From Brachypterus glaber (taxonomy: Eukaryota; Arthropoda; Insecta; Coleoptera; Kateretidae), in the NCBI GenBank assembly GCA_958510825.1, contig OY294046.1:10208847-10272846 (forward strand): 64,000 nt of DNA, written 5' to 3'. The notes below the pieces were generated by a model that searched no databases, was not told where the DNA came from, and was given only the letters and a program-made list of their open reading frames with translations. This document shows positions 1 through 64,000 of this stretch, piece after piece (position 1 is the first letter of the stretch; each line of letters opens with the position of its first letter). The translations under genes and the position numbers were made by a program.

Positions 1-1067
<1,067 letters not shown>

Positions 1068-1095
1068 CAAAAAATGTGGTACTCCATTTTTATAG

Positions 1096-1933
1096 AATTA
1101 AATACTAACTATTTATAATATATTCGGTAATGGTATAATCCCCTGACTGTAATACTACACCATAAATATCTTTAACCATGACATATTTAGGTTACCAAAC
1201 TTATTTATTTGTAGAGCTGTTAAAGTAAAAAAAAAGTTTATTTACCAGATTTAAAGTTTTTTAATCACTTATATAATTATAAACGATTTTTACATTTAGA
1301 AACGCTGAACAAAAAAGAAAATAATAATATAATATATTAAAGTACTAGTTTCCTAACATACGTTTTTAGCGCACGAGTACAAGTTTGGACTTTTTACAGT
1401 GCTCTAAAAACGTGTTATGAAACGAGTGCTTTATACAATTTTTTCTATTTTGTTCTAAAGTTTAAAAAACTTACATTTAAATTGATGACTGATTTAGGGA
1501 TTTTTGTTTTGGGTTGGCATTACAGTTTACACTATGTTTAAAATTCTAAGAACAAATTATATTTTGATATATTTTACAGTCATCTCTTCTTTTTTCACTG
1601 CAATTAACCGGTCCAAAATTTTAACACGGTAAAAAATAACCCAAACACAAAATTTTGTAAAAAATTAAACTTTAAATCGACATTGACATTTGCACGCAAA
1701 ACGTCAAGAGATAGGCTTTTGTATGTTGCCAACCCAACAGAAAAAAAAAGTAGAGACCTCTTATGGGCCTATAAGAACACGCAAAATGCGTGTGATTTTG
1801 AGCTTATAAGAGTCGCAAAATAGAAAAAAAAAATAAAATAAAAAATTGTGTTTGTTTTTTTAATCAACAATTGCTTAAAATTGTATAGAACTACCTATCT
1901 AAGATGAACGGTTTATCATAAGGCAAAAAATAA
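1096..1933 (+). repeat. Left copy of a direct duplication flanking a palindromic element
   Basis: Positions 1096-1335 and 1830-1933 reappear at 3113-3433 in the same order and orientation with scattered substitutions and small indels. About 490 bp (1336-1829) is found only in the left copy. The palindromic element 1936-3110 sits exactly between the two copies. Confidence 0.75.
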
Positions 1934-1935
1934 TA

Positions 1936-3110
1936 CAGGGTGTATTTGAAATAGGGTCGGAAATTTTAACAGGTGATTCTACATGATAAAATTTGACAAA
2001 AAGTTCCTATAAACATATGTCTAAAAATGCGTCATAGGGGAGCTACGCCCCTTTGAAATTGGCTAAAAAAATCGGTTTTTATTTAATAACTCAGGAACCC
2101 TTTGAGATATATTAACGAGGTTTTGCACGTGAATTAATCCTAATAAGGCCCATCTTTGTATGTAATTTTCACGTACTTATTTAAACCAGGGGTGTGCGAA
2201 AAGGGGGGTCCTTATCAGTTTTTTGTCCCAAACTTTTTTCTGTGTAACTTTTTTGCAATTTTATTTTTAAAATATGATACCTCAGGTCAAAATACATAAA
2301 AAAGGTACTCTTGTTGTAATACTGTAGGATTAACCGTTTTCGAGAAAAGTTAATTTGAAGGTGAAATTTCACTGTTCGAGGACGAAAAATTAAATACTAA
2401 ACTGTCGAAAACCAAAATTTTAATGATGCAATGTTATTCTACATCAAAAGCTAAGAAAAAAAGTTTCCATACATGTAGGTCGAAAAAACGCTTTTAAAGC
2501 TACCATAGCCCTTTAAAAATGGTGCATATTTAGGAGACCATAGCTCCATTAGGATTCATTTTTGGAAGTACCTGTATATGAGGTTTTTTTCTTAGTTTTT
2601 AATGTACATTCGCCCTGCATCATTAAAATTTTGGTTTTCAACATTTTAGTATTTAATTTTTCGTCCTCGAACCGTGGAATTTTACCTTCAAATGAATTTT
2701 TCTCGAAAACGATTAATCCTACAGTATTACAACAAGAGTACCTTTTTATGTATTTTGATCTGGGGAATCATATTTCAAAAATAAAATTGCAAAAAAGTTA
2801 CACAGAAAAAAGTTTGGGGACAAAAAACTGATAAGCCCGCCCCGTTTCGCACACCCCTGGTTTAAATAAGTACGTGAAAATTACATACAAAGATGGGCCC
2901 TATTAGGATTAATTCACGTGCAAAACCTCGTTAATATATCTAAAAGGGTTCCTGAGTTATTAAATAAAAACCGATTTTTTTAGCCACTTTCAAAGGGGCG
3001 TAGCTCCCTTATGACGCATTTTTAGACATATGTTTATAGGAACTTTTTGTCATATTTTATGATGTAGAATCACCTGTTAAAATTTCCTACGCTATTTCAA
3101 ATACACCCTG
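1936..3110. mobile_element. Long palindromic (foldback) element, family F1, copy 1
   Basis: The outer parts of this 1175-bp element are reverse complements of each other over most of its length. It begins CAGGGTGTATTTGAAATAG, ends with the complement (ACACCCTG), and has TA on both sides. There is no transposase. Other copies are at 45830-46999 and 36064-36544, with diverged versions at 3967-5630, 7511-7960 and 21785-21931. Family-wide TA boundaries suggest Tc1/mariner-type mobilisation, which is an inference. Confidence 0.8.
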
Positions 3111-3112
3111 TA

Positions 3113-3433
3113 TAGAACTAAATACTATTTATAATATATTCAATAATGGTATAATCCCCTGTCTGTAATACTACATCCATGTTGGTTACCATAAATATCT
3201 TAAACCATGAGATATTTAGGTTACCAAACTTATTTATTTGTAGAGCTGTTAAAGTATACCAGATTTAAAGTTTTTCAATCACTTATATAATTATAAACAA
3301 TTTTTATATTTAGAAACGCTGGACAAAAAAGAAAATAAAAAATAAAATAAAAATTGTGTTTTTTTTTTATCAATAATTGTATAAAATTCTATAGAACGGT
3401 TTATCATAAGGCAAAAAATAATATGTGATAAAA
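3113..3433 (+). repeat. Right copy of the direct duplication
   Basis: Matches 1096-1335 joined to 1830-1933, lacking the roughly 490 bp present in the left copy. It continues past the AATAATA where the palindromic element is attached in the left copy. Confidence 0.75.
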
Positions 3434-3966
3434 GGAATCCTGTAAATGTAAAAGACCACAGTAAAATTCATTGTAAAGTCATCCGTCTGCATGTAATAAT
3501 AATAACAATAATACCAGGAAAGGTGTTTCATTTTTTTATATTCAATTAAACAATCTTGATATTACCTTATACGTTGGAAATTCCTCGCCATAAACACAAG
3601 TTAACAACACTCAATAATAAATATTCTTGTTTTAACACTATTCAAAACAAAAAGGAACTAACAAACAAAAAAACTGGATTAACTTATTTTATATATTCAC
3701 TATCAATATATTCCCATATGGGATGTTCGTAATGACGCTTCCTGATTCTTTGAGTAAATTCTAAAAAGATATTAAAGATTTAAATTTTTTATTGCCAGAT
3801 CTGCAGTATAAAATTGCAAATAGGAGTAATAAACTCCAAAAAAAACAAAACAAAAAACTGGATTAATTTATTCTATTTATATTTTTACTATCAATGTAAC
3901 GATTCAGAAGAATTCCGGATTCTTAAAGTGAATTCTAGAAAGACATTATAGCTTTTTCTGATTATA
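3434..3966. repeat. Two diverged copies of an approximately 190-bp AT-rich repeat
   Basis: Segments starting near 3668 and 3855 share AAAACTGGATTAA, an ACTATCAAT block and a downstream TGATTCTT/GATTCTTAAAG plus AATTCTA-AAAGA block. No coding potential is seen. Confidence 0.5.
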
Positions 3967-5630
3967 CAGGGTTATTCAGAAATAAGCTCGAGAAATTTAA
4001 GAGGTGACTCTATGTTAAAAAATATGAAAAAAAGTTCCTATAAAGGTTGGTCCGGAAATGAGCCCTAAGGGAGCTACGACCCTTCTAAGCGTACATCTAA
4101 AAAGTAGTTTTTATTTAATATTTCCGGAACCCTATAAACCACAGTAAGGAATTTTTGCACATGCCTTAACATTGACAAGGGCTTTCATTTCATTTTTATT
4201 TAGTAATTTTAACCAGGGACGTGCAAAATGGGGGGGGGGCGAACTCACTTTTTTGTGCCAAACCTTTTTAACCGTAAATTTTTTGAAATTTTAGCAATAA
4301 AATGTTAATCTTTAATGGCGATTTCTCCCGTTAGATTAGACAGGGACAAAAGTTCTACCCAAAAAGGACAGAAGACATACATACACTCCCACTTCCACCC
4401 AACCAAACAAATTCTGTATTTGTTCTTTGTTGAACAAATACAATATTTACTTGGCCGGGCGAAAAGTGTAACTATATTATTTTTATTAAAGAAATTTTGT
4501 ACAGATTCATATTAGCTATGCTCGTTCGTGCCGCTCAGTGCTACACTTTCCGGCCAACCAAATAAATACTGTATTTGTTGTATGAAAAACAAATACATTA
4601 TTTATTTGGTTGGCTGAAAAGTGTAGCACAAATGAGATAGAGATAGGGTAGACGTCTTTTGTTTCATAATTCTAGTTGTAGAGAGCTCCATTAAAAATAT
4701 ATAAAAAGGTACTCTTTATGTAACACCGTAGGGCCAACCGTTGTCGAGAAAATTGCAATTAAAGGGGCAATTTCACGTTCTGAGCATCAAAAATATGAAC
4801 TAAAAAATGCACCAATAAAACTTTCAATACTGCTGGGTAATTCTACATTAAAAACTGTGAAAAAGGTTCCTATACAACTAGGTTCGAAAATTAGTTTTAA
4901 GAGTACTACGGCCTCTTAAAGAGTAACACTTTTTAAGGGGCTGTAGCTCCCTTAAAAGCGATTTGTGGATATTTGTGTATGGGAAGTTTTTTTCATACAT
5001 TATAACACGCGAATCCTGTCCTTTTATCGTATGTTATTTTAACCAGAGCTTGCGAAATAGGGGTATCTTATCACTTTTTTACGCCAAGCTCTTTTTTGTG
5101 CACTTTTTTGCACTTTTATTATTATAGAATATGATTCCTTACTAAGGAATCCTCAGATAAAAATACGTAGAAGGTATGCTATAATATCGTACGACCAACC
5201 GTTTTCGATTGATACGTAACATTTCACGTTTTGAGTATCATCAATTAAAAACTACAATTTTATAAATCAAAAAACACTGTACGTCAAAAAATCTTTCTGT
5301 ATATGTACTTCCTAAAATTTTTTTTAGGGGGTTACGCCTCCTGACAACGTATTTACTTTCTTTAAAAGTGATTTATGGAACTTTTAGTGTTAAATTTTTG
5401 GCCCACGATAGGTATGTGCACATGTGAAATTTTATTTGATTTTTCTACGGTATTACAAAAAACCCCTTTTTAGGGTTCCAAAGAACCCAATTATTTATGC
5501 ATTTTTACCTTTGAAATCATATTCTAATAACAAAATTAGAAAAAAATATACAGAAAAAAGTTTGGGGCAAAAAGTGATAAGGCCCCTTGTTTTGCACGAT
5601 GGGATGGTTGACCCTATACTCCCCTACGAC
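3967..5630. mobile_element. Diverged member of palindromic family F1, interrupted
   Basis: Begins TA-CAGGGTTATTCAGAAATAAG. It contains recognisable F1 blocks (GGAGCTACG, AAAGTTCCTATA, GTTTGGGGCAAAAAGTGATAA), heavily mutated. The 4315-4693 element is inserted within it. The right boundary is uncertain. Confidence 0.55.
4315..4693 (-). mobile_element. Double-hairpin MITE, copy 1 (nested in F1 relative)
   Basis: The reverse complement matches 26306-26712. Ends are AATGGCGATTTCTC and the complement of AATGGAGCTCTC. It contains two internal imperfect hairpins: 4402-4455, and 4553-4613 with an AACCAAATAAATACTGTAT arm. No coding sequence is present. The target duplication is ambiguous (TAA or TTA). 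Confidence 0.75.
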
Positions 5631-5639
5631 TACGACTTA

Positions 5640-6560
5640 TGATTCTTACTTTATAGAAACCTTTTTTCATAATAACGTAAAATCAACCCTTAAAATAAAA
5701 TTTATTTATTATTGTTATTATTATTTATATTTATTAATTTATTTAATACTTAAATCTAAGAATCGTCCTGTATGTAGGAAGACTTTTATCATAATAATAA
5801 TTCTGAAACTAGATTTAAACAAAACTCACAAGCTTTTTTTTAAATTAATTTTAACTTATATCTAATAAAGAATTGGTACCAGAAATCAATTGAAACAACT
5901 CGGAGCTTTATTTGCCAATGTCAAAAAGTCATTTATACTGAAAACTGAAAATGGGAGTAATTCTCTTCAAAACAGTGCCTCACAGTTTAAATTTGATGCG
6001 CTGCAAGTTGCAGCCTGTAAGCCGAAATATTTACTACATAGCCCATATGGCTTCAAAAAATTACTTTATTCCCTATATTTTCTCAAATAAAGGGAATCTT
6101 TTAAATGAAACCAACTTTATGTTTATGACAATGAAATATCTATACCTCATAGGCAATGTTTATTAGGCAATAACAGATGCTACAGGCAATACTCCTTAGC
6201 ACCGTAGGCAATTTTTTAGAATTGTTAAGGTTACGTATTTTTCAAGTGAATCTGAAATACACAAAAGTTAACAGGGCATCGTCAAAATTAAGGAATTAAA
6301 GGTTTATAATTCATTTAAGAATTATACTATTATAGCCAAGAATTTATTATAGAGAGGGTCTATAATAGTGCTTTCAACCGTGGTTTATATATATTTTTTT
6401 TCACTACTAGCATTAAGTGACTATTTTTATTAAGATAATAAAGTAAACCGATTGAAGGGAATATTTTTCATTAATCTGCGTAATCAAGTATTTTGTTCTG
6501 ACGTCTAAAAATTTAAGTTCTTTTTAGGATATAGTGTTTGGAAGTATGTTAATCTAAATA
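5640..6560. other. AT-rich DNA, no gene seen
   Basis: No domain, splice structure or clear terminal repeat was recognised. A small hairpin occurs near 6320-6368 (TTTATTATAGAGAGGGTCTATAATAG). Confidence 0.4.
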
Positions 6561-7129
6561 CAGCCTGTTCCAGAACTCGCGTACAAAAATTTGAGGGTAT
6601 ATTAAAAACCCTCTGGAAAATATGAAAACAATTTCAAAAAAAATCCATCTTCAATACTTATTAAAAAGGAAGCATTTAATCTGACCAATCCTGTTGCTGA
6701 TGTTAAATTACCTACAAATTAGTTTTTCCCTACTTATTAGTAACTATGGTTGCATTTTAATTGTTGACTCGTGCATTGTTTGAGACTTTAGAATCTTTTT
6801 AGGTTATTATATTTTGACAAAACCGACAGTGGCTATCAAATATTCAATTTTTATAGGGTCACTCCATCCGGCGGTAGTTTTTTGACATTAATAAATATTT
6901 GTCACATTAATCACCATGTCAACCTACAGAATATGTACCTGCAATAATTAAATTTGCTTCCATAGCTACAAATTTAACTTTTAAAGATAATTTAACGTCA
7001 GCAACAGTATTGGTCCACTTAAAGCGTTCTTATTTTTGAATTAAACGAAGATTTTTTTTGACATTTTTTTCAAATTTTCCAGAGGGTTTATACCCTCAAA
7101 TTTCTGTACGCGAGTTCTGGAACAGGCTG
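6561..7129. mobile_element. MITE with terminal inverted repeats, 569 bp
   Basis: Terminal inverted repeats begin CAGCCTGTTCCAGAACTCGC and continue with GTAC-AAATTTGAGGGTAT on both ends. TA flanks both sides. The arms include a shared CCCTCTGGAAAAT block. It also contains one end of a GGGTCACTCCATC repeat (6858-6890), seen complete as a hairpin at 39870-39941. No open reading frame is present. Confidence 0.85.
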
Positions 7130-7510
7130 TATGTACTTGCCGAATCTGTAAATATAGAAGAAATGTAATTTGTTCTAAATGAAGAAAATTAATTTATCAA
7201 AACTAGTAGCTAAAAAAATTTTTTCAACCTACAATATATTAAAAAAAAAATCTTCCGCACAATTTTTTCCAATCTTATCAATACCAAATCGCGAAATATT
7301 TTTGCACGTGCACCGGCGACCGGCAAAACAAAAGAGGATCGGCGCGGCGCGGAAGTCGTTTCGAGACTGAACTGACTGGTTGGTGTCCGTGCCACCGCAG
7401 AAAGACAAGTCTCTCAAAATCAAGTTGCAAGGAGATAGAGCGACAGAGTTCAAATTACGAAGAAGAAAAATAACGGAAAGTGAAAAACGTACTAAGGGAA
7501 CATCCAACAA
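7130..7510. other. Unassigned segment with a GC-rich patch
   Basis: Between about 7300 and 7470 the composition switches to GC-rich (CGGCGCGGCGCGG and neighbours), unlike the AT-rich surroundings. Open frames on both strands are short and unrecognised. It could be a fragment of an element 5' region or of an exon; I cannot tell which. Confidence 0.3.
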
Positions 7511-8030
7511 TCACTTAACGCTAAATTTTTAACCACATCCGTCCTAAAGAGGCCGAGAAAAAAAATTATATGCACCTTGTTCAAAAAATCATTCCTAAAG
7601 AAGTTATGTTCTTTTAAATATGGCCTATTTTTAAAGACATGGCGTAGCTCCCGTAGGAATGATTTTTTGACCAAGTTGCATGTAATTTTTTTTCTCGGTT
7701 TTTACTGTTAAATAACCACCTATTACCAAAATCTTTGTTTTTGGCTTTATAATTTTTTTATTTTTTATTTTTGGTTCTTGATGCGTAAAATTTTAAATGC
7801 ATTTATCTTCAAAACGGTTCATCCTGCTATGTTACACCATACAAACTTTTTTGTGTATTTTTACATAAAAAAAGTATGTTCCAATAAGAAAAATTCAAAA
7901 AAAGTAAAGTGCAAAAAGTTTTAGGCAAAAAACAGGAAACCCACCCGGTTTTGAATTGATTTTTTTTTACCCGAGTTGCGAAAACAAATAATGTATTCTG
8001 TATACGCAGATAGGTTAACATGTATATATG
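7511..8030. mobile_element. Very diverged family F1 remnant
   Basis: Blocks such as GGCGTAGCTCCCGTAGG, AAACGGTTCATCCTGCTATG and GTATTTTTACAT follow the order of the F1 palindromes but with heavy divergence and no intact ends. Confidence 0.4.
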
Positions 8031-8450
8031 CTTATATACTAATATATAAGTTTTCGGGTTTTTTGTTTAAAACAATATTTTAAGCAGTTTTTAAAACTTG
8101 CAAAAATTAAATTTTCGCGAAATCTTCGAATAATGGTCGATTTTTTTATGTTCTAACTTAAAGGGAGGGGGATATATTTTTTAGTTTCTCCCAACTAGTA
8201 TTGTTTCTAAATATTACCAAAGAAACCCTCCAAAATTTCCTCAATTTTATCCGAAAAACAGGTACCGATTTTTTCAAAGTTTGAGTGCTTTGAGCTACCT
8301 CTAAACATTAATCGATTTGGCTCATTTTTGAGTGGCTACCGTTTTTTACCAAGGAGCAACTTTTGAGCCAGAGAGTCTCTTCGATTTCGAAATTCGGGAT
8401 TTTTTGAGACACCCTATTGCACATAGATGCGATTAGAAAATAATAATTCA

Positions 8451-8640
8451 CACGTGCAAATAGAAATGAACTAAAAAATGTTACGCGTTTGCAAATAAAT
8501 GCTAATAAAAAATGATAGGCCGCATGTGCAAATACAGACATATTAAAATAAAATACGTATTTGCAAATAGATGATTAAAAAATAATATTCCTCATATGAA
8601 AATTAACACGTATTAATTTTGGATACAAAGCCAATTAAAA
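8451..8640 (+). repeat. Degenerate short repeats carrying a GTGCAAATA motif
   Basis: The motif (G/T)TGCAAATA recurs at about 8455, 8490, 8526 and 8553, each followed by an AT-rich spacer of 25-35 bp. The same motif is embedded in the 115-bp array that follows, so these look like decayed precursors of that array. Confidence 0.5.
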
Positions 8641-8985
8641 CGTATTAAATAATTATAAACTGAATACGCAAGTGCAAATAGAAACAAATTAGTAATATTA
8701 ATAATATTAATAATAATTAAGTTTAGATCCTGGTGCGTATAGAAAGTATTGAAAACGTATTAAATAATTATAAAATTAATACGCAAGTGCAAATAGAAAC
8801 AAATTAGTAATATTAATAATATTAATAATAATTAAGTTTAGATCCTGGTGCGTATAGAAAGTATTGAAAACGTATTAAATAATTATAAAATGAATACGCA
8901 AGTGCAAATAGAAACAAATTAGTAATATTAATAATATGAATAATAATTAAGTTTAGATCCTGGTGCGTATAGAAAGTATTGAAAC
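8641..8985 (+). repeat. Tandem repeat, 3 copies of 115 bp
   Basis: Unit starts at 8641, 8756 and 8871 (CGTATTAAATAATTATAAA) are nearly identical. Each unit contains ACGCAAGTGCAAATAGAAAC and GATCCTGGTGCGTATAG. Confidence 0.95.
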
Positions 8986-9380
8986 TCCAAACGTATAAAA
9001 ACTATTAAATTTTCTATTTGTTTTAATGCGTAATTTTTTATAGGATCCTTAAGTACTTGTGATCTGGAGGAGCGAAGGAAAATTGTTTAAAACGAGAAAA
9101 AAATATTAAATAAATAATATTAAAATAAATAAATATTAAATAAATTAATAAAAAATTAAATAAGAACACGTATATTTCCAGCTCTAAAAAAAGAAAAATT
9201 AAAATCAATTTCTAAAACTAATACATTTTTTTAATTTCTAATTGGACATTTAATTTATATGTAAACCAGAGAGGCACGAATTATAAGTTAATCATTATTT
9301 ACGAACTGGGTATAATTAGGCTACCAATTATGGTCCATCGAATAAAAAAACTCGATAAACGATGGTATAAAAAAGCAAAA

Positions 9381-10010
9381 CATGTTATAATTTATTATTT
9401 TTTAGAGATGAACTCACCGTCAATTGAGGCATGTAGGATCAAAAGGCGATAAGTCCAACTGAGATTACTTTTGAAAAATTAAAAACATGTTATAATTTAT
9501 TATTTTTTAGAGATGAACTCACCGTCAATTGAGGCATGTAGGATCAAAAGGCGATAAGTCCAACTGAGATTACTTTTGAAAAATTAAAAACACGTTATAA
9601 TTTATTATTTTTTAGAGATGAACTCACCGTCAATTGAGGCATGTAGGATCAAAAGGCGATAAGTCCAACTGAGATTACTTTTGAAAAATTAAAAACATGT
9701 TATAATTTATTATTTTTTAGAGATGAACTCACCGTCAATTGAGGCATGTAGGATCAAAAGGCGATAAGTCCAACTGAGATTACTTTTGAAAAATTAAAAA
9801 CATGTTATAATTTATTATTTTTTAGAGATGAACTCACCGTCAATTGAGGCATGTAGGATCAAAAGGCGATAAGTCCAACTGAGATTACTTTTGAAAAATT
9901 AAAAACATGTTATAATTTATTATTTTTTAGAGATGAACTCACGGTCAATTGAGGCATGTAGGATCAAAAGGCGATAAGTCCAACTAAGATTACTTTTGAA
10001 AAATTACAAA
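9381..10010 (+). repeat. Tandem repeat, 6 copies of 105 bp
   Basis: Units start at 9381, 9486, 9591, 9696, 9801 and 9906 (CATGTTATAATTTATTATT, once CACG). Only a few substitutions occur across 630 bp, so the array was recently amplified or is homogenised. Confidence 0.97.
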
Positions 10011-11474
10011 AAACTGTCATACTTCTTGTACGAGACATTCAATCTGAATCCTGTGGAATTTTATTCAGCTAGATGGGAGTTATTATTGGTACAAACAAAA
10101 ATTGCAAGAAAATATTAAATATTTTCCGAATATTTTCCGAAATATTTATAAAATTAGTTTGGACTTCTGACGTTTGGAATTTTCCCCACTGATTTAAACT
10201 TCCTCAAAAAAGGAGATTTTTTTTAATCGGAGCATCGGAAAGGCAGGGTTTTTTTTATAGTCAAGTGCCTTAAAAAGGCTCTCGAAAAGTTTTATGAAAC
10301 ATATGCTTTATGATTTTTTTTGTAGGAAAGTTTGTAGTTATTATTATACTATTTACAGCGCCTGCGCTAGAATATTATTATACGTAGTTTCGAATTTTCA
10401 AAAAAAAATCAAAAATTGTCCTAGACAAAAAATTCTTAAATATAAATTTTAAAAGAAATCTGAAAAATTTTTGATTTTTTTTTTATTTTTCGTTTTTCAC
10501 AAAAAGAAAATTAAAAAAAAAAATCTAAAAATTTGGAAAAATTTTTTTTTGACTTATCGTTTTTTCAAAAAAAAGTCTTTAAAAAAATGTTTTTTTTTAT
10601 TTTCTTATTGAGAATTATTATTTTTAAGTATTTGGGAAAACGCAATATACCATTTACTATGAATGGCATACATAATGTATAATGGAATGCATAGCATTAA
10701 AAATCTTCACGGCTTGTGATTTACATTAAACTTTATGTCGGATTCTTACTAGATAGTGGAAACGCCAAAGCGTTTGAATACAGCCATATTTTTAATATTT
10801 TTGATTTGGGGGTGTGGGGATGTAGCAAAAATGTATACAAATATTTTTTTGTTTTTGTATTAATTTTCATTTTTAGCTGGTTGTAGATTTTTTTCTTACT
10901 TAAATATCGAAAACATAACAGCCAACACAAATTTTGTAACCCACTTACTCCATACACATGTACTTAGTACCTTTTGATTCTAACATCGATTTTTATCGTT
11001 AAAAATACTTAAAAAAGACAGACGCATGCTATATACCTTATTCGATATATAGGGCTATAGCCCTTGAAATGTAGATTTAATGGTATAAAAATCTAATTTT
11101 TGAAAATTTTGATTCGGCATGCCTCAATTTACGATCTGTATTACGATTGATTAATTTAAAATAATTATACTCACCAGCACTCTTTTTTAAAAGATATTTA
11201 AATTACTTTCAAATTTCCAAATCAGTCATTTTGGACCATCATTATTAGGGCCCGGGAGTCGTGGGACTCCTACTCGAAATAATTATTTTTGTATTAAGAG
11301 CGCAAAAATTACACATTTTGCGCTCGTAATACAAACAACGTTTTTTCTACGATCTAAAATAAATAAATAAATTTCAGGCAGTAAATTTATTTATTTATCT
11401 ACGGGATATGAAGTGTATGAAGTGTTTGAATTTTTGTACATTTTGCGTTACGTAATACTTGAACGTTCCCTTAG
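10011..11474. other. AT-rich repeats, no gene; hairpin and MITE fragment near the right end
   Basis: 10620-10740 is related to the sequence flanking the palindrome at 37982-38700 (ATACCATTTACT-TGAAT and CTTCACGGCTTGTG blocks). A hairpin lies at 11291-11334, with arms TTGTATTA-GAGCGCAAAA and its complement. 11447-11472 matches the right terminus of the 19189-19338 MITE (GCGTTACGTAATACTTGAAC). Confidence 0.45.
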
Positions 11475-11690
11475 TGTCAAGGGAATAAGAATTATTTTTT
11501 CATCGAAATATTTTGATAAAAAATACTTCTTTATATCAAGTTATTTATTCCTTTTTTTTTAATTTAAAAATCGAATTTGGTAATTTTTGGCCACCGAATC
11601 GGAATTCTTGGCCCGTAGTGCATAGATATTATATATACAAATGTTCAGTGAACATATATTTAAAGTTAAAACGTTGGGGGAATAGTATAT
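11475..11690 (+). repeat. Dispersed repeat, copy 1
   Basis: Near-identical to 13408-13620 (GTGTCAAGGGAATA, ATCGAAATATTTTGATAAAA, GTTCAGTGAACATATATTTA). Together with the matched pair 12412-12536 and 14514-14640 it defines a roughly 1.9-kb unit duplicated in tandem. The left unit carries the 834-bp insertion 12539-13372. Confidence 0.75.
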
Positions 11691-12538
11691 TCTATAACTA
11701 GTACGGAATAGACAATATTCCGAGCAAGCGGAAAGTTTGGTAGGCGAGTATTACGGTCCCGCGAGCGCGGTAATACGTGTTGTAGACTATACTTTTTCTT
11801 CGACTGCAAATATGAAACACTGCATGGCTTTAAACTGCGGACAAGGTTTAAAACAATGTTTTTTGTGACTCGACATTGTAAATGCAGCAAAACACATATT
11901 TTTAAATAAAGCAATTAATGTTATTTAATAATTTTATCAAATCAGTACTTAAAAAAGATTTTTATTTAATTTTAGCACATGTTTACAAATTATAATGCAA
12001 AAATTGAAGGTTATGTCAGATTGTTGTGACAGATATCAGGTATAAATATTTAAAAATAGATGGAGCAGTTTTATTTTTTTGAACTAAATTGATAAAAAAC
12101 TTGTCAAATATTAAGAAAAGCTAATAAGCTTTATGTAATTTTAACGCAAAACTTTAAATTGCATTAAATTATTCAATACTTCATGGTAAAATATACATAT
12201 TTTTGCTAATTTTGATACAGTTTTCTTTACTTTTATAAACAAGAGATGGCACTACATGTGCTCATTCTAACACTCGATACGGAATATTCATACCATATCT
12301 AGAGCTAGAATGGATTCATTCTGTGTTTGAAAAGTGTGTGTATTTGCTTACATTCTAAAGCAGTCGTAGAAAAATAATTTTTTAATCCTTTTTATATCTA
12401 TTCTATTTTTTTATTAAGACGATTCAAAATTTAATTTATAAAGTTAAAATACATAAATATTTAGAATTACAAACATCTAGCGAAAGTTTTGCAAGGTTCA
12501 ATCTTTGTTTTTCTAATTTTTCTACTTTCTTCGGTCTA

Positions 12539-13372
12539 CAGTGCGTGCATTAAGTCTGGAATCACCCGATTAACTTTTTAGTTACAAGTAAAACACAAAA
12601 ACCCTCGGATAGGTCGATTTTTATTTTTAATTTTGCAAATTATGGTGTAATAAAAGTTATTAAAATTTGCACCCCCTTCCACCCTCACCCCCCAACTTTT
12701 TTTTTTCAAATAGCAACCTACCCCTTGGGACACTTCGTTGGAAAGGTAATTTAATAAGCTTTCCAACGGTGTATAATAAAGCCTAATTTGGTAAAGGGCT
12801 AATGATAAAATGCACAAAACAGTTTATTATAAAGACATGTAAAGTATAACTTTAGTTCACTATAAATGTTCAAATTGATGTGGACAGTAAAAAAACGGGA
12901 TTAAAATCGATCAAATAGTAAACATAAAATTGGTCAATAAAAAGAAAAAAAATTGCATTTTTCAACAGGGTATAAAATATTACAATAAGTTTAAAACAAC
13001 TTTATTTAGATTCTCAGGAAGGTGCCAAGTAGGAAATAGGGCAACAATTACCATATTATGCGTAATATTTCACACAAACAATGTTTAAATAAAACATGCG
13101 TTTTTTCATAGACCCTTTAACAAATTAGGCTTTATCATACACTGTTGGAAAGCTTATTAAATTACCTTTCCAATGATGTATCACAAGGGGTAGGTTGCTA
13201 TTTGAAAAAAAAAAGTTGGGGGGTGAGGGTGCAAGGGGGTGCCAATTTTGATAACTTTTTTTAGACCAAAATTTGCAGAATTAAAAATATAAATCGAACT
13301 GTCCGAGGATTTTTGTATTTTACTTGTAACTAAAAAGTTATTCGGGTGATTCCAGACTTAATGCACGCACTG
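12539..13372. mobile_element. Palindromic MITE, 834 bp, with empty-site evidence
   Basis: Terminal inverted repeats begin CAGTGCGTGCATTAAGTCTG. The arms run inward for several hundred bases (CACCCCCCAACTTTTTTTTT, AGGTAATTTAATAAGCTTTC). TA flanks both sides. The paralogous unit at 14633 reads CTTCGGTCCATATTAAATAA with no insert, which gives an empty site. A decayed relative is at 57184-57688. No transposase. Confidence 0.9.
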
Positions 13373-13407
13373 TATATTAAATAAACGCACCGGAAAATAT
13401 GGAAAAT

Positions 13408-13620
13408 TAGTGTCAAGAGAATACGAATTATTTTTTCATCGAAATATTTTGATAAAAGATACTTCTTTAAATCAAATTATTTATTTTTTTTTTTAATTTA
13501 AAACTCAAATTTGGTAATTTTTGGCCACCGAATCGGATTCTTGCCCGTAGTGCATAGATATTATATTTCCAAATGTTCAGTGAACACATATTTAAAGTTA
13601 AAACGTTGGGGGAATTTTTT
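13408..13620 (+). repeat. Dispersed repeat, copy 2
   Basis: Second copy of the 11475-11690 sequence, in the same orientation. Confidence 0.75.
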
Positions 13621-14512
13621 TTTAATTCTTTTTATATCTATTCTATTTTGCTTTCCCATTTTGAAAATTTTCGAAATTTCGGAAAGCCTTGTATTCGTGC
13701 AAAAATTTTCAATTTTTTTTTGTGTATTTATGCGTTTTATGACGTTTTATGTCGATATAAATCAATTTCGAGCAAAAAAAAAATTTCGCTCGGTCGGTCG
13801 ATCGGTCTGTCCGGGAAATCTTGTGGGCACGATAACTTAAGAACGCTTTAAGCTAGAGACTTGAAATTTGGCATACAGGTATGTTACGAAAAGTTCTCGC
13901 TCGGGATTGTTTTTGGTAAACATTGGGGTGCGGCAAGGGGGCAAATGGGGAAAAATACATTTTTTTTAGAAATATTTGAAAATTGCTATATATGGGTTTT
14001 CAAGGTTGCTGAAATTGAATGTGATAAAAAAACTTTTATGATTCCATCCCGAGGGGGCGAGGGGGTAGGTAAATATTTTTCAATATTATTAATATTTTCT
14101 TCAAAATTGGTATATAGGGGTTTTTGGGGTTTGGGGTTTTTGGGGAATATGAATCTGATAATACTTTTTTTTCTAGTTTCACTCCCTGAGGGGTGGGGGT
14201 AGTTTTCGTGAAAACTGGGCTTTTTGAGGTTGCTGAAAGTGAATCTGATAATAATTTTTTTCTAAATCCACCCCCTGAGGAGTGGGGGGTAGTTTTCGTG
14301 AAAAATGTTATATTGGGGTTTTTGAGGTTGTTGAAGGTGAATCTGATTATAAAAAAATGCTAACTTTACCCCTAAAGGGGCAGAGTGAAAATTGGTATAT
14401 TAATGTTTTTATGGTTGCTGAAAGTGAATCTGATAATAAAAAATCCATTTTACGGGCGGAGGTGAAAAATGGGAAAGATCTTTTAATGGGCAGTGTATTT
14501 CTATTAAGAAGA
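13621..14512 (+). repeat. Degenerate tandem repeats with CCCCTGAGG and GAATCTGAT motifs
   Basis: After a GGTCGGTCGATCGGTCTGTC tetranucleotide-like run (13789-13812), three to four imperfect units of roughly 100 bp follow. Each has GAGGTTGCTGAAAGTGAATC and GGGGGTAGTTTTCGTGAAAA blocks. Frames that stay open across this region are low-complexity translations of the repeat. Confidence 0.55.
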
Positions 14513-14849
14513 TTCTAAATTTAATTTATAAAGTTAAAATACATAAATATTTAGAATTACAAACATCTAGCGAAAGTTTTGCAAGTTTCAATCTTTGTTT
14601 TTCTAATTTTTCCACTTTCTTCGGTCCATATTAAATAAACGCACCGGAAAATATGGAAAATTCTTTGTGAAAATCACATCTAATATCCTGTCTGTATGTC
14701 GGTTGTTTCATGAAAAGGTTCCACTTGGAATTTACAATTAGAATTTTAGTGGGAGCTTGTTTAAGTTCTGCAGCAGAACAACTTGTTGTTTATTTGTTTT
14801 TATTTTATTATTAAGGACTTTTTTTTGTTCTCTCTTATAGAAAACGCTA

Positions 14850-15395
14850 GTTTATTTTTTTAAGGTATAGTTATTTTAAACCTTCCCGCTTGTAAACAAT
14901 CTCGAAATTACCATAGCAATGTAAGATACGCATGCGTCGTAAGCGAAATGACTAGGCCCAATTTACACAACCGTAAAACGTTGACGTGCCATTAACGAGA
15001 ACAAAACAATGGTTTATTCCTCTATATTGTTGGAATAAAAGCGATTTTATAAGCAAATTTTGTTTCTACCCTATTGAAAATGACGGGTCTGCGCGGGTAT
15101 AAATGTTGCATAGACCGGACTTGAGCGGGTGAATTTTATCCGCTCAAGTCGGGTTTATGCACCATTTATACCCGCCCAGACTCGTCATTTTTAGCAGGGT
15201 ACAGGTATACAAAAGTGTTTTTAGCAACAGCTTTATCAATTCTCTTTTTTTACATTAAAACATCATAAAAACAAAGTAAGTATAAATTTTGGTTATGTTG
15301 ACATTCAAAACAAGCCACATGCTTCAGTGTAAATCGGACTTTGTGGAGTATTTAGAGGCAAATTTAAAATAACTATACCTTAACAAAATAAACTT
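14850..15395 (+). mobile_element. MITE with AAGGTATAGTTATTTTAAA inverted ends
   Basis: The left end reads GTTTATTTTTTTAAGGTATA and the right end is its imperfect complement. The reverse complement of the body (GCATGCGTCGTAAGCGAAAT and CATGCTTCAGTGTAAATCGG blocks) occurs at 35007-35676, where two SINEs have been inserted. The nested hairpin 15069-15199 is absent from that second copy. Confidence 0.75.
15069..15199. mobile_element. Nested 131-bp hairpin MITE
   Basis: A near-perfect palindrome, CCCTATTGAAAATGACGGGT at one end and ATTTTTAGCAGGG at the other, flanked by TA. The related element at 35007-35676 lacks this segment and keeps a single TA at the position, giving an empty site. The G+C-rich arms (GCGCGGGTATAAATG) contrast with the host element. 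Confidence 0.9.
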
Positions 15396-15409
15396 TAATG
15401 TAGTTGGTA

Positions 15410-16388
15410 CCATCATTTTCATAGAAAACGCTCACATCACAGAACCCTGAGGTACACCAACATTTTAAATTTTTAGTTATGGTATATATACTTTACTAAG
15501 ATTGGCACTGACATTTTCCGTAATAATTAAGTAAGGTTAAAGTACAGTCTATATTATATAGTGCAAGTCCTATAACTGTCTTTAAGCGTATATGCTTATA
15601 AGCAAAAAGGTTAACAAATTTTATTATAAATGATATTTATACAGTATGTCTCCAGATAGAGTTACAAAGAGGAATTTATTTTTTATTTTTGATTTGATCT
15701 CAAAAAAAGTCACTCTTGATAACTTGCCCTGCTTGATTTTAAACTCCCAAAACACTAAGCGCTTTTTGTACAACTCTTACGGTTCATGGGATAATGTTTT
15801 TTTCTTCAAAATAGTGTCTTCAAAAATATAAAGAAAAAAAAACATCATCAAGAGTGACTTATTTTAAGATATGAAAAATAAAAAAATCTTCTTTGTAATT
15901 CTAACAGTTGGTTTGGTAATTTGGTGTAATTTTTGCGTGCCAAGCCTCAATGATGGCCTGTCGTAATTCTTCAGCATTATGACCCAGGAAAGTTAGTTTC
16001 TTCCCTCGCTCTGACTCCGGTATGGAAAGGGTTTTCCCGCAGATAATTCATTAATTGCATATCTTCTTCTGCACTACTCATTCTACTTCGAACAGAACCC
16101 CGCTTTCTGCTAATCTGTCCAGTTTCCTCAAGTTTTTTCTTTGCTCGGATTATAGTGCTGTTTGCAACATTTAATTCAGTGGCTATTTCACGTACACTTA
16201 TCCCGTCATTTATTCTTGCTGTTATAATACATTTTTGATAATTTGTAAGCTGCGGCATAACTAATGTGAATTATTTTGACAAGTAATGTCATAATAATAT
16301 TTGACAAATAAATGTCAAAGAGACCTTGATAAAGTTCAATATAATCTGTAACATTTTTAGGTGTAAGCGTTTATTATGAAAACGATGG
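15410..16388 (-). mobile_element. Internally deleted Tc1-like transposon, tandem copy 1
   Basis: This 979-bp element lies between TA dinucleotides at 15408 and 16389. Its inverted ends are CCATCATTTTCATAGAAAAC and the complement of CCATCGTTTTCATAATAAAC. On the minus strand it carries the N-terminal helix-turn-helix of a Tc1-like transposase and a short C-terminal remnant. The catalytic DDE region is missing, so the copy cannot move by itself. Confidence 0.9.
15977..16258 (-). pseudogene. Truncated Tc1-like transposase, N-terminal DNA-binding part
   Basis: The 93-residue frame starts MPQLTNYQKCIITARIN and contains a helix-turn-helix (about residues 12-60, DGISVREIATELNVANSTI). A basic linker and the start of the second DNA-binding helix set follow, ending at ETNFPGS. 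An internal deletion then joins it, out of frame, to a C-terminal remnant (HNAEELRQAIIEAW) encoded leftward to about 15915. A typical Tc1 transposase has about 340 residues; none of the DDE catalytic residues are present. Confidence 0.85.
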
Positions 16389-16390
16389 TA

Positions 16391-17371
16391 CCATCATTTT
16401 CATAGAAAACGCTCACATCACAGAACCCTGAGGTACCCCAACATTTTAAATTTTTAGTTGAGGTATATGTACTTTACTAAGATTGACACTGACATTTTCC
16501 GTAATAATTAAGTAAGGTTAAAGTACAGTCTATATTATATAGTGCAAGTCCTATAACTGTCTTTAAGCATATATGCTTATAAGCAAAAAGGTTAACAAAT
16601 TTTATTATAAATGATATTTATACAGTATGTCTCCAGATAGAGTTACAAAGAGGAATTTATTTTTTATTTTTGATTTGATCTCAAAAAAAGTCACTCTTGA
16701 TAACTTGCCCTGCTTGATTTTAAACTCCCAAAACACTAAGCGCTTTTTGTACAACTCTTACGGTTCATGGGATAATGTTTTTTTCTTCAAAATACTGTCT
16801 TCAAAAATATAAAGAAAAAAAAACATCATCAAGAGTGACTTATTTTAAGATATGAAAAATAAAAAAATCTTCTTTGTAATTCTAAACAGTTGGTTTGTGT
16901 AATTTGGTGTAATTTTTGCGTGCCAAGCCTCAATGATGGCCTGTCGTAATTCTTCAGCATTATGACCCAGGAAAGTTAGTTTCTTCCCTCGCTCTGACTC
17001 CGGTATGGAAAGGGTTTTCCCGCAGATAATTCATTAATTGCATATCTTCTTCTGCACTACTCATTCTACTTCGAACAGAACCCCGCTTTCTGCTAATCTG
17101 TCCAGTTTCCTCAAGTTTTTTCTTTGCTCGGATTATAGTGCTGTTTGCAACATTTAATTCAGTGGCTATTTCACGTACACTTATCCCGTCATTTATTCTT
17201 GCTGTTATAATACATTTTTGATAATTTGTAAGCTGCGGCATAACTAATGTGAATTATTTTGACAAGTAATGTCATAATAATATTTGACAAATAAATGTCA
17301 AAGAGACCTTGATAAAGTTCAATATAATCTGTAACATTTTTAGGTGTAAGCGTTTATTATGAAAACTATGG
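16391..17371 (-). mobile_element. Internally deleted Tc1-like transposon, tandem copy 2
   Basis: Nearly identical to copy 1 and in the same orientation, 981 bp, sharing one TA with copy 1 (16389-16390) and one with copy 3 (17372-17373). The internal deletion is the same, so all three copies descend from one already-deleted element. Confidence 0.9.
16960..17241 (-). pseudogene. Truncated Tc1-like transposase, second copy
   Basis: The translation is identical to the copy 1 fragment. It has the helix-turn-helix only, the catalytic domain is deleted, and the frame shifts into the C-terminal remnant. Confidence 0.85.
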
Positions 17372-17373
17372 TA

Positions 17374-18340
17374 CCATCATTTTCATAGAAAACGCTCACA
17401 TCACAGAACCCTGAGGTACCCCAACATTTTAAATTTTTAGTTGTGGTATATGTACTTTACTAAGATTGACACTGACATTTTCCGTAATAATTAAGTAAGG
17501 TTAAAGTACAGTCTATATTATATAGTGCAAGTCCTATAACTGTCTTTAAGCATATATGCATATAAGCAAAAAGGTTAACAAATTTTATTATAAATGATAT
17601 TTATACAGTATGTCTCCAGATAGAGTTACAAAGAGGAATTTATTTTTTATTTTTGATTTGATCTCAAAAAAAGTCACTCTTTATAACTTGCCCTGCTTGA
17701 TTTTAAACTCCCAAAACACTAAGCGCTTTTTGTACAACTCTTACGGTTCATGAGATAATGTTTTTTTCTTCAAAATAGTGTCTTCAAAAATATAAAGAAA
17801 AAAAACATCATCAAGAGTGACTTATTTTAAGATATAAAAAATAAAAAAATCTTCTTTGTAATTCTAACAGTTGGTTTGTGTAATTTGGTGTAATTTTTGC
17901 GTGCCAAGCCTCAATGATGGCCTGTCGTAATTCTTCAGCATTATGACCCAGGAAAGTTAGTTTCTTCCCTCGCTCTGACTCCGGTATGGAAAGGGTTTTC
18001 CCGCAGATAATTCATTAATTGCATATCTTCTTCTGCACTACTCATTCTACTTCGAACAGAACCCCGCTTTCTGCTAATCTGTCAAGTTTTTTCTTTGCTC
18101 GCATTATAGTGCTGTGCAACATTTAATTCAGTGGCTATTTCACGTACACTTATCCCGTCATTTATTCTTGCTGTTATAATACATTTTTGATAATTTGTAA
18201 GCTGCGGCATAACTAATGTGAATTATTTTGACAAGTAATGTCATAATAATATTTGACAAATAAATGTCAAAGAGACCTTGATAAAGTTCAATATAATCTG
18301 TAACATTTTTAGGTGTAAGCGTTTATTATGAAAACGATGG
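17374..18340 (-). mobile_element. Internally deleted Tc1-like transposon, tandem copy 3
   Basis: A 967-bp copy with both inverted ends and flanking TA at 17372 and 18341. Compared with copies 1 and 2 it has small extra deletions in the transposase remnant near 18080-18120. Confidence 0.9.
17943..18210 (-). pseudogene. Tc1-like transposase remnant, third copy, frameshifted
   Basis: Same start (MPQLTNYQK) at 18210 on the minus strand. Missing bases near 18115 (GCTGTGCAAC, where the other copies read GCTGTTTGCAAC) and near 18083 break the helix-turn-helix frame. Confidence 0.8.
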
Positions 18341-18342
18341 TA

Positions 18343-19174
18343 CCTATATTATGACATAAGGACGAAAAATAGTTTTTAAGGCGATTACTGTGTTGCCAAC
18401 CGAGCTAGGAGTGTAAGGTTGACAACTGTAATCATCCTAATAATTATTTTCGCCTGTGTATCATAAACTATTTATTATATTATTTATTTACATCGGCACT
18501 TAGTGCTACTAAAAGTGTATTGAAATCTTCGCCGAAATGTCAAAATCTATGACCATGTTTTTTTCATATTTCTCGACGTTTTAGACCTTTTTGAGTCGAA
18601 ATCGGGAAAAAAATTTTTTTCGTCCGTCCGTCTGTCTGTAAACTCGATAACTCCATTTTTAAATAAGATATCGACAAGTGTTTTTTTGCATATTGTTTCT
18701 TATCGTATTTCGAAGATCTGTTTAGATTTTTGGAGTAGATTGGGGTAAGGGGTAAGAATGGGGTAAAATTACTATTTTTAGGGTTTTTGGTTAATTGAGG
18801 CAATTATTATTGTATTTTATTAATTTAGCACTTATATGAAAGATAATTTTAAAGAATGTTACAATCACTTTTTTCCTTAAATGCATTGTTTTCGAGATAT
18901 TGGCGTTTAAAGTAGTAAAATGTTTTTTTAGCATATCTCACTTATTTATGAACCGATTTCAACAAATTTTATTTCAAATAAAAGCTCTTTTTAAGCCCTA
19001 GAATATAACGTTTTGGAGATAAAGACTTTACAACTTTAATAAATTATGCAACACGCAGATGTATTAACGGTTGCCTATTCACACAACTTCCTATTCCATA
19101 AAGTTTCAAATTAGTGCCTAGTGCCGATGTTTTGACAAGGTGCTTGCAACTGTTCAGCTGGTTAGTATTCGTTT
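18343..19174. other. AT-rich, repeat-derived DNA, no gene
   Basis: Contains a weak inverted pair at about 18350-18470, a CGTCCGTCCGTCTGTCTG run (18620-18637), and an AGTGCCGATGTTTTGACA block (19115-19136) shared with 52953-52975. Translations are low-complexity. Confidence 0.4.
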
Positions 19175-19188
19175 GTAATATTCAGTAG

Positions 19189-19338
19189 GGGAACGTTCAA
19201 GTATTAAGTAACGTAATTTTTTATCATTTTGGACCCCCCCCCCCCGTGTAACGCTAGTTTCCTATACCATTAACAAGGGCGTAACACTCCAAAATGACCC
19301 ACCTCCCTAGGATCGTTACGTAATACTTGAACGTTCCC
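19189..19338. mobile_element. Nested 150-bp MITE with 3-bp TAG target duplication
   Basis: Ends are GGGAACGTTCAAGTATTAAG and its complement (TAATACTTGAACGTTCCC). TAG is duplicated at 19186-19188 and 19339-19341. Removing the insert and one TAG restores the hAT-like terminus CAGTAGTCGGCGAA. Related right ends occur at 11447-11472 and 57731-57764. Confidence 0.9.
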
Positions 19339-19583
19339 TAGTCGGCGAACTTCCAGTACTCGCATAGGCGCCGCGTCGACTCTAGCGTTGAGGGGAGGTT
19401 TTAAATATTTACATTTTTATTTCTTTTTATCTTGATTTTTTTAATGATTCCATTTAAATGAGTAAGGTGGGAAAAAAGTTATCGACAAATACAAATTAAA
19501 AACTTACGTATTTTTAAAAGATAAAAATCGAATGTCGTTTTTTTCTTTAAAAAACACCGATATATATACGTATGTATAGTTAA

Positions 19584-19966
19584 TATCGTCGGCTTACAAG
19601 TAAAAGGCACTAAGTCACTTTTTTGCAAAAATGAGATTTTTATGGTACTGTAATTAATTTTTGATGATCTATGTACAGGTAAACCGAACTAACTTCTAGG
19701 TGGACTGCCAAGAGAGTACCCACTATACAAAACGCACCAGTTTGATTTTGAATAAAATTTATCTGGCAATAGGCACTAAGTCACTTAGTGCGTTTTACTT
19801 GTAGATTATTTCAAATGTTTCTGCACTAAGCGACTTGTTTGGCGAAACGTGCATTTTTGTAACAATTATTACAAAAATTAAAAAAACAACAGTGAAAGTT
19901 AAATTTGTCAATATCTCAAAACCATGTTTTTGGACTTAGTGCTCTTTACTTGTAAGCCGACGATAT
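19584..19966. mobile_element. Nested MITE with TCGTCGGCTTACAAGTAAA ends, copy 1
   Basis: About 380 bp with inverted ends TCGTCGGCTTACAAGTAAA and complement. The motif CACTAAGTCACTT is repeated inside. Host sequence on both sides (GTTAATAT / ATATGTATAG) joins to match uninterrupted copies of the hAT-like element, so the insertion is clean. Other copies: 52029-52200 (truncated) and 52428-52867. Confidence 0.85.
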
Positions 19967-20149
19967 GTATAGTTAATATTGTTTTGGGTAACAAATTAGT
20001 TGTCAAATGTTTCGATTTATAAAACTTTCCCTCATAATTCGGCAATATTATTCCGTAAGCCTATGTTTCCGTGTTTATTTTCAACGCTGATGAGTCATAA
20101 CTGAGTTTACGCCGAATACTGGTAATATCCCAATAATAGTTATTTATAT

Positions 20150-20252
20150 ACCAAGGGACTAAACTGGCTGTTTTAGTCCCGCGAGCGAGGGAAATAAAAA
20201 TGCAAGGGACTAAAATATATAAAAGTTTAGTCCTGAGGTATATACACTATTT
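20150..20252. mobile_element. Short hairpin MITE with GGGACTAAA arms
   Basis: ATACCAAGGGACTAAAC on the left and GTTTAGTCCTGAGGTATA on the right, with a CCCGCGAGCGAGGG-type centre. Similar small hairpins with CGCGAGCG or CGCGCTACG centres are at 11695-11800 and 51338-51425. The remainder up to 21100 has no recognised gene. Confidence 0.6.
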
Positions 20253-21109
20253 TTTGCAGGACCAAAAATAATTTAGGTAGGTAGATAAAATTAAAATTAA
20301 AAACCACGGGTCTAAAATCGGTTGTTTTATTTTCGTAATTTAATCAAGATGCCTGTAAATTGCAAAAAGTCAGTTTCATGGCTATCGCGATTTCAATTGT
20401 TTTTTCATATGGTTGACACAAACGTCAAAAAAATGGACGAAGATGATAAATTTTAAGTTATGTATAAATTGTTATAACAATGTTATTTTTAAGGTTTTCT
20501 TTGTTAAAATCAAATAAATTGGTTTGAATCGCTAATTTATTACAAAACACCACCAAACCTAATTTTTGAACCAGCAAAGCACATCGTAAGTATAATATTT
20601 TAATATTATCAAGGTAGCCGTGATTTTTATTCCCTAGGGAGAAAAACGGCAAGTTTAGTCCCGAAAATTAAAGCGTTAAATTAGGTTTTAGTCTTGGTCG
20701 TGCAAAAACAAATTTGTATTTTTGAAACATTTTACGTTTGACTTCAAATGTCGCCAGTTTTGATATCGATCAACCAGTCAACGTCGACTATTTTACTTTT
20801 CAAATGGGACCATTTGACGTGGTATTCCAAAATCGTGTTCTAAAATTGCACATTCATATTCGACAAATAATAACTGACGAAATGACAAAAAAAAACATTT
20901 TTATTTTCGCAAATTTGATCAGGGGCGTGTTTACAAAACAAAACTATACAAATATAATATGTTAATATTATTTAGAATATTTTAAATATTATTCAGAATA
21001 TTCAACAGTTTTTTTTAATTGAGTTTACGCCGACTACTGAATATAACCCAACTCTCTAGTAAGATTGGAGTAGGATTATTGAGGAGTCGGGTTATTGGAA
21101 ATAGGGCCG

Positions 21110-21192
21110 TTGAAAGTAGGGATATAAAGGAGTAGAGATATTATGGAGTACAGTTATTATAGAGAAGGGTTGTTATGGAGTAGGGCAATTAG
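21110..21192 (+). repeat. Degenerate 16-bp minisatellite (GGAGTAGAGATRTTAT)
   Basis: About five imperfect units related to the arrays in both arms of the 59860-61373 element, in the same orientation as its right arm. Confidence 0.6.
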
Positions 21193-21784
21193 GAGTAAGG
21201 ATGTAAGCCGATTTACCCCTAAAATTTAGAAACCTATTTCTGAATGACCCTGTATTAAAATCTTGTAGCATGAAATTAGTAGTCATCGTATAACCATAGT
21301 TTGTAGGCGGTTAGCCACGCGAGCGAGCGTAGCAGGCTTTAATATTAATAAACCACCAGATCGTTTTTGTTTTATTTTTATATTATGGAACGCCATATGA
21401 TCTTTTTGAATTTAAACATCCTAAAGAATTATTACGTACAAGAAGTTCTGATCCATAAAGTAAAAGCGCACGGCAAAAGCTGTACTATATTTAAGAAAAA
21501 AACAAATGAGAAAAAAATATTTTGACAGAATAAAATTTGATAAAAAAATATTTTTAGTAAAAAAAAAAATTGGGGAAAATTCACTTTTAACCCTTTAACG
21601 GTTTTTGTATCCTGGAAGATACATAGTTAGTACAATGATTAGTAGAATTATAGCGTTATTAATACAACAACAAAGTGTGCGCCAACCACAAATTGTACTA
21701 TAGCATAGTTCTAACTAGGACATAAGATAACATTTACCAAATAAAAATGACATAAAATGATAACCTTTATGAATGTTAAGGCTG

Positions 21785-21962
21785 ATAACCTTTATGAATG
21801 TTAAGGCTCGTAACTCCCTTAGGGTTCATTTCCGGACCAACCTTTATAGGAACTTTTTTTCATATTTTTGGACCTAGAATCGTCCCTTAAAATGTTGTAA
21901 CTTATTTCTGAATCACCCTGTATAATTGTTCTATTATTGGATTTTATCTATTGGGCAATAAA

Positions 21963-21994
<32 letters not shown>
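21785..21994 (+). repeat. F1 fragment followed by a LINE 3' tail ending in (TTA)n
   Basis: 21785-21931 is a terminus of a diverged F1 element (AGGAACTTTTTTTCATATTT, TTCTGAATCACCCTGTA). From 21932, GGATTTTATCTATTGGGCAA followed by TAAAG(TTA)n has the look of a LINE 3' end. Confidence 0.55.
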
Positions 21995-22913
21995 GGGGCC
22001 GGTGAACTTACCGGCCACACGAATTCTTATTTTTTTTTAAACCAATAAAAAGTACTTACCTTAAATAGTATTTTTGCAAAAAAAAAATTGCGGATTACTC
22101 ACAAATTAGCGAGAAATTAATTTTAAAACAGTGCATTTTCAAGACATAGTTAGGGATTTTAACCACATTTCAATTTAAGTTGGTATAATTTTCAGTTAAC
22201 TAATAAACAGCGTTGTCAGTTTGTACATTTTTATTTTGAAATAATAGTACAAATTTTAACAAAAAATGTAACGTTAACGTAAAGGTACTTCCTCCATTAA
22301 AAAAAAAAAACACCAAACAACACAAAACCAACGTAAACCAACGTTAACGTAAACCAACTTCTCCCATTAAAAAAAAAATACCAAAAGAGAAAACTACCAA
22401 ACCAAACCATTGTTAACGTAAACCAACGCCTCCCATTAAAAAAAAAAACACCAAACCAGCAAACTACCAAACCAAACCATTGTTAACGTAAACCAACGTT
22501 AACGTAAACCAACGTCAATTAAATTGTTATAAAAATTCTAACAAAACAAAAAACTGAATTTTCCGCACCTAATTATATTCAAAACAGTAAGTTTTAGTAA
22601 TAAAACCAAAAATCAGTGCAAAAATATTGTTAATTTTTCACACAAGAAATCATTCCGAATAATACAAAAAAAACACTTGAAATCAAAATTAAAATCTGAC
22701 AACGCCGCATCTCTCTACACACGTGACATATGTCAGCAATATGGCGGTTCATGAAATTAATTATTATTTACGATTTTTCTCCTTGTAAGTTATTTTTTAG
22801 TAATAAAACAACGTTTTCCGGATCTAATTTTATTTATAATTGTTAATTTTAGTACCAAAAAAATTAGTGCAAAACTAGTCCTATTTTTTGTGTCCGGTAA
22901 GTTCACCGAAACC
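21995..22913. mobile_element. Element with CGGTGAACTTACCGG inverted ends inside a (TTA)n tract
   Basis: The left end GGGGCCGGTGAACTTACCGG and the complement of the right end (TTTCGGTGAACTTACCGGAC) match. ATTATTAT microsatellite lies on both sides, so it appears inserted into a LINE tail. Within it, 22270-22520 holds about four imperfect 60-bp units with TTGTTAACGTAAACCAACG and CCTCCCATTAAAAAAAAA. The same units recur at 27830-27900 and 49515-49620. Confidence 0.7.
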
Positions 22914-22944
22914 ATTATTATTATTATTATTTATCTGTGATTAG

Positions 22945-23360
22945 CAGTACTCGGCGTAAAGACAGTTATGACTCATAAACGTTGAAAATAAACACAGAAA
23001 CATAGGCTTACGGAACAATTTTCCGAATTATGAGGAAATTTTTTATAAAGGTCACTAAATCGAAACATTTGACGACTAATTTGTTACACACAACAATATT
23101 GACTATACATATTAACTATACATATGTATACATAACGGTGTTTTTTAAAGAAAAAAACGATATTCGATTTTTATCTTTTAAGAATACGAAAGTTTTTAAT
23201 TTTTATTTATCGATAACTTTTTTTCCCACCTTACTTGTTTAAATGGAATCATTAAAAAAAACAATATAAAAAGAAATAAAAATGTAAATATTTAAAACCT
23301 TGCGTCAACGATAAAGTCGACGCGGCGCCTAGGCGAGCAATGGAAATTCGCCGATTACTG
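22945..23360 (-). mobile_element. hAT-like MITE, copy 2 (uninterrupted)
   Basis: 416 bp, begins CAGTACTCGGCGTAAAGAC and ends AATTCGCCGATTACTG. A perfect 8-bp duplication GTGATTAG lies at 22937-22944 and 23361-23368. This copy shows the intact organisation disrupted in copies 1 and 4. Confidence 0.92.
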
Positions 23361-23368
23361 GTGATTAG

Positions 23369-23811
23369 TAATCACTGATTACCACACTAGAGCGGTAATA
23401 TGTGTTCATTTTTAGCGGTGTGCACTGGAGTAAGTAATCAAATTAATCAACTGAAACTTGATAATTTATATTCTCATACCAATCAACATTAATTTTTACA
23501 TACACGAATAAATAATGTTAAAATTAATTAAAACTATCCCGCATGCAAGTGTATCGACAATAAATTTGAATTAAAAAAATGTTCAACAAACAAGAATATT
23601 ATCTTACGCATGTTACGTAAGTAGGTTACGTACGAAATAAGCCGTAAGTATACAATGCTTCGCAGTTACAAGTAAACCAGAGTAACTAAGTACGGTTTCT
23701 CAGGATTAAGAATTCAACAAATAATTTAAAAAATTTATGCTGTTTTATTAAAATATAGTTAAACATATCAAACAAAAAGTGAAAAAAAAACAAAACTATT
23801 TTTTTTATATA
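23369..23811. other. No gene seen
   Basis: AT-rich sequence between a hAT-like MITE and a mariner-like transposon. No coding domain or repeat was recognised. Confidence 0.4.
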
Positions 23812-23961
23812 CAGGGTGTCCGGTAACTCGCGTCGGAGCGGGAAACCACATAATCATCTGCCAATGAAAAATGTCTCTGCAAAAGATTAAAGTTCTATCC
23901 TGAACGGTTACTGAGATAAGAACATTTAGTTTTGACCAATACCAAGAAACTGTCAAAAAAA

Positions 23962-25440
23962 TGTTTACAAGTAGAGAATATTCTGAAATAGTTAATTGAT
24001 ATGGAGAATGTGGCAGAAATGCAGAAAAGGTAGCCAGAGTGTATTAAGAAATGTACCCCGAAAGAGTTCATCCCACCCCCTTGTTTGAGGGACACCGGTA
24101 ACGTGTTACTGGATAAAAAAGAAATTGGTGGAGCGCTGATTACAGTTCGAACTGCGGAGGTAGAAGAGGCAATAGGTACTTGTAAGGGAAATTGCAATGA
24201 ATCTCAGCCTTAGACGCACCACCATAAACTCCGTTATGAAAAAAGATAATCTAGAGGAAATGCGCCTAATTTCGGATGGTTTCCAAATTTCGGATAGTAG
24301 TGTATTTAAGATACTGTCTGCAAAGGTAAACAAAAACCTACTTTTATGTGAAGCCAAAAGTCAAACTAAATCCGTCCTGTAATATGATAACGGTAGAGCT
24401 TCTCCCCTTTAAATGGCAGCACAAATCGTTTATATTGCAAATGGCAGTTTTGTGCTCAGTTGCATTATTATGCTTTTTTATTTTATAAATAATCGTTATA
24501 AAAGTTCGTGATTCTGTCTTGGGTAAGTTATGATGTTAGTTAAGTTGATCCACTATTCATAATTAAGCAATTTGAAAACGTAAACATTCTACAAATTTCT
24601 AATCTAAAAAGCAAAAAGCCTAATTTCGCATAGACCATTTTTGTGCATTTGATTCCCAATTTCGGATATCCGCAAGGTAATTATTATTCAGGATAACTAA
24701 CCATTAATTATTTTTTTTATAATGATACAACAAACTAAGATAAACAATTTTGAAAAAACGAAAATTACCTAAGATACTAAGATATTCGAAATTGGGAATC
24801 TAAAATTATAGTTCCTATAGTATTTCGTAGAAAATCGCTTAATGATTAAATTACGTCTTAAATGTGAAGGAATAACAAGAAACATAAGCAATGGGATCCA
24901 GATCTACTCTTGAAAAAATTTTTTCGGATATGTCCGAAATTAGGAGCCCTTTTTCAAATGCACAAAAATGCGCTGATTTTTTTTAACCGTGTTTTTTGGA
25001 AAAAATAAACTGTAATAAAATTGCTTTTATAATAAATCATGGTTCGCTATAATAAGTTGTATCTGGTTATATAAAAAAAATATCAAAAAGTAATACCGAG
25101 TATTAAATATTGAATACATTGTAAATGGTATCCGAAATTAGGCGACTTTCCTCTACTAAGTACTATATTCGCGTAAAAAATTTATTGCCTAAAGATCAGG
25201 CTCCCAGAATGAAGTTTTGCACATGGATCCAGGAACAGCCAAATGTTCAAAACTGCGAATCATATTGCGTTTTCGGATGAGTGCACTTTTGGGACAAATA
25301 GGATTTTCAACTCAATACACTTATGTCCACGAGAATCCTCGTGCAATGATTTCCAGGATTTCCACGATTTCAAGGCGCTTTTCAATAAATCTTTGGGCGG
25401 GAATACTTGTGAATCGAGGGGTACCTTAATTTATACATTA
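23962..25440 (+). pseudogene. Broken DUF4817/mariner-type transposase
   Basis: Pieces appear in the expected order. First is an N-terminal helix-turn-helix (MFTSREYSEIVN, then YGECGRNAEKVARVY, 23962-24050), with in-frame stops. Next is a linker (LRDTGNVLLDK..TVRTAEVEEAI, 24090-24177). After the nested insertion come RVKNLLPKDQAPRMKFCTWIQEQ-like residues (25170-25240), a degraded FSDECTF catalytic-strand motif (25267-25290), VHENPRAMISR and FSINLWAGI (25320-25410). Multiple frameshifts and stops make it non-functional. The family assignment rests on motif order; no search was run. Confidence 0.75.
24249..25156. mobile_element. Nested element with CGCCTAATTTCGGAT inverted ends
   Basis: TAGAGGAAATGCGCCTAATT at the left and the complement of TAGAGGAAAGTCGCCTAATT at the right. 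It splits the transposase coding sequence between the linker and the RVKNLLPKDQ segment. CCGAAATT motifs recur inside (24640-24665, 24788, 24925-24945). Confidence 0.6.
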
Positions 25441-26305
25441 TTAAAGAATAAAATTTGTTTTTGTTTTTAATTGGTTTAATTTTTACTCCATAAAATAAAT
25501 AAAATATTTAAAAAATAAACTGGTGTTTCACAAAATATCTTCTTTTTTGTAATTTTTGCATAAACACTAAACCTGTGGAATTTAGGTTGCGTAAAAACCA
25601 TTTTTCGTATTTATTGAACTTCTTTGAAATATATGAGGAATTAATTTATTTTATTATAAATCCTTTACTTTTAACTTGGTTTCTACATTTTCAGATGTTC
25701 TTAATTTTTTGCATTAATCAAGCGATAAACAAATAGTGAATATTCTTTTCTTGTTTCTGCATTCCTTTTTTTATTATTTTTATATCAATTATTACATTTT
25801 ACCTATAAATCCATAATATAAAGAAATAACTCAAAAGTGATTTTTACAAATTTCTAATTTCACATTAGTGTCAAAGTAGCTTTTATTTACGTATCGGTAT
25901 GGTTGCTTAGTTACGAATTATGTAATTATCTCACGTTTTTAGGTGTATTTAACACTTTCTGGTATTGGCGCAAAGAAAATATTCTTATCTCGATATCCGC
26001 TCAAGATGAAACTTTAATTTTTTTGTGTAATTTTTTTCATTGGTAGAAGATTCTATGGTTTCCCGCTCCAACGCGAGTTACCGGACCCCCTGTATATATT
26101 TATATAAAAGATATAACTTCCTACCAAACAATTATGATCTGTTTATATAACAAGGAATATTAAAAAGCAATTAAAATTATATGATATAAAATATTAAAAA
26201 AGGTAATCTAAGTAAATTTTCATCATAAATAAAGTAAAATAACATATAAAAGGTTTTAAGTGTAAATAAATATTGTAAATGTGTATTAGTGCAAGTGTGT
26301 AACTA

Positions 26306-26712
26306 AATGGAGCTCTCTACAACTAGAATTAAGAAACAAAAGACGTCTAACCTATCTCTATCTCATTTGTGCTACACTTTCCAGCCAACCAAATAAATAC
26401 TGTGTTTGTTTTTCATACAACAAATACAGTATTTATTTGGTTCGCCGGAAAGTGTGGCACTGAGCGGCACGAAGCTAATGTGAATCTGTAGAATAAGATA
26501 ATTCTACTAAAATATAGATGGCGCCAGTAATTTCTTTAATAAAAATAATAAAGTTACACTTTTCGTCCGGCCAAGTAAATATTGTATTTGTTCAACAAAG
26601 AACAAATACAGAATTTGTTTGGTTGGGTGGAAGTGGGAGTGTATGTATGTCTTCTATCCTTTTTGGGTAGAACTTTTGTCCCTGTCTAATCTAACGGGAG
26701 AAATCGCCATTA
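26306..26712 (+). mobile_element. Double-hairpin MITE, copy 2
   Basis: Starts AATGGAGCTCTCTACAACTA, ends GAGAAATCGCCATT. TAA occurs on both sides. It contains a roughly 39-bp segment (26497-26535, including ATAGATGGCGCCAGTAATTT) absent from copy 1 at 4315-4693. Confidence 0.8.
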
Positions 26713-28080
26713 ATAAGTGAAGCGTATATAAGTATTATCTTCACATTCAAATTCTAGGGCTTCTTTAGTTTTTTTTTTTAATTTAAAATTGAAAGTAAAA
26801 AGTTTTAAAAAATTGCCTACGGCGCTTTAGCTTTATCCATTTTTAAGGAGCTTAAAACTGCACTACTGTTTTGAAATTAAAATAGATCTTTGTAAAAAAT
26901 TTTTACATCTTTTTTTTTTATTTGATAATGTTGTTTTTTAAATTTAAGATTGTAAAGCTTGAGTTTTAAAAGAAGAGAATAGAAAAAACGTTAGAAATTA
27001 ACATAATTAAAAAAAAAACAAATAAATTGCCTGCTGCGCTAACGCTAACGATGACCTTTTTCTAGTCCACTTTTTCTTTTTATTCGAGTTTGTATAACCT
27101 AAGGCCTAACCAGAGGCTCGCATAACTAGCATGATACATAACATACGATGCCGTGATTGGCTTGATGTGCCGTCATGTATCTTGTGCGCTGGATTATAGC
27201 GTTATGTTAGGCTAGCATAAGAGCCTGTGGATAGGCTCTTAAGCGAGAAATTTGTAAAAAATTTCTTTTGCAGCGCTAGAGCTTTTTGCATTTTTAAAAA
27301 TTTTTAAATTGTAACACTGTTATAGACCATCGAAATGGTAAGATTTTGTATAAAAATTAACAGAATTCGTAAAAAAAATTGCCTGCGGCGCTAATTTAGT
27401 TGATGAAGGACTGGTGACCATTTTTTAATCATCACTACAGCCCTGAGTGGGAAAATATTGCTTTGGAAAATGGGAGGGCCCGGGAAAAAATCTTTCCCGG
27501 GGCCCCACGGGGCCCAGCCCTGTCTCCGTGTATATATTTGATATTTTCAGCCTATTTCATTTATTTATTTATTTATAGTCTTTCTGGGACCTATAAAAGG
27601 TGTTTTATACCTTAGTCGACTGTTTTAATACAACAAATTTTGAATAGATACTTTTTATAAAATGAATATATTCAAAGGATATTCGAATATCCTTTGCGGA
27701 TAAGAAGAGTATGAAAAAGATAATCGCAAAACACAAATCAGCGAGATACGGCGTGAAAAATTAATTTACTCGTAAATATTTTCTTGTATCACTTGTTTAA
27801 CTGTAAACTATGATATATTTCATGTGAGTTTTTTTTTAATGGAAGGCGTTGGTTTGTGTTGGTTAGGTGTTTTTTTTTTAATGGGAGGCATTTTTCAGAG
27901 ACGATATTTCAGAATTTAGAAGGCGATATATTTTAAGAAACAAATAGGATTATATTTAGGCTAAATAATTTAGCTTTAGCTATAGCTTATTATATATTAT
28001 TATAATTAAATAATAAATGCTCGCCTGCTGTAACAATATGTATAAGAAATTCATTGTTTTAATCAAATATTGAGAACCTC
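26713..28080. repeat. Degenerate repeats with TTGCCTGCGGCGCTA motif; no gene
   Basis: The motif (A)ATTGCCT(A/G)C(G/T)GCGCT recurs at about 26812, 27026 and 27381, and a variant GCAGCGCTAGAGCTTT at 27271. A small hairpin MITE lies at about 27105-27235 (CCAGAGGCTCGCAT and complement of CCACAGGCTCTTAT). 27830-27975 carries the CCTCCCATT-type repeat in reverse. Confidence 0.5.
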
Positions 28081-28084
28081 TGGA

Positions 28085-28493
28085 CTTTTTTAATGCCTTT
28101 TTGTCTTCCAGAAAATTCAGGGTACTTATTGGGGATGTATTTAGCGGGGTTCCCCAAGGATCCGTGCTTGGGCCCCTTCTTTTCTTAATATATATAGCCG
28201 ACATTGTAAGCCATGTCGAGTCAACCAGCTCACAGTACGCCGATGACATGAAGTTTTATGCCAATCCATACATATATCATGACCAACTCCAACGTGACTT
28301 AAATAACATCTTTGAGTGGAGCAAATCGTGGCTTCTTCCTTTAAATATATCCAAATGTTGCGTACTTCACATTGGTAAGAATAACCCCCGGTACAACTAT
28401 ACAATAAACAATGCTCAACTTATGGTTACTGAATCACAAGAGGATCTTGGTGTCACAATAAACTCAAATCTCTCGTGGTCCGAACACATATCT
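28085..28493 (+). pseudogene. LINE reverse transcriptase fragment, 5' of the LTR insertion
   Basis: The translation contains the non-LTR reverse transcriptase signature GVPQGSVLGPLLFLIYIADI followed by the catalytic SSQYADD and the downstream LNISKCCVLHIGK and EDLGVTINSNLSWSEHI blocks, typical of the CR1/L2/Jockey group. Everything upstream of the GVPQGS motif (endonuclease, fingers) is absent, so the copy is 5'-truncated. The frame is open until the LTR element interrupts it at 28494. The same element resumes at 34105. Confidence 0.9.
28490..28493. repeat. 4-bp target duplication ATCT (left)
   Basis: ATCT immediately precedes the left LTR and is repeated at 34101-34104 after the right LTR, inside the LINE sequence. 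Confidence 0.92.
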
Positions 28494-30630
28494 TGTACCG
28501 TAATTAATACGTTCACTGCCAACGGCTAGTTTTGACAGCGGAGCAATGGGTATGGGCAAGGGAAAAATAGAAAGAATTGATTAATGTTGTTAGGGGCGCC
28601 AGTTACTTTAGCTTTTACTCCTTTAGGTAAGTAACAACCTAGTGTAAATACTTAAGCTTTTCAGTTTGAGAAAATATAAACCCTAAATAAAATAAGATAA
28701 TTCATTTGAGAAATTTATTATAAATAAACTTAATGAAAGCACATCAAGTAATGTATTAATATATCTAAAAAATATGTGTAATTATATTAAGATATAATTA
28801 AAGAAATCTTAATAAAAATTACTAAATTCAGAAATCATTCGACTTAAATGTATAAAGAAAACATGAAGTTCAGCAAGCACCAAGAAATGTATGTAAACAA
28901 CAATCATTTCTTGCAGTGTATAAAAGTCATGCTTAAATTAGAAATCATTTAATCAAAAGTATGATATTTAATAATTAATAAATGAGATTAAATGTTTAAA
29001 AAAAAATAAGTACCTAAAAATGAACAAAAGCCAGAAGGGCATATAGTATTAATCAATACTATATCAGATCTGATAAAGTTTACAGTTATAAGAATATTGA
29101 AATAAAAGAATTTAAAAATATGAAATATTGCTTTCAAAAGTTTTCAGAATGAGTACTTAGCTGGTTTCTGCAAAATCCATGAGGTATGAATTCCATCGTC
29201 TCCATCTGTGCAAGTCTCCCCTATGCTGATGAATTCATTTCTCAAATGAAAGAAAAAAAAATATAGGCTGTCCCATCTACTTTGGAAAAATTATCTTCCA
29301 GGATAAAATGTACGATTGAAAATGTTGTCCGGGATTAAATATGCTTTTGAAAATTATGTCCAATATAAAATTGTCTGCTAGACGGTCATATAGAATTTAT
29401 CTATGCCAAAAAATACAGAACCATGTTCCAACAGAACATCACTCCATGCGGAGAACTTGTATATCAAATATACCAAAATAAACTTCAACTTAAATTAATG
29501 TAATTCCATATTAATGGTATAGAAATGGTGAGTAATTAATGGTAATTAATTAATGTAGTAATAATGGTGCTTAATTAATGTAGTAATAATGGTCTAGTAA
29601 TTGTGCTTAATTAATGGTGCTAAAACAATAATTATATCTCAGAAATATTCTAAGAAACAGAAAAACTTAACTTACATGTCATTCTAAGTCTTCGATGTCC
29701 ATCGAAACGTTATAAATGCATAATTGTAGAAAATAACAGTTATAATATCTTCCGCATTGTTTAAATATTCATTTTCACTAACTTTAAATAAAAATACATG
29801 AAGGATTACTTCGATGATTACAGAAAATAAACACTCGTCAAAATGACACCACCATTGTACAGAGTTCATCAAGAAAGAGCGAAAATCGACCTTATCAACC
29901 GGTATGAACCCTTCAGGTAAATAAAATCCTATTTCTGAACTATTAGCGACATCTATGTAAGTCATTATCAACTACAGTTTTACCGTATAGGATTCCTAAT
30001 AAAGGTAACTGAAACTACATCAAAGATAATAACCAAAAAGAATATTTCCTAATAAATCCGTATTAGTGATATCTAACCTCAAAATATTACTCTAAGAAAC
30101 AAATATAAACAATACTTATTGTTTATCAGCAAAACTAATAAAAATACGAACAGAATACTAAGTGTCCTGTGAACTAAGTATAAACAAAATACTGAATCTA
30201 AGTGAGCAGTTCCAGCAAACTATTTTCAACAAATTCTGGATTATCCCGAAGCAATAATCATATGAAACTTTCCAGGAGAGACAAGCTACAAATGAAAGCC
30301 AGTGAAATCCAACCCTCAATAGACTCTGAAACATATAAAAACCAGGTAAGTCCATAGACAAATGCACTATAGAGAAATAAGTCATATGATTCTTTATTAT
30401 TAAAAATCATATTCTAATTATGTTTTCTTTATGTTATTTTCAGGTAGAACTATGGAATAGAGACTCATATGGTTAGAATTCAGTTCCTGCTACAAAATAG
30501 TCCCAGATACAAAATAGTTCTGTACGTACGTAACTATTTATATACAAAATAAACATAAATTATAACGTAAGTAAACGAATAGTTTAATTAACCCTTGCTA
30601 TATTACAAAGTGACGATTTATGTCGTTACA
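28494..30630 (-). repeat. Left LTR (3' LTR in element orientation), 2137 bp
   Basis: Starts with TG and ends with CA (TGTACC...GTTACA). It retains a 31-bp segment near 29300-29340 that the right LTR has lost between short GGAT repeats. Open frames inside occur identically in both LTRs and show no known domain. Confidence 0.93.
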
Positions 30631-30643
30631 CATGCCCCCTCCA
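30631..30643 (-). other. Polypurine tract of the LTR element
   Basis: Read on the minus strand, GGAGGGGGCATG abuts the 3' LTR. The position and purine run fit a plus-strand priming site. Confidence 0.75.
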
Positions 30644-30942
30644 AAAATAATAAAAATATTTAATATACAAAAAATATTTTTATACCAAACTCTATAACTA
30701 TTTAACTTAAATAGCTAAAATATATACTATATTTTATTTAATAAATCAACAAAAAATACAATACTTTATGTAAATCATTTGAAATACTACTTGATAATTA
30801 ACAATAGCTAAGCTTGATAACTACGTGTATCATCCGCCTACTCTTATGTAGAACATAATTTTGGGACTTTATCGGTGTGTGTCATAAACAGGTAATTGTC
30901 ATAATCAGGTAATTGTCATAATTAATTTTGTTTTCTTTTTAG

Positions 30943-31395
30943 CTAAGTTTTATCAAGATAAAAAAATAGAAATAAGACTTGACTGTGTGCACCAGAATTC
31001 TCTTCTATTTCTAAACAAGTTGCTTTAGTTATTTCTAAAAATTGAATACGTCTAACTTTATTTTCTTCTACTTCAGGAAAACGTTGCAGACGATTTGTTA
31101 CATGTACTAAATAAGTTTTTAATTTTCTTAAATCGGCTAAACTATAATCACCATGATATTCTACAATTTCTGAAGATATACTATCTAAAATTCTATTAAT
31201 ATTTTCCACTTCACTGTTAAAATTAAAAGTCGGATCTACATATTTTACTTTAGGATCTTCCCTAGCTATGGCTCTACCTAAAACTTTAATTCTAGATGCT
31301 CTATTATTTTTTGCTGTTAAATGTCTTATACGAAGTTCATAATTTACCATTTCTGCAGTCAAAAATCTAATTTCCATTTTATCTAAATCTTCCAT
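30943..31395 (-). CDS. Gag-like protein, partial, of the LTR element
   Basis: This 150-residue frame is the only sizeable one in the internal region. It begins MEDLDKMEIRFLTAEMVNYE and has a leucine- and charge-rich helical composition with NYELRIRHLTAK early on, reminiscent of the N-terminal part of insect Gypsy-type Gag proteins. There is no CCHC knuckle, protease or polymerase sequence. The C-terminal residues (LFLFFYLDKT) look like read-through into non-coding sequence, so it is probably a truncated Gag. The assignment rests on position behind the primer site and on composition; the first residue is the first ATG after the primer site in this frame. Confidence 0.5.
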   Translation of the reverse strand: MEDLDKMEIRFLTAEMVNYELRIRHLTAKNNRASRIKVLGRAIAREDPKVKYVDPTFNFNSEVENINRILDSISSEIVEYHGDYSLADLRKLKTYLVHVTNRLQRFPEVEENKVRRIQFLEITKATCLEIEENSGAHSQVLFLFFYLDKT

Positions 31396-31972
31396 TTTGA
31401 ATAATTATTTTCAAAATTTAAATTCAATTTACTCAAAATATTTATTTTATAATAAAATATTTATACTGTACCACAAATTATTTTTTTTTGTGTACACTGC
31501 TCAACAAAGTTTTTGCATACTTTGGAAAATTTCCCAAATATGTCAAAAAAATACTAAATTATTATTTATCTCAATTGGACAAATTAATAATTATAAATAG
31601 TCTCCAAAACTACAAAATTAGCTAATATTTATTCATATCCTTCGCATAAATAAATACCCTATTATCCATTTATTTCTATTGAATAAAAGATAATTTCTAG
31701 AAAAACTGAACCCACGCCAAAATTTCTCTATTCCATGTTATTCCATAAAATTCAGAAAAAACATAAAAAACACATATCTGATATATCTTATCAGATTAAC
31801 TCTAATTTGACTTAATTTTCAACAAAAAATATTTTATTCAACAGTTATATGTAGTTTTTCTCAAAATGAACTTTAAGTTACACTGAAAAAAATAAGCTTT
31901 AGATTTTTATAAAAAATACACTGAGAAAAATGGAGTAAAATTAAAAAAACAAGTGTTCTATCTATCCAAATA

Positions 31973-31987
31973 CCACGTTGGGCGCCA
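31973..31987 (-). other. Primer binding site, tRNA-Lys type
   Basis: On the minus strand, TGGCGCCCAACGTGG lies 7 bp inside the 5' LTR. It is complementary to the CCACGTTGGGCG-CCA 3' end that I recall for insect tRNA-Lys, as used by many Gypsy-type elements. The tRNA match is from memory. Confidence 0.75.
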
Positions 31988-31994
31988 ATATTAG

Positions 31995-34100
31995 TGTACC
32001 GTAATTAATACGTTCACTGCCAACGGCTAGTTTTGACAGCGGAGCAATGGGTATGGGCAAGGGAAAAATAGAAAGAATTGATTAATGTTGTTAGGGGCGC
32101 CAGTTACTTTAGCTTTTACTCCTTTAGGTAAGTAACAACCTAGTGTAAATACTTAAGCTTTTCAGTTTGAGAAAATATAAACCCTAAATAAAATAAGATA
32201 ATTCATTTGAGAAATTTATTATAAATAAACTTAATGAAAGCACATCAAGTAATGTATTAATATATCTAAAAAATATGTGTAATTATATTAAGATATAATT
32301 AAAGAAATCTTAATAAAAATTACTAAATTCAGAAATCATTCGACTTAAATGTATAAAGAAAACATGAAGTTCAGCAAGCACCAAGAAATGTATGTAAACA
32401 ACAATCATTTCTTGCAGTGTATAAAAGTCATGCTTAAATTAGAAATCATTTAATCAAAAGTATGATATTTAATAATTAATAAATGAGATTAAATGTTTAA
32501 AAAAAAATAAGTACCTAAAAATGAACAAAAGCCAGAAGGGCATATAGTATTAATCAATACTATATCAGATCTGATAAAGTTTACAGTTATAAGAATATTG
32601 AAATAAAAGAATTTAAAAATATGAAATATTGCTTTCAAAAGTTTTCAGAATGAGTACTTAGCTGGTTTCTGCAAAATCCATGAGGTATGAATTCCATCGT
32701 CTCCATCTGTGCAAGTCTCCCCTATGCTGATGAATTCATTTCTCAAATGAAAGAAAAAAAAATATAGGCTGTCCCATCTACTTTGGAAAAATTATCTTCC
32801 AGGATTAAATATGCTTTTGAAAATTATGTCCAATATAAAATTGTCTGCTAGACGGTCATATAGAATTTATCTATGCCGAAAAATACAGAACCATGTTCCA
32901 ACAGAACATCACTCCATGCGGAGAACTTGTATATCAAATATACCAAAATAAACTTCAACTTAAATTAATGTAATTCCATATTAATGGTATAGAAATGGTG
33001 AGTAATTAATGGTAATTAATTAATGTAGTAATAATGGTGCTTAATTAATGTAGTAATAATGGTCTAGTAATTGTGCTTAATTAATGGTGCTAAAACAATA
33101 ATTATATCTCAGAAATATTCTAAGAAACAGAAAAACTTAACTTACATGTCATTCTAAGTCTTCGATGTCCATCGAAACGTTATAAATGCATAATTGTAAA
33201 AAATAACAGTTATAATATCTTCCGCATTGTTTAAATATTCATTTTCACTAACTTTAAATAAAAATACATGAAGGATTACTTCGATGATTACAGAAAATAA
33301 ACACTCGTCAAAATGACACCACCATTGTACAGAGTTCATCAAGAAAGAGCGAAAATCGACCTTATCAACCGGTATGAACCCTTCAGGTAAATAAAATCCT
33401 ATTTCTGAACTATTAGCGACATCTATGTAAGTCATTATCAACTACAGTTTTACCGTATAGGATTCCTAATAAAGGTAACTGAAACTACATCAAAGATAAT
33501 AACCAAAAAGAATATTTCCTAATAAATCCGTATTAGTGATATCTAACCTCAAAATATTACTCTAAGAAACAAATATAAACAATACTTATTGTTTATCAGC
33601 AAAACTAATAAAAATACGAACAGAATACTAAGTGTCCTGTGAACTAAGTATAAACAAAATACTGAATCTAAGTGAGCAGTTCCAGCAAACTATTTTCAAC
33701 AAATTCTGGATTATCCCGAAGCAATAATCATATGAAACTTTCCAGGAGAGACAAGCTACAAATGAAAGCCAGTGAAATCCAACCCTCAATAGACTCTGAA
33801 ACATATAAAAACCAGGTAAGTCCATAGACAAATGCACTATAGAGAAATAAGTCATATGATTCTTTATTATTAAAAATCATATTCTAATTATGTTTTCTTT
33901 ATGTTATTTTCAGGTAGAACTATGGAATAGAGACTCATATGGTTAGAATTCAGTTCCTGCTACAAAATAGTCCCAGATACAAAATAGTTCTGTACGTACG
34001 TAACTATTTATATACAAAATAAACATAAATTATAACGTAAGTAAACGAATAGTTTAATTAACCCTTGCTATATTACAAAGTGACGATTTATGTCGTTACA
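31995..34100 (-). repeat. Right LTR (5' LTR in element orientation), 2106 bp
   Basis: Near-identical to 28494-30630 except for a 31-bp deletion and isolated substitutions. It should hold the element promoter, but no TATA box can be assigned with confidence. Confidence 0.93.
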
Positions 34101-34104
34101 ATCT

Positions 34105-34663
34105 AAGATCGTGAAAAAAGCGAACTCTACCTCATTTCTTTTAAATAAAACGTTTATAAATAAAGACATACGAGTGCGGTCAAGACTGTTTAAAACTTTT
34201 GTCCGCCCTATTTTAGAATTCGCGAACTCAGTTTGGTTTCCTGACGCGTGACAAGACAGCGCTCGAAGACGTCCAGCGGAGATACACCCGATATTCATAT
34301 GGACAAAATCGCCCTTCGTATGAACACCGCCTAAGACTCTATAAGCTTCCATCAATAAACGATCGTCATTTGCGGGGCGATATGATCTGCACCTTCAACT
34401 TAATTAATATTCAGTCCTCTTTAACCCACCTGTTCAAACTAGCAGAGGATGATCGACTTCGTGGCCCCTCCAAGAAGCTAAAGAGACCTACCTTTAGAAC
34501 CACGTACAAAGAATTCACCCTGCCTGTCGGTGTGTTCCACAAATGGAACTCACTCCAACATTTTTAAAATCAGATATGATAATTTCGTATTGTAAAATTA
34601 GGTCAAATGAGTATTAAAGGTTTTAAACTCATATTTTTTCGTAATAATAATAATAATAATAAT
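34105..34663 (+). pseudogene. LINE 3' portion, continuing after the LTR insertion
   Basis: The sequence continues the interrupted LINE: FKTFVRPILEFANSVWFPD, a frameshift near 34250, then EDVQRRYTRYSYGQNRPSYE, RHLRGDMICTFNLINIQ and a terminal FHKWNSLQHF before a stop at 34567. The 3' region ends in TCGTAATAATAATAATAAT, the short-repeat tail usual for this LINE group. It belongs to the same insertion as 28085-28493. Confidence 0.88.
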
Positions 34664-34749
34664 ACAGTAGAGGGGGTAACAGCATTTCTTCAGCGGTACA
34701 ACTTTCAGCCGTATGATCCAGACTCTAAAGTTTATTTTTTCAAGGTATA

Positions 34750-35006
34750 GGGAGATTTAGCTCAGCGGTCAATGGCATCGATATAGCCTGACACTGATCT
34801 AATGATCGTGAGTTCAAACCTCACTGGCGCCGATTGCCTTTTTCAGTTAATTAATAATTGAAATTTGGCGAAGGCGTACTCCCTAGATATATTGGTTCGA
34901 AAGTCAATTAAAGCCGGTGGTTCCCTCTACTACCAGCCCACACAAGTCCTGGACTTAGGGGATGCTTAATTAAGTAGAATAGTACGAGGTTAAAAACAAA
35001 CATAAC
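34750..35006 (+). mobile_element. tRNA-derived SINE, + orientation
   Basis: The head looks like a tRNA: GGGAGATTTAGCTCAGCGGT includes a polymerase III A box (TAGCTCAGCGG), and GTGAGTTCAAACCTCAC includes a B box. The body then runs through GGCGAAGGCGTACTCCCTAG and GCCGGTGGTTCCCTCTAC to a 3' part, GCTTAATTAAGTAGAATAG followed by TACGAGGTT and an (A/C)-rich tail. The body and second copy show it is a SINE and not a tRNA gene. Confidence 0.85.
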
Positions 35007-35676
35007 ATAGTTATTGTAATTTGCAGCTAAATACTCCACAAAGTCCGATTTACACTAAAGCATGTGGCTTGTTTTGAATATCAACATAACCAAAATTTAT
35101 AATTTTTATTTACTTATTTTGCTTTTAAGATGTTTTGATGTAAAAAAAGAGAATTGATAAAGCTGTTGCCAAAAACACTTTTGTATTCCTGTAGAAACAA
35201 AATTTTCTTATAAAATCGCTTTTATTCCAATAATTTGTTTGTTTGTTTTAACCTCGTACTATTCTACTTAATTAAGCATCCCCTAAGTCCAGGACTTGTA
35301 TGGGCTAGTAGTAGAGGGAACCACCGGCTTTAATTGACTTTCGAACCAATATATCTAGGGAGTACGCCTTCGCCAAATTTCAATTATTAATTAACTGAAA
35401 AAGGCAATCGGCGCCAGTGAGGTTTGAACTCACGATCATTGGATCAGTGTCAATGCTATATCATGCCTTAGACCGCTGAGCTAATTCTCCCTAATATAGA
35501 GGAATAAACCATTGTTTTGTTCTCGTTAATGGCACGTCAACGTTCTACGGTTGGGTAAATTGGGCCTAGTCATTTCGCTTACGACGCATGCGTATCTTAC
35601 GTTGCTATGGTAATTTCGAGATTGTTTTCAAGCGGGACGGTTTAAAATAACTATACCTTAAAAAAATAAACTTTAG
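35007..35676 (-). mobile_element. Second copy of the 14850-15395 MITE, split by a SINE
   Basis: Reverse complement of the 14850-15395 element (blocks ACTCCACAAAGTCCGATTTA, GACGCATGCGTATCTTACG, and the end ACTATACCTTAAAAAAATAA). The minus-strand SINE splits it at 35234, and the + strand SINE abuts or truncates its left terminus. It has no 15069-15199-type hairpin. Confidence 0.75.
35234..35492 (-). mobile_element. tRNA-derived SINE, minus orientation
   Basis: Same SINE as 34750-35006 with a few substitutions, in opposite orientation about 230 bp away. The tRNA-like head is at 35410-35492 read on the minus strand. The tail has TTTGTTTGTTTGTTTTAACC on the + strand. Confidence 0.85.
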
Positions 35677-35863
35677 TTACCTACCTAAAAATGAACTTGT
35701 TGGTTCCAAGTTTTAAATTGTATTAAAATGCAAGTCAGTGGTAATAATTTATTTTAAATTAACTGATTAAGCTATGAAGCAAATGATTTGGCAATTCCAA
35801 ACCAAATGGGTGTTGTGGATTATTTTTCAGTTTTTTTAAAATAAATTAAGGTTTTTTTGAAAA

Positions 35864-36063
35864 NNNNNNNNNNNNNNNNNNNNNNNNNNNNNNNNNNNNN
35901 NNNNNNNNNNNNNNNNNNNNNNNNNNNNNNNNNNNNNNNNNNNNNNNNNNNNNNNNNNNNNNNNNNNNNNNNNNNNNNNNNNNNNNNNNNNNNNNNNNNN
36001 NNNNNNNNNNNNNNNNNNNNNNNNNNNNNNNNNNNNNNNNNNNNNNNNNNNNNNNNNNNNNNN
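35864..36063. other. Assembly gap of 200 N
   Basis: Exactly 200 undetermined bases, probably a placeholder length. The gap interrupts an F1 palindrome, and long inverted repeats are a plausible cause of the failure to assemble. Confidence 0.99.
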
Positions 36064-36544
36064 TACTTTTCTCGAAAACGGTTAATCCTACAGTATTACA
36101 ACAAGCGTACTTTTTTATGTATTTTTTCTTGAAGAATCATACCAAACCAATAATAAAATTACAAAAATATTGTACAGAAAAAGTTTGGGACAAACCTCCT
36201 GTTTCGCACGCCCCTGCAGGGCCCTGATTAAAATAAGTATACAAAGATGTGCCTTATTAAGATTAGTTCACATGCAAAACCTCGTTGCTATGTCTCAGAA
36301 GGTATCTGAGTTATTAAAATTTAATAACTTAGATACCTTCTGAGATATAGCAACGAGGTTTTGCATGTGAACTAATCTTAATCGGTTTTATTTAATTTTT
36401 TTGCCACTTTCAATTGAAAGTGCCCTTTAAAGTGGCTAGCTTCCGTACGACGCATTTTTAGGCATGTTTATAGGAAGCATTTGATATATTATATGATGCA
36501 GAATCACCCCTTAAAATTTTGGAACCTAGTTTAAATAAACCCTG
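36064..36544. mobile_element. Family F1 palindrome, right part (copy 3)
   Basis: Begins at the gap edge with CTCGAAAACGGTTAATCCTA and ends TTTAAATAAACCCTGTA. It includes an extra local palindrome (36285-36370) built on ATACCTTCTGAGATATAGCA. Confidence 0.75.
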
Positions 36545-36779
36545 TATCGAATTATTTTTATGCGGTCTTTTTGAAGACTTTTAAAAGGTCAAACAAGAAA
36601 AGCATAAAAAAGTAAAAGAGGAATTAAAGCGAGGGAAAGTTACGCAACTATTAACATAATACACTTTAAACCACTTTTGTGTGCGAAGTGAGGTTCAAAC
36701 ACCACATCGTCTACAAAAAAAAACAAGCCGTGAAGATATAATAAGGTATAACCCTTTGTATTTCTATAAAAATAGTTAT

Positions 36780-37262
36780 AAATTTTTGGTGTCGCTGATC
36801 ACGAATCTGTTATCAAATTTTTAAAATTTAAAATGGCGGATCCAACATGGCTGACCGAATTTGTAAAATTAAGTCTAATTGTAATAGAAATTGGTATATA
36901 TGACTTTTTGGTGTCGCTGTTCACGAATCTGTTCAGATTTTTAAAATTCAAAATGGAGGATCCAATATGGCTGACCGAATTCGTAAAATTAAGTCTAATT
37001 GTAATAGAAATTGGTATATATGAGTTTTTGTTGTCGCTGTTCACGAATCTGTTCAGATTTTTAAATTTCAAAATGGCGGATCCAATATGGCTGACCGAAT
37101 TCGTAAAATTAACTCTAATTGTAATAGAAATTGGTATATATGAGGTTTTGGGTAGCTTATTACGAATCTGTTATCAGATTATAAAAGTTCAAAATAGCGG
37201 ATCCAATATGGCGGACCGAATTAGTAAAATTTTTATATCGACCATGAACATGCAATACCTCC
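36780..37262 (+). repeat. Tandem repeat, 4 copies of about 120 bp
   Basis: Each unit has AATGG(C/A)GGATCCAA(T/C)ATGG, GTAATAGAAATTGGTATATA and CACGAATCTGTT. Because 120 is a multiple of three, a long frame stays open on both strands, but the encoded protein is only the repeat and has no family match I know. The fourth unit is diverged. Confidence 0.93.
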
Positions 37263-37382
37263 TAAGCTCCTAAGTGTGAAATGTCAAATTTTTCAGGAGC
37301 GACGAAAAACAGTTCTTAGAGTTGCTGTTTACTCTATTTTTAATATTTATAGCAATATAAATAAAGTTGTGTAAGGTTACTT

Positions 37383-37441
37383 ATGTTTATGTTTATGTTT
37401 ATTTTTAACCTCGTACTATTCTACTTAATTAAGCATCCCCT
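37383..37441 (-). repeat. SINE 3' tail fragment next to a (TTATGT)n run
   Basis: AACCTCGTACTATTCTAC and TTAATTAAGCATCCCCTAA match the 3' end of the SINEs at 34750 and 35234, preceded by three to four TTATGT units as the variable tail. This is a 5'-truncated third copy. Confidence 0.75.
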
Positions 37442-37981
37442 AAATATGTTTTAGTCTTACATTTAAACTATTCTAGCTTATATTGTACATGTAGTTAGGA
37501 GATATTGGCCAAAAATGTCAGTTAGGAGGTATTGCATGTTCATGAACGATATGTAGGTTTTTGGTGTAGCTGATCACGAATCTGTTATTAGATTTACATT
37601 CAGCACCTAAAAACCCATTATTCAAATTTTGACAAAAATCACCCCCACCCCTAAGGGGGTGGATTTAGAAAAAAAATATTTCAAGATTCAGTTTTAGCAA
37701 TCTCAAAAACCCCATACGTAAAAATTTTCACGAATATATTGAAAACATTTAAAAATATTTACCACCTCAAAAAAAAAATTTTTGTATTTTTTTTTTAAAT
37801 AATTGTTTTTTTTTATATTTTTTTTATTTTTCGTTTTTCAAAAAAAGAAATTGTTAAAAATTTTATTTTTAATTTTTAAATAGATGTTTTAAAAAAATTG
37901 TTATTTTTTTTAATTATTTTTTTTTTTTAATTGTTTTGATGTATTTGGAAAAATGCAATATACCATTTACTGTGAATAGTA
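37442..37981. other. AT-rich repeat-like DNA, no gene
   Basis: Contains long A/T runs and a CCACCCCTAAGGGGGTGGAT hairpin near 37650. It ends with ATACCATTTACTGTGAATAG, homologous to 10648-10670. Confidence 0.4.
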
Positions 37982-38700
37982 CAGAGCGGTCCAAAAGTCA
38001 CCCCCCCCTCTTAACTTTTGAACCAGTTGAGATATCGACTTCAAATTTTGAACTTTTAAATGAGACAACTTAAACTACCTTTTAGCATATATTTAATACT
38101 TCCAGCTCTTAAAATGTGGGCAGGGGGGCATGGGGGCACATTTTTTTAAATGGAAAGGGGGGGTCGTGTAATACATCATTTTAAAGCTTATAAAATTCTC
38201 CATTTAACTCCATATTTTTAAAATAAAAAAAAAAATTTTGGGTTTAAAATGGGGTTGAAAATGGGTATCTATTAATGTCAAAATTCCTCTAAAAAAAAAC
38301 AAATAATTTTTTAAAAATGCCTAATTTCATCATAAAAAAATGTTAATTATACTTTTAAACTAATTTTAGTTGACATAAATAAAAATTTATAAAAAAAAAC
38401 TTAAAAAATCGAATGTTTTAGCACAAAAAATTGAAAAATCAAAACCTTAAAAAACATTTAAAAATATTAGTTTAAATAGAGAATTTTATAAGCTTTAAAA
38501 TGATGTATCACACGACCCCCCTTTCCATTTAAAAAAATGTTCCCCATGCCCCCCTGCCCACATTTTAAGAGCTGAAAATATCAAATATATGCTAAAAGAT
38601 AGTTTAAGTTGTCTTATTTAAGAGTTCTAAATTTGAAGTCGATATCTCAACTCGTTCAAAAGTTAAAAGGGGGGGGGGGGGTGACTTTTGGACCGCACTG
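37982..38700. mobile_element. Palindromic element, family F3, copy A
   Basis: 719 bp with inverted ends CAG(A/T)GCGGTCCAAAAGTC followed by a C run. The arms include GAGATATCGACTTCAAATTT and CCACATTTTAAGAGCTG. TA flanks both sides. Sequence on either side is homologous to the uninterrupted 10640-10730 region, supporting insertion. Other copies: 47288-48014, fragments at 57872-57898 with 58868-59370, and 60822-60908. Confidence 0.88.
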
Positions 38701-39606
38701 TATAATGAATTGTGTAACATTACATATCTTTACGGCTTATTTTTTACTAAAATATTTTTTTAAATTAATTTTCTTTCAAATTCAAGGTCTGAGTTTGGAA
38801 AATGACTTTGTAAATTTTAAAAAATTTAACCTGCGGCGCTAAATACCAACAATGTAATCACATTGGAAAATTTGAATAAAACTTTTTTTTTAATCAATTT
38901 GCTTTTCAAAAATATTTTGTAATATTTACAGAAATTTTTCTCTGTGTGGGTAACATTATGTGCTAAGATTGTATAGTTAGTGATAATATTTGTGAATAAA
39001 ACATATTTTAAACTACCGTCTAGATACACTGCAGGGCAAAAGTCATGAAAACTAGAAGGTCATGGAATTTTGAAAGCAGCCGCGACTAAGCTTTTATGAG
39101 GTCCAGCATTTTTATTCAAGTTGTCAATTTTGACAACTGTCTAATTCTTTTATTTATGTATTTATGTTTTTAGTAAAAAACTTTGTGATTTTCTCATTTT
39201 AATGCTGTGATTATGAGCTTATAAGAGTCGCAAAATAGAACAAAATATTTTGTAAAATGTGAAATTCTTATGGAAAGGCAACATTAATGGAATGTAATAT
39301 AAAGGCTTTTAATGCACATTAAAATGATTGAAAAACTATAGTCATTCAATAGTCCTTCAAATTAAGAAAATATTTTGGCAAAACAAAGAAAATTTTCCAT
39401 ATGATTTTAACAAATTACCTTCTCAATCCAGTTTACTATCCCTGCAAGTAAAATTTGAAAATCACTCGGCATCTTCTAACAGGATATACACATCCAATAA
39501 CTTCCTTACAATAAGGAAAATTATTTGGCAGAACAAAGAAAAATTACCATAAGAAAATTTTTGGTCCTTTTAAGATATTACGTGCCTCTACTGACTTATA
39601 CCTATT

Positions 39607-39736
39607 CTGCCGTCCTATGAAAGACCCGCGTATCTCGATTTGTAGAATACCAGCGTTTTCAAAATATTACACCAAGTTGACGTGAAAACGTTGCTATGCG
39701 TCAAATGGAGATACGCGGGTCTTTCATAGACGGCAG
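39607..39736. mobile_element. Nested hairpin MITE with GACCCGCGTATCTC arms
   Basis: CTGCCGTCCTATGAAAGACC on the left matches the complement of GGTCTTTCATAGACGGCAG on the right, with a roughly 60-bp centre. No coding potential. Confidence 0.8.
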
Positions 39737-39869
39737 TATTATTACCTATCTATTAATTTTGGTATGTTATAGACAAAAAATTATTTATTATTTGTTTACT
39801 TTAGGCCCATTTTGTCAGCTTTAATAATTGCTAAGTGAACTTTATGCACTATTATAATAATATTTTGTA

Positions 39870-39941
39870 GGGTCACTCCATCTGGCAGAAGTTTTTGACA
39901 ACCGCCGCGGCGACAGCAAGCTACCGCTGGATGGAGTGACC
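39870..39941. mobile_element. Short hairpin with GGGTCACTCCATC arms
   Basis: GGTCACTCCATCTGGC and its complement GCTGGATGGAGTGACC bracket a CCGCCGCGG core. A related single arm occurs at 6858-6890. Confidence 0.7.
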
Positions 39942-40377
39942 GTAACATATTGTTCCAATGGAAAGTAGTTTTAATGTATCATATGTATGTCATATTATGA
40001 CATATTATGTCATAGTTACAACTGCTGGACCCAGTAAAAGCATTGTAGCAGATTCTTTCAAAATTCCATGGCCTTCTAGTTTTTATGACTTTTGCCCTGC
40101 TGTGTACCACACCCTAAATTATGGCGATCGGATAAGCACTATAAAATGTACCTAATGCGTTGAAAGTCATATTAATCTCTTCGCAGATTTATTTGCACGT
40201 ACTAGTATTACACAACAATAGTTATAGATAAAGGTGGGGTGGAACGGGGTAGCGGGGAAAAAGTCCAATTAAATTCTCATTACCTACCAGTGCAGTTTTC
40301 TAACAAAATTTCTCATCATGTTGTTCCGTATTAAACTAGATACTTTTTTAATTTATTGGGTGCTTGAATGTGTTAAG

Positions 40378-40887
40378 ATCACGAAACTGGAAACAAATGG
40401 GAAACCCACATTACCAACATCACCAAGAAATCCAACAGTTTAATCTACCTTATAACCAAAGCCTTCAAAAACCTTACTCCCGAAATGATCCTTAAACTCC
40501 ATAAATCCTTCATCAGACCCAAGATCGAGTATGACAAAGTATTTGGAGTCCATACTATGCAAAGGACATTGAATCACTTGAGAAAGTTCAACGGAAAGTC
40601 ACCAAGCTTCCAGCCTCACTAAAAAATGAACCCTATGAAAGAAGACTCCAGATACTTAACCTCCCCACCCTATCCCAAAGAAGGCAGACTTGATCAGGAA
40701 ATAAAGGCATGGAACAATACTCTTGTTCACTATTCGATGTGAAAACTATGTGATAAGTTAATGTGATTCTATATATTTTTCTGTGATATTGTAATTTTAT
40801 GTGATATATTTTAAGTTTAATTCAAATTATTGATAACAGTCTCATCGGCTAGGCCGCTTACTGTTTTTTTAATAATAATAATAATAA
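40378..40887 (+). pseudogene. LINE 3' remnant, second element
   Basis: Translations across frameshifts read WETHITNITKKSNSLIYLIT, MILKLHKSFIRPKIEY, then pieces of a KVQRKVTKLPASLKNEPYER-like block. The sequence ends in (AATAAT)n at 40870-40887. It is 5'-truncated and frameshifted, and a different lineage from 28085 and 41195. Confidence 0.8.
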
Positions 40888-41194
40888 AAATTATAAAAAA
40901 TTACAGTAAATTGTTACATAAAATTGTTAAACTATAAAAACTATTATATACTTTTAATTAATTAAGAAATTTTACAATAAAATTAAATCACATGTCTTAT
41001 AAGAATAAAGAAATTTAATTACCTGGACAAAGCGTGCTTTCGCGGGGCTCGAAGCCAGTCCGTGTTCTATGGAGCGCCGTTAGAAAGGAAATGGCCGAAA
41101 AATAACGGTCCTCACTGGCTTGGAGGTGTGGGTGCACTTTTTCCCCGGAAATGATTCCTATTGGTGAAATTATTAAATTCCTTGCATAAAAACT

Positions 41195-41813
41195 TTGTAA
41201 TTGGCCGCTAAATTGTTATTTTTAAATATCCCGCCGTTGTTGCCAACCTGCCTGGAATACGGATCCACCATTTGGTCCCCATATTTTGGCAACCATATTC
41301 AGCGAATTGAAATTGTTCAGAATAAGTTTTTACGTATTGTTCGATACAGACTTGCTCAGAATAACATTTTGTTGGATACGAATCAAACAAGGCAATATTT
41401 GGGTTAAGCTAACCTTCAAAATAGAAGAATCTTCAGTGATGTGTGTTTTTTCTTTAAGGTTCTTGCTGGATCAATTCAATCTAGTGTTATATTGGGTCAG
41501 TTTAATATTAAAATTCCATCAAGATCCTTGAGAAGTTATCCACTCCTGGAGGTTTCCTCCTTAAATACTGTTAATGCAGAAAATTCTCCAATGAACCGTA
41601 TTGTAACATTGATTAATTTAGCATGCAATACTGTTGATTTTTACAATTCTTCATATAATATGTTTAAAAATCAATTACGTCAACATTTAGGCATGTAATT
41701 TTGTTTTATATGAGTATATTACTCTTATTTTTTTTTAATTATTATTTTATACCTATTATGCTATAAGAATATTATATAAATAACTTTGTAACTGCTATAT
41801 GCGTAAATAAACG

Positions 41814-41844
<31 letters not shown>
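41195..41844 (+). pseudogene. LINE 3' remnant, third element, with (TTA)n tail
   Basis: Translated pieces LEYGSTIWSPYFGNHIQRIE, VQNKFLRIVRYRLAQNN, then after frameshifts INFKIPSRSLRSYPLLEV-like and NSPMNRIVTLINLACNTVDF match the C-terminal region of CR1/Jockey-group reverse transcriptases. The stop is at 41698. A 3' UTR of about 110 bp ends in ATAAACGATTATTATTATTA. The preceding 41028-41160 is a GC-richer segment of unknown origin. Confidence 0.85.
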
Positions 41845-41845
<1 letters not shown>

Positions 41846-41979
41846 ATGCAACAACGCTATAATCCCCAAATAATGGCGTTTATATGTCAATATAACCTAT
41901 AAAGTAAACAACCCCTTTTTATGTTAAAATGCAGCCCCTTTCTTGTATAGAAATCCCCTTGTTATGTCACAACTTTTAA

Positions 41980-42150
41980 ACTAATTTTCATTGATATAAA
42001 TAAAAATTTACAAAAAAAACTTAAAAAGTTAAAAATGTTTAAAAAATATACAGTTAAATAGAGCATATTATAAGCTGTACAGTAATGTATCACACGATCA
42101 CCCTGTTTACTTTAAAAAATCTCCCCATGCCCCCCTGTCCACATTTTAAA
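41980..42150 (-). repeat. Fragment of family F3
   Basis: AATGTATCACACGATCACCC and CCCCATGCCCCCCTGTCCAC correspond to the inner arm of the F3 palindromes, diverged and without termini. Confidence 0.6.
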
Positions 42151-42188
42151 ATTGTGATAAATTTAGATTGATCAATCAAAACGGTTAA

Positions 42189-43145
42189 CCCTTCGTTAGG
42201 CGCGCGGTCTACGATCGTAGACCATGCTTTTTTTTAGCTGGGTAACTTTTTACACGGAGTGTTTACGCTTGCGCCCCTTCGAGTAGCTGTGCATTATGCA
42301 TCAATCTATTAGATCAGTAATAATTTACACTTTGAATGGGTATAATATTGTTTTTATTCATATTGAAACCTGCCTGGTCTACAATTGTAGACCGCGCGAC
42401 TAACCACGTTACCTTTTTTATTTTGTGTTTTATGGTTTCTTTTTGTGAATATTGTTTTTCAAAGTTAGTTTATTAGTTTAAAGATAAATTAAAGATACAA
42501 TATGTCTTTACCACCAAAAGTAAATAGCGGTTTATAGGAAGACACTGGCACGAGTCTTTTTGGGCATGAAAGAGCTCATACGTAATGTTTTTGATAAATA
42601 AGGTAATTTTCTGTTCTATAAAACTAAAAACTACTTTGGACACTAAATGTGCTTAAGAAGTAAAAATAAATCGAAAAAAAAATGCTCAAATTATCATAAC
42701 TACGATTGCAAAGAGCACATGTACAAGGCGCATGAGTTACTAAAATATTGCATGATTTCGAGTCAAATTTTATAATATTTTTTTCTTTTAATTTAGGTGT
42801 TTTTTATTTTTTTATAATCGTAGATGTTAAAAAAAAAAAAACAAATGTTATAGTTTCAGTTCAGTTTGTTAAGTTATTTTTATTTTTTTTTACAAATTAC
42901 CGTACAGATGTAAAATATATGTTAGAATTGTATATCATTTTTCTTTTACCCTTAACACTTACTAAAACAATAATAATTTGAAAAAAATATGTAAATAACT
43001 TTTAAATACAACCAAATAAATAACATAAGATATTTGGTTTTTAAAAATATAAATGTGTTTTTTTTTTAAACAAAAAATAAAATGGTCTACAAGTGTAGAC
43101 CACGCGACTAATCTCGTAACTAAAACAAGCGCGCCTAACGAAGGG
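42189..43145. mobile_element. piggyBac-like MITE, 957 bp, with TTAA target duplication
   Basis: Inverted ends CCCTTCGTTAGGCGCGC and complement, flanked by TTAA at 42185-42188 and 43146-43149. TTAA and CCC-starting termini are piggyBac hallmarks. Three palindromes of the form GGTCTACNNNNGTAGACC lie at 42207-42224, 42378-42395 and 43084-43101, each adjoining a CGCG-rich stretch. No transposase domain was found inside. Confidence 0.85.
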
Positions 43146-43220
43146 TTAAAGTCCAAAACAGTTTTTTGTATAACATCCAAATGGCTTACAGTAAATTCAC
43201 AAAAATTAGGTTATTATAAC

Positions 43221-43629
43221 CAGTAGTCGGCATAAACTCAGTTATGACTCATCAACGTTGAAAATAAATAAGGAAACAAAGGCTTACGGAATAATTTTGC
43301 CGAATTATGAGGGAAATTTTTATAAAGGTCACTAAATCGAAACATTTGACAACTAATTTGTTACACACAACAATACTGACTATACATATTAACTAACTTA
43401 TATCGGTGTTTTTCAAAGAAAAAAAACGACATTCGATTTTTATCTTTTAAGAATACGAAAGTTTTTAATTTTTATTTATCGATAACTTTTTTCCCACCAT
43501 ACTCGTTTAAATGGAATTATTAAAAAAAATCAAGATAAACAGAAATAAAAATGTAAATATTTAAAACCTCGCGTCAACGCTACAGTCGACGCGGCGCCTA
43601 TGCGAGTACTGCAAATTCGCCGAGTACTG
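43221..43629 (-). mobile_element. hAT-like MITE, copy 3 (uninterrupted)
   Basis: 409 bp. Begins CAGTAGTCGGCATAAACTC and ends ATTCGCCGAGTACTG, with a perfect 8-bp duplication ATTATAAC at 43213-43220 and 43630-43637. The duplication fits the hAT preference for T at position 2 and A at position 7. Confidence 0.93.
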
Positions 43630-44226
43630 ATTATAACTTCTTAAAAATGTCATCACTAAGATGTTATCGTTCTCATAAAATTTTAAAGTAACCTAATTAG
43701 GTTAATTAGTTAGGTTAGCTAACGTGACAACATTTTCACGATTTAGTCCAATCCGGTGTATATGGATTTAACCCGCCTTTAGTTTCCTTTTTCAGGACCT
43801 TTCTCGTTCTTTTTACCATTATCCTTCTGATTTTCAAAAATTATTATGTTTTTTATTTTAATGTCAAAATAATGATTTAAATGTCAAAGTAATGTTTTCA
43901 TTGACAAAGAATTTAAAAAAAGTTTCTTTTTGTTGTTGTTTTGTTGCAACAGTTTGTTATATATGTAAAAACTAAATCAATATGTTATACTACACAGATA
44001 TTTATTTATTTTTACCAGTAATTTAAATATAAAAATATAATTCTTCGCACACACCTCTAACACAGGTTAACATAACCTAATTTATGTATGTTTTAAGTTT
44101 GTTTTCGAGGTTGTTCTGTTATTTTTTCTACGCGTTTGGTGTTTTGTGCTAGAAGGGTGAACATTTTATTTTATTATTTTTGTATATTTTATAGTGATTT
44201 TTCAAAGAACTAGTAAAGTCTTTGCA

Positions 44227-44299
44227 ATGACGTGTTTTATAAAAAGTTGTAGAAACATAAAACGACTGCTACCTGCAGACAGCAGTATCATATTTTTAG
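44227..44299 (+). CDS. Possible orphan 5' coding exon (THAP-like start)
   Basis: An ATG at 44227 opens a 24-codon frame, MTCFIKSCRNIKRLLPADSS and IIFL, which ends at a perfect GTAAGT donor at 44300. The Cys-X4-Cys followed by CRN and a hydrophobic strand resembles the start of a THAP zinc finger, whose first exon often ends near this point. I find no convincing second exon before the galactosyltransferase start, so it may be a relic, part of a gene whose other exons I missed, or chance. Confidence 0.3.
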
Positions 44300-44707
44300 G
44301 TAAGTTTGATTTTTTTAATATAACATAAGAAAACATTAAAAAGTAAGGTTATGTCGTTTATTTATTTACATTTTACCCACTAATTTAAATTTCCCGGCTG
44401 ATTTCTGACGTAACTTCCGATCAAAATGGAGGACTCGTAAATTTGTATATAACCTTGAGATGACAGCTCATCTATGTTCTTTGTCTATGCATAGGGGATT
44501 AAATTTATTCTACCAACCATACAATAAAAAACAAATAGATAATGCGCCAGTATACATGTACATGCTTATCGTTGGGTATACTTTTAGCCCAAACTGCCTA
44601 CTTTCAATATTTTGGTAAAACATTTATAAGAATCATCTGATTGTCACCATCTTTATTAATCATCATTCCACAAAAAACAACGTTTTTGTATTATTAAATA
44701 CAATTCC

Positions 44708-44845
44708 AAACTTGTTACAACAACGTTTGGTTGTAGTATTTTTAGATTTTTCTATCAGTGTAGTGCTCTAATTAGTTATAAAATGTTTTAAAATTAATAA
44801 TTATTATTATCTTTGCATCAAAACGAAGAGTATTTTACTGATAAT
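44708..44845 (+). promoter_or_regulatory. Upstream blocks conserved between the two galactosyltransferase copies
   Basis: AACTTGTTACAACAACGTTT (44708-44734 region) and GCATCAAAACGAAGAGTATT (44815-44845, 29 of 31 positions conserved) recur upstream of the second copy at 61391-61418 and 61570-61600 in the same order. They mark the duplicated promoter or 5' leader. Whether they are functional sites or simply recent duplication cannot be told from two copies. Confidence 0.6.
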
Positions 44846-44909
44846 ACTATAGATCCATAATAGTTATTTAATACTTCGGAATATACATAGATATAAATAG
44901 TTTTTAATA

Positions 44910-45249
44910 ATGATGGTGCGAATCTATAAAAAGTTAATATTTATTTTATTTTGTATTTTTACCCTTTCAGTATACATTTTGTTGAATAATGAGTCTGAAG
45001 ATTATAAAAAATTGATTAATTTGGATTTTTCGTTTAAAATACTTAATAAAGTGAAAAATAACACTGAAGATTATAACAAATTGATTGATTTGGACTTTTC
45101 ATTTAAAATATTAAATAAAGTGTGTGAAGAAGTAACGCCAAAGTTACTTATAGCAGTTCCCAGTGCACCAGAAAATTTTGATAACAGAAGCGCTTTAAGG
45201 ATGACCTGGGCTCAAAATAGAGAAGATACGAAAGTTTTATTCTTCATAG
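44910..45249 (+). CDS. Galactosyltransferase exon 1: tail, membrane anchor, duplicated stem
   Basis: Starts MMVRIYKK; two adjacent ATGs make the exact start ambiguous by one codon. It encodes residues 1-113 plus one base of codon 114 and ends at ATAG|GTAAAG. Codons 30-52 (44997-45065) and 53-75 (45066-45134) are an in-frame 69-bp tandem duplication: EDYKKLINLDFSF is followed 23 residues later by EDYNKLIDLDFSF. The paralogous exon at 62788 has only one unit. Confidence 0.9.
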
Positions 45250-48200
45250 GTAAAGTATTGCTGCCAAAAAATAATTTCCCGCATTCATTGAAAATAATTT
45301 AAAAATGTTATACTTAGTTTTTACGAAACTAATCCCATTACTCCCATCCGTTGTACATTGAATAGACGCAATTGGTTGCGTTTTTGTGACACATTCCAAA
45401 CACCATAACTTTGGATTTGGGTTTCAGTTTAAAATGACAGTGTTTTATCAGTTTTCACCGCCATGGAGCGCCACGAAGTAATTTAAGATAGAGAAAGTTT
45501 TGCCCCGGGACTGTGTAACTGTATCGAAGTTTTAATAAAAATTTTATTAAAAGTTTTGCAATTTAGGTAAAATTCAAAATAAATGTACCTAATTCATGAA
45601 GTCCCAAGGACAAAAATAAGTTAAAATTTTGTTTATTTTAAGTTATCTTGTCCTGAAACTTAAAATTTCGTATTCTATAACGAAAAAAATTGGTATATCA
45701 GCGAGAGATACAGCAGCCAAAATGTTTGTAAGAAAGTAATAACTAGGGAAACACGTCTGAACGTAATTTTTTAATTTTAGAACTGCCCGAGCGTATTACT
45801 TGGCGTGTACAAAAAAATCACCATACATACATATTTGAAATAGGGTCGGAAATTTTAACAGGTGATTCTACATGATAAAATATGACAATAAGTTCCTATA
45901 AACATATGTCTAAAAATGCGTCATAAGGGAGCTACGCCCCTTTGAAATTAGCTAAAAAAATCGGTTTTTATTTAATAACTCAGGAACCCTTTGAGATATA
46001 TTAACGAGGTTTTGCACGTCAACTAATCCTAATAAGGCCCATCTTTGTATGTCATTTTCACGTACTTATTTAAACCAGGGGTGTGCGAAACGGGGAGGCC
46101 TTATCAGTTTTTTGTCCAAAACTTTTTTCTGTGTATATTTTTTGCAATTTTATTTTTGAAATATGATTCCTCAGGTCAAAATACATAAAAAAGGTACTCT
46201 TGTTGTAATACTGTAGGATTAACCGTTTTCGAGAAAAGTTCATTTGAAAGTGAAATTTCACGGTTCGAGGACGAAAAATTAAAAACTAAAATGTCGAAAA
46301 CCAAAATTTTAATAATGCAATGTTATTCTACATCAAAAACTAAGAAAAAAAGTTTCCATACATGTAGGTCGAAAAAACGCTTTTAAAGCTACCATAGCCC
46401 TTTAAAAATGGTGCATATTTAGGAGACCATAGCTCCATTAGGATCCATTTTTGGAAGTACCTGTATATGAGATTTTTTTCTTAGTTTTTAATGTACATTC
46501 GCTCTGCATTATTAAAATTTTGGTTTTCAACATTTTAGTATTTAATTTTTCGTCCTCGAACCGTGGAATTTCACCTTCAAATGAATTTTTCTCGAAAACG
46601 GTTAATCCTACAGTATTACAACAAGAGTACCTTTTTTATGTATTTTGACCTGAGGAATCATATTTCAAAAATAAAATTGCAAAAAAGTTACACAGAAAAA
46701 AGTTTGGGACAAAAAACTGATAAGCCCCCCCCGTTTCGCACACCCCTGGTTGAAATAAGTACATGAAAATAACACATAAAAACGGGCCTTGGTAGGATTA
46801 GTTGACGTGCAAAACCTCGTTAATAAATCTCAAAGGGTTCCTGAGTTATTAAATAAAAACCGATTTTTTTAGCCAATTTCAAAGGGGCGTAGCTCCCTTA
46901 TGACGCATTTTTAGACATATGTTTATAGGAACTTTTTGTCAAATTTTATCATGTAGAATCACCTGTTAAAATTTCCGAGCCTATTTCAAATACACCCTGT
47001 ATATATTATACATATCGCCTTGTAAATTCCGAAACATCGTATCTGAAAAATGACCACTTGACAGGTATAACAAATTATCCTTTTTTAAACAATTAATAAG
47101 GTATTTATTTAGAACTTTATTAATTACATAAACAAGAATAAGTTCTTAGTAATATAAATTAGTCAATTATTAAATTACTACCCTACTAATTCCATAAAAA
47201 AGAATAATTTCTAGTCTCTGGCAAGTTCCCATTTTTCAGATACGATGTTTCGGAATTTACAAGGCGATATTATACATATTATACATACAGTGCGGTCCAA
47301 AAGTCACCCCCCCCCCTTTTAACTTTTGAACGAGTTGAGATATCGACTTCAAATTTAGAACTCTTAAATAAGACAACTTAAACTATCTTCTAGCATATAT
47401 TTGATATTTTCAGCTCTTAAAATGTGGGCAGGGGGGTATGGGGGACATTTTTTTAAATGGAAAGGGGGGTCGTGTGATACATAATTTTAAAGCTCATAAA
47501 ATTCTCTATTTAAACTAACATTTTTTATTTTTTTAAAAATGTTTTTTAAGGTTTTGATTTTTCAATTTTTTGTGCTAAAACATACGATTTTTTAAGTTTT
47601 TTTTTATAAATTTTTATTTATGTCAACTAAAATTAGTTTAAAAGTATAATTAACATTTTTTTATGATGAAATTAGGCATTTTTAAAAAAATATTTGTTTT
47701 TTTTAGAGGAACTTTGACATTAATACCCATTTTCAACCCCATTTTAAACCCAATTTTTTTTTTTAATTTAAAAATATGGAGTTAAATGGAGAATTTTATA
47801 AGCTTTAAAATGATGTATTACACGACCCCCCTTTCCATTTAAAAAATTGTGCCCTTATGCCCCCCTGCCCACATTTTAAGAGCTGAAAGTATTAAATATA
47901 TGCTAAAAGATAGTTTAAGTTGTCTTATTTAAAAGTTCCAAATTTGAAGTGTCGATATCTCAACTGGTTCAAAAGTTAAGAGTGGGGGGGGGGGGTGACT
48001 TTTGGACCGCTCTGTATACATATATGTATAAATGGCAAAAAAATAAAATTAAGATGTTTTTGAATGTATTATTGCTTGTGTGAATAATATTTATTCTTTA
48101 ACATAATATGTCAACGACAAAAAAAATCAAGGACAGAAATTTTTAATTTTAAACAAAATTATAAAAATATTAATTTATTATTCCATCAATCTATTTTCTA

Positions 48201-51200
48201 ATCATCGTACAGAGTGATATTGGTAGACTGGCAGTTTCGGGCTGCTGGCCCTCTTCAGTACCAAGAGTCAACTCTGCACGCTGATTAAGAAAACGTTTTT
48301 AGACTTAACTCGCAAAAGGAATATAGCCATTAGATTGATGTAGACTTGTGCGCCATCTATTTCTAGATGTAGACAACTACTCATACCTCTCCTAGTCTGG
48401 AGACTTTGAATGGTAGCAAGTTGAAGACTTGTGTCTCTCAAGCACATAGTACCACTAACGAGTGGTTAAACGTAGAATTAGTAAGGACAGAAATTTTTAA
48501 TTTTAAATAAAATTATAAAAATATTAATTTATTATTCCATCAATCTATTTTCTAATCATCGTACAGAGTGATATTGGTAGACTGACAGTTTCGGGCTGCT
48601 TGCCCTCTTCAGCCCGAAACTGTAAGTCTACCAATATCACTCTGTAGGATGATTAGAAAATAGATTGATGGAATAATAAAAAAAATCAAGTTAGGCGCGT
48701 CAAAAAATTAAAATTTTGCCTAAATTTTTTTAAATTTTATGTTTAATAAAAAAAATATAAACAAACTCTCAAGCACCTAAACGGGTTACTAATAACAACC
48801 AAAGTCTCTGGTGCAGAAATTCACTGGTGAAGAAACACACCATCATGACTTCTTCTTCTTCTTCTTCTTTTTTCTTAATTGTCTATTTGTAGGAAGAACA
48901 TTGGATGAACGAGTTCAAAATAAAATAGAAGCTGAAAATTACCATTTTAAGGATATAATTCAGGGCAGCTTCCTAGATACTTACAGAAATCTGACTTACA
49001 AGCACGTTATGATTCTCAAATATGTCAAATATCTTTGTGGAAATGTAAGTTATATTTTAAAGAGCGATGATGATGTATTTGTTAACATGAATGCGATGAG
49101 ACAATTAATTCAGGATAAATTTACAAACTCATATAGAGGTATGACTTTAAACTCAAATAAAGGTAAACTCCCTATGACAGGATTTCATAGAAAATCTCTT
49201 GCCATTACTCCATGCACATATCTGCTCTTGTCCAGTGAACGGAATTTTCCAACGATTCACTCACCGCAGTAATGAGAAGAATCCAGCGCATGCGGACTGA
49301 TTCTGTTTTGACGTATGCCTAAAATTATTTTAAGGTTATGTAACATTCTTTTGCAGAATTTTACAAAAAAATATACTTTTTTCTTATGCATATTGTTACA
49401 CCAGGCAAGCATTAATTTTTTAATTAGCTAAAGCCAAATTATTTAGCCTAAATATAATCCTATTTGATTCTTAAAATATATCGCCTTCTAAATTCTGAAA
49501 TATCGTCTCTGAAAAATGCCTCCCATTAAAAAAAAAACACCAAACCAGCAAACTACCAAACCATTGTTAACGTAAACCAACGCCTCCCATTAAAAAAAAA
49601 ACACAAAACCAGCAACTCAGATAAAGGTATGAATTTAGACTCAGATAACACTAGGCAACAAATCGCAACTGTTTTTTTTTGCCCCGATCGGAAAGTAAAT
49701 TTTTCTTACTAATTCGAAAGCGTAGAATCCGAATCTGACCTTAGAAAAATTCCAGCAACTAAAAATTTTGAGATATAAGTTCAGGTAATAATAACGTTTT
49801 TTTTTTCAAAATCTTTTAAAAAAAGAGTAGAATTTTGAAAATTTTAGTGTATACTAAAAAAAATACGAGGAATTCAAAAATCTATATGTCAAGAACCTAC
49901 TGTGTGAGTAAGTACGCGAAAAAAAATAAAAAGTTTAAAATGAAAGTGCAGAGTTTAAAAACTTTATAGAACTTAATTTGTAGATTATAAAATTCTCTAC
50001 AAAAATATTTATACAAATATTTTTTTATTTTGCTTAGTGTGTTCCTAAAGTAAATAAATGAAAAAGATATAAAATTAAAGTACACAGTGTAAACTTTTTT
50101 CCCGAGCCCAAAAAATATATTTTTCTTATCAATTTAAAGGCGCAGAATCCAAATTTGACCTTAAAAAAAATTCAGCACGTTTTATTTTTTAAATTTTAGT
50201 ACACGCAATTATGCCAATTTAAAAATAATTTATAAAACAAAATATTGTGTATTTTTTTTTTGTTTTTTTAATGGTTCTACATCATAAAAATGTTACTTTA
50301 TTACATAAGAACCATAATACGTAACATTTTTTTAGTTAATTTTGACCCCCTAGTAATGATTTATGACAATTTTTAACATGAGTACGTGGCGATAAGCTTG
50401 TCCCCTTATGCACCGTTCTTCTTACCCTCCATCCCTACTTAGTTTTGTCACATTATCCATTTTTTTTTAATATTTTTTTTTTCATAATATCCCTATTAAT
50501 TCTACCTATAAATTTAAAGTTTCTATGTTTTAAGTTGGGTATTTTTTAACTAATATTGAGTCGCCGAATCCAAATTTGTCCTTGGAATATTTTTGTCTTC
50601 CATGATTTTAGAACAAAAGAGGGATAAAATAATGATTTTTTAACATTTTTATCTTATTTTTCTCAGAAAACTTAGGTAATAGAAATATTTTGAGGCCAGA
50701 TTCGGTTTCAGCGACCCAAAATTAGTTAAAAAAGATATGACTCCAATCGGGGCAAGAAACCGTGTTGCCTAGTGTAATAGTATATTGTTTTACTAAGAGG
50801 AAAAGTAAAGCTTTTTTTTTACTAGTCCCTTAAAAATTTAAAACGACCGTGGATAAAGTATATTTTTCACTACTAGCTTTAGAACATACCATTATTTATC
50901 ATGTTTTCAGACTGAAATCAATTTTCTTCACCTATAGCAATAATAATTTTTCTTTCTCTCCTAGTAGGAGTAAATTTTATAAAAAATGATTTCTGCCACT
51001 TTAGATGTTTCAGTTCTTTGTGCAATTTTTACTAATTAAACCCAAGAAAATAGCTTTAAATAACTTTTTATTTATTAAATATAATTAATTATAATTATTA
51101 CCAATTAACAAAATCAATAATTGTAAAGCTAAATATTATTAAAAAAAAAATAAAAAAAACTAAATTTTTAAACGTCAGTTCAGAGTATTTATTTGAGAAA

Positions 51201-51956
51201 ATGTCATTGATCAAGGCTTGATTTTTATGAAAATTTCGAGAAATATAATTTATGTTAATAATTTACTTTATTATTTGAATAAAAATAGTTAAATAGTGCT
51301 AGTAGTAAAAAAACTAATATATAAACTACGCCAGAGAAGACTATTATAGCCTCACACTCTTAAATCCCTCGCGCTACGCAGCTCGGGATTTAACACGCTC
51401 GGCTATAAAAAATGTCTTCTCTACCTTGGTATATAATTACTATTAATAATAATTAATTAAAAAACATTAGAGCAAACAAACTTTATGGTAATTTTTTGCT
51501 TAATTTTTGGAGGATTTAAATCAGTAATTTATCATTGCAGAAATTTTTTGTACTGTCTTGGAACATAGTCCAGTAATGAGAAGTAACAGTAAATGGGTAG
51601 TAACTAAAGAAGAATACCCTTTTAAAGAGTATCCAACCTACTGTCAAGGATGGTTTGTTTTATACAAAATTGAAGCAGTTTTAAAACTATACGAAAAAGC
51701 TCAAAAAACTAAATATTTCTGGATTGAAGACGTTCATATCACAGGTAGTTTGGTTCAAGACTCTAGTCTGAGTTTCTTTGATTTAACACCTTTTAAAATA
51801 TCAAAAGAAGACTATGCAAATATTATTAACAAAAAATTTAAGCTTGTGAACTCCAATTCATTTTTGTTTGGAGGATTTAGCATGTCTCCCACTCATATGG
51901 AAATTTTTTATAATTACACGCTATTCATTAATAATAAAAAAAGTATTTTAGTATAA
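44910..51956 (+). CDS. Beta-1,3-galactosyltransferase family protein, three exons, 333 aa
   Basis: Exons are 44910-45249, 48893-49138 and 51541-51956. Both introns are phase 1 and GT-AG, and the spliced length is 1002 nt. The protein is a Golgi-type II membrane enzyme: a short cytoplasmic tail, a membrane segment at about residues 9-25, a stem with a duplicated 23-residue unit (30-52, 53-75), then a Galactosyl_T domain. Family landmarks are R97-x-TW100, FFIG at 111-114, DIIQGSFLDTYRNLT at 134-148, the metal-binding DDD at 172-174 in a DDDVFVN motif, KWVV at 213-216, YPTYCQG at 226-232 and the catalytic-region EDVHITG at 258-264. Length and motifs are complete for the family (about 300-400 aa). 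Such enzymes transfer a hexose from a UDP-sugar to glycans; donor and acceptor cannot be read from the sequence. Confidence 0.9.
45830..46999. mobile_element. Family F1 palindrome, copy 2, in intron 1
   Basis: Closely matches 1936-3110 throughout, both arms included, and ends ATTTCAAATACACCCTG. The extreme left terminus (CAGGGTGT) has been lost or replaced by CATACATACA. Confidence 0.85.
47012..47270. mobile_element. Inverted-repeat element with ATATCGCCTTGTAAATTCCG ends
   Basis: 259 bp. The left arm through TCTGAAAAATG is mirrored on the right by CATTTTTCAGATACGATG. A related single terminus (ATATCGCCTTCTAAATTCTG) is found at 49480-49500 and, reversed, at 27915-27935. Confidence 0.8.
47288..48014. 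mobile_element. Family F3 palindrome, copy B, in intron 1
   Basis: 727 bp with CAGTGCGGTCCAAAAGTC termini and TA flanks. It is closely similar to 37982-38700 along both arms. Confidence 0.88.
48220..48264 (-). ncRNA. Type I hammerhead ribozyme, complete core
   Basis: Read on the minus strand: stem I 5' strand TTGGTA (48264-48259); core CTGAAGA (48258-48252); stem II GGGC, loop CAGCA, GCCC (48251-48239); core GAAA (48238-48235); a tiny stem III in CTGCCAG; cleavage triplet GTC with the C at 48226; and stem I 3' strand TACCAA (48225-48220), a perfect 6-bp complement. All invariant hammerhead nucleotides (CUGANGA, GAAA, UH) and the G-C pair closing stem II are present. The very short stem III matches ribozymes of retrozymes and Penelope-like elements, which can act as dimers. 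Confidence 0.88.
48574..48612 (-). ncRNA. Second hammerhead core, stem I 5' strand missing
   Basis: Exactly 354 bp from the first. CTGAAGA (48612-48606), stem II GGGC-AAGCA-GCCC, GAAA, CTGTCAG, GTC and TACCAA are all present. Upstream of CTGAAGA the sequence switches to an inverted copy (CCCGAAACTGTAAGTC on the + strand), which removes the TTGGTA partner, so this copy is probably inactive alone. The loop and stem III differences from the first copy (CAGCA to AAGCA, CTGCCAG to CTGTCAG) leave the pairing intact. Confidence 0.8.
48893..49138 (+). CDS. Galactosyltransferase exon 2: DDD metal-binding region
   Basis: Follows TTGTAG at 48892 and ends AGAG|GTATGA. It encodes residues 115-195 plus split codons at both ends. 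It carries LDERVQNKIEAEN, the FLDTYRNLTYK motif and LKSDDDVFVNMN, the nucleotide-sugar/metal site. The frame stays open past the donor into the intron by chance; the conserved EEYP..EDV region lies only in exon 3. Confidence 0.9.
49139..51540 (+). other. Intron 2 of the galactosyltransferase
   Basis: 2402 bp from GTATGA to ATCATTGCAG. It holds a reversed repeat terminus and CCTCCCATT-type units (49425-49620), long A/T-rich stretches, and a hairpin MITE near the 3' end. No other exon was recognised within it. Confidence 0.8.
51338..51425. mobile_element. Short hairpin MITE in intron 2
   Basis: AGAGAAGACTATTATAGCC is mirrored by GGCTATAAAAAATGTCTTCT, with a CCCTCGCGCTACGCAGCTCG centre. Same style as 20150-20252. 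Confidence 0.65.
51541..51956 (+). CDS. Galactosyltransferase exon 3: C-terminal catalytic region
   Basis: Starts after GCAG at 51540 and encodes residues 197-333, ending at a TAA stop. It contains KWVVTKEEYPFKEYP, YCQGWFVL and IEDVHITG, the C-terminal landmarks of the family, followed by a variable tail with FGGFSMSPTH. No frameshift or internal stop. Confidence 0.9.
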
Positions 51957-51982
51957 ACATAAGAACTAGTTTTATTTTAACT

Positions 51983-51988
51983 AATAAA
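51983..51988 (+). terminator. Candidate polyadenylation signal AATAAA
   Basis: AATAAA lies 27 bp after the stop codon. The 3' UTR would be very short, and the sequence right after it (CAAGCCGTGAATAG) is itself part of a dispersed repeat, so the true site could lie further on. Confidence 0.35.
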
Positions 51989-52028
51989 CAAGCCGTGAAT
52001 AGATGTAATGCTACGCATTCCATTATAT

Positions 52029-52200
52029 CGTCGGCTTACAAGTAAAAGGCACTAAGTCACTTTTTTGCAAAAATGAGATTTTAATAGCACTGTAGTTAAT
52101 TTTTGATGATCTATGTATAGGTAAACCGAACTAACTTCTAGGTGGACTGCCAAGGGAGTTACCCACTTTAGGAGATGCTTCTTTGCCGGCACAGCCGATG
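52029..52200 (+). mobile_element. Truncated copy of the TCGTCGGCTTACAAG MITE
   Basis: Left half only (TCGTCGGCTTACAAGTAAAA to CTTCTAGGTGGACTGCCAAG), then unrelated sequence. Confidence 0.75.
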
Positions 52201-52427
52201 GCCTCTGAAAACTGTCTTAGTTCTGGCATAGTAAGCAGTTTCATATAATTAATACTAATTAATTTTATTAATTTTGGAAACGTTCTTTAAACAATCAAAA
52301 AGTCCAAACCCTTCTTTTAAAAATATAGTTTTTGAAAATGTATGTAAACATCTTGTTTTCTACTTTATAGTTATACATTACGTTTAATTAATAGAAGGGT
52401 TTTAATTTTAAATAGTTGTTTTTTATA

Positions 52428-52867
52428 TCGTCGGCTTACAAGTAAAAGGCACTAAGTCACTTTTTTGCAAAAATGGGATTTTTATGGTACTCTAATTAAT
52501 TTTTGATGATTTATGTACAGGTAAACCGAACTAACTTCTAGGTGGACTGCCAAGAGACTATACAAAACGCACCAGTTTGATTTTGAATAAAATTTTATCT
52601 GGCAATAGGCACTAAGTCACTTAGTGCACTTGGTGCGTTTTACTTGTAGATTATTTCAAATGTTTCTGGACTAAGCGACTTAGTGTTTGTTTGGCGAAAC
52701 GTGCATTTTTGTAACAATTATTACAAAAATTATAGTGTTTGTTTGGCGAAACGTGCATTTTTGTAACAATTATTACAAAAATTAAAAAACAACAGCGAAA
52801 GTTAAATTTGTCAATATCTCAAAACCATGTTTTTGGACTTAGTGCTCTTTACTTGTAAGCCGACGAT
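52428..52867. mobile_element. TCGTCGGCTTACAAG MITE, copy with internal duplication
   Basis: Full inverted ends with TA on each side (TTTATA / TATAATG). Longer than 19584-19966 because an approximately 54-bp block (GTGTTTGTTTGGCGAAACGT...) is tandemly duplicated near 52682-52790. Confidence 0.85.
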
Positions 52868-52949
52868 ATAATGTTTTAAAGATACAGAATTTAAAATCAA
52901 AAAACAAAACACCCAGTTTGAAATTTCCAAACTAGATGGCTCTAATGTA

Positions 52950-53130
52950 CAATAGTGCCGATGTTTTGACAGGGTGCTTGTAACGTTTCATCTAGTTTGT
53001 ACCTGAATTATTATTATTATAGTTTATAGAAAAACAATATTACCTTATAATATAAGGTTTTTTATGTAAATATTGACTGTTTGTAATAGCCTTAGCTAAA
53101 TAAACGTATTATTTATTTATTTATTTACAC
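52950..53130 (+). repeat. Repeat fragment and LINE-like 3' end
   Basis: AGTGCCGATGTTTTGACAGG is shared with 19115-19136. The following segment ends AAATAAACGTATTATTTATT, resembling a LINE or SINE tail. No coding part is visible. Confidence 0.4.
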
Positions 53131-53289
53131 AATGAAAAAAAAATCCATAATTCGGGAAGTGTCAATTGCCGATTTCTGTGCATATATACACTTTTATCGG
53201 AAAAAAATTAGACGCAAAAAGAAACCTGTAAGCCAATTTTCCACGTGTATTCAGGTAATGGTGACTGTACTATGGTCACGGATTTGGGT

Positions 53290-54550
53290 GAATTATGTTT
53301 TATGGGTACCTTGTGACATCAGAAAAAGATTCCTAATTGCATTTTTTCGAAAGACGCATATTTTTTAAGATACGGATTTTTTTAGTCTTAAAATCAAAGA
53401 TTATTATAAAAATTGACTTTGACGTATAATAACTTTAAAACTATTATAGATATCCAAAAATGGTTTTCAACATTAGAAACAACGTCAATTTCTTGACAAA
53501 ATTAATTTTTTTTATATCGATAGTGTATTGTTTTTTTTTTAGATATTAGCTAAAAACTTTAAACTTAAATATCTCTCCCTTAATATTTTTTAAAATTTTA
53601 GGATATATTTTTGACTATGTCTACTTGCAATAAACTAAATTACTGAAATGCACATTTTTGTTATTATTTTTTTGTTTTCAATAGAATGTCAAAAATTCCA
53701 AAATTCTTGCCTTTTTTTTCAATTTCTTGAAGTTATAATCAAAGTAGGCCGGATAAAAGTCATTATTCCTTTTTTTTCTTGATAATAAAAAATTATATAG
53801 AGCTTTTGTTACGTCATTTTCTCGTTTTTTAAATTTGTGGGTTGGTTGCTTTTTGCATAACATGGTCCAATTAATCCTACGTTTTATAAACAAAAATTAG
53901 AAACAAACTGAAGCTGGTTTTCTTTAAAACATCAAGCTTGAAACTAGTTTTAAAAGCCTTTAACCTTAAGGAAACTTAATTATTTATTTTATACCAAAAT
54001 TATTTTAAAGTCAAGCTCCCGGGGGGTTAGGGTAAGTAATTTTTTTAACAAAAACTGTATATAAGTAATTGTTTTGTTATCAAAAAAACAGGAATAATGA
54101 CTTTTATCCGGCCTATTTTGGAATTTTGGAATTTCTGAGATTCTATTGAAAATAAAAAAATAATAACAAAAATGTGCATTTCAGTGATTTAGTTAATTGA
54201 AAGTAGACAAAGTCAAAAATATATCCTACAATTTTTAATAATATTAAGGGTGTTTTTTTTTGAGATATTTAAGTTTAAAATTTTTAGCTAATATCTAAAA
54301 AAACAAAACACTATCGATATAAAAAATTGAATTTTATCAAAAAATTGACATTGTTTCTAATGTTGAAAACCGTTTTTGGATATATCTAATAGTTTTAAAG
54401 TTATTATACGGCAAAGTCAATTTTTATACTAATCTTTGATTTTAGGAAAAAACTAAAAAAGGCCATATCTTAAAAAATATGCGTCTTTCGAAAAAGTCCA
54501 ATTAGGGATCTATTTCTGATGTCATAAGGTACCCATAAAACATAAATGGT
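53290..54550. mobile_element. Long inverted-repeat element, about 1.26 kb
   Basis: The left arm (GTTTTATGGGTACCTTGTGA, TTCGAAAGACGCATATTTTT, AAATGGTTTTCAACATTAGA) returns in reverse on the right (AAATATGCGTCTTTCGAAAA, TAAGGTACCCATAAAAC) with moderate divergence. The arms are about 500 bp around a centre near 53900-54040. No transposase; boundaries approximate. Confidence 0.75.
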
Positions 54551-54649
54551 GTAAATTAAGCATTTATAATTTGACAACCTAAGTCAATTTGACTTTGCAA
54601 AATGAATAATATTTGACAAGTTATAATAATTATAACTGGATAATAATTA

Positions 54650-56005
54650 CACAGGCCCACAAAAGATTTTTGTCTTGGATTCCAATATGATATTCCTATG
54701 TATTTTTTCCCGTTGAAACTGAATCCGCAACCCGTTTAAGCCCTACACGTTAGGATTTTGATATAACCTCAAAAAACACCCGAAAAACTACTGAAACCGC
54801 TAAAATCATCTATTCCATACCACTGTCACCTCCCTGTCCCCAAATTGATAATTTTTGTAACCCCAGAAACCTATAATCCTCTAACCTCATAATACCATAG
54901 CCGCATAACCTCCAAACCCCGTAACCTCATTAAGTAGAAAAATCTAGTTTGGGAAAACAGAAAAAAATCTTCAGTTTTTTTTGTGAAACATAGTCATAGG
55001 TAAGTAAGTCTATAACCCCAAAATCCCCCGACACCATAGCCTCAAAATCCCTTCACTTCGTAACCCCATATACTATATCCCCGTTATCCTAGTCTGTGGA
55101 GAAGTCCGGTTAAAAAAATAATGAAGTAGATCTTGATTCATGACTTCACTCACAAAACTTATGATTTCGAGAACCGGACTTCTCCACAGAATAGGATGAT
55201 GGGGTTAAGAGGTTATAACATAGGGGGTTACGGAGTGAAGGGGTTAAGAGGTGTGATGGGATTTTAGGGTTATACAGTTACTCATTCATAACTATATTTC
55301 ACGTAATTGTTCTGTTTTCCCTAACCAGATTTTTCTACTTAATGAGGTTACGGGGTTTTGAGGTTATAGAGATGTCGATACCCCCAAGCAACAAAGCCGT
55401 AACTCATATATTGTCATTTTTCACGACAGCCAAATTTCTAAAATATTTTTTTTTGTTATTTAAGGGTGGGTAAATGATTGAAGTGGAAAAGGAAGTCATG
55501 TGATACATCATTTGAAAGCTTATAAAATTCTCTATTTAACTGTTTAAGTATTTATTGTTTATTTACTGTTTGTTTCTGATAATATCCAAGTTTAGAATTT
55601 CTTACTTTAGTGATTTTAAGTAAACTTTTGCTTAAAGTAGACTGTGGAGAAACCTGAGTAGTACCACCATGTGTGTCTTTTTTCAAGGCGTTTACCTATG
55701 AGTATAACTCAAAATGGGTCTAACTTGAGTTACATCCTTGTTGCTTGGGAGTGTCGATGTGGTATTCCGAGGCGAGGGGATTATGTGGTTAAGAAATTAC
55801 GAATTTGGAGGAACGGGGTGAAAGTGGTATGGAGTAGAAGATTTTAACGGTTTCAGTAGTTTTTCGAGTGTTTTTTGAGGTTATGTCAAAATCCTGACGT
55901 GTAAGGGTTAAACGGGTTGCGGATTCGGTTTCAGCGGGAAAAAATACATAGGAATGTCATATTGGAATCCAAGACTCACATTTTTTTTAGTGGACTTGTT
56001 TTATT
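54650..56005. mobile_element. Long inverted-repeat element with a nested hairpin
   Basis: ATTCCTATGTATTTTTTCCC and ATAACCTCAAAAAACAC blocks on the left return in reverse on the right (55850-55975). The ends are roughly ACAGGCCCAC and the complement of ACAAGTCCAC. The middle consists of degenerate TAACCTCATAA-type short repeats. A separate hairpin (55095-55187) is nested near the centre. Confidence 0.7.
55095..55187. mobile_element. Nested hairpin with CTGTGGAGAAGTCCGGTT arms
   Basis: CTGTGGAGAAGTCCGGTT and its exact complement AACCGGACTTCTCCACAG surround about 57 bp. A related single end (CTGTGGAGAAACC) is at 55641. Confidence 0.8.
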
Positions 56006-56200
56006 ATTATTATCCAGTTTAAACAAAACAATTTTAAGTCTCCCACTTTTTTCGATAGAAGTGTAATTGCCTAAATATTTTTATTACATGACCGGAAGTT
56101 AGTGTATTGACCTGATAAGATAGACTACCACTAAAAGTCCAAACCACTAAAGTCGAAACACATAATCTACGAAAATTATAAATCTAAAAATTTCGACATA

Positions 56201-56788
56201 CAGTCGACTTGACAATACCACAAAATTAACTTTTTTTTCGAATTAAGAAAAATTGCTTTGGGATTTTGTTCTGCTTGCTTAAAAACAAATTTTTATCAAA
56301 ATAAAATTTTGAAAAATTTTAGGTGGCGCCAGATATCAGTGAAAGAGTAAAAATTTATCAGGTAAACTTACCTTTCCGTAAAATATACGAAAAAAAGTTA
56401 TTTAAAAAATATATTTATAATCAAAAATAAGAGCCGCATGCCAAAATTTAATACTTTTAATTTTTTTTTATTAAAAAAATTCAAACACTGGAAACTTGAC
56501 ACTATTTAAAAAAATTATTACAAGTTAAAATTATTAAAATTTGACATGCGGCTCTTATTTTTGATTATAAATCTATTTTTTAAATAACTTTTTTTGTATC
56601 TGTTACGGAAAGGTAAGTTTGCCTGAAAACTTTTTACTTTTTCACTGATATCTGGCGAAACAATTTAAAAAAAAATTATTTAATCAAAAATTAGTTTTTA
56701 CGCAAGCGGGGCAAAGTCTTAAATCAGTTTTTCTTAATTCAAAAAAAAAAAAAAAATGGTCATTTTATGGTATTGTCAAGTCGATCAC
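56201..56788. mobile_element. Inverted-repeat element with GTCGACTTGACAATACCA ends
   Basis: The arms include CTTACCTTTCCGTAA and TATAATCAAAAATAAGAGCC, and return in reverse after a short AT-rich centre (about 56470-56530). The right end reads GGTATTGTCAAGTCGATC. Confidence 0.8.
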
Positions 56789-57045
56789 ACCGTATAATTT
56801 TGAAATATATATTTTAAAAAAAATGAGGTTAACCTTACCTATTAATTATATAGGCCTTAATAATATAGGCTATTAACAAATTTGATAATTTACAGTAACG
56901 GCAAAAAGTAAAGAAACATTTTAAAATAATATGTGGTTATGTTTTTTTTTAGTTTAAGATTAAACATACAAAAAATATTAGAACACAAGCCTTTAAATAT
57001 AAAACGAACTTTAATTTAGTGTCCAAAAAGTAATTTTGAAGGAGA

Positions 57046-57133
57046 GGAAGAAGAAGAAGAAGAAGAAGAAGAAGAAGAAGAAGAAGAAGAAGAAGAAGAA
57101 GAAGAAGAAGAAGAAGAAGAAGAAGAAGAAGAA
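57046..57133. repeat. (GAA)n microsatellite, about 29 units
   Basis: A pure GAA/AGA trinucleotide run with no interruption apart from its first unit. Confidence 0.97.
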
Positions 57134-57183
57134 ATTAACCTTTTAAAGTATGTTTTTACCCCTTGGCTTGCTGAATAATTGTG

Positions 57184-57688
57184 TTAAAAAGGGACTTAGA
57201 AAAAATTTAGTGGCTATTTGAAAAAAAAAATTGGAATAAGTGGGTGCAAGGGGGTGAAAATTGTGATAACTTGTGACTGGGAAGTTAAAAAAAATGCTCA
57301 TACAGGTGGATTTTTATTTTTAATTTTGCAAATTTTGGTTTACACCAAATGTTATCACAATTTTCACCCTCTTGCACCCACTTATTCCAATTTTTTTTTT
57401 CAAATAGCCACTAATTTTTTTCTAAGCCCCTTTTTAAATAAGGCTTTGGCATACACCGTTAGAAAGCTTATTAAATAACCTTTCCAACGAAGTGTCACAA
57501 GAGGTAAGTTGCTATTTGAAAAAAAAAAATTGTGATGGGAGGGTGCAAGGGGGTGAAAATTTTAATAACTTTTTTTACACCAAAATTTGAAAAATTAAAA
57601 ATTAAAATCGACCTGTCCGAGCGTTTTTTTAAAAGTCTTATAATTGAAAAGTAAATCGGGTGATTCCAGACTTAATGTACGCACTGTA
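57184..57688. mobile_element. Decayed relative of the 12539-13372 palindrome
   Basis: The right half matches that family (AAGCTTATTAAATAACCTTT, GGTGATTCCAGACTTAATG, CGCACTGTA). The left half is a rearranged inverted copy (57190-57437) lacking the outer terminus. Confidence 0.7.
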
Positions 57689-57702
57689 TAATAACGCGAG
57701 AA

Positions 57703-57766
57703 CCGGGGTATGAAGTGTATGAATTTTGGTACAATTTGCGTTACGTAATACTTGAACGTTCCCTAA
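57703..57766 (+). repeat. MITE right-end fragment (GCGTTACGTAATACTTGAAC)
   Basis: Matches the right terminus of the 19189-19338 element and the fragment at 11447-11472, again ending TTCCCT. Confidence 0.6.
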
Positions 57767-57871
57767 GTGTTTTCGTATAACCCATTTCACCACCTCTTTA
57801 GAGCTTCTAGCACCCAAAGGAACCCGATCTAGGACCTGGGGATTGACAAACAGCTTAATTTGTATGTACTT

Positions 57872-57898
57872 TAATACAAAAGTCCAAAAGTCACCCCC
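57872..57898 (+). repeat. F3 terminus fragment, left side of an insertion
   Basis: AAAAGTCCAAAAGTCACCCC is the F3 end. The C run is cut by the element at 57899, and F3 sequence resumes at 58868. Confidence 0.7.
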
Positions 57899-58867
57899 TG
57901 ATAGCACAAAAACCTTCTGAGAAGATTCTTAAAATAAATAGCCGGAAGGACAGCATGCTTATTATAAGCATATCTATTTTGCTCAGGATATTCTAAGAAC
58001 GATTAAAGAAATGCAAAGGATTTTCTAAGAAGCTTCTTATAAGGTTCTGCATCTAATAAGAATATTTTAAGAAGCATGTTAAGAATGTTCTTAGAATTAG
58101 GTACATGTACTTTTAAGAAAATTCTTAGCATGCTTCTTATAATATACTTATTTAATATTTTATAACACTCGATTCTTTTTATGGAGTGATGCGAAAATTT
58201 TTACGTCTGTGATAAACCTAATAATTAAAGTATATAAAAATCTTTATATAACACTTACCAGGTAAGATTCATATGCGATATGCAGTTTAACTGTGAAAGC
58301 AAACTTTCTACAAGGCATAAAATTCATGCGCCATACAAAAATCTAATGTTTAGAGAAAAAATAGCAAATAATTATCATTTCAAAAAAATAATAATTTTAA
58401 TTTTTTGTCTAAAACTACATAAAATAACTTTATGTCTAAAAAAACATCCATTTCTATTACTTAAGGGTAAAACTTTTATTATTAACAACAATTTTAAGAA
58501 TATTTGTAATTCTAACCTATTAAAATTAAAATAATATAGACGCCATATTACTATTCTAAAAACATTCTCATTAGAATATTTTAAGAATATGTATTTGGGA
58601 ATATTCTTAGCAAAATACTCTAATCTTGCCTAGCATGTGCACTATAGCATTATTTCAGAATATTCCCATTAAAATATTTTAAGAATATGTATTTGGGAAT
58701 ATTCTTAGCAAAATGCTCTAATCATGCTAAGAATGTTTAGAGTAGAAGCACTTATGCTACTACAGCAGTGCACCTTTTAAGAACGTGCTTAGCATGTTTA
58801 CAGCATTATGCTAAGAACTTTTCAAGGGAACGATTAAAAGACCTTCTTAGGATGAAGTGTGTTATCA
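57899..58867. mobile_element. Element with TGATARCACA ends and clustered TTCTTA/TAAGAA repeats
   Basis: 969 bp, TGATAGCACA at the left and GTGTGTTATCA at the right. It is inserted in the poly-C tract of an F3 terminus. More than a dozen copies of (A)TTCTTA or TAAGAA(T), often as AAGAATATTCTTAGCA or CTTCTTAGGATG, cluster at 57910-58140 and 58555-58860, leaving an AT-rich centre. Two roughly 85-bp stretches (58568-58635 and 58658-58725) are near-identical direct repeats. Confidence 0.7.
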
Positions 58868-59370
58868 GGGCCTCCCGCGTCTTAACTTTTGAACGAGTTG
58901 AGATATCGATTTCAAATTTAAAACACTTATATAAGACAACCAAAACTATCTTTTTGCATATATTTGATATTTTTTTTAAATATGGGCAGGGGGGCATAGG
59001 GGGGATTTTTTTTAATGAAAAGGGGGGTCGTCTGATATATCATTTGGAAGCTTATAAAATTCTCTATTTAACTATATACTTTTTAATTTTTGAATTTTTT
59101 TTAAGGTTTAATTTTGTTTTTTGCTAAAAATGGCTTTTTAAGTTTTGTTTTGTACATTTTTATTTATATTAATTAAAATAAGTTTTAAAGTATAATTTAC
59201 GTTTCTGCAAAATAAAATAATTAATTTATCAAAAATTGTTTGATTTTTTTAAAGAAATTTTGACGAAAATACCCGTTTTCAACCCTATTTTGGATCCCAA
59301 AAAAAAATAAATAAAAAATAAAAAAGTATATTTTAAATAGAGAATTTTATAGGCTTGAAAATGATTTGCC
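58868..59370 (-). mobile_element. F3 palindrome remainder, truncated
   Basis: TTAACTTTTGAACGAGTTGA, GGGCAGGGGGGCATAGGGG and the inner arm follow the F3 order up to about 59370, where F3 homology is lost. Confidence 0.7.
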
Positions 59371-59859
59371 TAATTTTAGATATTTACGTTCTAAATTCTA
59401 CAAATTTTAATCACCCCGTTTTATATGCCATTTTCCACCTTTCATTACAGACTCTTTTGATGTCTTTTATGTTTTTCAATCCAAAAAGTCCAAATATTTC
59501 TGTTTTCATGTCAAAAATAAAAAGTATAGTTATAACCTTACTATTTTGCCCCAGGTCAATATAACTTAATATGTTTTATTAATGTCTACAAAAATCGTGA
59601 CATCGGACAGACAGACAGACAGACGGACGGACGAACAGACGGAAATTTAAAAAAAATTGCTTATTTTTTCATGAAACAAATTTATATCCAAGAATTTTTT
59701 ATCTAAGACGATTTTTGATTTTTTTGAAAATTCGAAACTACCGTATAATATTATTCTAGCCCTGTGAATAATATAATAATATGACTGAGTAAATAAATAA
59801 TAATAAATAAATACATATATAAATATAACGTTATAATGTTTTAGAGTAATCGTAAAAAT
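59371..59859. other. No gene; ACAGACAGACAGACGG run
   Basis: The low-complexity run CGGACAGACAGACAGACAGA lies at 59606-59625, reminiscent of the reverse of 18620-18637. AT-rich elsewhere. Confidence 0.4.
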
Positions 59860-59876
59860 GGCAGACTAACATCTCT

Positions 59877-60160
59877 ACTCTAAATTTCACTACTCCGTAA
59901 CATCTCTACTCCATAACATCCCTACTCCATAACAACTCTACTCCATAACATCCCTACTCCATAACAACTCTACTCCATAACATCCCTACTCCATAACAAC
60001 TCTACTCCATAACATCTCTACTCCATAACATCTCTACTCCATAACATCACTACTCCATAACATCCCTACTCCCCAACAACCCTACTCCGTAACATCTCTA
60101 CTCTATAACATCTCTACTCCATAACATCCCTACTCCGTAATATCTCTACTCCGCACTATA
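59877..60160 (-). repeat. 16-bp minisatellite, left arm, about 18 units
   Basis: Unit CTACTCCATAACATCC with CAACT, CATCT and CCGTAAC variants. Same unit as 61141-61350 in the opposite orientation. Confidence 0.95.
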
Positions 60161-60583
60161 TGCACTTGATTAGCAACTTATTAATTAAGGAGTGATTGAC
60201 GGAACAAAGTACATTATTTTATCACAATTTTTCCTAGTAAGTGTTAAATTACAGACGTATGTTATAAATACAAACTTAAATATACTTTGTAATATATTTG
60301 TTAATTTAATTTAAAAAAACTTTGTGACAATTTCGATAATTATTGTTTTACAGTTCTGTACAAAAGGTGTTTTAGCACCTTTCATAAAATCAAAAAAATA
60401 TTTGTCACGGTAAGCAATTGCAATTTTTACATTTAAAATATTTAGTTCAATAATACCTTATTTATTAGAATATTTTGTTTTTTTTATTAGGACATTTTAA
60501 GAGTACGGGGGCAAAGAGACGGGACTTGGAAGTACATATACAGGGAATAAATATACCATCAAGACTCCAAGTCCGTAGGTCGC

Positions 60584-60785
60584 AGGTATGTTTGTGCGTC
60601 GAAGACTACACACAATTCATGTGGCGGAGTAATTATAATGGAAAATGATACAATTATGGTAAGAGGTGTGCATAACCACCCGCTACCCACACTATGCCAA
60701 CGGAAGGCAATAATAAGGGAAATCCAAAGGCGATCATTGGATCCCGACCTGTCTCCTTTGGAAATTGTAAATGCAGTGCTGAGAG
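60584..60785 (+). pseudogene. FLYWCH-like zinc-finger exon fragment
   Basis: The frame reads RYVCASKTTHNSCGGVIIME, NDTIMVRGVHNHPLP, then a helical tail REIQRRSLDPDLSPLEIVNA, and ends at an exact GTAAGT donor (60787). Two spaced cysteines followed by an H-N-H-P motif resemble the FLYWCH/MULE-type zinc finger, in which a C...C...HNH set binds zinc. Upstream of 60551 there is a stop and the expected N-terminal half appears only in a shifted frame, so it is truncated or frameshifted. It may derive from a host gene or from a Mutator-like transposase. Confidence 0.45.
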
Positions 60786-60821
60786 AGTAAGTAATATTCT
60801 TTAGGTTTTATGTACATTATA

Positions 60822-60908
60822 CAGTGCGGTCCAAAAGTCACCCCCCCCCCCCCCTTCTTAACTTTTGAACGAGTTTGGACTTCAAATTTAGAACTCTTAA
60901 ATAAGACA
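60822..60908 (+). repeat. F3 end fragment inside the 59860-61373 element
   Basis: CAGTGCGGTCCAAAAGTCAC, a C run and GAACTCTTAAATAAGACA match the F3 terminus, truncated after about 87 bp. Confidence 0.8.
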
Positions 60909-61140
60909 GTGCTAAAACCCCTTTTGTACAGAACTGTAAAACAATAATTATCGAAATTGTCACAAAGTTTTTTTTTAAATTAAATTAACAAATATATTAC
61001 TATGTATATTTAAGTTTATATTTATAATATACGTCTGTAATTTTTTTTTATTTTGCATAAAGACAAACATTGTGATAAAATAATGTACTTTGTTCCGTCA
61101 ATCACTCCTTAATTAATAAGTTGGTAATCAAGTGCATATA

Positions 61141-61350
61141 GTGCGGAGTAGAGATGTTACGGAGTAGAGATGTTATGGAGTAGAGATGTTATAGAGTAGA
61201 GATGTTACGGAGTAGGGTTGTTGGGGAGTAGGGATGTTATGGAGTAGGGATGTTATGGAGTAGAGATGTTATGGAGTAGAGATGTTATGGAGTAGAGTTG
61301 TTATGGAGTAGGGATGTTATGGAGTAGAGATGTTACGGAGTAGTGAAATT
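61141..61350 (+). repeat. 16-bp minisatellite, right arm, about 13 units
   Basis: Unit GGAGTAGAGATGTTAT with GGGATG and TTGTTAT variants, the mirror of the left-arm array. Confidence 0.95.
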
Positions 61351-61390
61351 TAGAGTAGAGATGTTAGTCTGCCGTAGATATTATATACCT

Positions 61391-61600
61391 CAAACTTGCT
61401 ACAACAACGTTTGGTTGTACAGTACATCTAAAAATAGTACAACTTATACTATTTTTAGATTTTTTTTAACGGTAATGTACACTACATTACCGTTCCCTCC
61501 ACGTGATTTATATTTGATTCCTATGGGTGTTTTACAACAGGGTACCAAAAAAGTCGATCCGTTTTCTTCGCATCAAAACGAAGAGTATCTAACTGATAAT
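61391..61600 (+). promoter_or_regulatory. Upstream region of the second galactosyltransferase copy
   Basis: Shares AACTTGCTACAACAACGTTT and GCATCAAAACGAAGAGTATC with 44708-44845. A short palindrome (GGTAATGTACACTACATTACC, about 61474-61494) is unique to this copy. The hAT-like element begins at 61601, separating this block from the coding exon by about 1.06 kb of extra DNA. Confidence 0.6.
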
Positions 61601-62462
61601 CAGTTAACGGCTAATTTCCAGTGCTCGCATAGGCGCCGCGTCGATTCTAGCGTTGACGCGAGGTTTTAAATATTTACATTTTTATTTCTTTCTATCTTGA
61701 TTTTTTTTAATGATTCAATTTAAACGAGTTAGGTGGGAAAAAAGTTATCGATAAATAAAAATTAAAAACTTTCGTATTCTTAAAAGATAAAAATCGAATA
61801 TCGTTTTTTCTTCGAAAAACACCGATATATATATCGGGTGTTTTTTTTAACCTGAAACATTTAAATATCTCGAATACTATACATTTTAGAAAAAAAAAAT
61901 GTCAAACAAAAAAGGTTTATTTTAATGGGGGAAACAAAATGGCGTATTTATTTTTTAAGCATATTTACGTTTTCAAGGTAATTTCAAGGCCAACTTTGTT
62001 TTTTTAAATAGAAACATATATTTTTTATTGTTATTTAATTTTCCTCAAAAAAATAAAAATCTTTTGTAAACAACTTTTTTTGATCGGACTTTTAGTTGCA
62101 GAGATAACACAGCCACACAAAATTAAAAAAGTTGGCTCTCCGACGGACTTGTCTAGTAAATTCCTATGTATTTTGAGCCGCTGAATCCGAATCTGAGGTC
62201 GGAATTTGAAAGTTAGCTCCCGTTTTCAACATAACCTCAAAAAACATATCATATCATTTCGAAAAGCACGTTTTTTGAGGTTATGTTGAAAATGAGAGCT
62301 AGCTTTCAAATGACCTTGAAACCGTAAATATGCTTAAATTATTTATTTATACGCCATTTTGTTTCCCCCATTAAAATAAACGTTTTTTGTTTGACATTTT
62401 TTTTTTCTAAAATGCATAGTATTCGAGATATTTGAAAGTTTTAGGTTAAAAAAAACACCCGG

Positions 62463-62493
<31 letters not shown>

Positions 62494-62658
62494 TTATAGT
62501 TAATATGTATAGTCAATATTGTTTTGTGTAACAAATTAGTCGTCAAATGTTTCGATTTAGTGACCTTTATAAAAATTTCCCTCATAATTCGGCAAAATTA
62601 TTCCGCAAGCCTATGTTTCTGTTTATTTTCAACGTTGATGAGTTTATTCCGATTACTG
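61601..62658 (+). mobile_element. hAT-like MITE, copy 4, in the second gene's upstream region
   Basis: Left end CAGTTAACGGCTAATTTCCA (mutated) and right end TTTATTCCGATTACTG. The 8-bp flanks CTGATAAT (61593-61600) and CTGAAAAT (62659-62666) agree at 7 of 8. The body matches copies 1-3, interrupted by 61835-62461. Confidence 0.85.
61835..62461. mobile_element. Nested inverted-repeat element with CGGGTGTTTTTTTTAACCT ends
   Basis: About 627 bp. The arms TTAAATATCTCGAATACTAT and CAAAATGGCGTATTTATTTT return in reverse (ATACGCCATTTTGTTTCCCC; TAGTATTCGAGATATTTGAA). It is inserted in the AT dinucleotide-rich centre of the hAT-like copy, beside an (AT)n run. The inner part holds a second palindrome (CATAACCTCAAAAAAC). 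Confidence 0.85.
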
Positions 62659-62787
62659 CTGAAAATATTGATAAGAATTATTTTAAATATTAAGCTTTCG
62701 CGGCCACTAAGATATAAAGAACTTCCAGTTTCGGAATAGTTACTAAATACTACAGATGTATTACTAAAATAATAGCTTTTAATTACG

Positions 62788-63058
62788 ATGTTAAAAAACT
62801 CTAAAAAAAAAGTGACATTAACTTTAATTGCTATTTTTACACTTTCAGCATATACGCTGTTGAAAAATTACAAAGAAGATTATTACAAGTTGATTGATTT
62901 GGACTTTTCGTTTAAAATACTAAATAAAGTATGTGAAAACGTAACACTAAAGTTACTTATAGCAGTACACAGTGCACCAGAAAATTTTGATAAAAGAAAC
63001 GCTTTAAGGACGACATGGGCTCAAAATAGAGAAGATACGAAGGTTTTATTCTTTATAG
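62788..63058 (+). CDS. Beta-1,3-galactosyltransferase paralogue, exon 1 only (partial gene)
   Basis: Encodes 90 residues plus one base: a short basic tail (MLKNSKKK), a membrane segment at about residues 9-25, a stem with a single EDYYKLIDLDFSF unit, then LKLLIAVHSAPENF, RNALRTTWAQNRED and VLFFI, ending at ATAG|GTAAAA in phase 1 exactly like exon 1 at 44910. It is highly similar to that exon, with differences near the N-terminus and stem. Exons 2 and 3 are expected beyond the window. No disabling mutation is seen, so it may be active. Confidence 0.88.
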
Positions 63059-64000
63059 GTAAAATATTGCTATCAAAAATTACTTTCCTCTACACATTAA
63101 TTATAAATAAATAAAAAATCTTAAAAAGCTAAAATGTTGTCTAAACTGTTTTAAATAACACTGGTCGACAAAAAAAAACATATCTCTCAATTTTGTGTGA
63201 TATATAATTTTCGATTAACTTTTTGATGCTGAACACGAATTTTACCTCCAGTTTTTGCCATCAGGTCAGGGTTCTGTGATAAATGCTACTGAGTTAAAAA
63301 AAAAAAACAAAAATCAAATATCATTATTTTCAGCCCCATACAATTTTTTTTCTAAGAACATTATATATCTTAAGAATACAGTTTTAAAAATGTTTTGTGT
63401 TTTTAGATATCTTTACGATTTAAAAAAAAGTGCAAAAAACTGAAAAAAAGTTAAACCTTTTTAAATCCCATTAGGGTGAATGTATTAGTAATGGACACAC
63501 AACACAATATTTTACCTTTGACCGCATGTATTTGGGGCTGTCCTTGCCTATAAAATTTAAAAAATAATGGAGCTATTGCTTTTAAATTAGGTAGTTGAGT
63601 ACTTTTTGGGTGTTGTTTATAAGCGCAAAAATTCGACAAATGTTACAACTGCCTAGACTCTCCTATTTAACGGATTTTAATTTTTAAAATATCATTTGAA
63701 AGTTTGAACTCTCTTCTATATGTGTTTAAATTTACAAGTATCAAAGAGCTTTATGTTCAATTCTGAGTAAAATTTTAATTTTTTTTTTAATCTGGATTGC
63801 AAAATTATTGTGCAAAAACTATCAGACCGATTTTGATGAAATTTGGTGTGATGATTTAGCACACCATAAAGTTTTCTTGGGCCAATTTACTATGTATACT
63901 TTTAGTATCCGAAAAAAAATCGCAAAAAAACTAGATTTTCTATCCGTTTTTTGCTATTTTTACTATTTTTGCAATAATAATAATTATTTTTTCAATTTGC
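63059..64000 (+). other. Start of intron 1 of the paralogue; nothing else recognised
   Basis: AT-rich sequence after the GTAAAA donor. It does not obviously match intron 1 of the first copy beyond the first few dozen bases. No exon or clear mobile element was identified. Confidence 0.5.

Follow-up and report, generated by a model that had tools for sequence, protein, structure and literature searches.

A hammerhead retrozyme family in Brachypterus glaber with paired insertion ends like those of Penelope-like elements

Metazoan non-LTR retrozymes are described as non-coding tandem units of 150-450 bp, low in GC and containing a type I hammerhead ribozyme. They show target-site duplications longer than 4 bp and a stable RNA fold, occur in genomes that also contain Penelope-like elements (PLEs), and have been demonstrated to form circular RNA (PMC7229834). 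In the portions available of the reports cited here and below, the enzyme that mobilises animal retrozymes is not settled, and PLEs are put forward as the candidate (PMC7229834, PMC7761336). The PLE of Anolis uses two adjacent internal start sites, and both strands of its target are cut and extended (PMC11167929).

We analysed a stretch of 64,000 nucleotides from the B. glaber genome, referred to as the window. It contains an insertion (48132-48677) enclosed by an exact 13-bp target-site duplication, AAAAAAAATCAAG on the plus strand at 48119-48131 and again at 48678-48690, with a few bases at either end common to insertion and duplication. The insertion lies in an intron (45250-48892, plus strand) whose GT..AG splice sites can be read between the first two coding exons found of a galactosyltransferase-like gene; a Galactosyl_T domain is encoded in two exon frames downstream of this intron. 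Because the RNA sense of the insertion is on the minus strand, it is antisense to the host gene, as the earlier note had proposed. The direct part (48132-48612, minus strand) is 481 nt long, or 1.36 units of 354 bp with 36% GC, and its 3' end falls at a position that we call site A. It is followed by an inverted partial unit of 71 nt (48610-48680, plus strand), whose outer end falls at a second position, site B, and whose arms are 11 nt apart. The 354-bp tandem spacing is real: 130 nt could be compared and are 98% identical. An assembly duplication is an unlikely source of this spacing, since the entire structure lies between the two copies of the target-site duplication and the unit recurs at many other places. 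At this one locus the direct copies differ at 3 of 127 positions and the inverted arm differs from its neighbour at 2 of 71, numbers too low to serve as a clock.

A complete type I hammerhead is present on the minus strand (48207-48279). The core CTGAAGA (48258-48252) and the GAAA element are accompanied by stem II (GGGC-CAGCA-GCCC), a stem III of 3 bp and a stem I of 6 bp, in which TTGGTA (48264-48259) pairs with TACCAA (48225-48220); the predicted cleavage residue is the C at 48226, with cleavage at 48226/48225. These elements had been recognised previously. An outer stem I of 8 bp, beyond an internal loop, had been overlooked, and it identifies the motif as a classical type I hammerhead. 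In 100 mononucleotide shuffles of the window, searched on both strands, the core with stem II and a minimal stem III arose 4 times, and the core with stem I of at least 4 bp and stem III of at least 3 bp did not arise. A covariance-model search had been suggested as a check, and no Rfam family reached its gathering score anywhere in the window; the best hammerhead match, in a 121-base search, was RAGATH-1-hammerhead at 21.0 bits against a cut-off of 56.3 (E 0.11). As the core and stems are all present, we regard this as a limit of membership by model and not of the motif. The energy model favours another fold over the active hammerhead (-26.1 vs -18.5 kcal/mol).

The second core (48580-48612, minus strand) was found at the 354-bp distance described, but it lacks stem I, as the inverted copy occupies its upstream side. 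It lies within a long hairpin, and the region around it (48612) folds at -111.6 kcal/mol. An Rfam match to mir-196 (43.4 bits, below cut-off) is read as an artefact of this perfect hairpin. With only one complete hammerhead, the window copy alone cannot release a 354-nt RNA by two cuts, as had been envisaged. Other loci with several intact tandem hammerheads could do so: in the first 40 loci, the core and stems I and II are intact in 114 of 138 hammerheads. Hammerhead scans of viral and prokaryotic contigs gave 0 matches.

A genome search for further 354-bp units, also suggested earlier, revealed a large dispersed family of at least 143 matches, with 40 of 1,076 candidates scored. We examined 65 distinct insertions, 40 loci in set 1 and 25 in set 2, which represent the best-scoring portion of the family. 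The commonest form among them is head-to-head, with a direct array opposite an inverted part. Direct arrays reach 9.2 units, and there are inverted parts of 406 and 428 nt. The inverted part is joined to the array in 35 of the 40 loci of set 1; it is absent in 10 of the 25 loci of set 2, and only 1 of these 10 has a duplication of at least 10 bp. That the inverted junction coincides with the ribozyme core, as had been noted, is correct for the window copy and does not extend to the family, in whose other copies the inner junctions are spread across the unit. Duplications of at least 10 bp join the two flanks of 22 of 39 loci, compared with 13 of 1,482 swapped flank pairs, and are mostly 12-13 bp long. 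For one insertion (L036) the empty site was found, with the duplicated 13-mer present once. The unit RNA is strongly self-paired (z -4.31; 0 of 100 shuffles fold as well), and no protein-coding capacity was found in the unit, the longest stop-free stretch being 65 codons in a tripled majority unit.

The family thus resembles the metazoan retrozymes in its type I hammerhead, unit length, copy number, low GC, lack of coding capacity, duplications longer than 4 bp, stable fold and the presence of PLEs in the genome. These features bear out the animal retrozyme identity claimed in the earlier note, and the conclusion that the window element is a copy of a large non-autonomous animal retrozyme family is, at the level of sequence, well supported. 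Two differences stand out: circular RNA has been shown for the metazoan retrozymes and is presumed for this family, and their description in the available text does not include insertions that are head-to-head and end at two fixed sites used as a pair (PMC7229834). Plant LTR retrozymes are also non-coding and combine hammerheads with a circular RNA intermediate, which for the present family is a presumed one. They differ in having LTRs arranged as dimers, hammerheads that are mostly of type III, duplications of 4 bp, and a primer-binding site and polypurine tract (PMC4918200; PMC7761336).

The outer ends of the insertions lie at two fixed positions of the unit, site B at about 50 nt and site A at about 97 nt past the cleavage site, 46 nt apart. 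In all 34 insertions that were strictly labelled at both ends (24 of the 40 loci of set 1 and 10 of the 25 of set 2), the two ends are of different type, one A and one B. A motif-based method applied to set 1 gave one of each in 29 of 30 callable loci, the exception being L031. In this method sites were called by unit position, with values below 70 assigned to B and those above 90 to A; a B match can extend into A, which makes the printed site letters ambiguous, and unit positions were therefore used instead.

We compared the unit with 11 PLE or GIY-YIG stretches of the same genome, which represent about three or four families. Family 1 encodes the reverse transcriptase and GIY-YIG endonuclease in one frame. 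Its ends cluster at two places, all 10 of its head-to-head pairs have unlike ends, and its duplications are 13-15 bp in the 3 of 3 copies read. In a second GIY-YIG family, 5 of 6 end pairs are unlike and one pair has like ends. The two PLE-endonuclease families together follow the one-of-each-end rule in 15 of 16 pairs, and the spacing of their ends from a hammerhead-like motif is similar to that in the retrozyme. A search of 1,500 bases (L090) lying upstream of the L086 copy showed no reverse transcriptase, so the PLE nature of the L086 family rests on its GIY-YIG match and its ends. With PLEs in general the retrozyme shares a partial terminal copy that is inverted and lies at one end, a pair of internal start sites separated by tens of nucleotides (the 'tail'), AT-rich targets, duplications, and start sites that lie downstream of a hammerhead or hammerhead-like motif; PLEs encode a reverse transcriptase and a GIY-YIG endonuclease, whereas the retrozyme unit encodes neither (PMC11167929; PMC3846280). 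The PLE motifs are hammerhead-like only: family 1 has U in place of the first core C, and a strict hammerhead descriptor found none in the 11 stretches, in contrast to the classical, longer type I hammerhead of the unit. The unit and these 11 stretches have no sequence in common other than AT-rich runs, the best match being 27 bp (E 0.15). The Penelope link proposed earlier is therefore upheld by the insertion anatomy, namely the inverted partial copy and the two paired end sites, and not by shared sequence; the unit is at most a non-autonomous passenger.

Based on these observations, we consider it probable that this animal retrozyme is inserted by Penelope-type machinery that primes from each of the two strands of the target, starting at paired sites within an RNA that is circular or multimeric. 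Tandem transcripts would be cut by the hammerhead and the monomers ligated into circles. A Penelope-type reverse transcriptase/endonuclease would cut AT-rich DNA in a staggered manner, and the 3' ends so released would each prime reverse transcription within the RNA, one at A and the other at B. Each cDNA could extend over less than one or several rounds of the template before the two join head to head, often via a few common bases, and repair of the stagger would leave the target-site duplication. For the window copy, the cDNA begun at site A would have extended for 481 nt and that begun at site B for about 65-68 nt. We also offer, tentatively, a more specific reading, in which insertion is a concerted two-strand event: a circular RNA may give a paired enzyme two start sites, one per target strand, the PLE 'tail' may be the footprint of the outer-site strand, and retrozymes may be circular-RNA parasites that copy the hammerhead-to-start spacing of PLEs without their sequence. 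If so, a complete insertion should have an A end and a B end. Against insertion by Penelope-type machinery at paired sites stand two results of the Anolis assay, in which the two strands had the same start sites and hammerhead mutants still inserted (PMC11167929). Retrozyme insertions bear a signature that is common to PLEs of the same genome and unpredicted by ordinary LINE models. This allows the question of the enzyme to be tested by supplying a PLE protein with unit RNA in circular form, and the rule of one A and one B end can be checked in other animals.

Arrays of up to 9.2 units, the long inverted parts of 406 and 428 nt and the likeness of units within arrays indicate a template longer than one unit. 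It could be a linear multimer transcribed from an older array, with insertion otherwise as in the two-strand priming model. The Anolis PLE worked with unprocessed RNA in vitro (PMC11167929), and the array of L034, which alternates two unit lengths, fits a transcript of an alternating array and, equally, a dimeric circle. We think a linear template rather unlikely, because units differ less within arrays (1.06%) than between them (1.96%) and for 61 of 73 units the nearest unit is in the same array, a likeness that copying a single circle again and again should give; homogenisation at a later stage could also yield it.

Mobilisation by a LINE, through ordinary target-primed reverse transcription and with the inverted part arising from LINE-type twin priming, is improbable. 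Twin priming in LINEs would begin inverted parts at varied places, whereas the start observed here is constant, 46 nt away from the opposite end, and the two ends are of different kinds. The PLE families of the genome display the same paired-end pattern, which is here set against LINE models in general. Duplications of 12-15 bp are also LINE-like, RVT_1 remnants at 28074-28526 in the window are read as LINE-derived, and the retrozyme repeats of Nematostella, with 15-bp duplications, have been likened to LINEs (PMC4918200).

Our first model, based on the window copy alone, was that a single cDNA snaps back and copies itself to form the inverted part, the cDNA end then joining the target. At this locus the terminal CAG of the cDNA can pair with a CTG 16 nt upstream to give the observed 11-nt loop, and at the sole informative site the inverted arm is nearest to the adjacent copy. 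For rotifer PLEs, self-priming that uses an antisense template has been suggested (PMC3846280). We dropped this model, now highly improbable, because of the fixed and unlike ends of the other copies: it leaves unexplained why the outer end of the inverted part is at B (or A) and always differs from the other end where both are labelled. At many loci, moreover, the inverted part and the direct part have their inner ends at distant positions of the unit. The short non-coding unit in tandem arrays recalls satellite DNA, but a spread that relied on recombination or extrachromosomal circles and involved no reverse transcription is extremely improbable given duplications above the swapped-flank control, an empty site and fixed, paired ends.

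A search of the window's own assembly (648 Mb) with the 354-bp unit gave at least 143 matches among the best 40 of 1,076 candidates scored, showing that other such units exist elsewhere in the genome, a check that an earlier note made from the sequence alone had proposed. A search with the hammerhead gave at least 41 matches (best 40 of 543 candidates scored). Because only the best-scoring candidates were scored, the samples represent the copies most like that in the window. The first set comprised 40 distinct loci from the unit search, eight overlapping loci being swapped for longer stretches; the second comprised 25 loci from the hammerhead search, five repeats of known loci being removed. 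Units are numbered from the cleavage site, with u1 the base just after it.

The window copy (48132–48677, RNA sense on the minus strand) is bounded on both sides by an exact 13-bp repeat, CTTGATTTTTTTT in RNA sense. Its inverted part is enclosed by this target-site duplication and was therefore made during insertion. Duplications recur across the family: among first-set loci with clean flanks, at least 10 bp are shared in 22 of 39 own-flank pairs, compared with 13 of 1,482 swapped pairs. When ends were placed by motif, 26 of 30 loci share at least 10 bp, mostly 12 bp (9) or 13 bp (8); the second-set figure is 9 of 25. One insertion, L036, sits in a repeat that is found insertion-free at window 60900–61120, where the duplicated TATGTATATTTAA occurs once.

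Of the 40 first-set loci, 35 have an inverted part attached to the array. The exceptions are L003, whose left flank is unsequenced, L006, whose inverted part is confined to a neighbouring piece, L008, L010 and L032. The outer ends of first-set insertions fall at two fixed unit positions: site A at u95–102, where 18 of 29 ends are at 98, and site B at u47–56, where half are at 52–53. Unit and duplication usually overlap there by 1–5 bases, placing the true sites at about u95–97 and u50. Strict labels, taken from alignment ends, could be given to both ends of 24 of the 40 first-set and 10 of the 25 second-set loci, and all 34 of these insertions have one A and one B end. By the motif method, 29 of the 30 first-set loci callable at both ends are A/B; the remaining one, L031, ends at u68 and u47. 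Ten second-set loci carry no inverted part and are truncated at variable points at their far end; a duplication of at least 10 bp is present in one of these ten. In five further second-set loci, the labels do not cover one or both ends. The inner head-to-head junctions of the first set are scattered over the unit, often overlapping by a few bases, and inverted-part ends are mildly concentrated near u1–u59 (17 of 35). Thus the inverted junction at the ribozyme core, reported previously, is real in the window copy but is not general among the other copies.

The same genome contains Penelope-like elements (PLEs). A GIY-YIG family search yielded at least 31 matches (best 150 of 419 candidates scored), and one stretch, L079, encodes reverse transcriptase and GIY-YIG within a single 716-aa frame. 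When 401 nt from its terminal region served as query, we obtained at least 44 matches (best 40 of 159 candidates scored); of these, 24 stop at query 245–256, 17 at 212–221 and one at 227, and two run through. Treating adjacent matches on opposite strands as parts of a single insertion, we found ten head-to-head pairs, each of which combines the two kinds of end; the three pairs read as sequence have duplications of 13, 14 and 15 bp. A second, probable PLE family, queried from L086, shows a GIY-YIG match but no reverse transcriptase in the 1,500 bases read upstream of that copy. It gave at least 46 matches (best 40 of 696 candidates scored) and six pairs, of which five have unlike ends and one (C1:21628482/21628742) has like ends. 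Both families have a hammerhead-like motif, and counted from where it stops their insertion ends lie 53–62 and 86–97 nt further on (first family) or 64–78 and 96 nt or more further on (second family); in the retrozyme the sites are about 50 and 97 nt past the cleavage site. The PLE-family motifs fail a strict hammerhead descriptor, that of the first family having U in place of the first core C. The GIY-YIG repeat family of L082, L085 and L086 carries the hammerhead-like CTGAAGAAGAAGG..CCTTCGAAACGTTGG about 96 nt ahead of a common end. The unit shares no sequence with the PLE/GIY-YIG stretches examined other than AT-rich runs.

According to the parts of PMC11167929 available, an Anolis PLE starts reverse transcription at two neighbouring internal positions, the two strands of the target both being cut and extended; the known tail is the stretch separating the two start sites. 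In rotifer Penelope elements there are terminal copies in inverted orientation, the tail is 31 bp long and duplications measure 8–10 bp (PMC3846280, likewise in part). The retrozyme insertions share this anatomy but carry no gene. Because they repeat it, we conclude that Penelope-type machinery is the probable agent of their insertion; the accessible parts of PMC7229834 and PMC7761336 leave the mobilising element of retrozymes open, with PLEs as candidates. The pairing rule of one A and one B end does not appear in the available portions of PMC11167929 and PMC3846280, nor did a limited search of open-licence retrozyme and Penelope literature, which omits most subscription journals, bring it up. 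Since start sites in the Anolis assay showed no strand difference, the rule may arise at a later step, for example if unlike pairs alone join, or it may vary from one element to another.

The longest direct array has 9.2 units (L031), and the longest inverted parts, 406 nt (L035) and 428 nt (L043), exceed one unit. Ninety full units were excised by pattern at the cleavage site. Divergence is 1.06% within arrays (152 pairs) versus 1.96% between arrays (3,853 pairs), and 61 of 73 units have their nearest unit within their own array, versus an average of 23% with shuffled labels. This likeness is consistent with several rounds of copying on a single circular template, and also with copies made from older arrays or with local homogenisation. 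In L034, full units alternate with units missing a few bases near u328–333, as if copied from a two-unit template. The first-set loci contain 138 hammerheads, of which 114 keep the core and stems I and II intact and 49 show a palindromic stem III (ACTGCAGT); the latter might act as dimers. In stem I subtypes, TGCCAA or TATCAA replaces TACCAA, a G-U pair being kept in both (L009, L026–L031 and others).

In the window copy, the hammerhead parts described in the earlier note are present on the minus strand at 48264–48220. Its 6-bp stem I stands, but the stem is longer than reported: past an internal loop, TTGACTC/TATCA, an outer stem I of 8 bp closes the motif at 48279 and 48207. Stem III has 3 bp, among them the conserved A-U pair. 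When the window was shuffled 100 times by mononucleotide and both strands were searched, the combination of core, stem II and minimal stem III appeared four times, and a core with stem I of at least 4 bp and stem III of at least 3 bp did not appear. The proposed covariance check gave no support: in an Rfam scan of the window no family reached its gathering score, the best hammerhead model being RAGATH-1-hammerhead at 21.0 of the 56.3 bits needed, a result that is not decisive. For the 73-nt hammerhead, the calculated energy of the active fold is −18.5 kcal/mol and that of another fold −26.1 kcal/mol, which we take as a caution because the energy model leaves out hammerhead tertiary contacts.

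The second 354-bp copy ends at the hammerhead core (48612). This second core is present as claimed, but an inverted copy (48610–48680) sits upstream of it in RNA sense, so stem I cannot form there; 48500–48700 folds as a hairpin of −111.6 kcal/mol in the energy model. The window locus therefore holds a single complete predicted ribozyme, and the suggested release of a 354-nt RNA from it is not supported.

The insertion lies antisense to its host gene within the intron 45250–48892, as first described. Two downstream exon frames contain a Galactosyl_T domain. Of the 20 best matches to the gene product, the 15 that are named proteins all come from beetles, at 41–45% identity, so the host is presumably an insect and probably a beetle. 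A frame at window 62776–63114 closely resembles exon 1 of this galactosyltransferase gene and is probably a paralogue. Host pre-mRNA would bear a hairpin of 71 bp contributed by the inverted part of the retrozyme (window 48528–48680), which might give rise to small RNAs. A 0.7-kb element lying about 100 bp from the insertion (window 47283–48020) has long terminal inverted repeats (CAGTGCGGTCCAAAAGTCACCCCC...) and TA ends, and reads as Mariner-like; a 94% copy lies at window 37980–38703. The intron also holds one of two 1.17-kb stretches (window 1943–3114 and 45832–47003, the latter being the intronic one) that are 95% identical and each about 90% palindromic. Direct duplications of about 2 kb at 98–99.8% identity (window 15405–18344; 28494–30630 and 31995–34100) are either recent or assembly-made. 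Tandem arrays of 105 bp × 6.0 (9377–10011) and 120 bp × 3.7 (36783–37231) are also present in the window.
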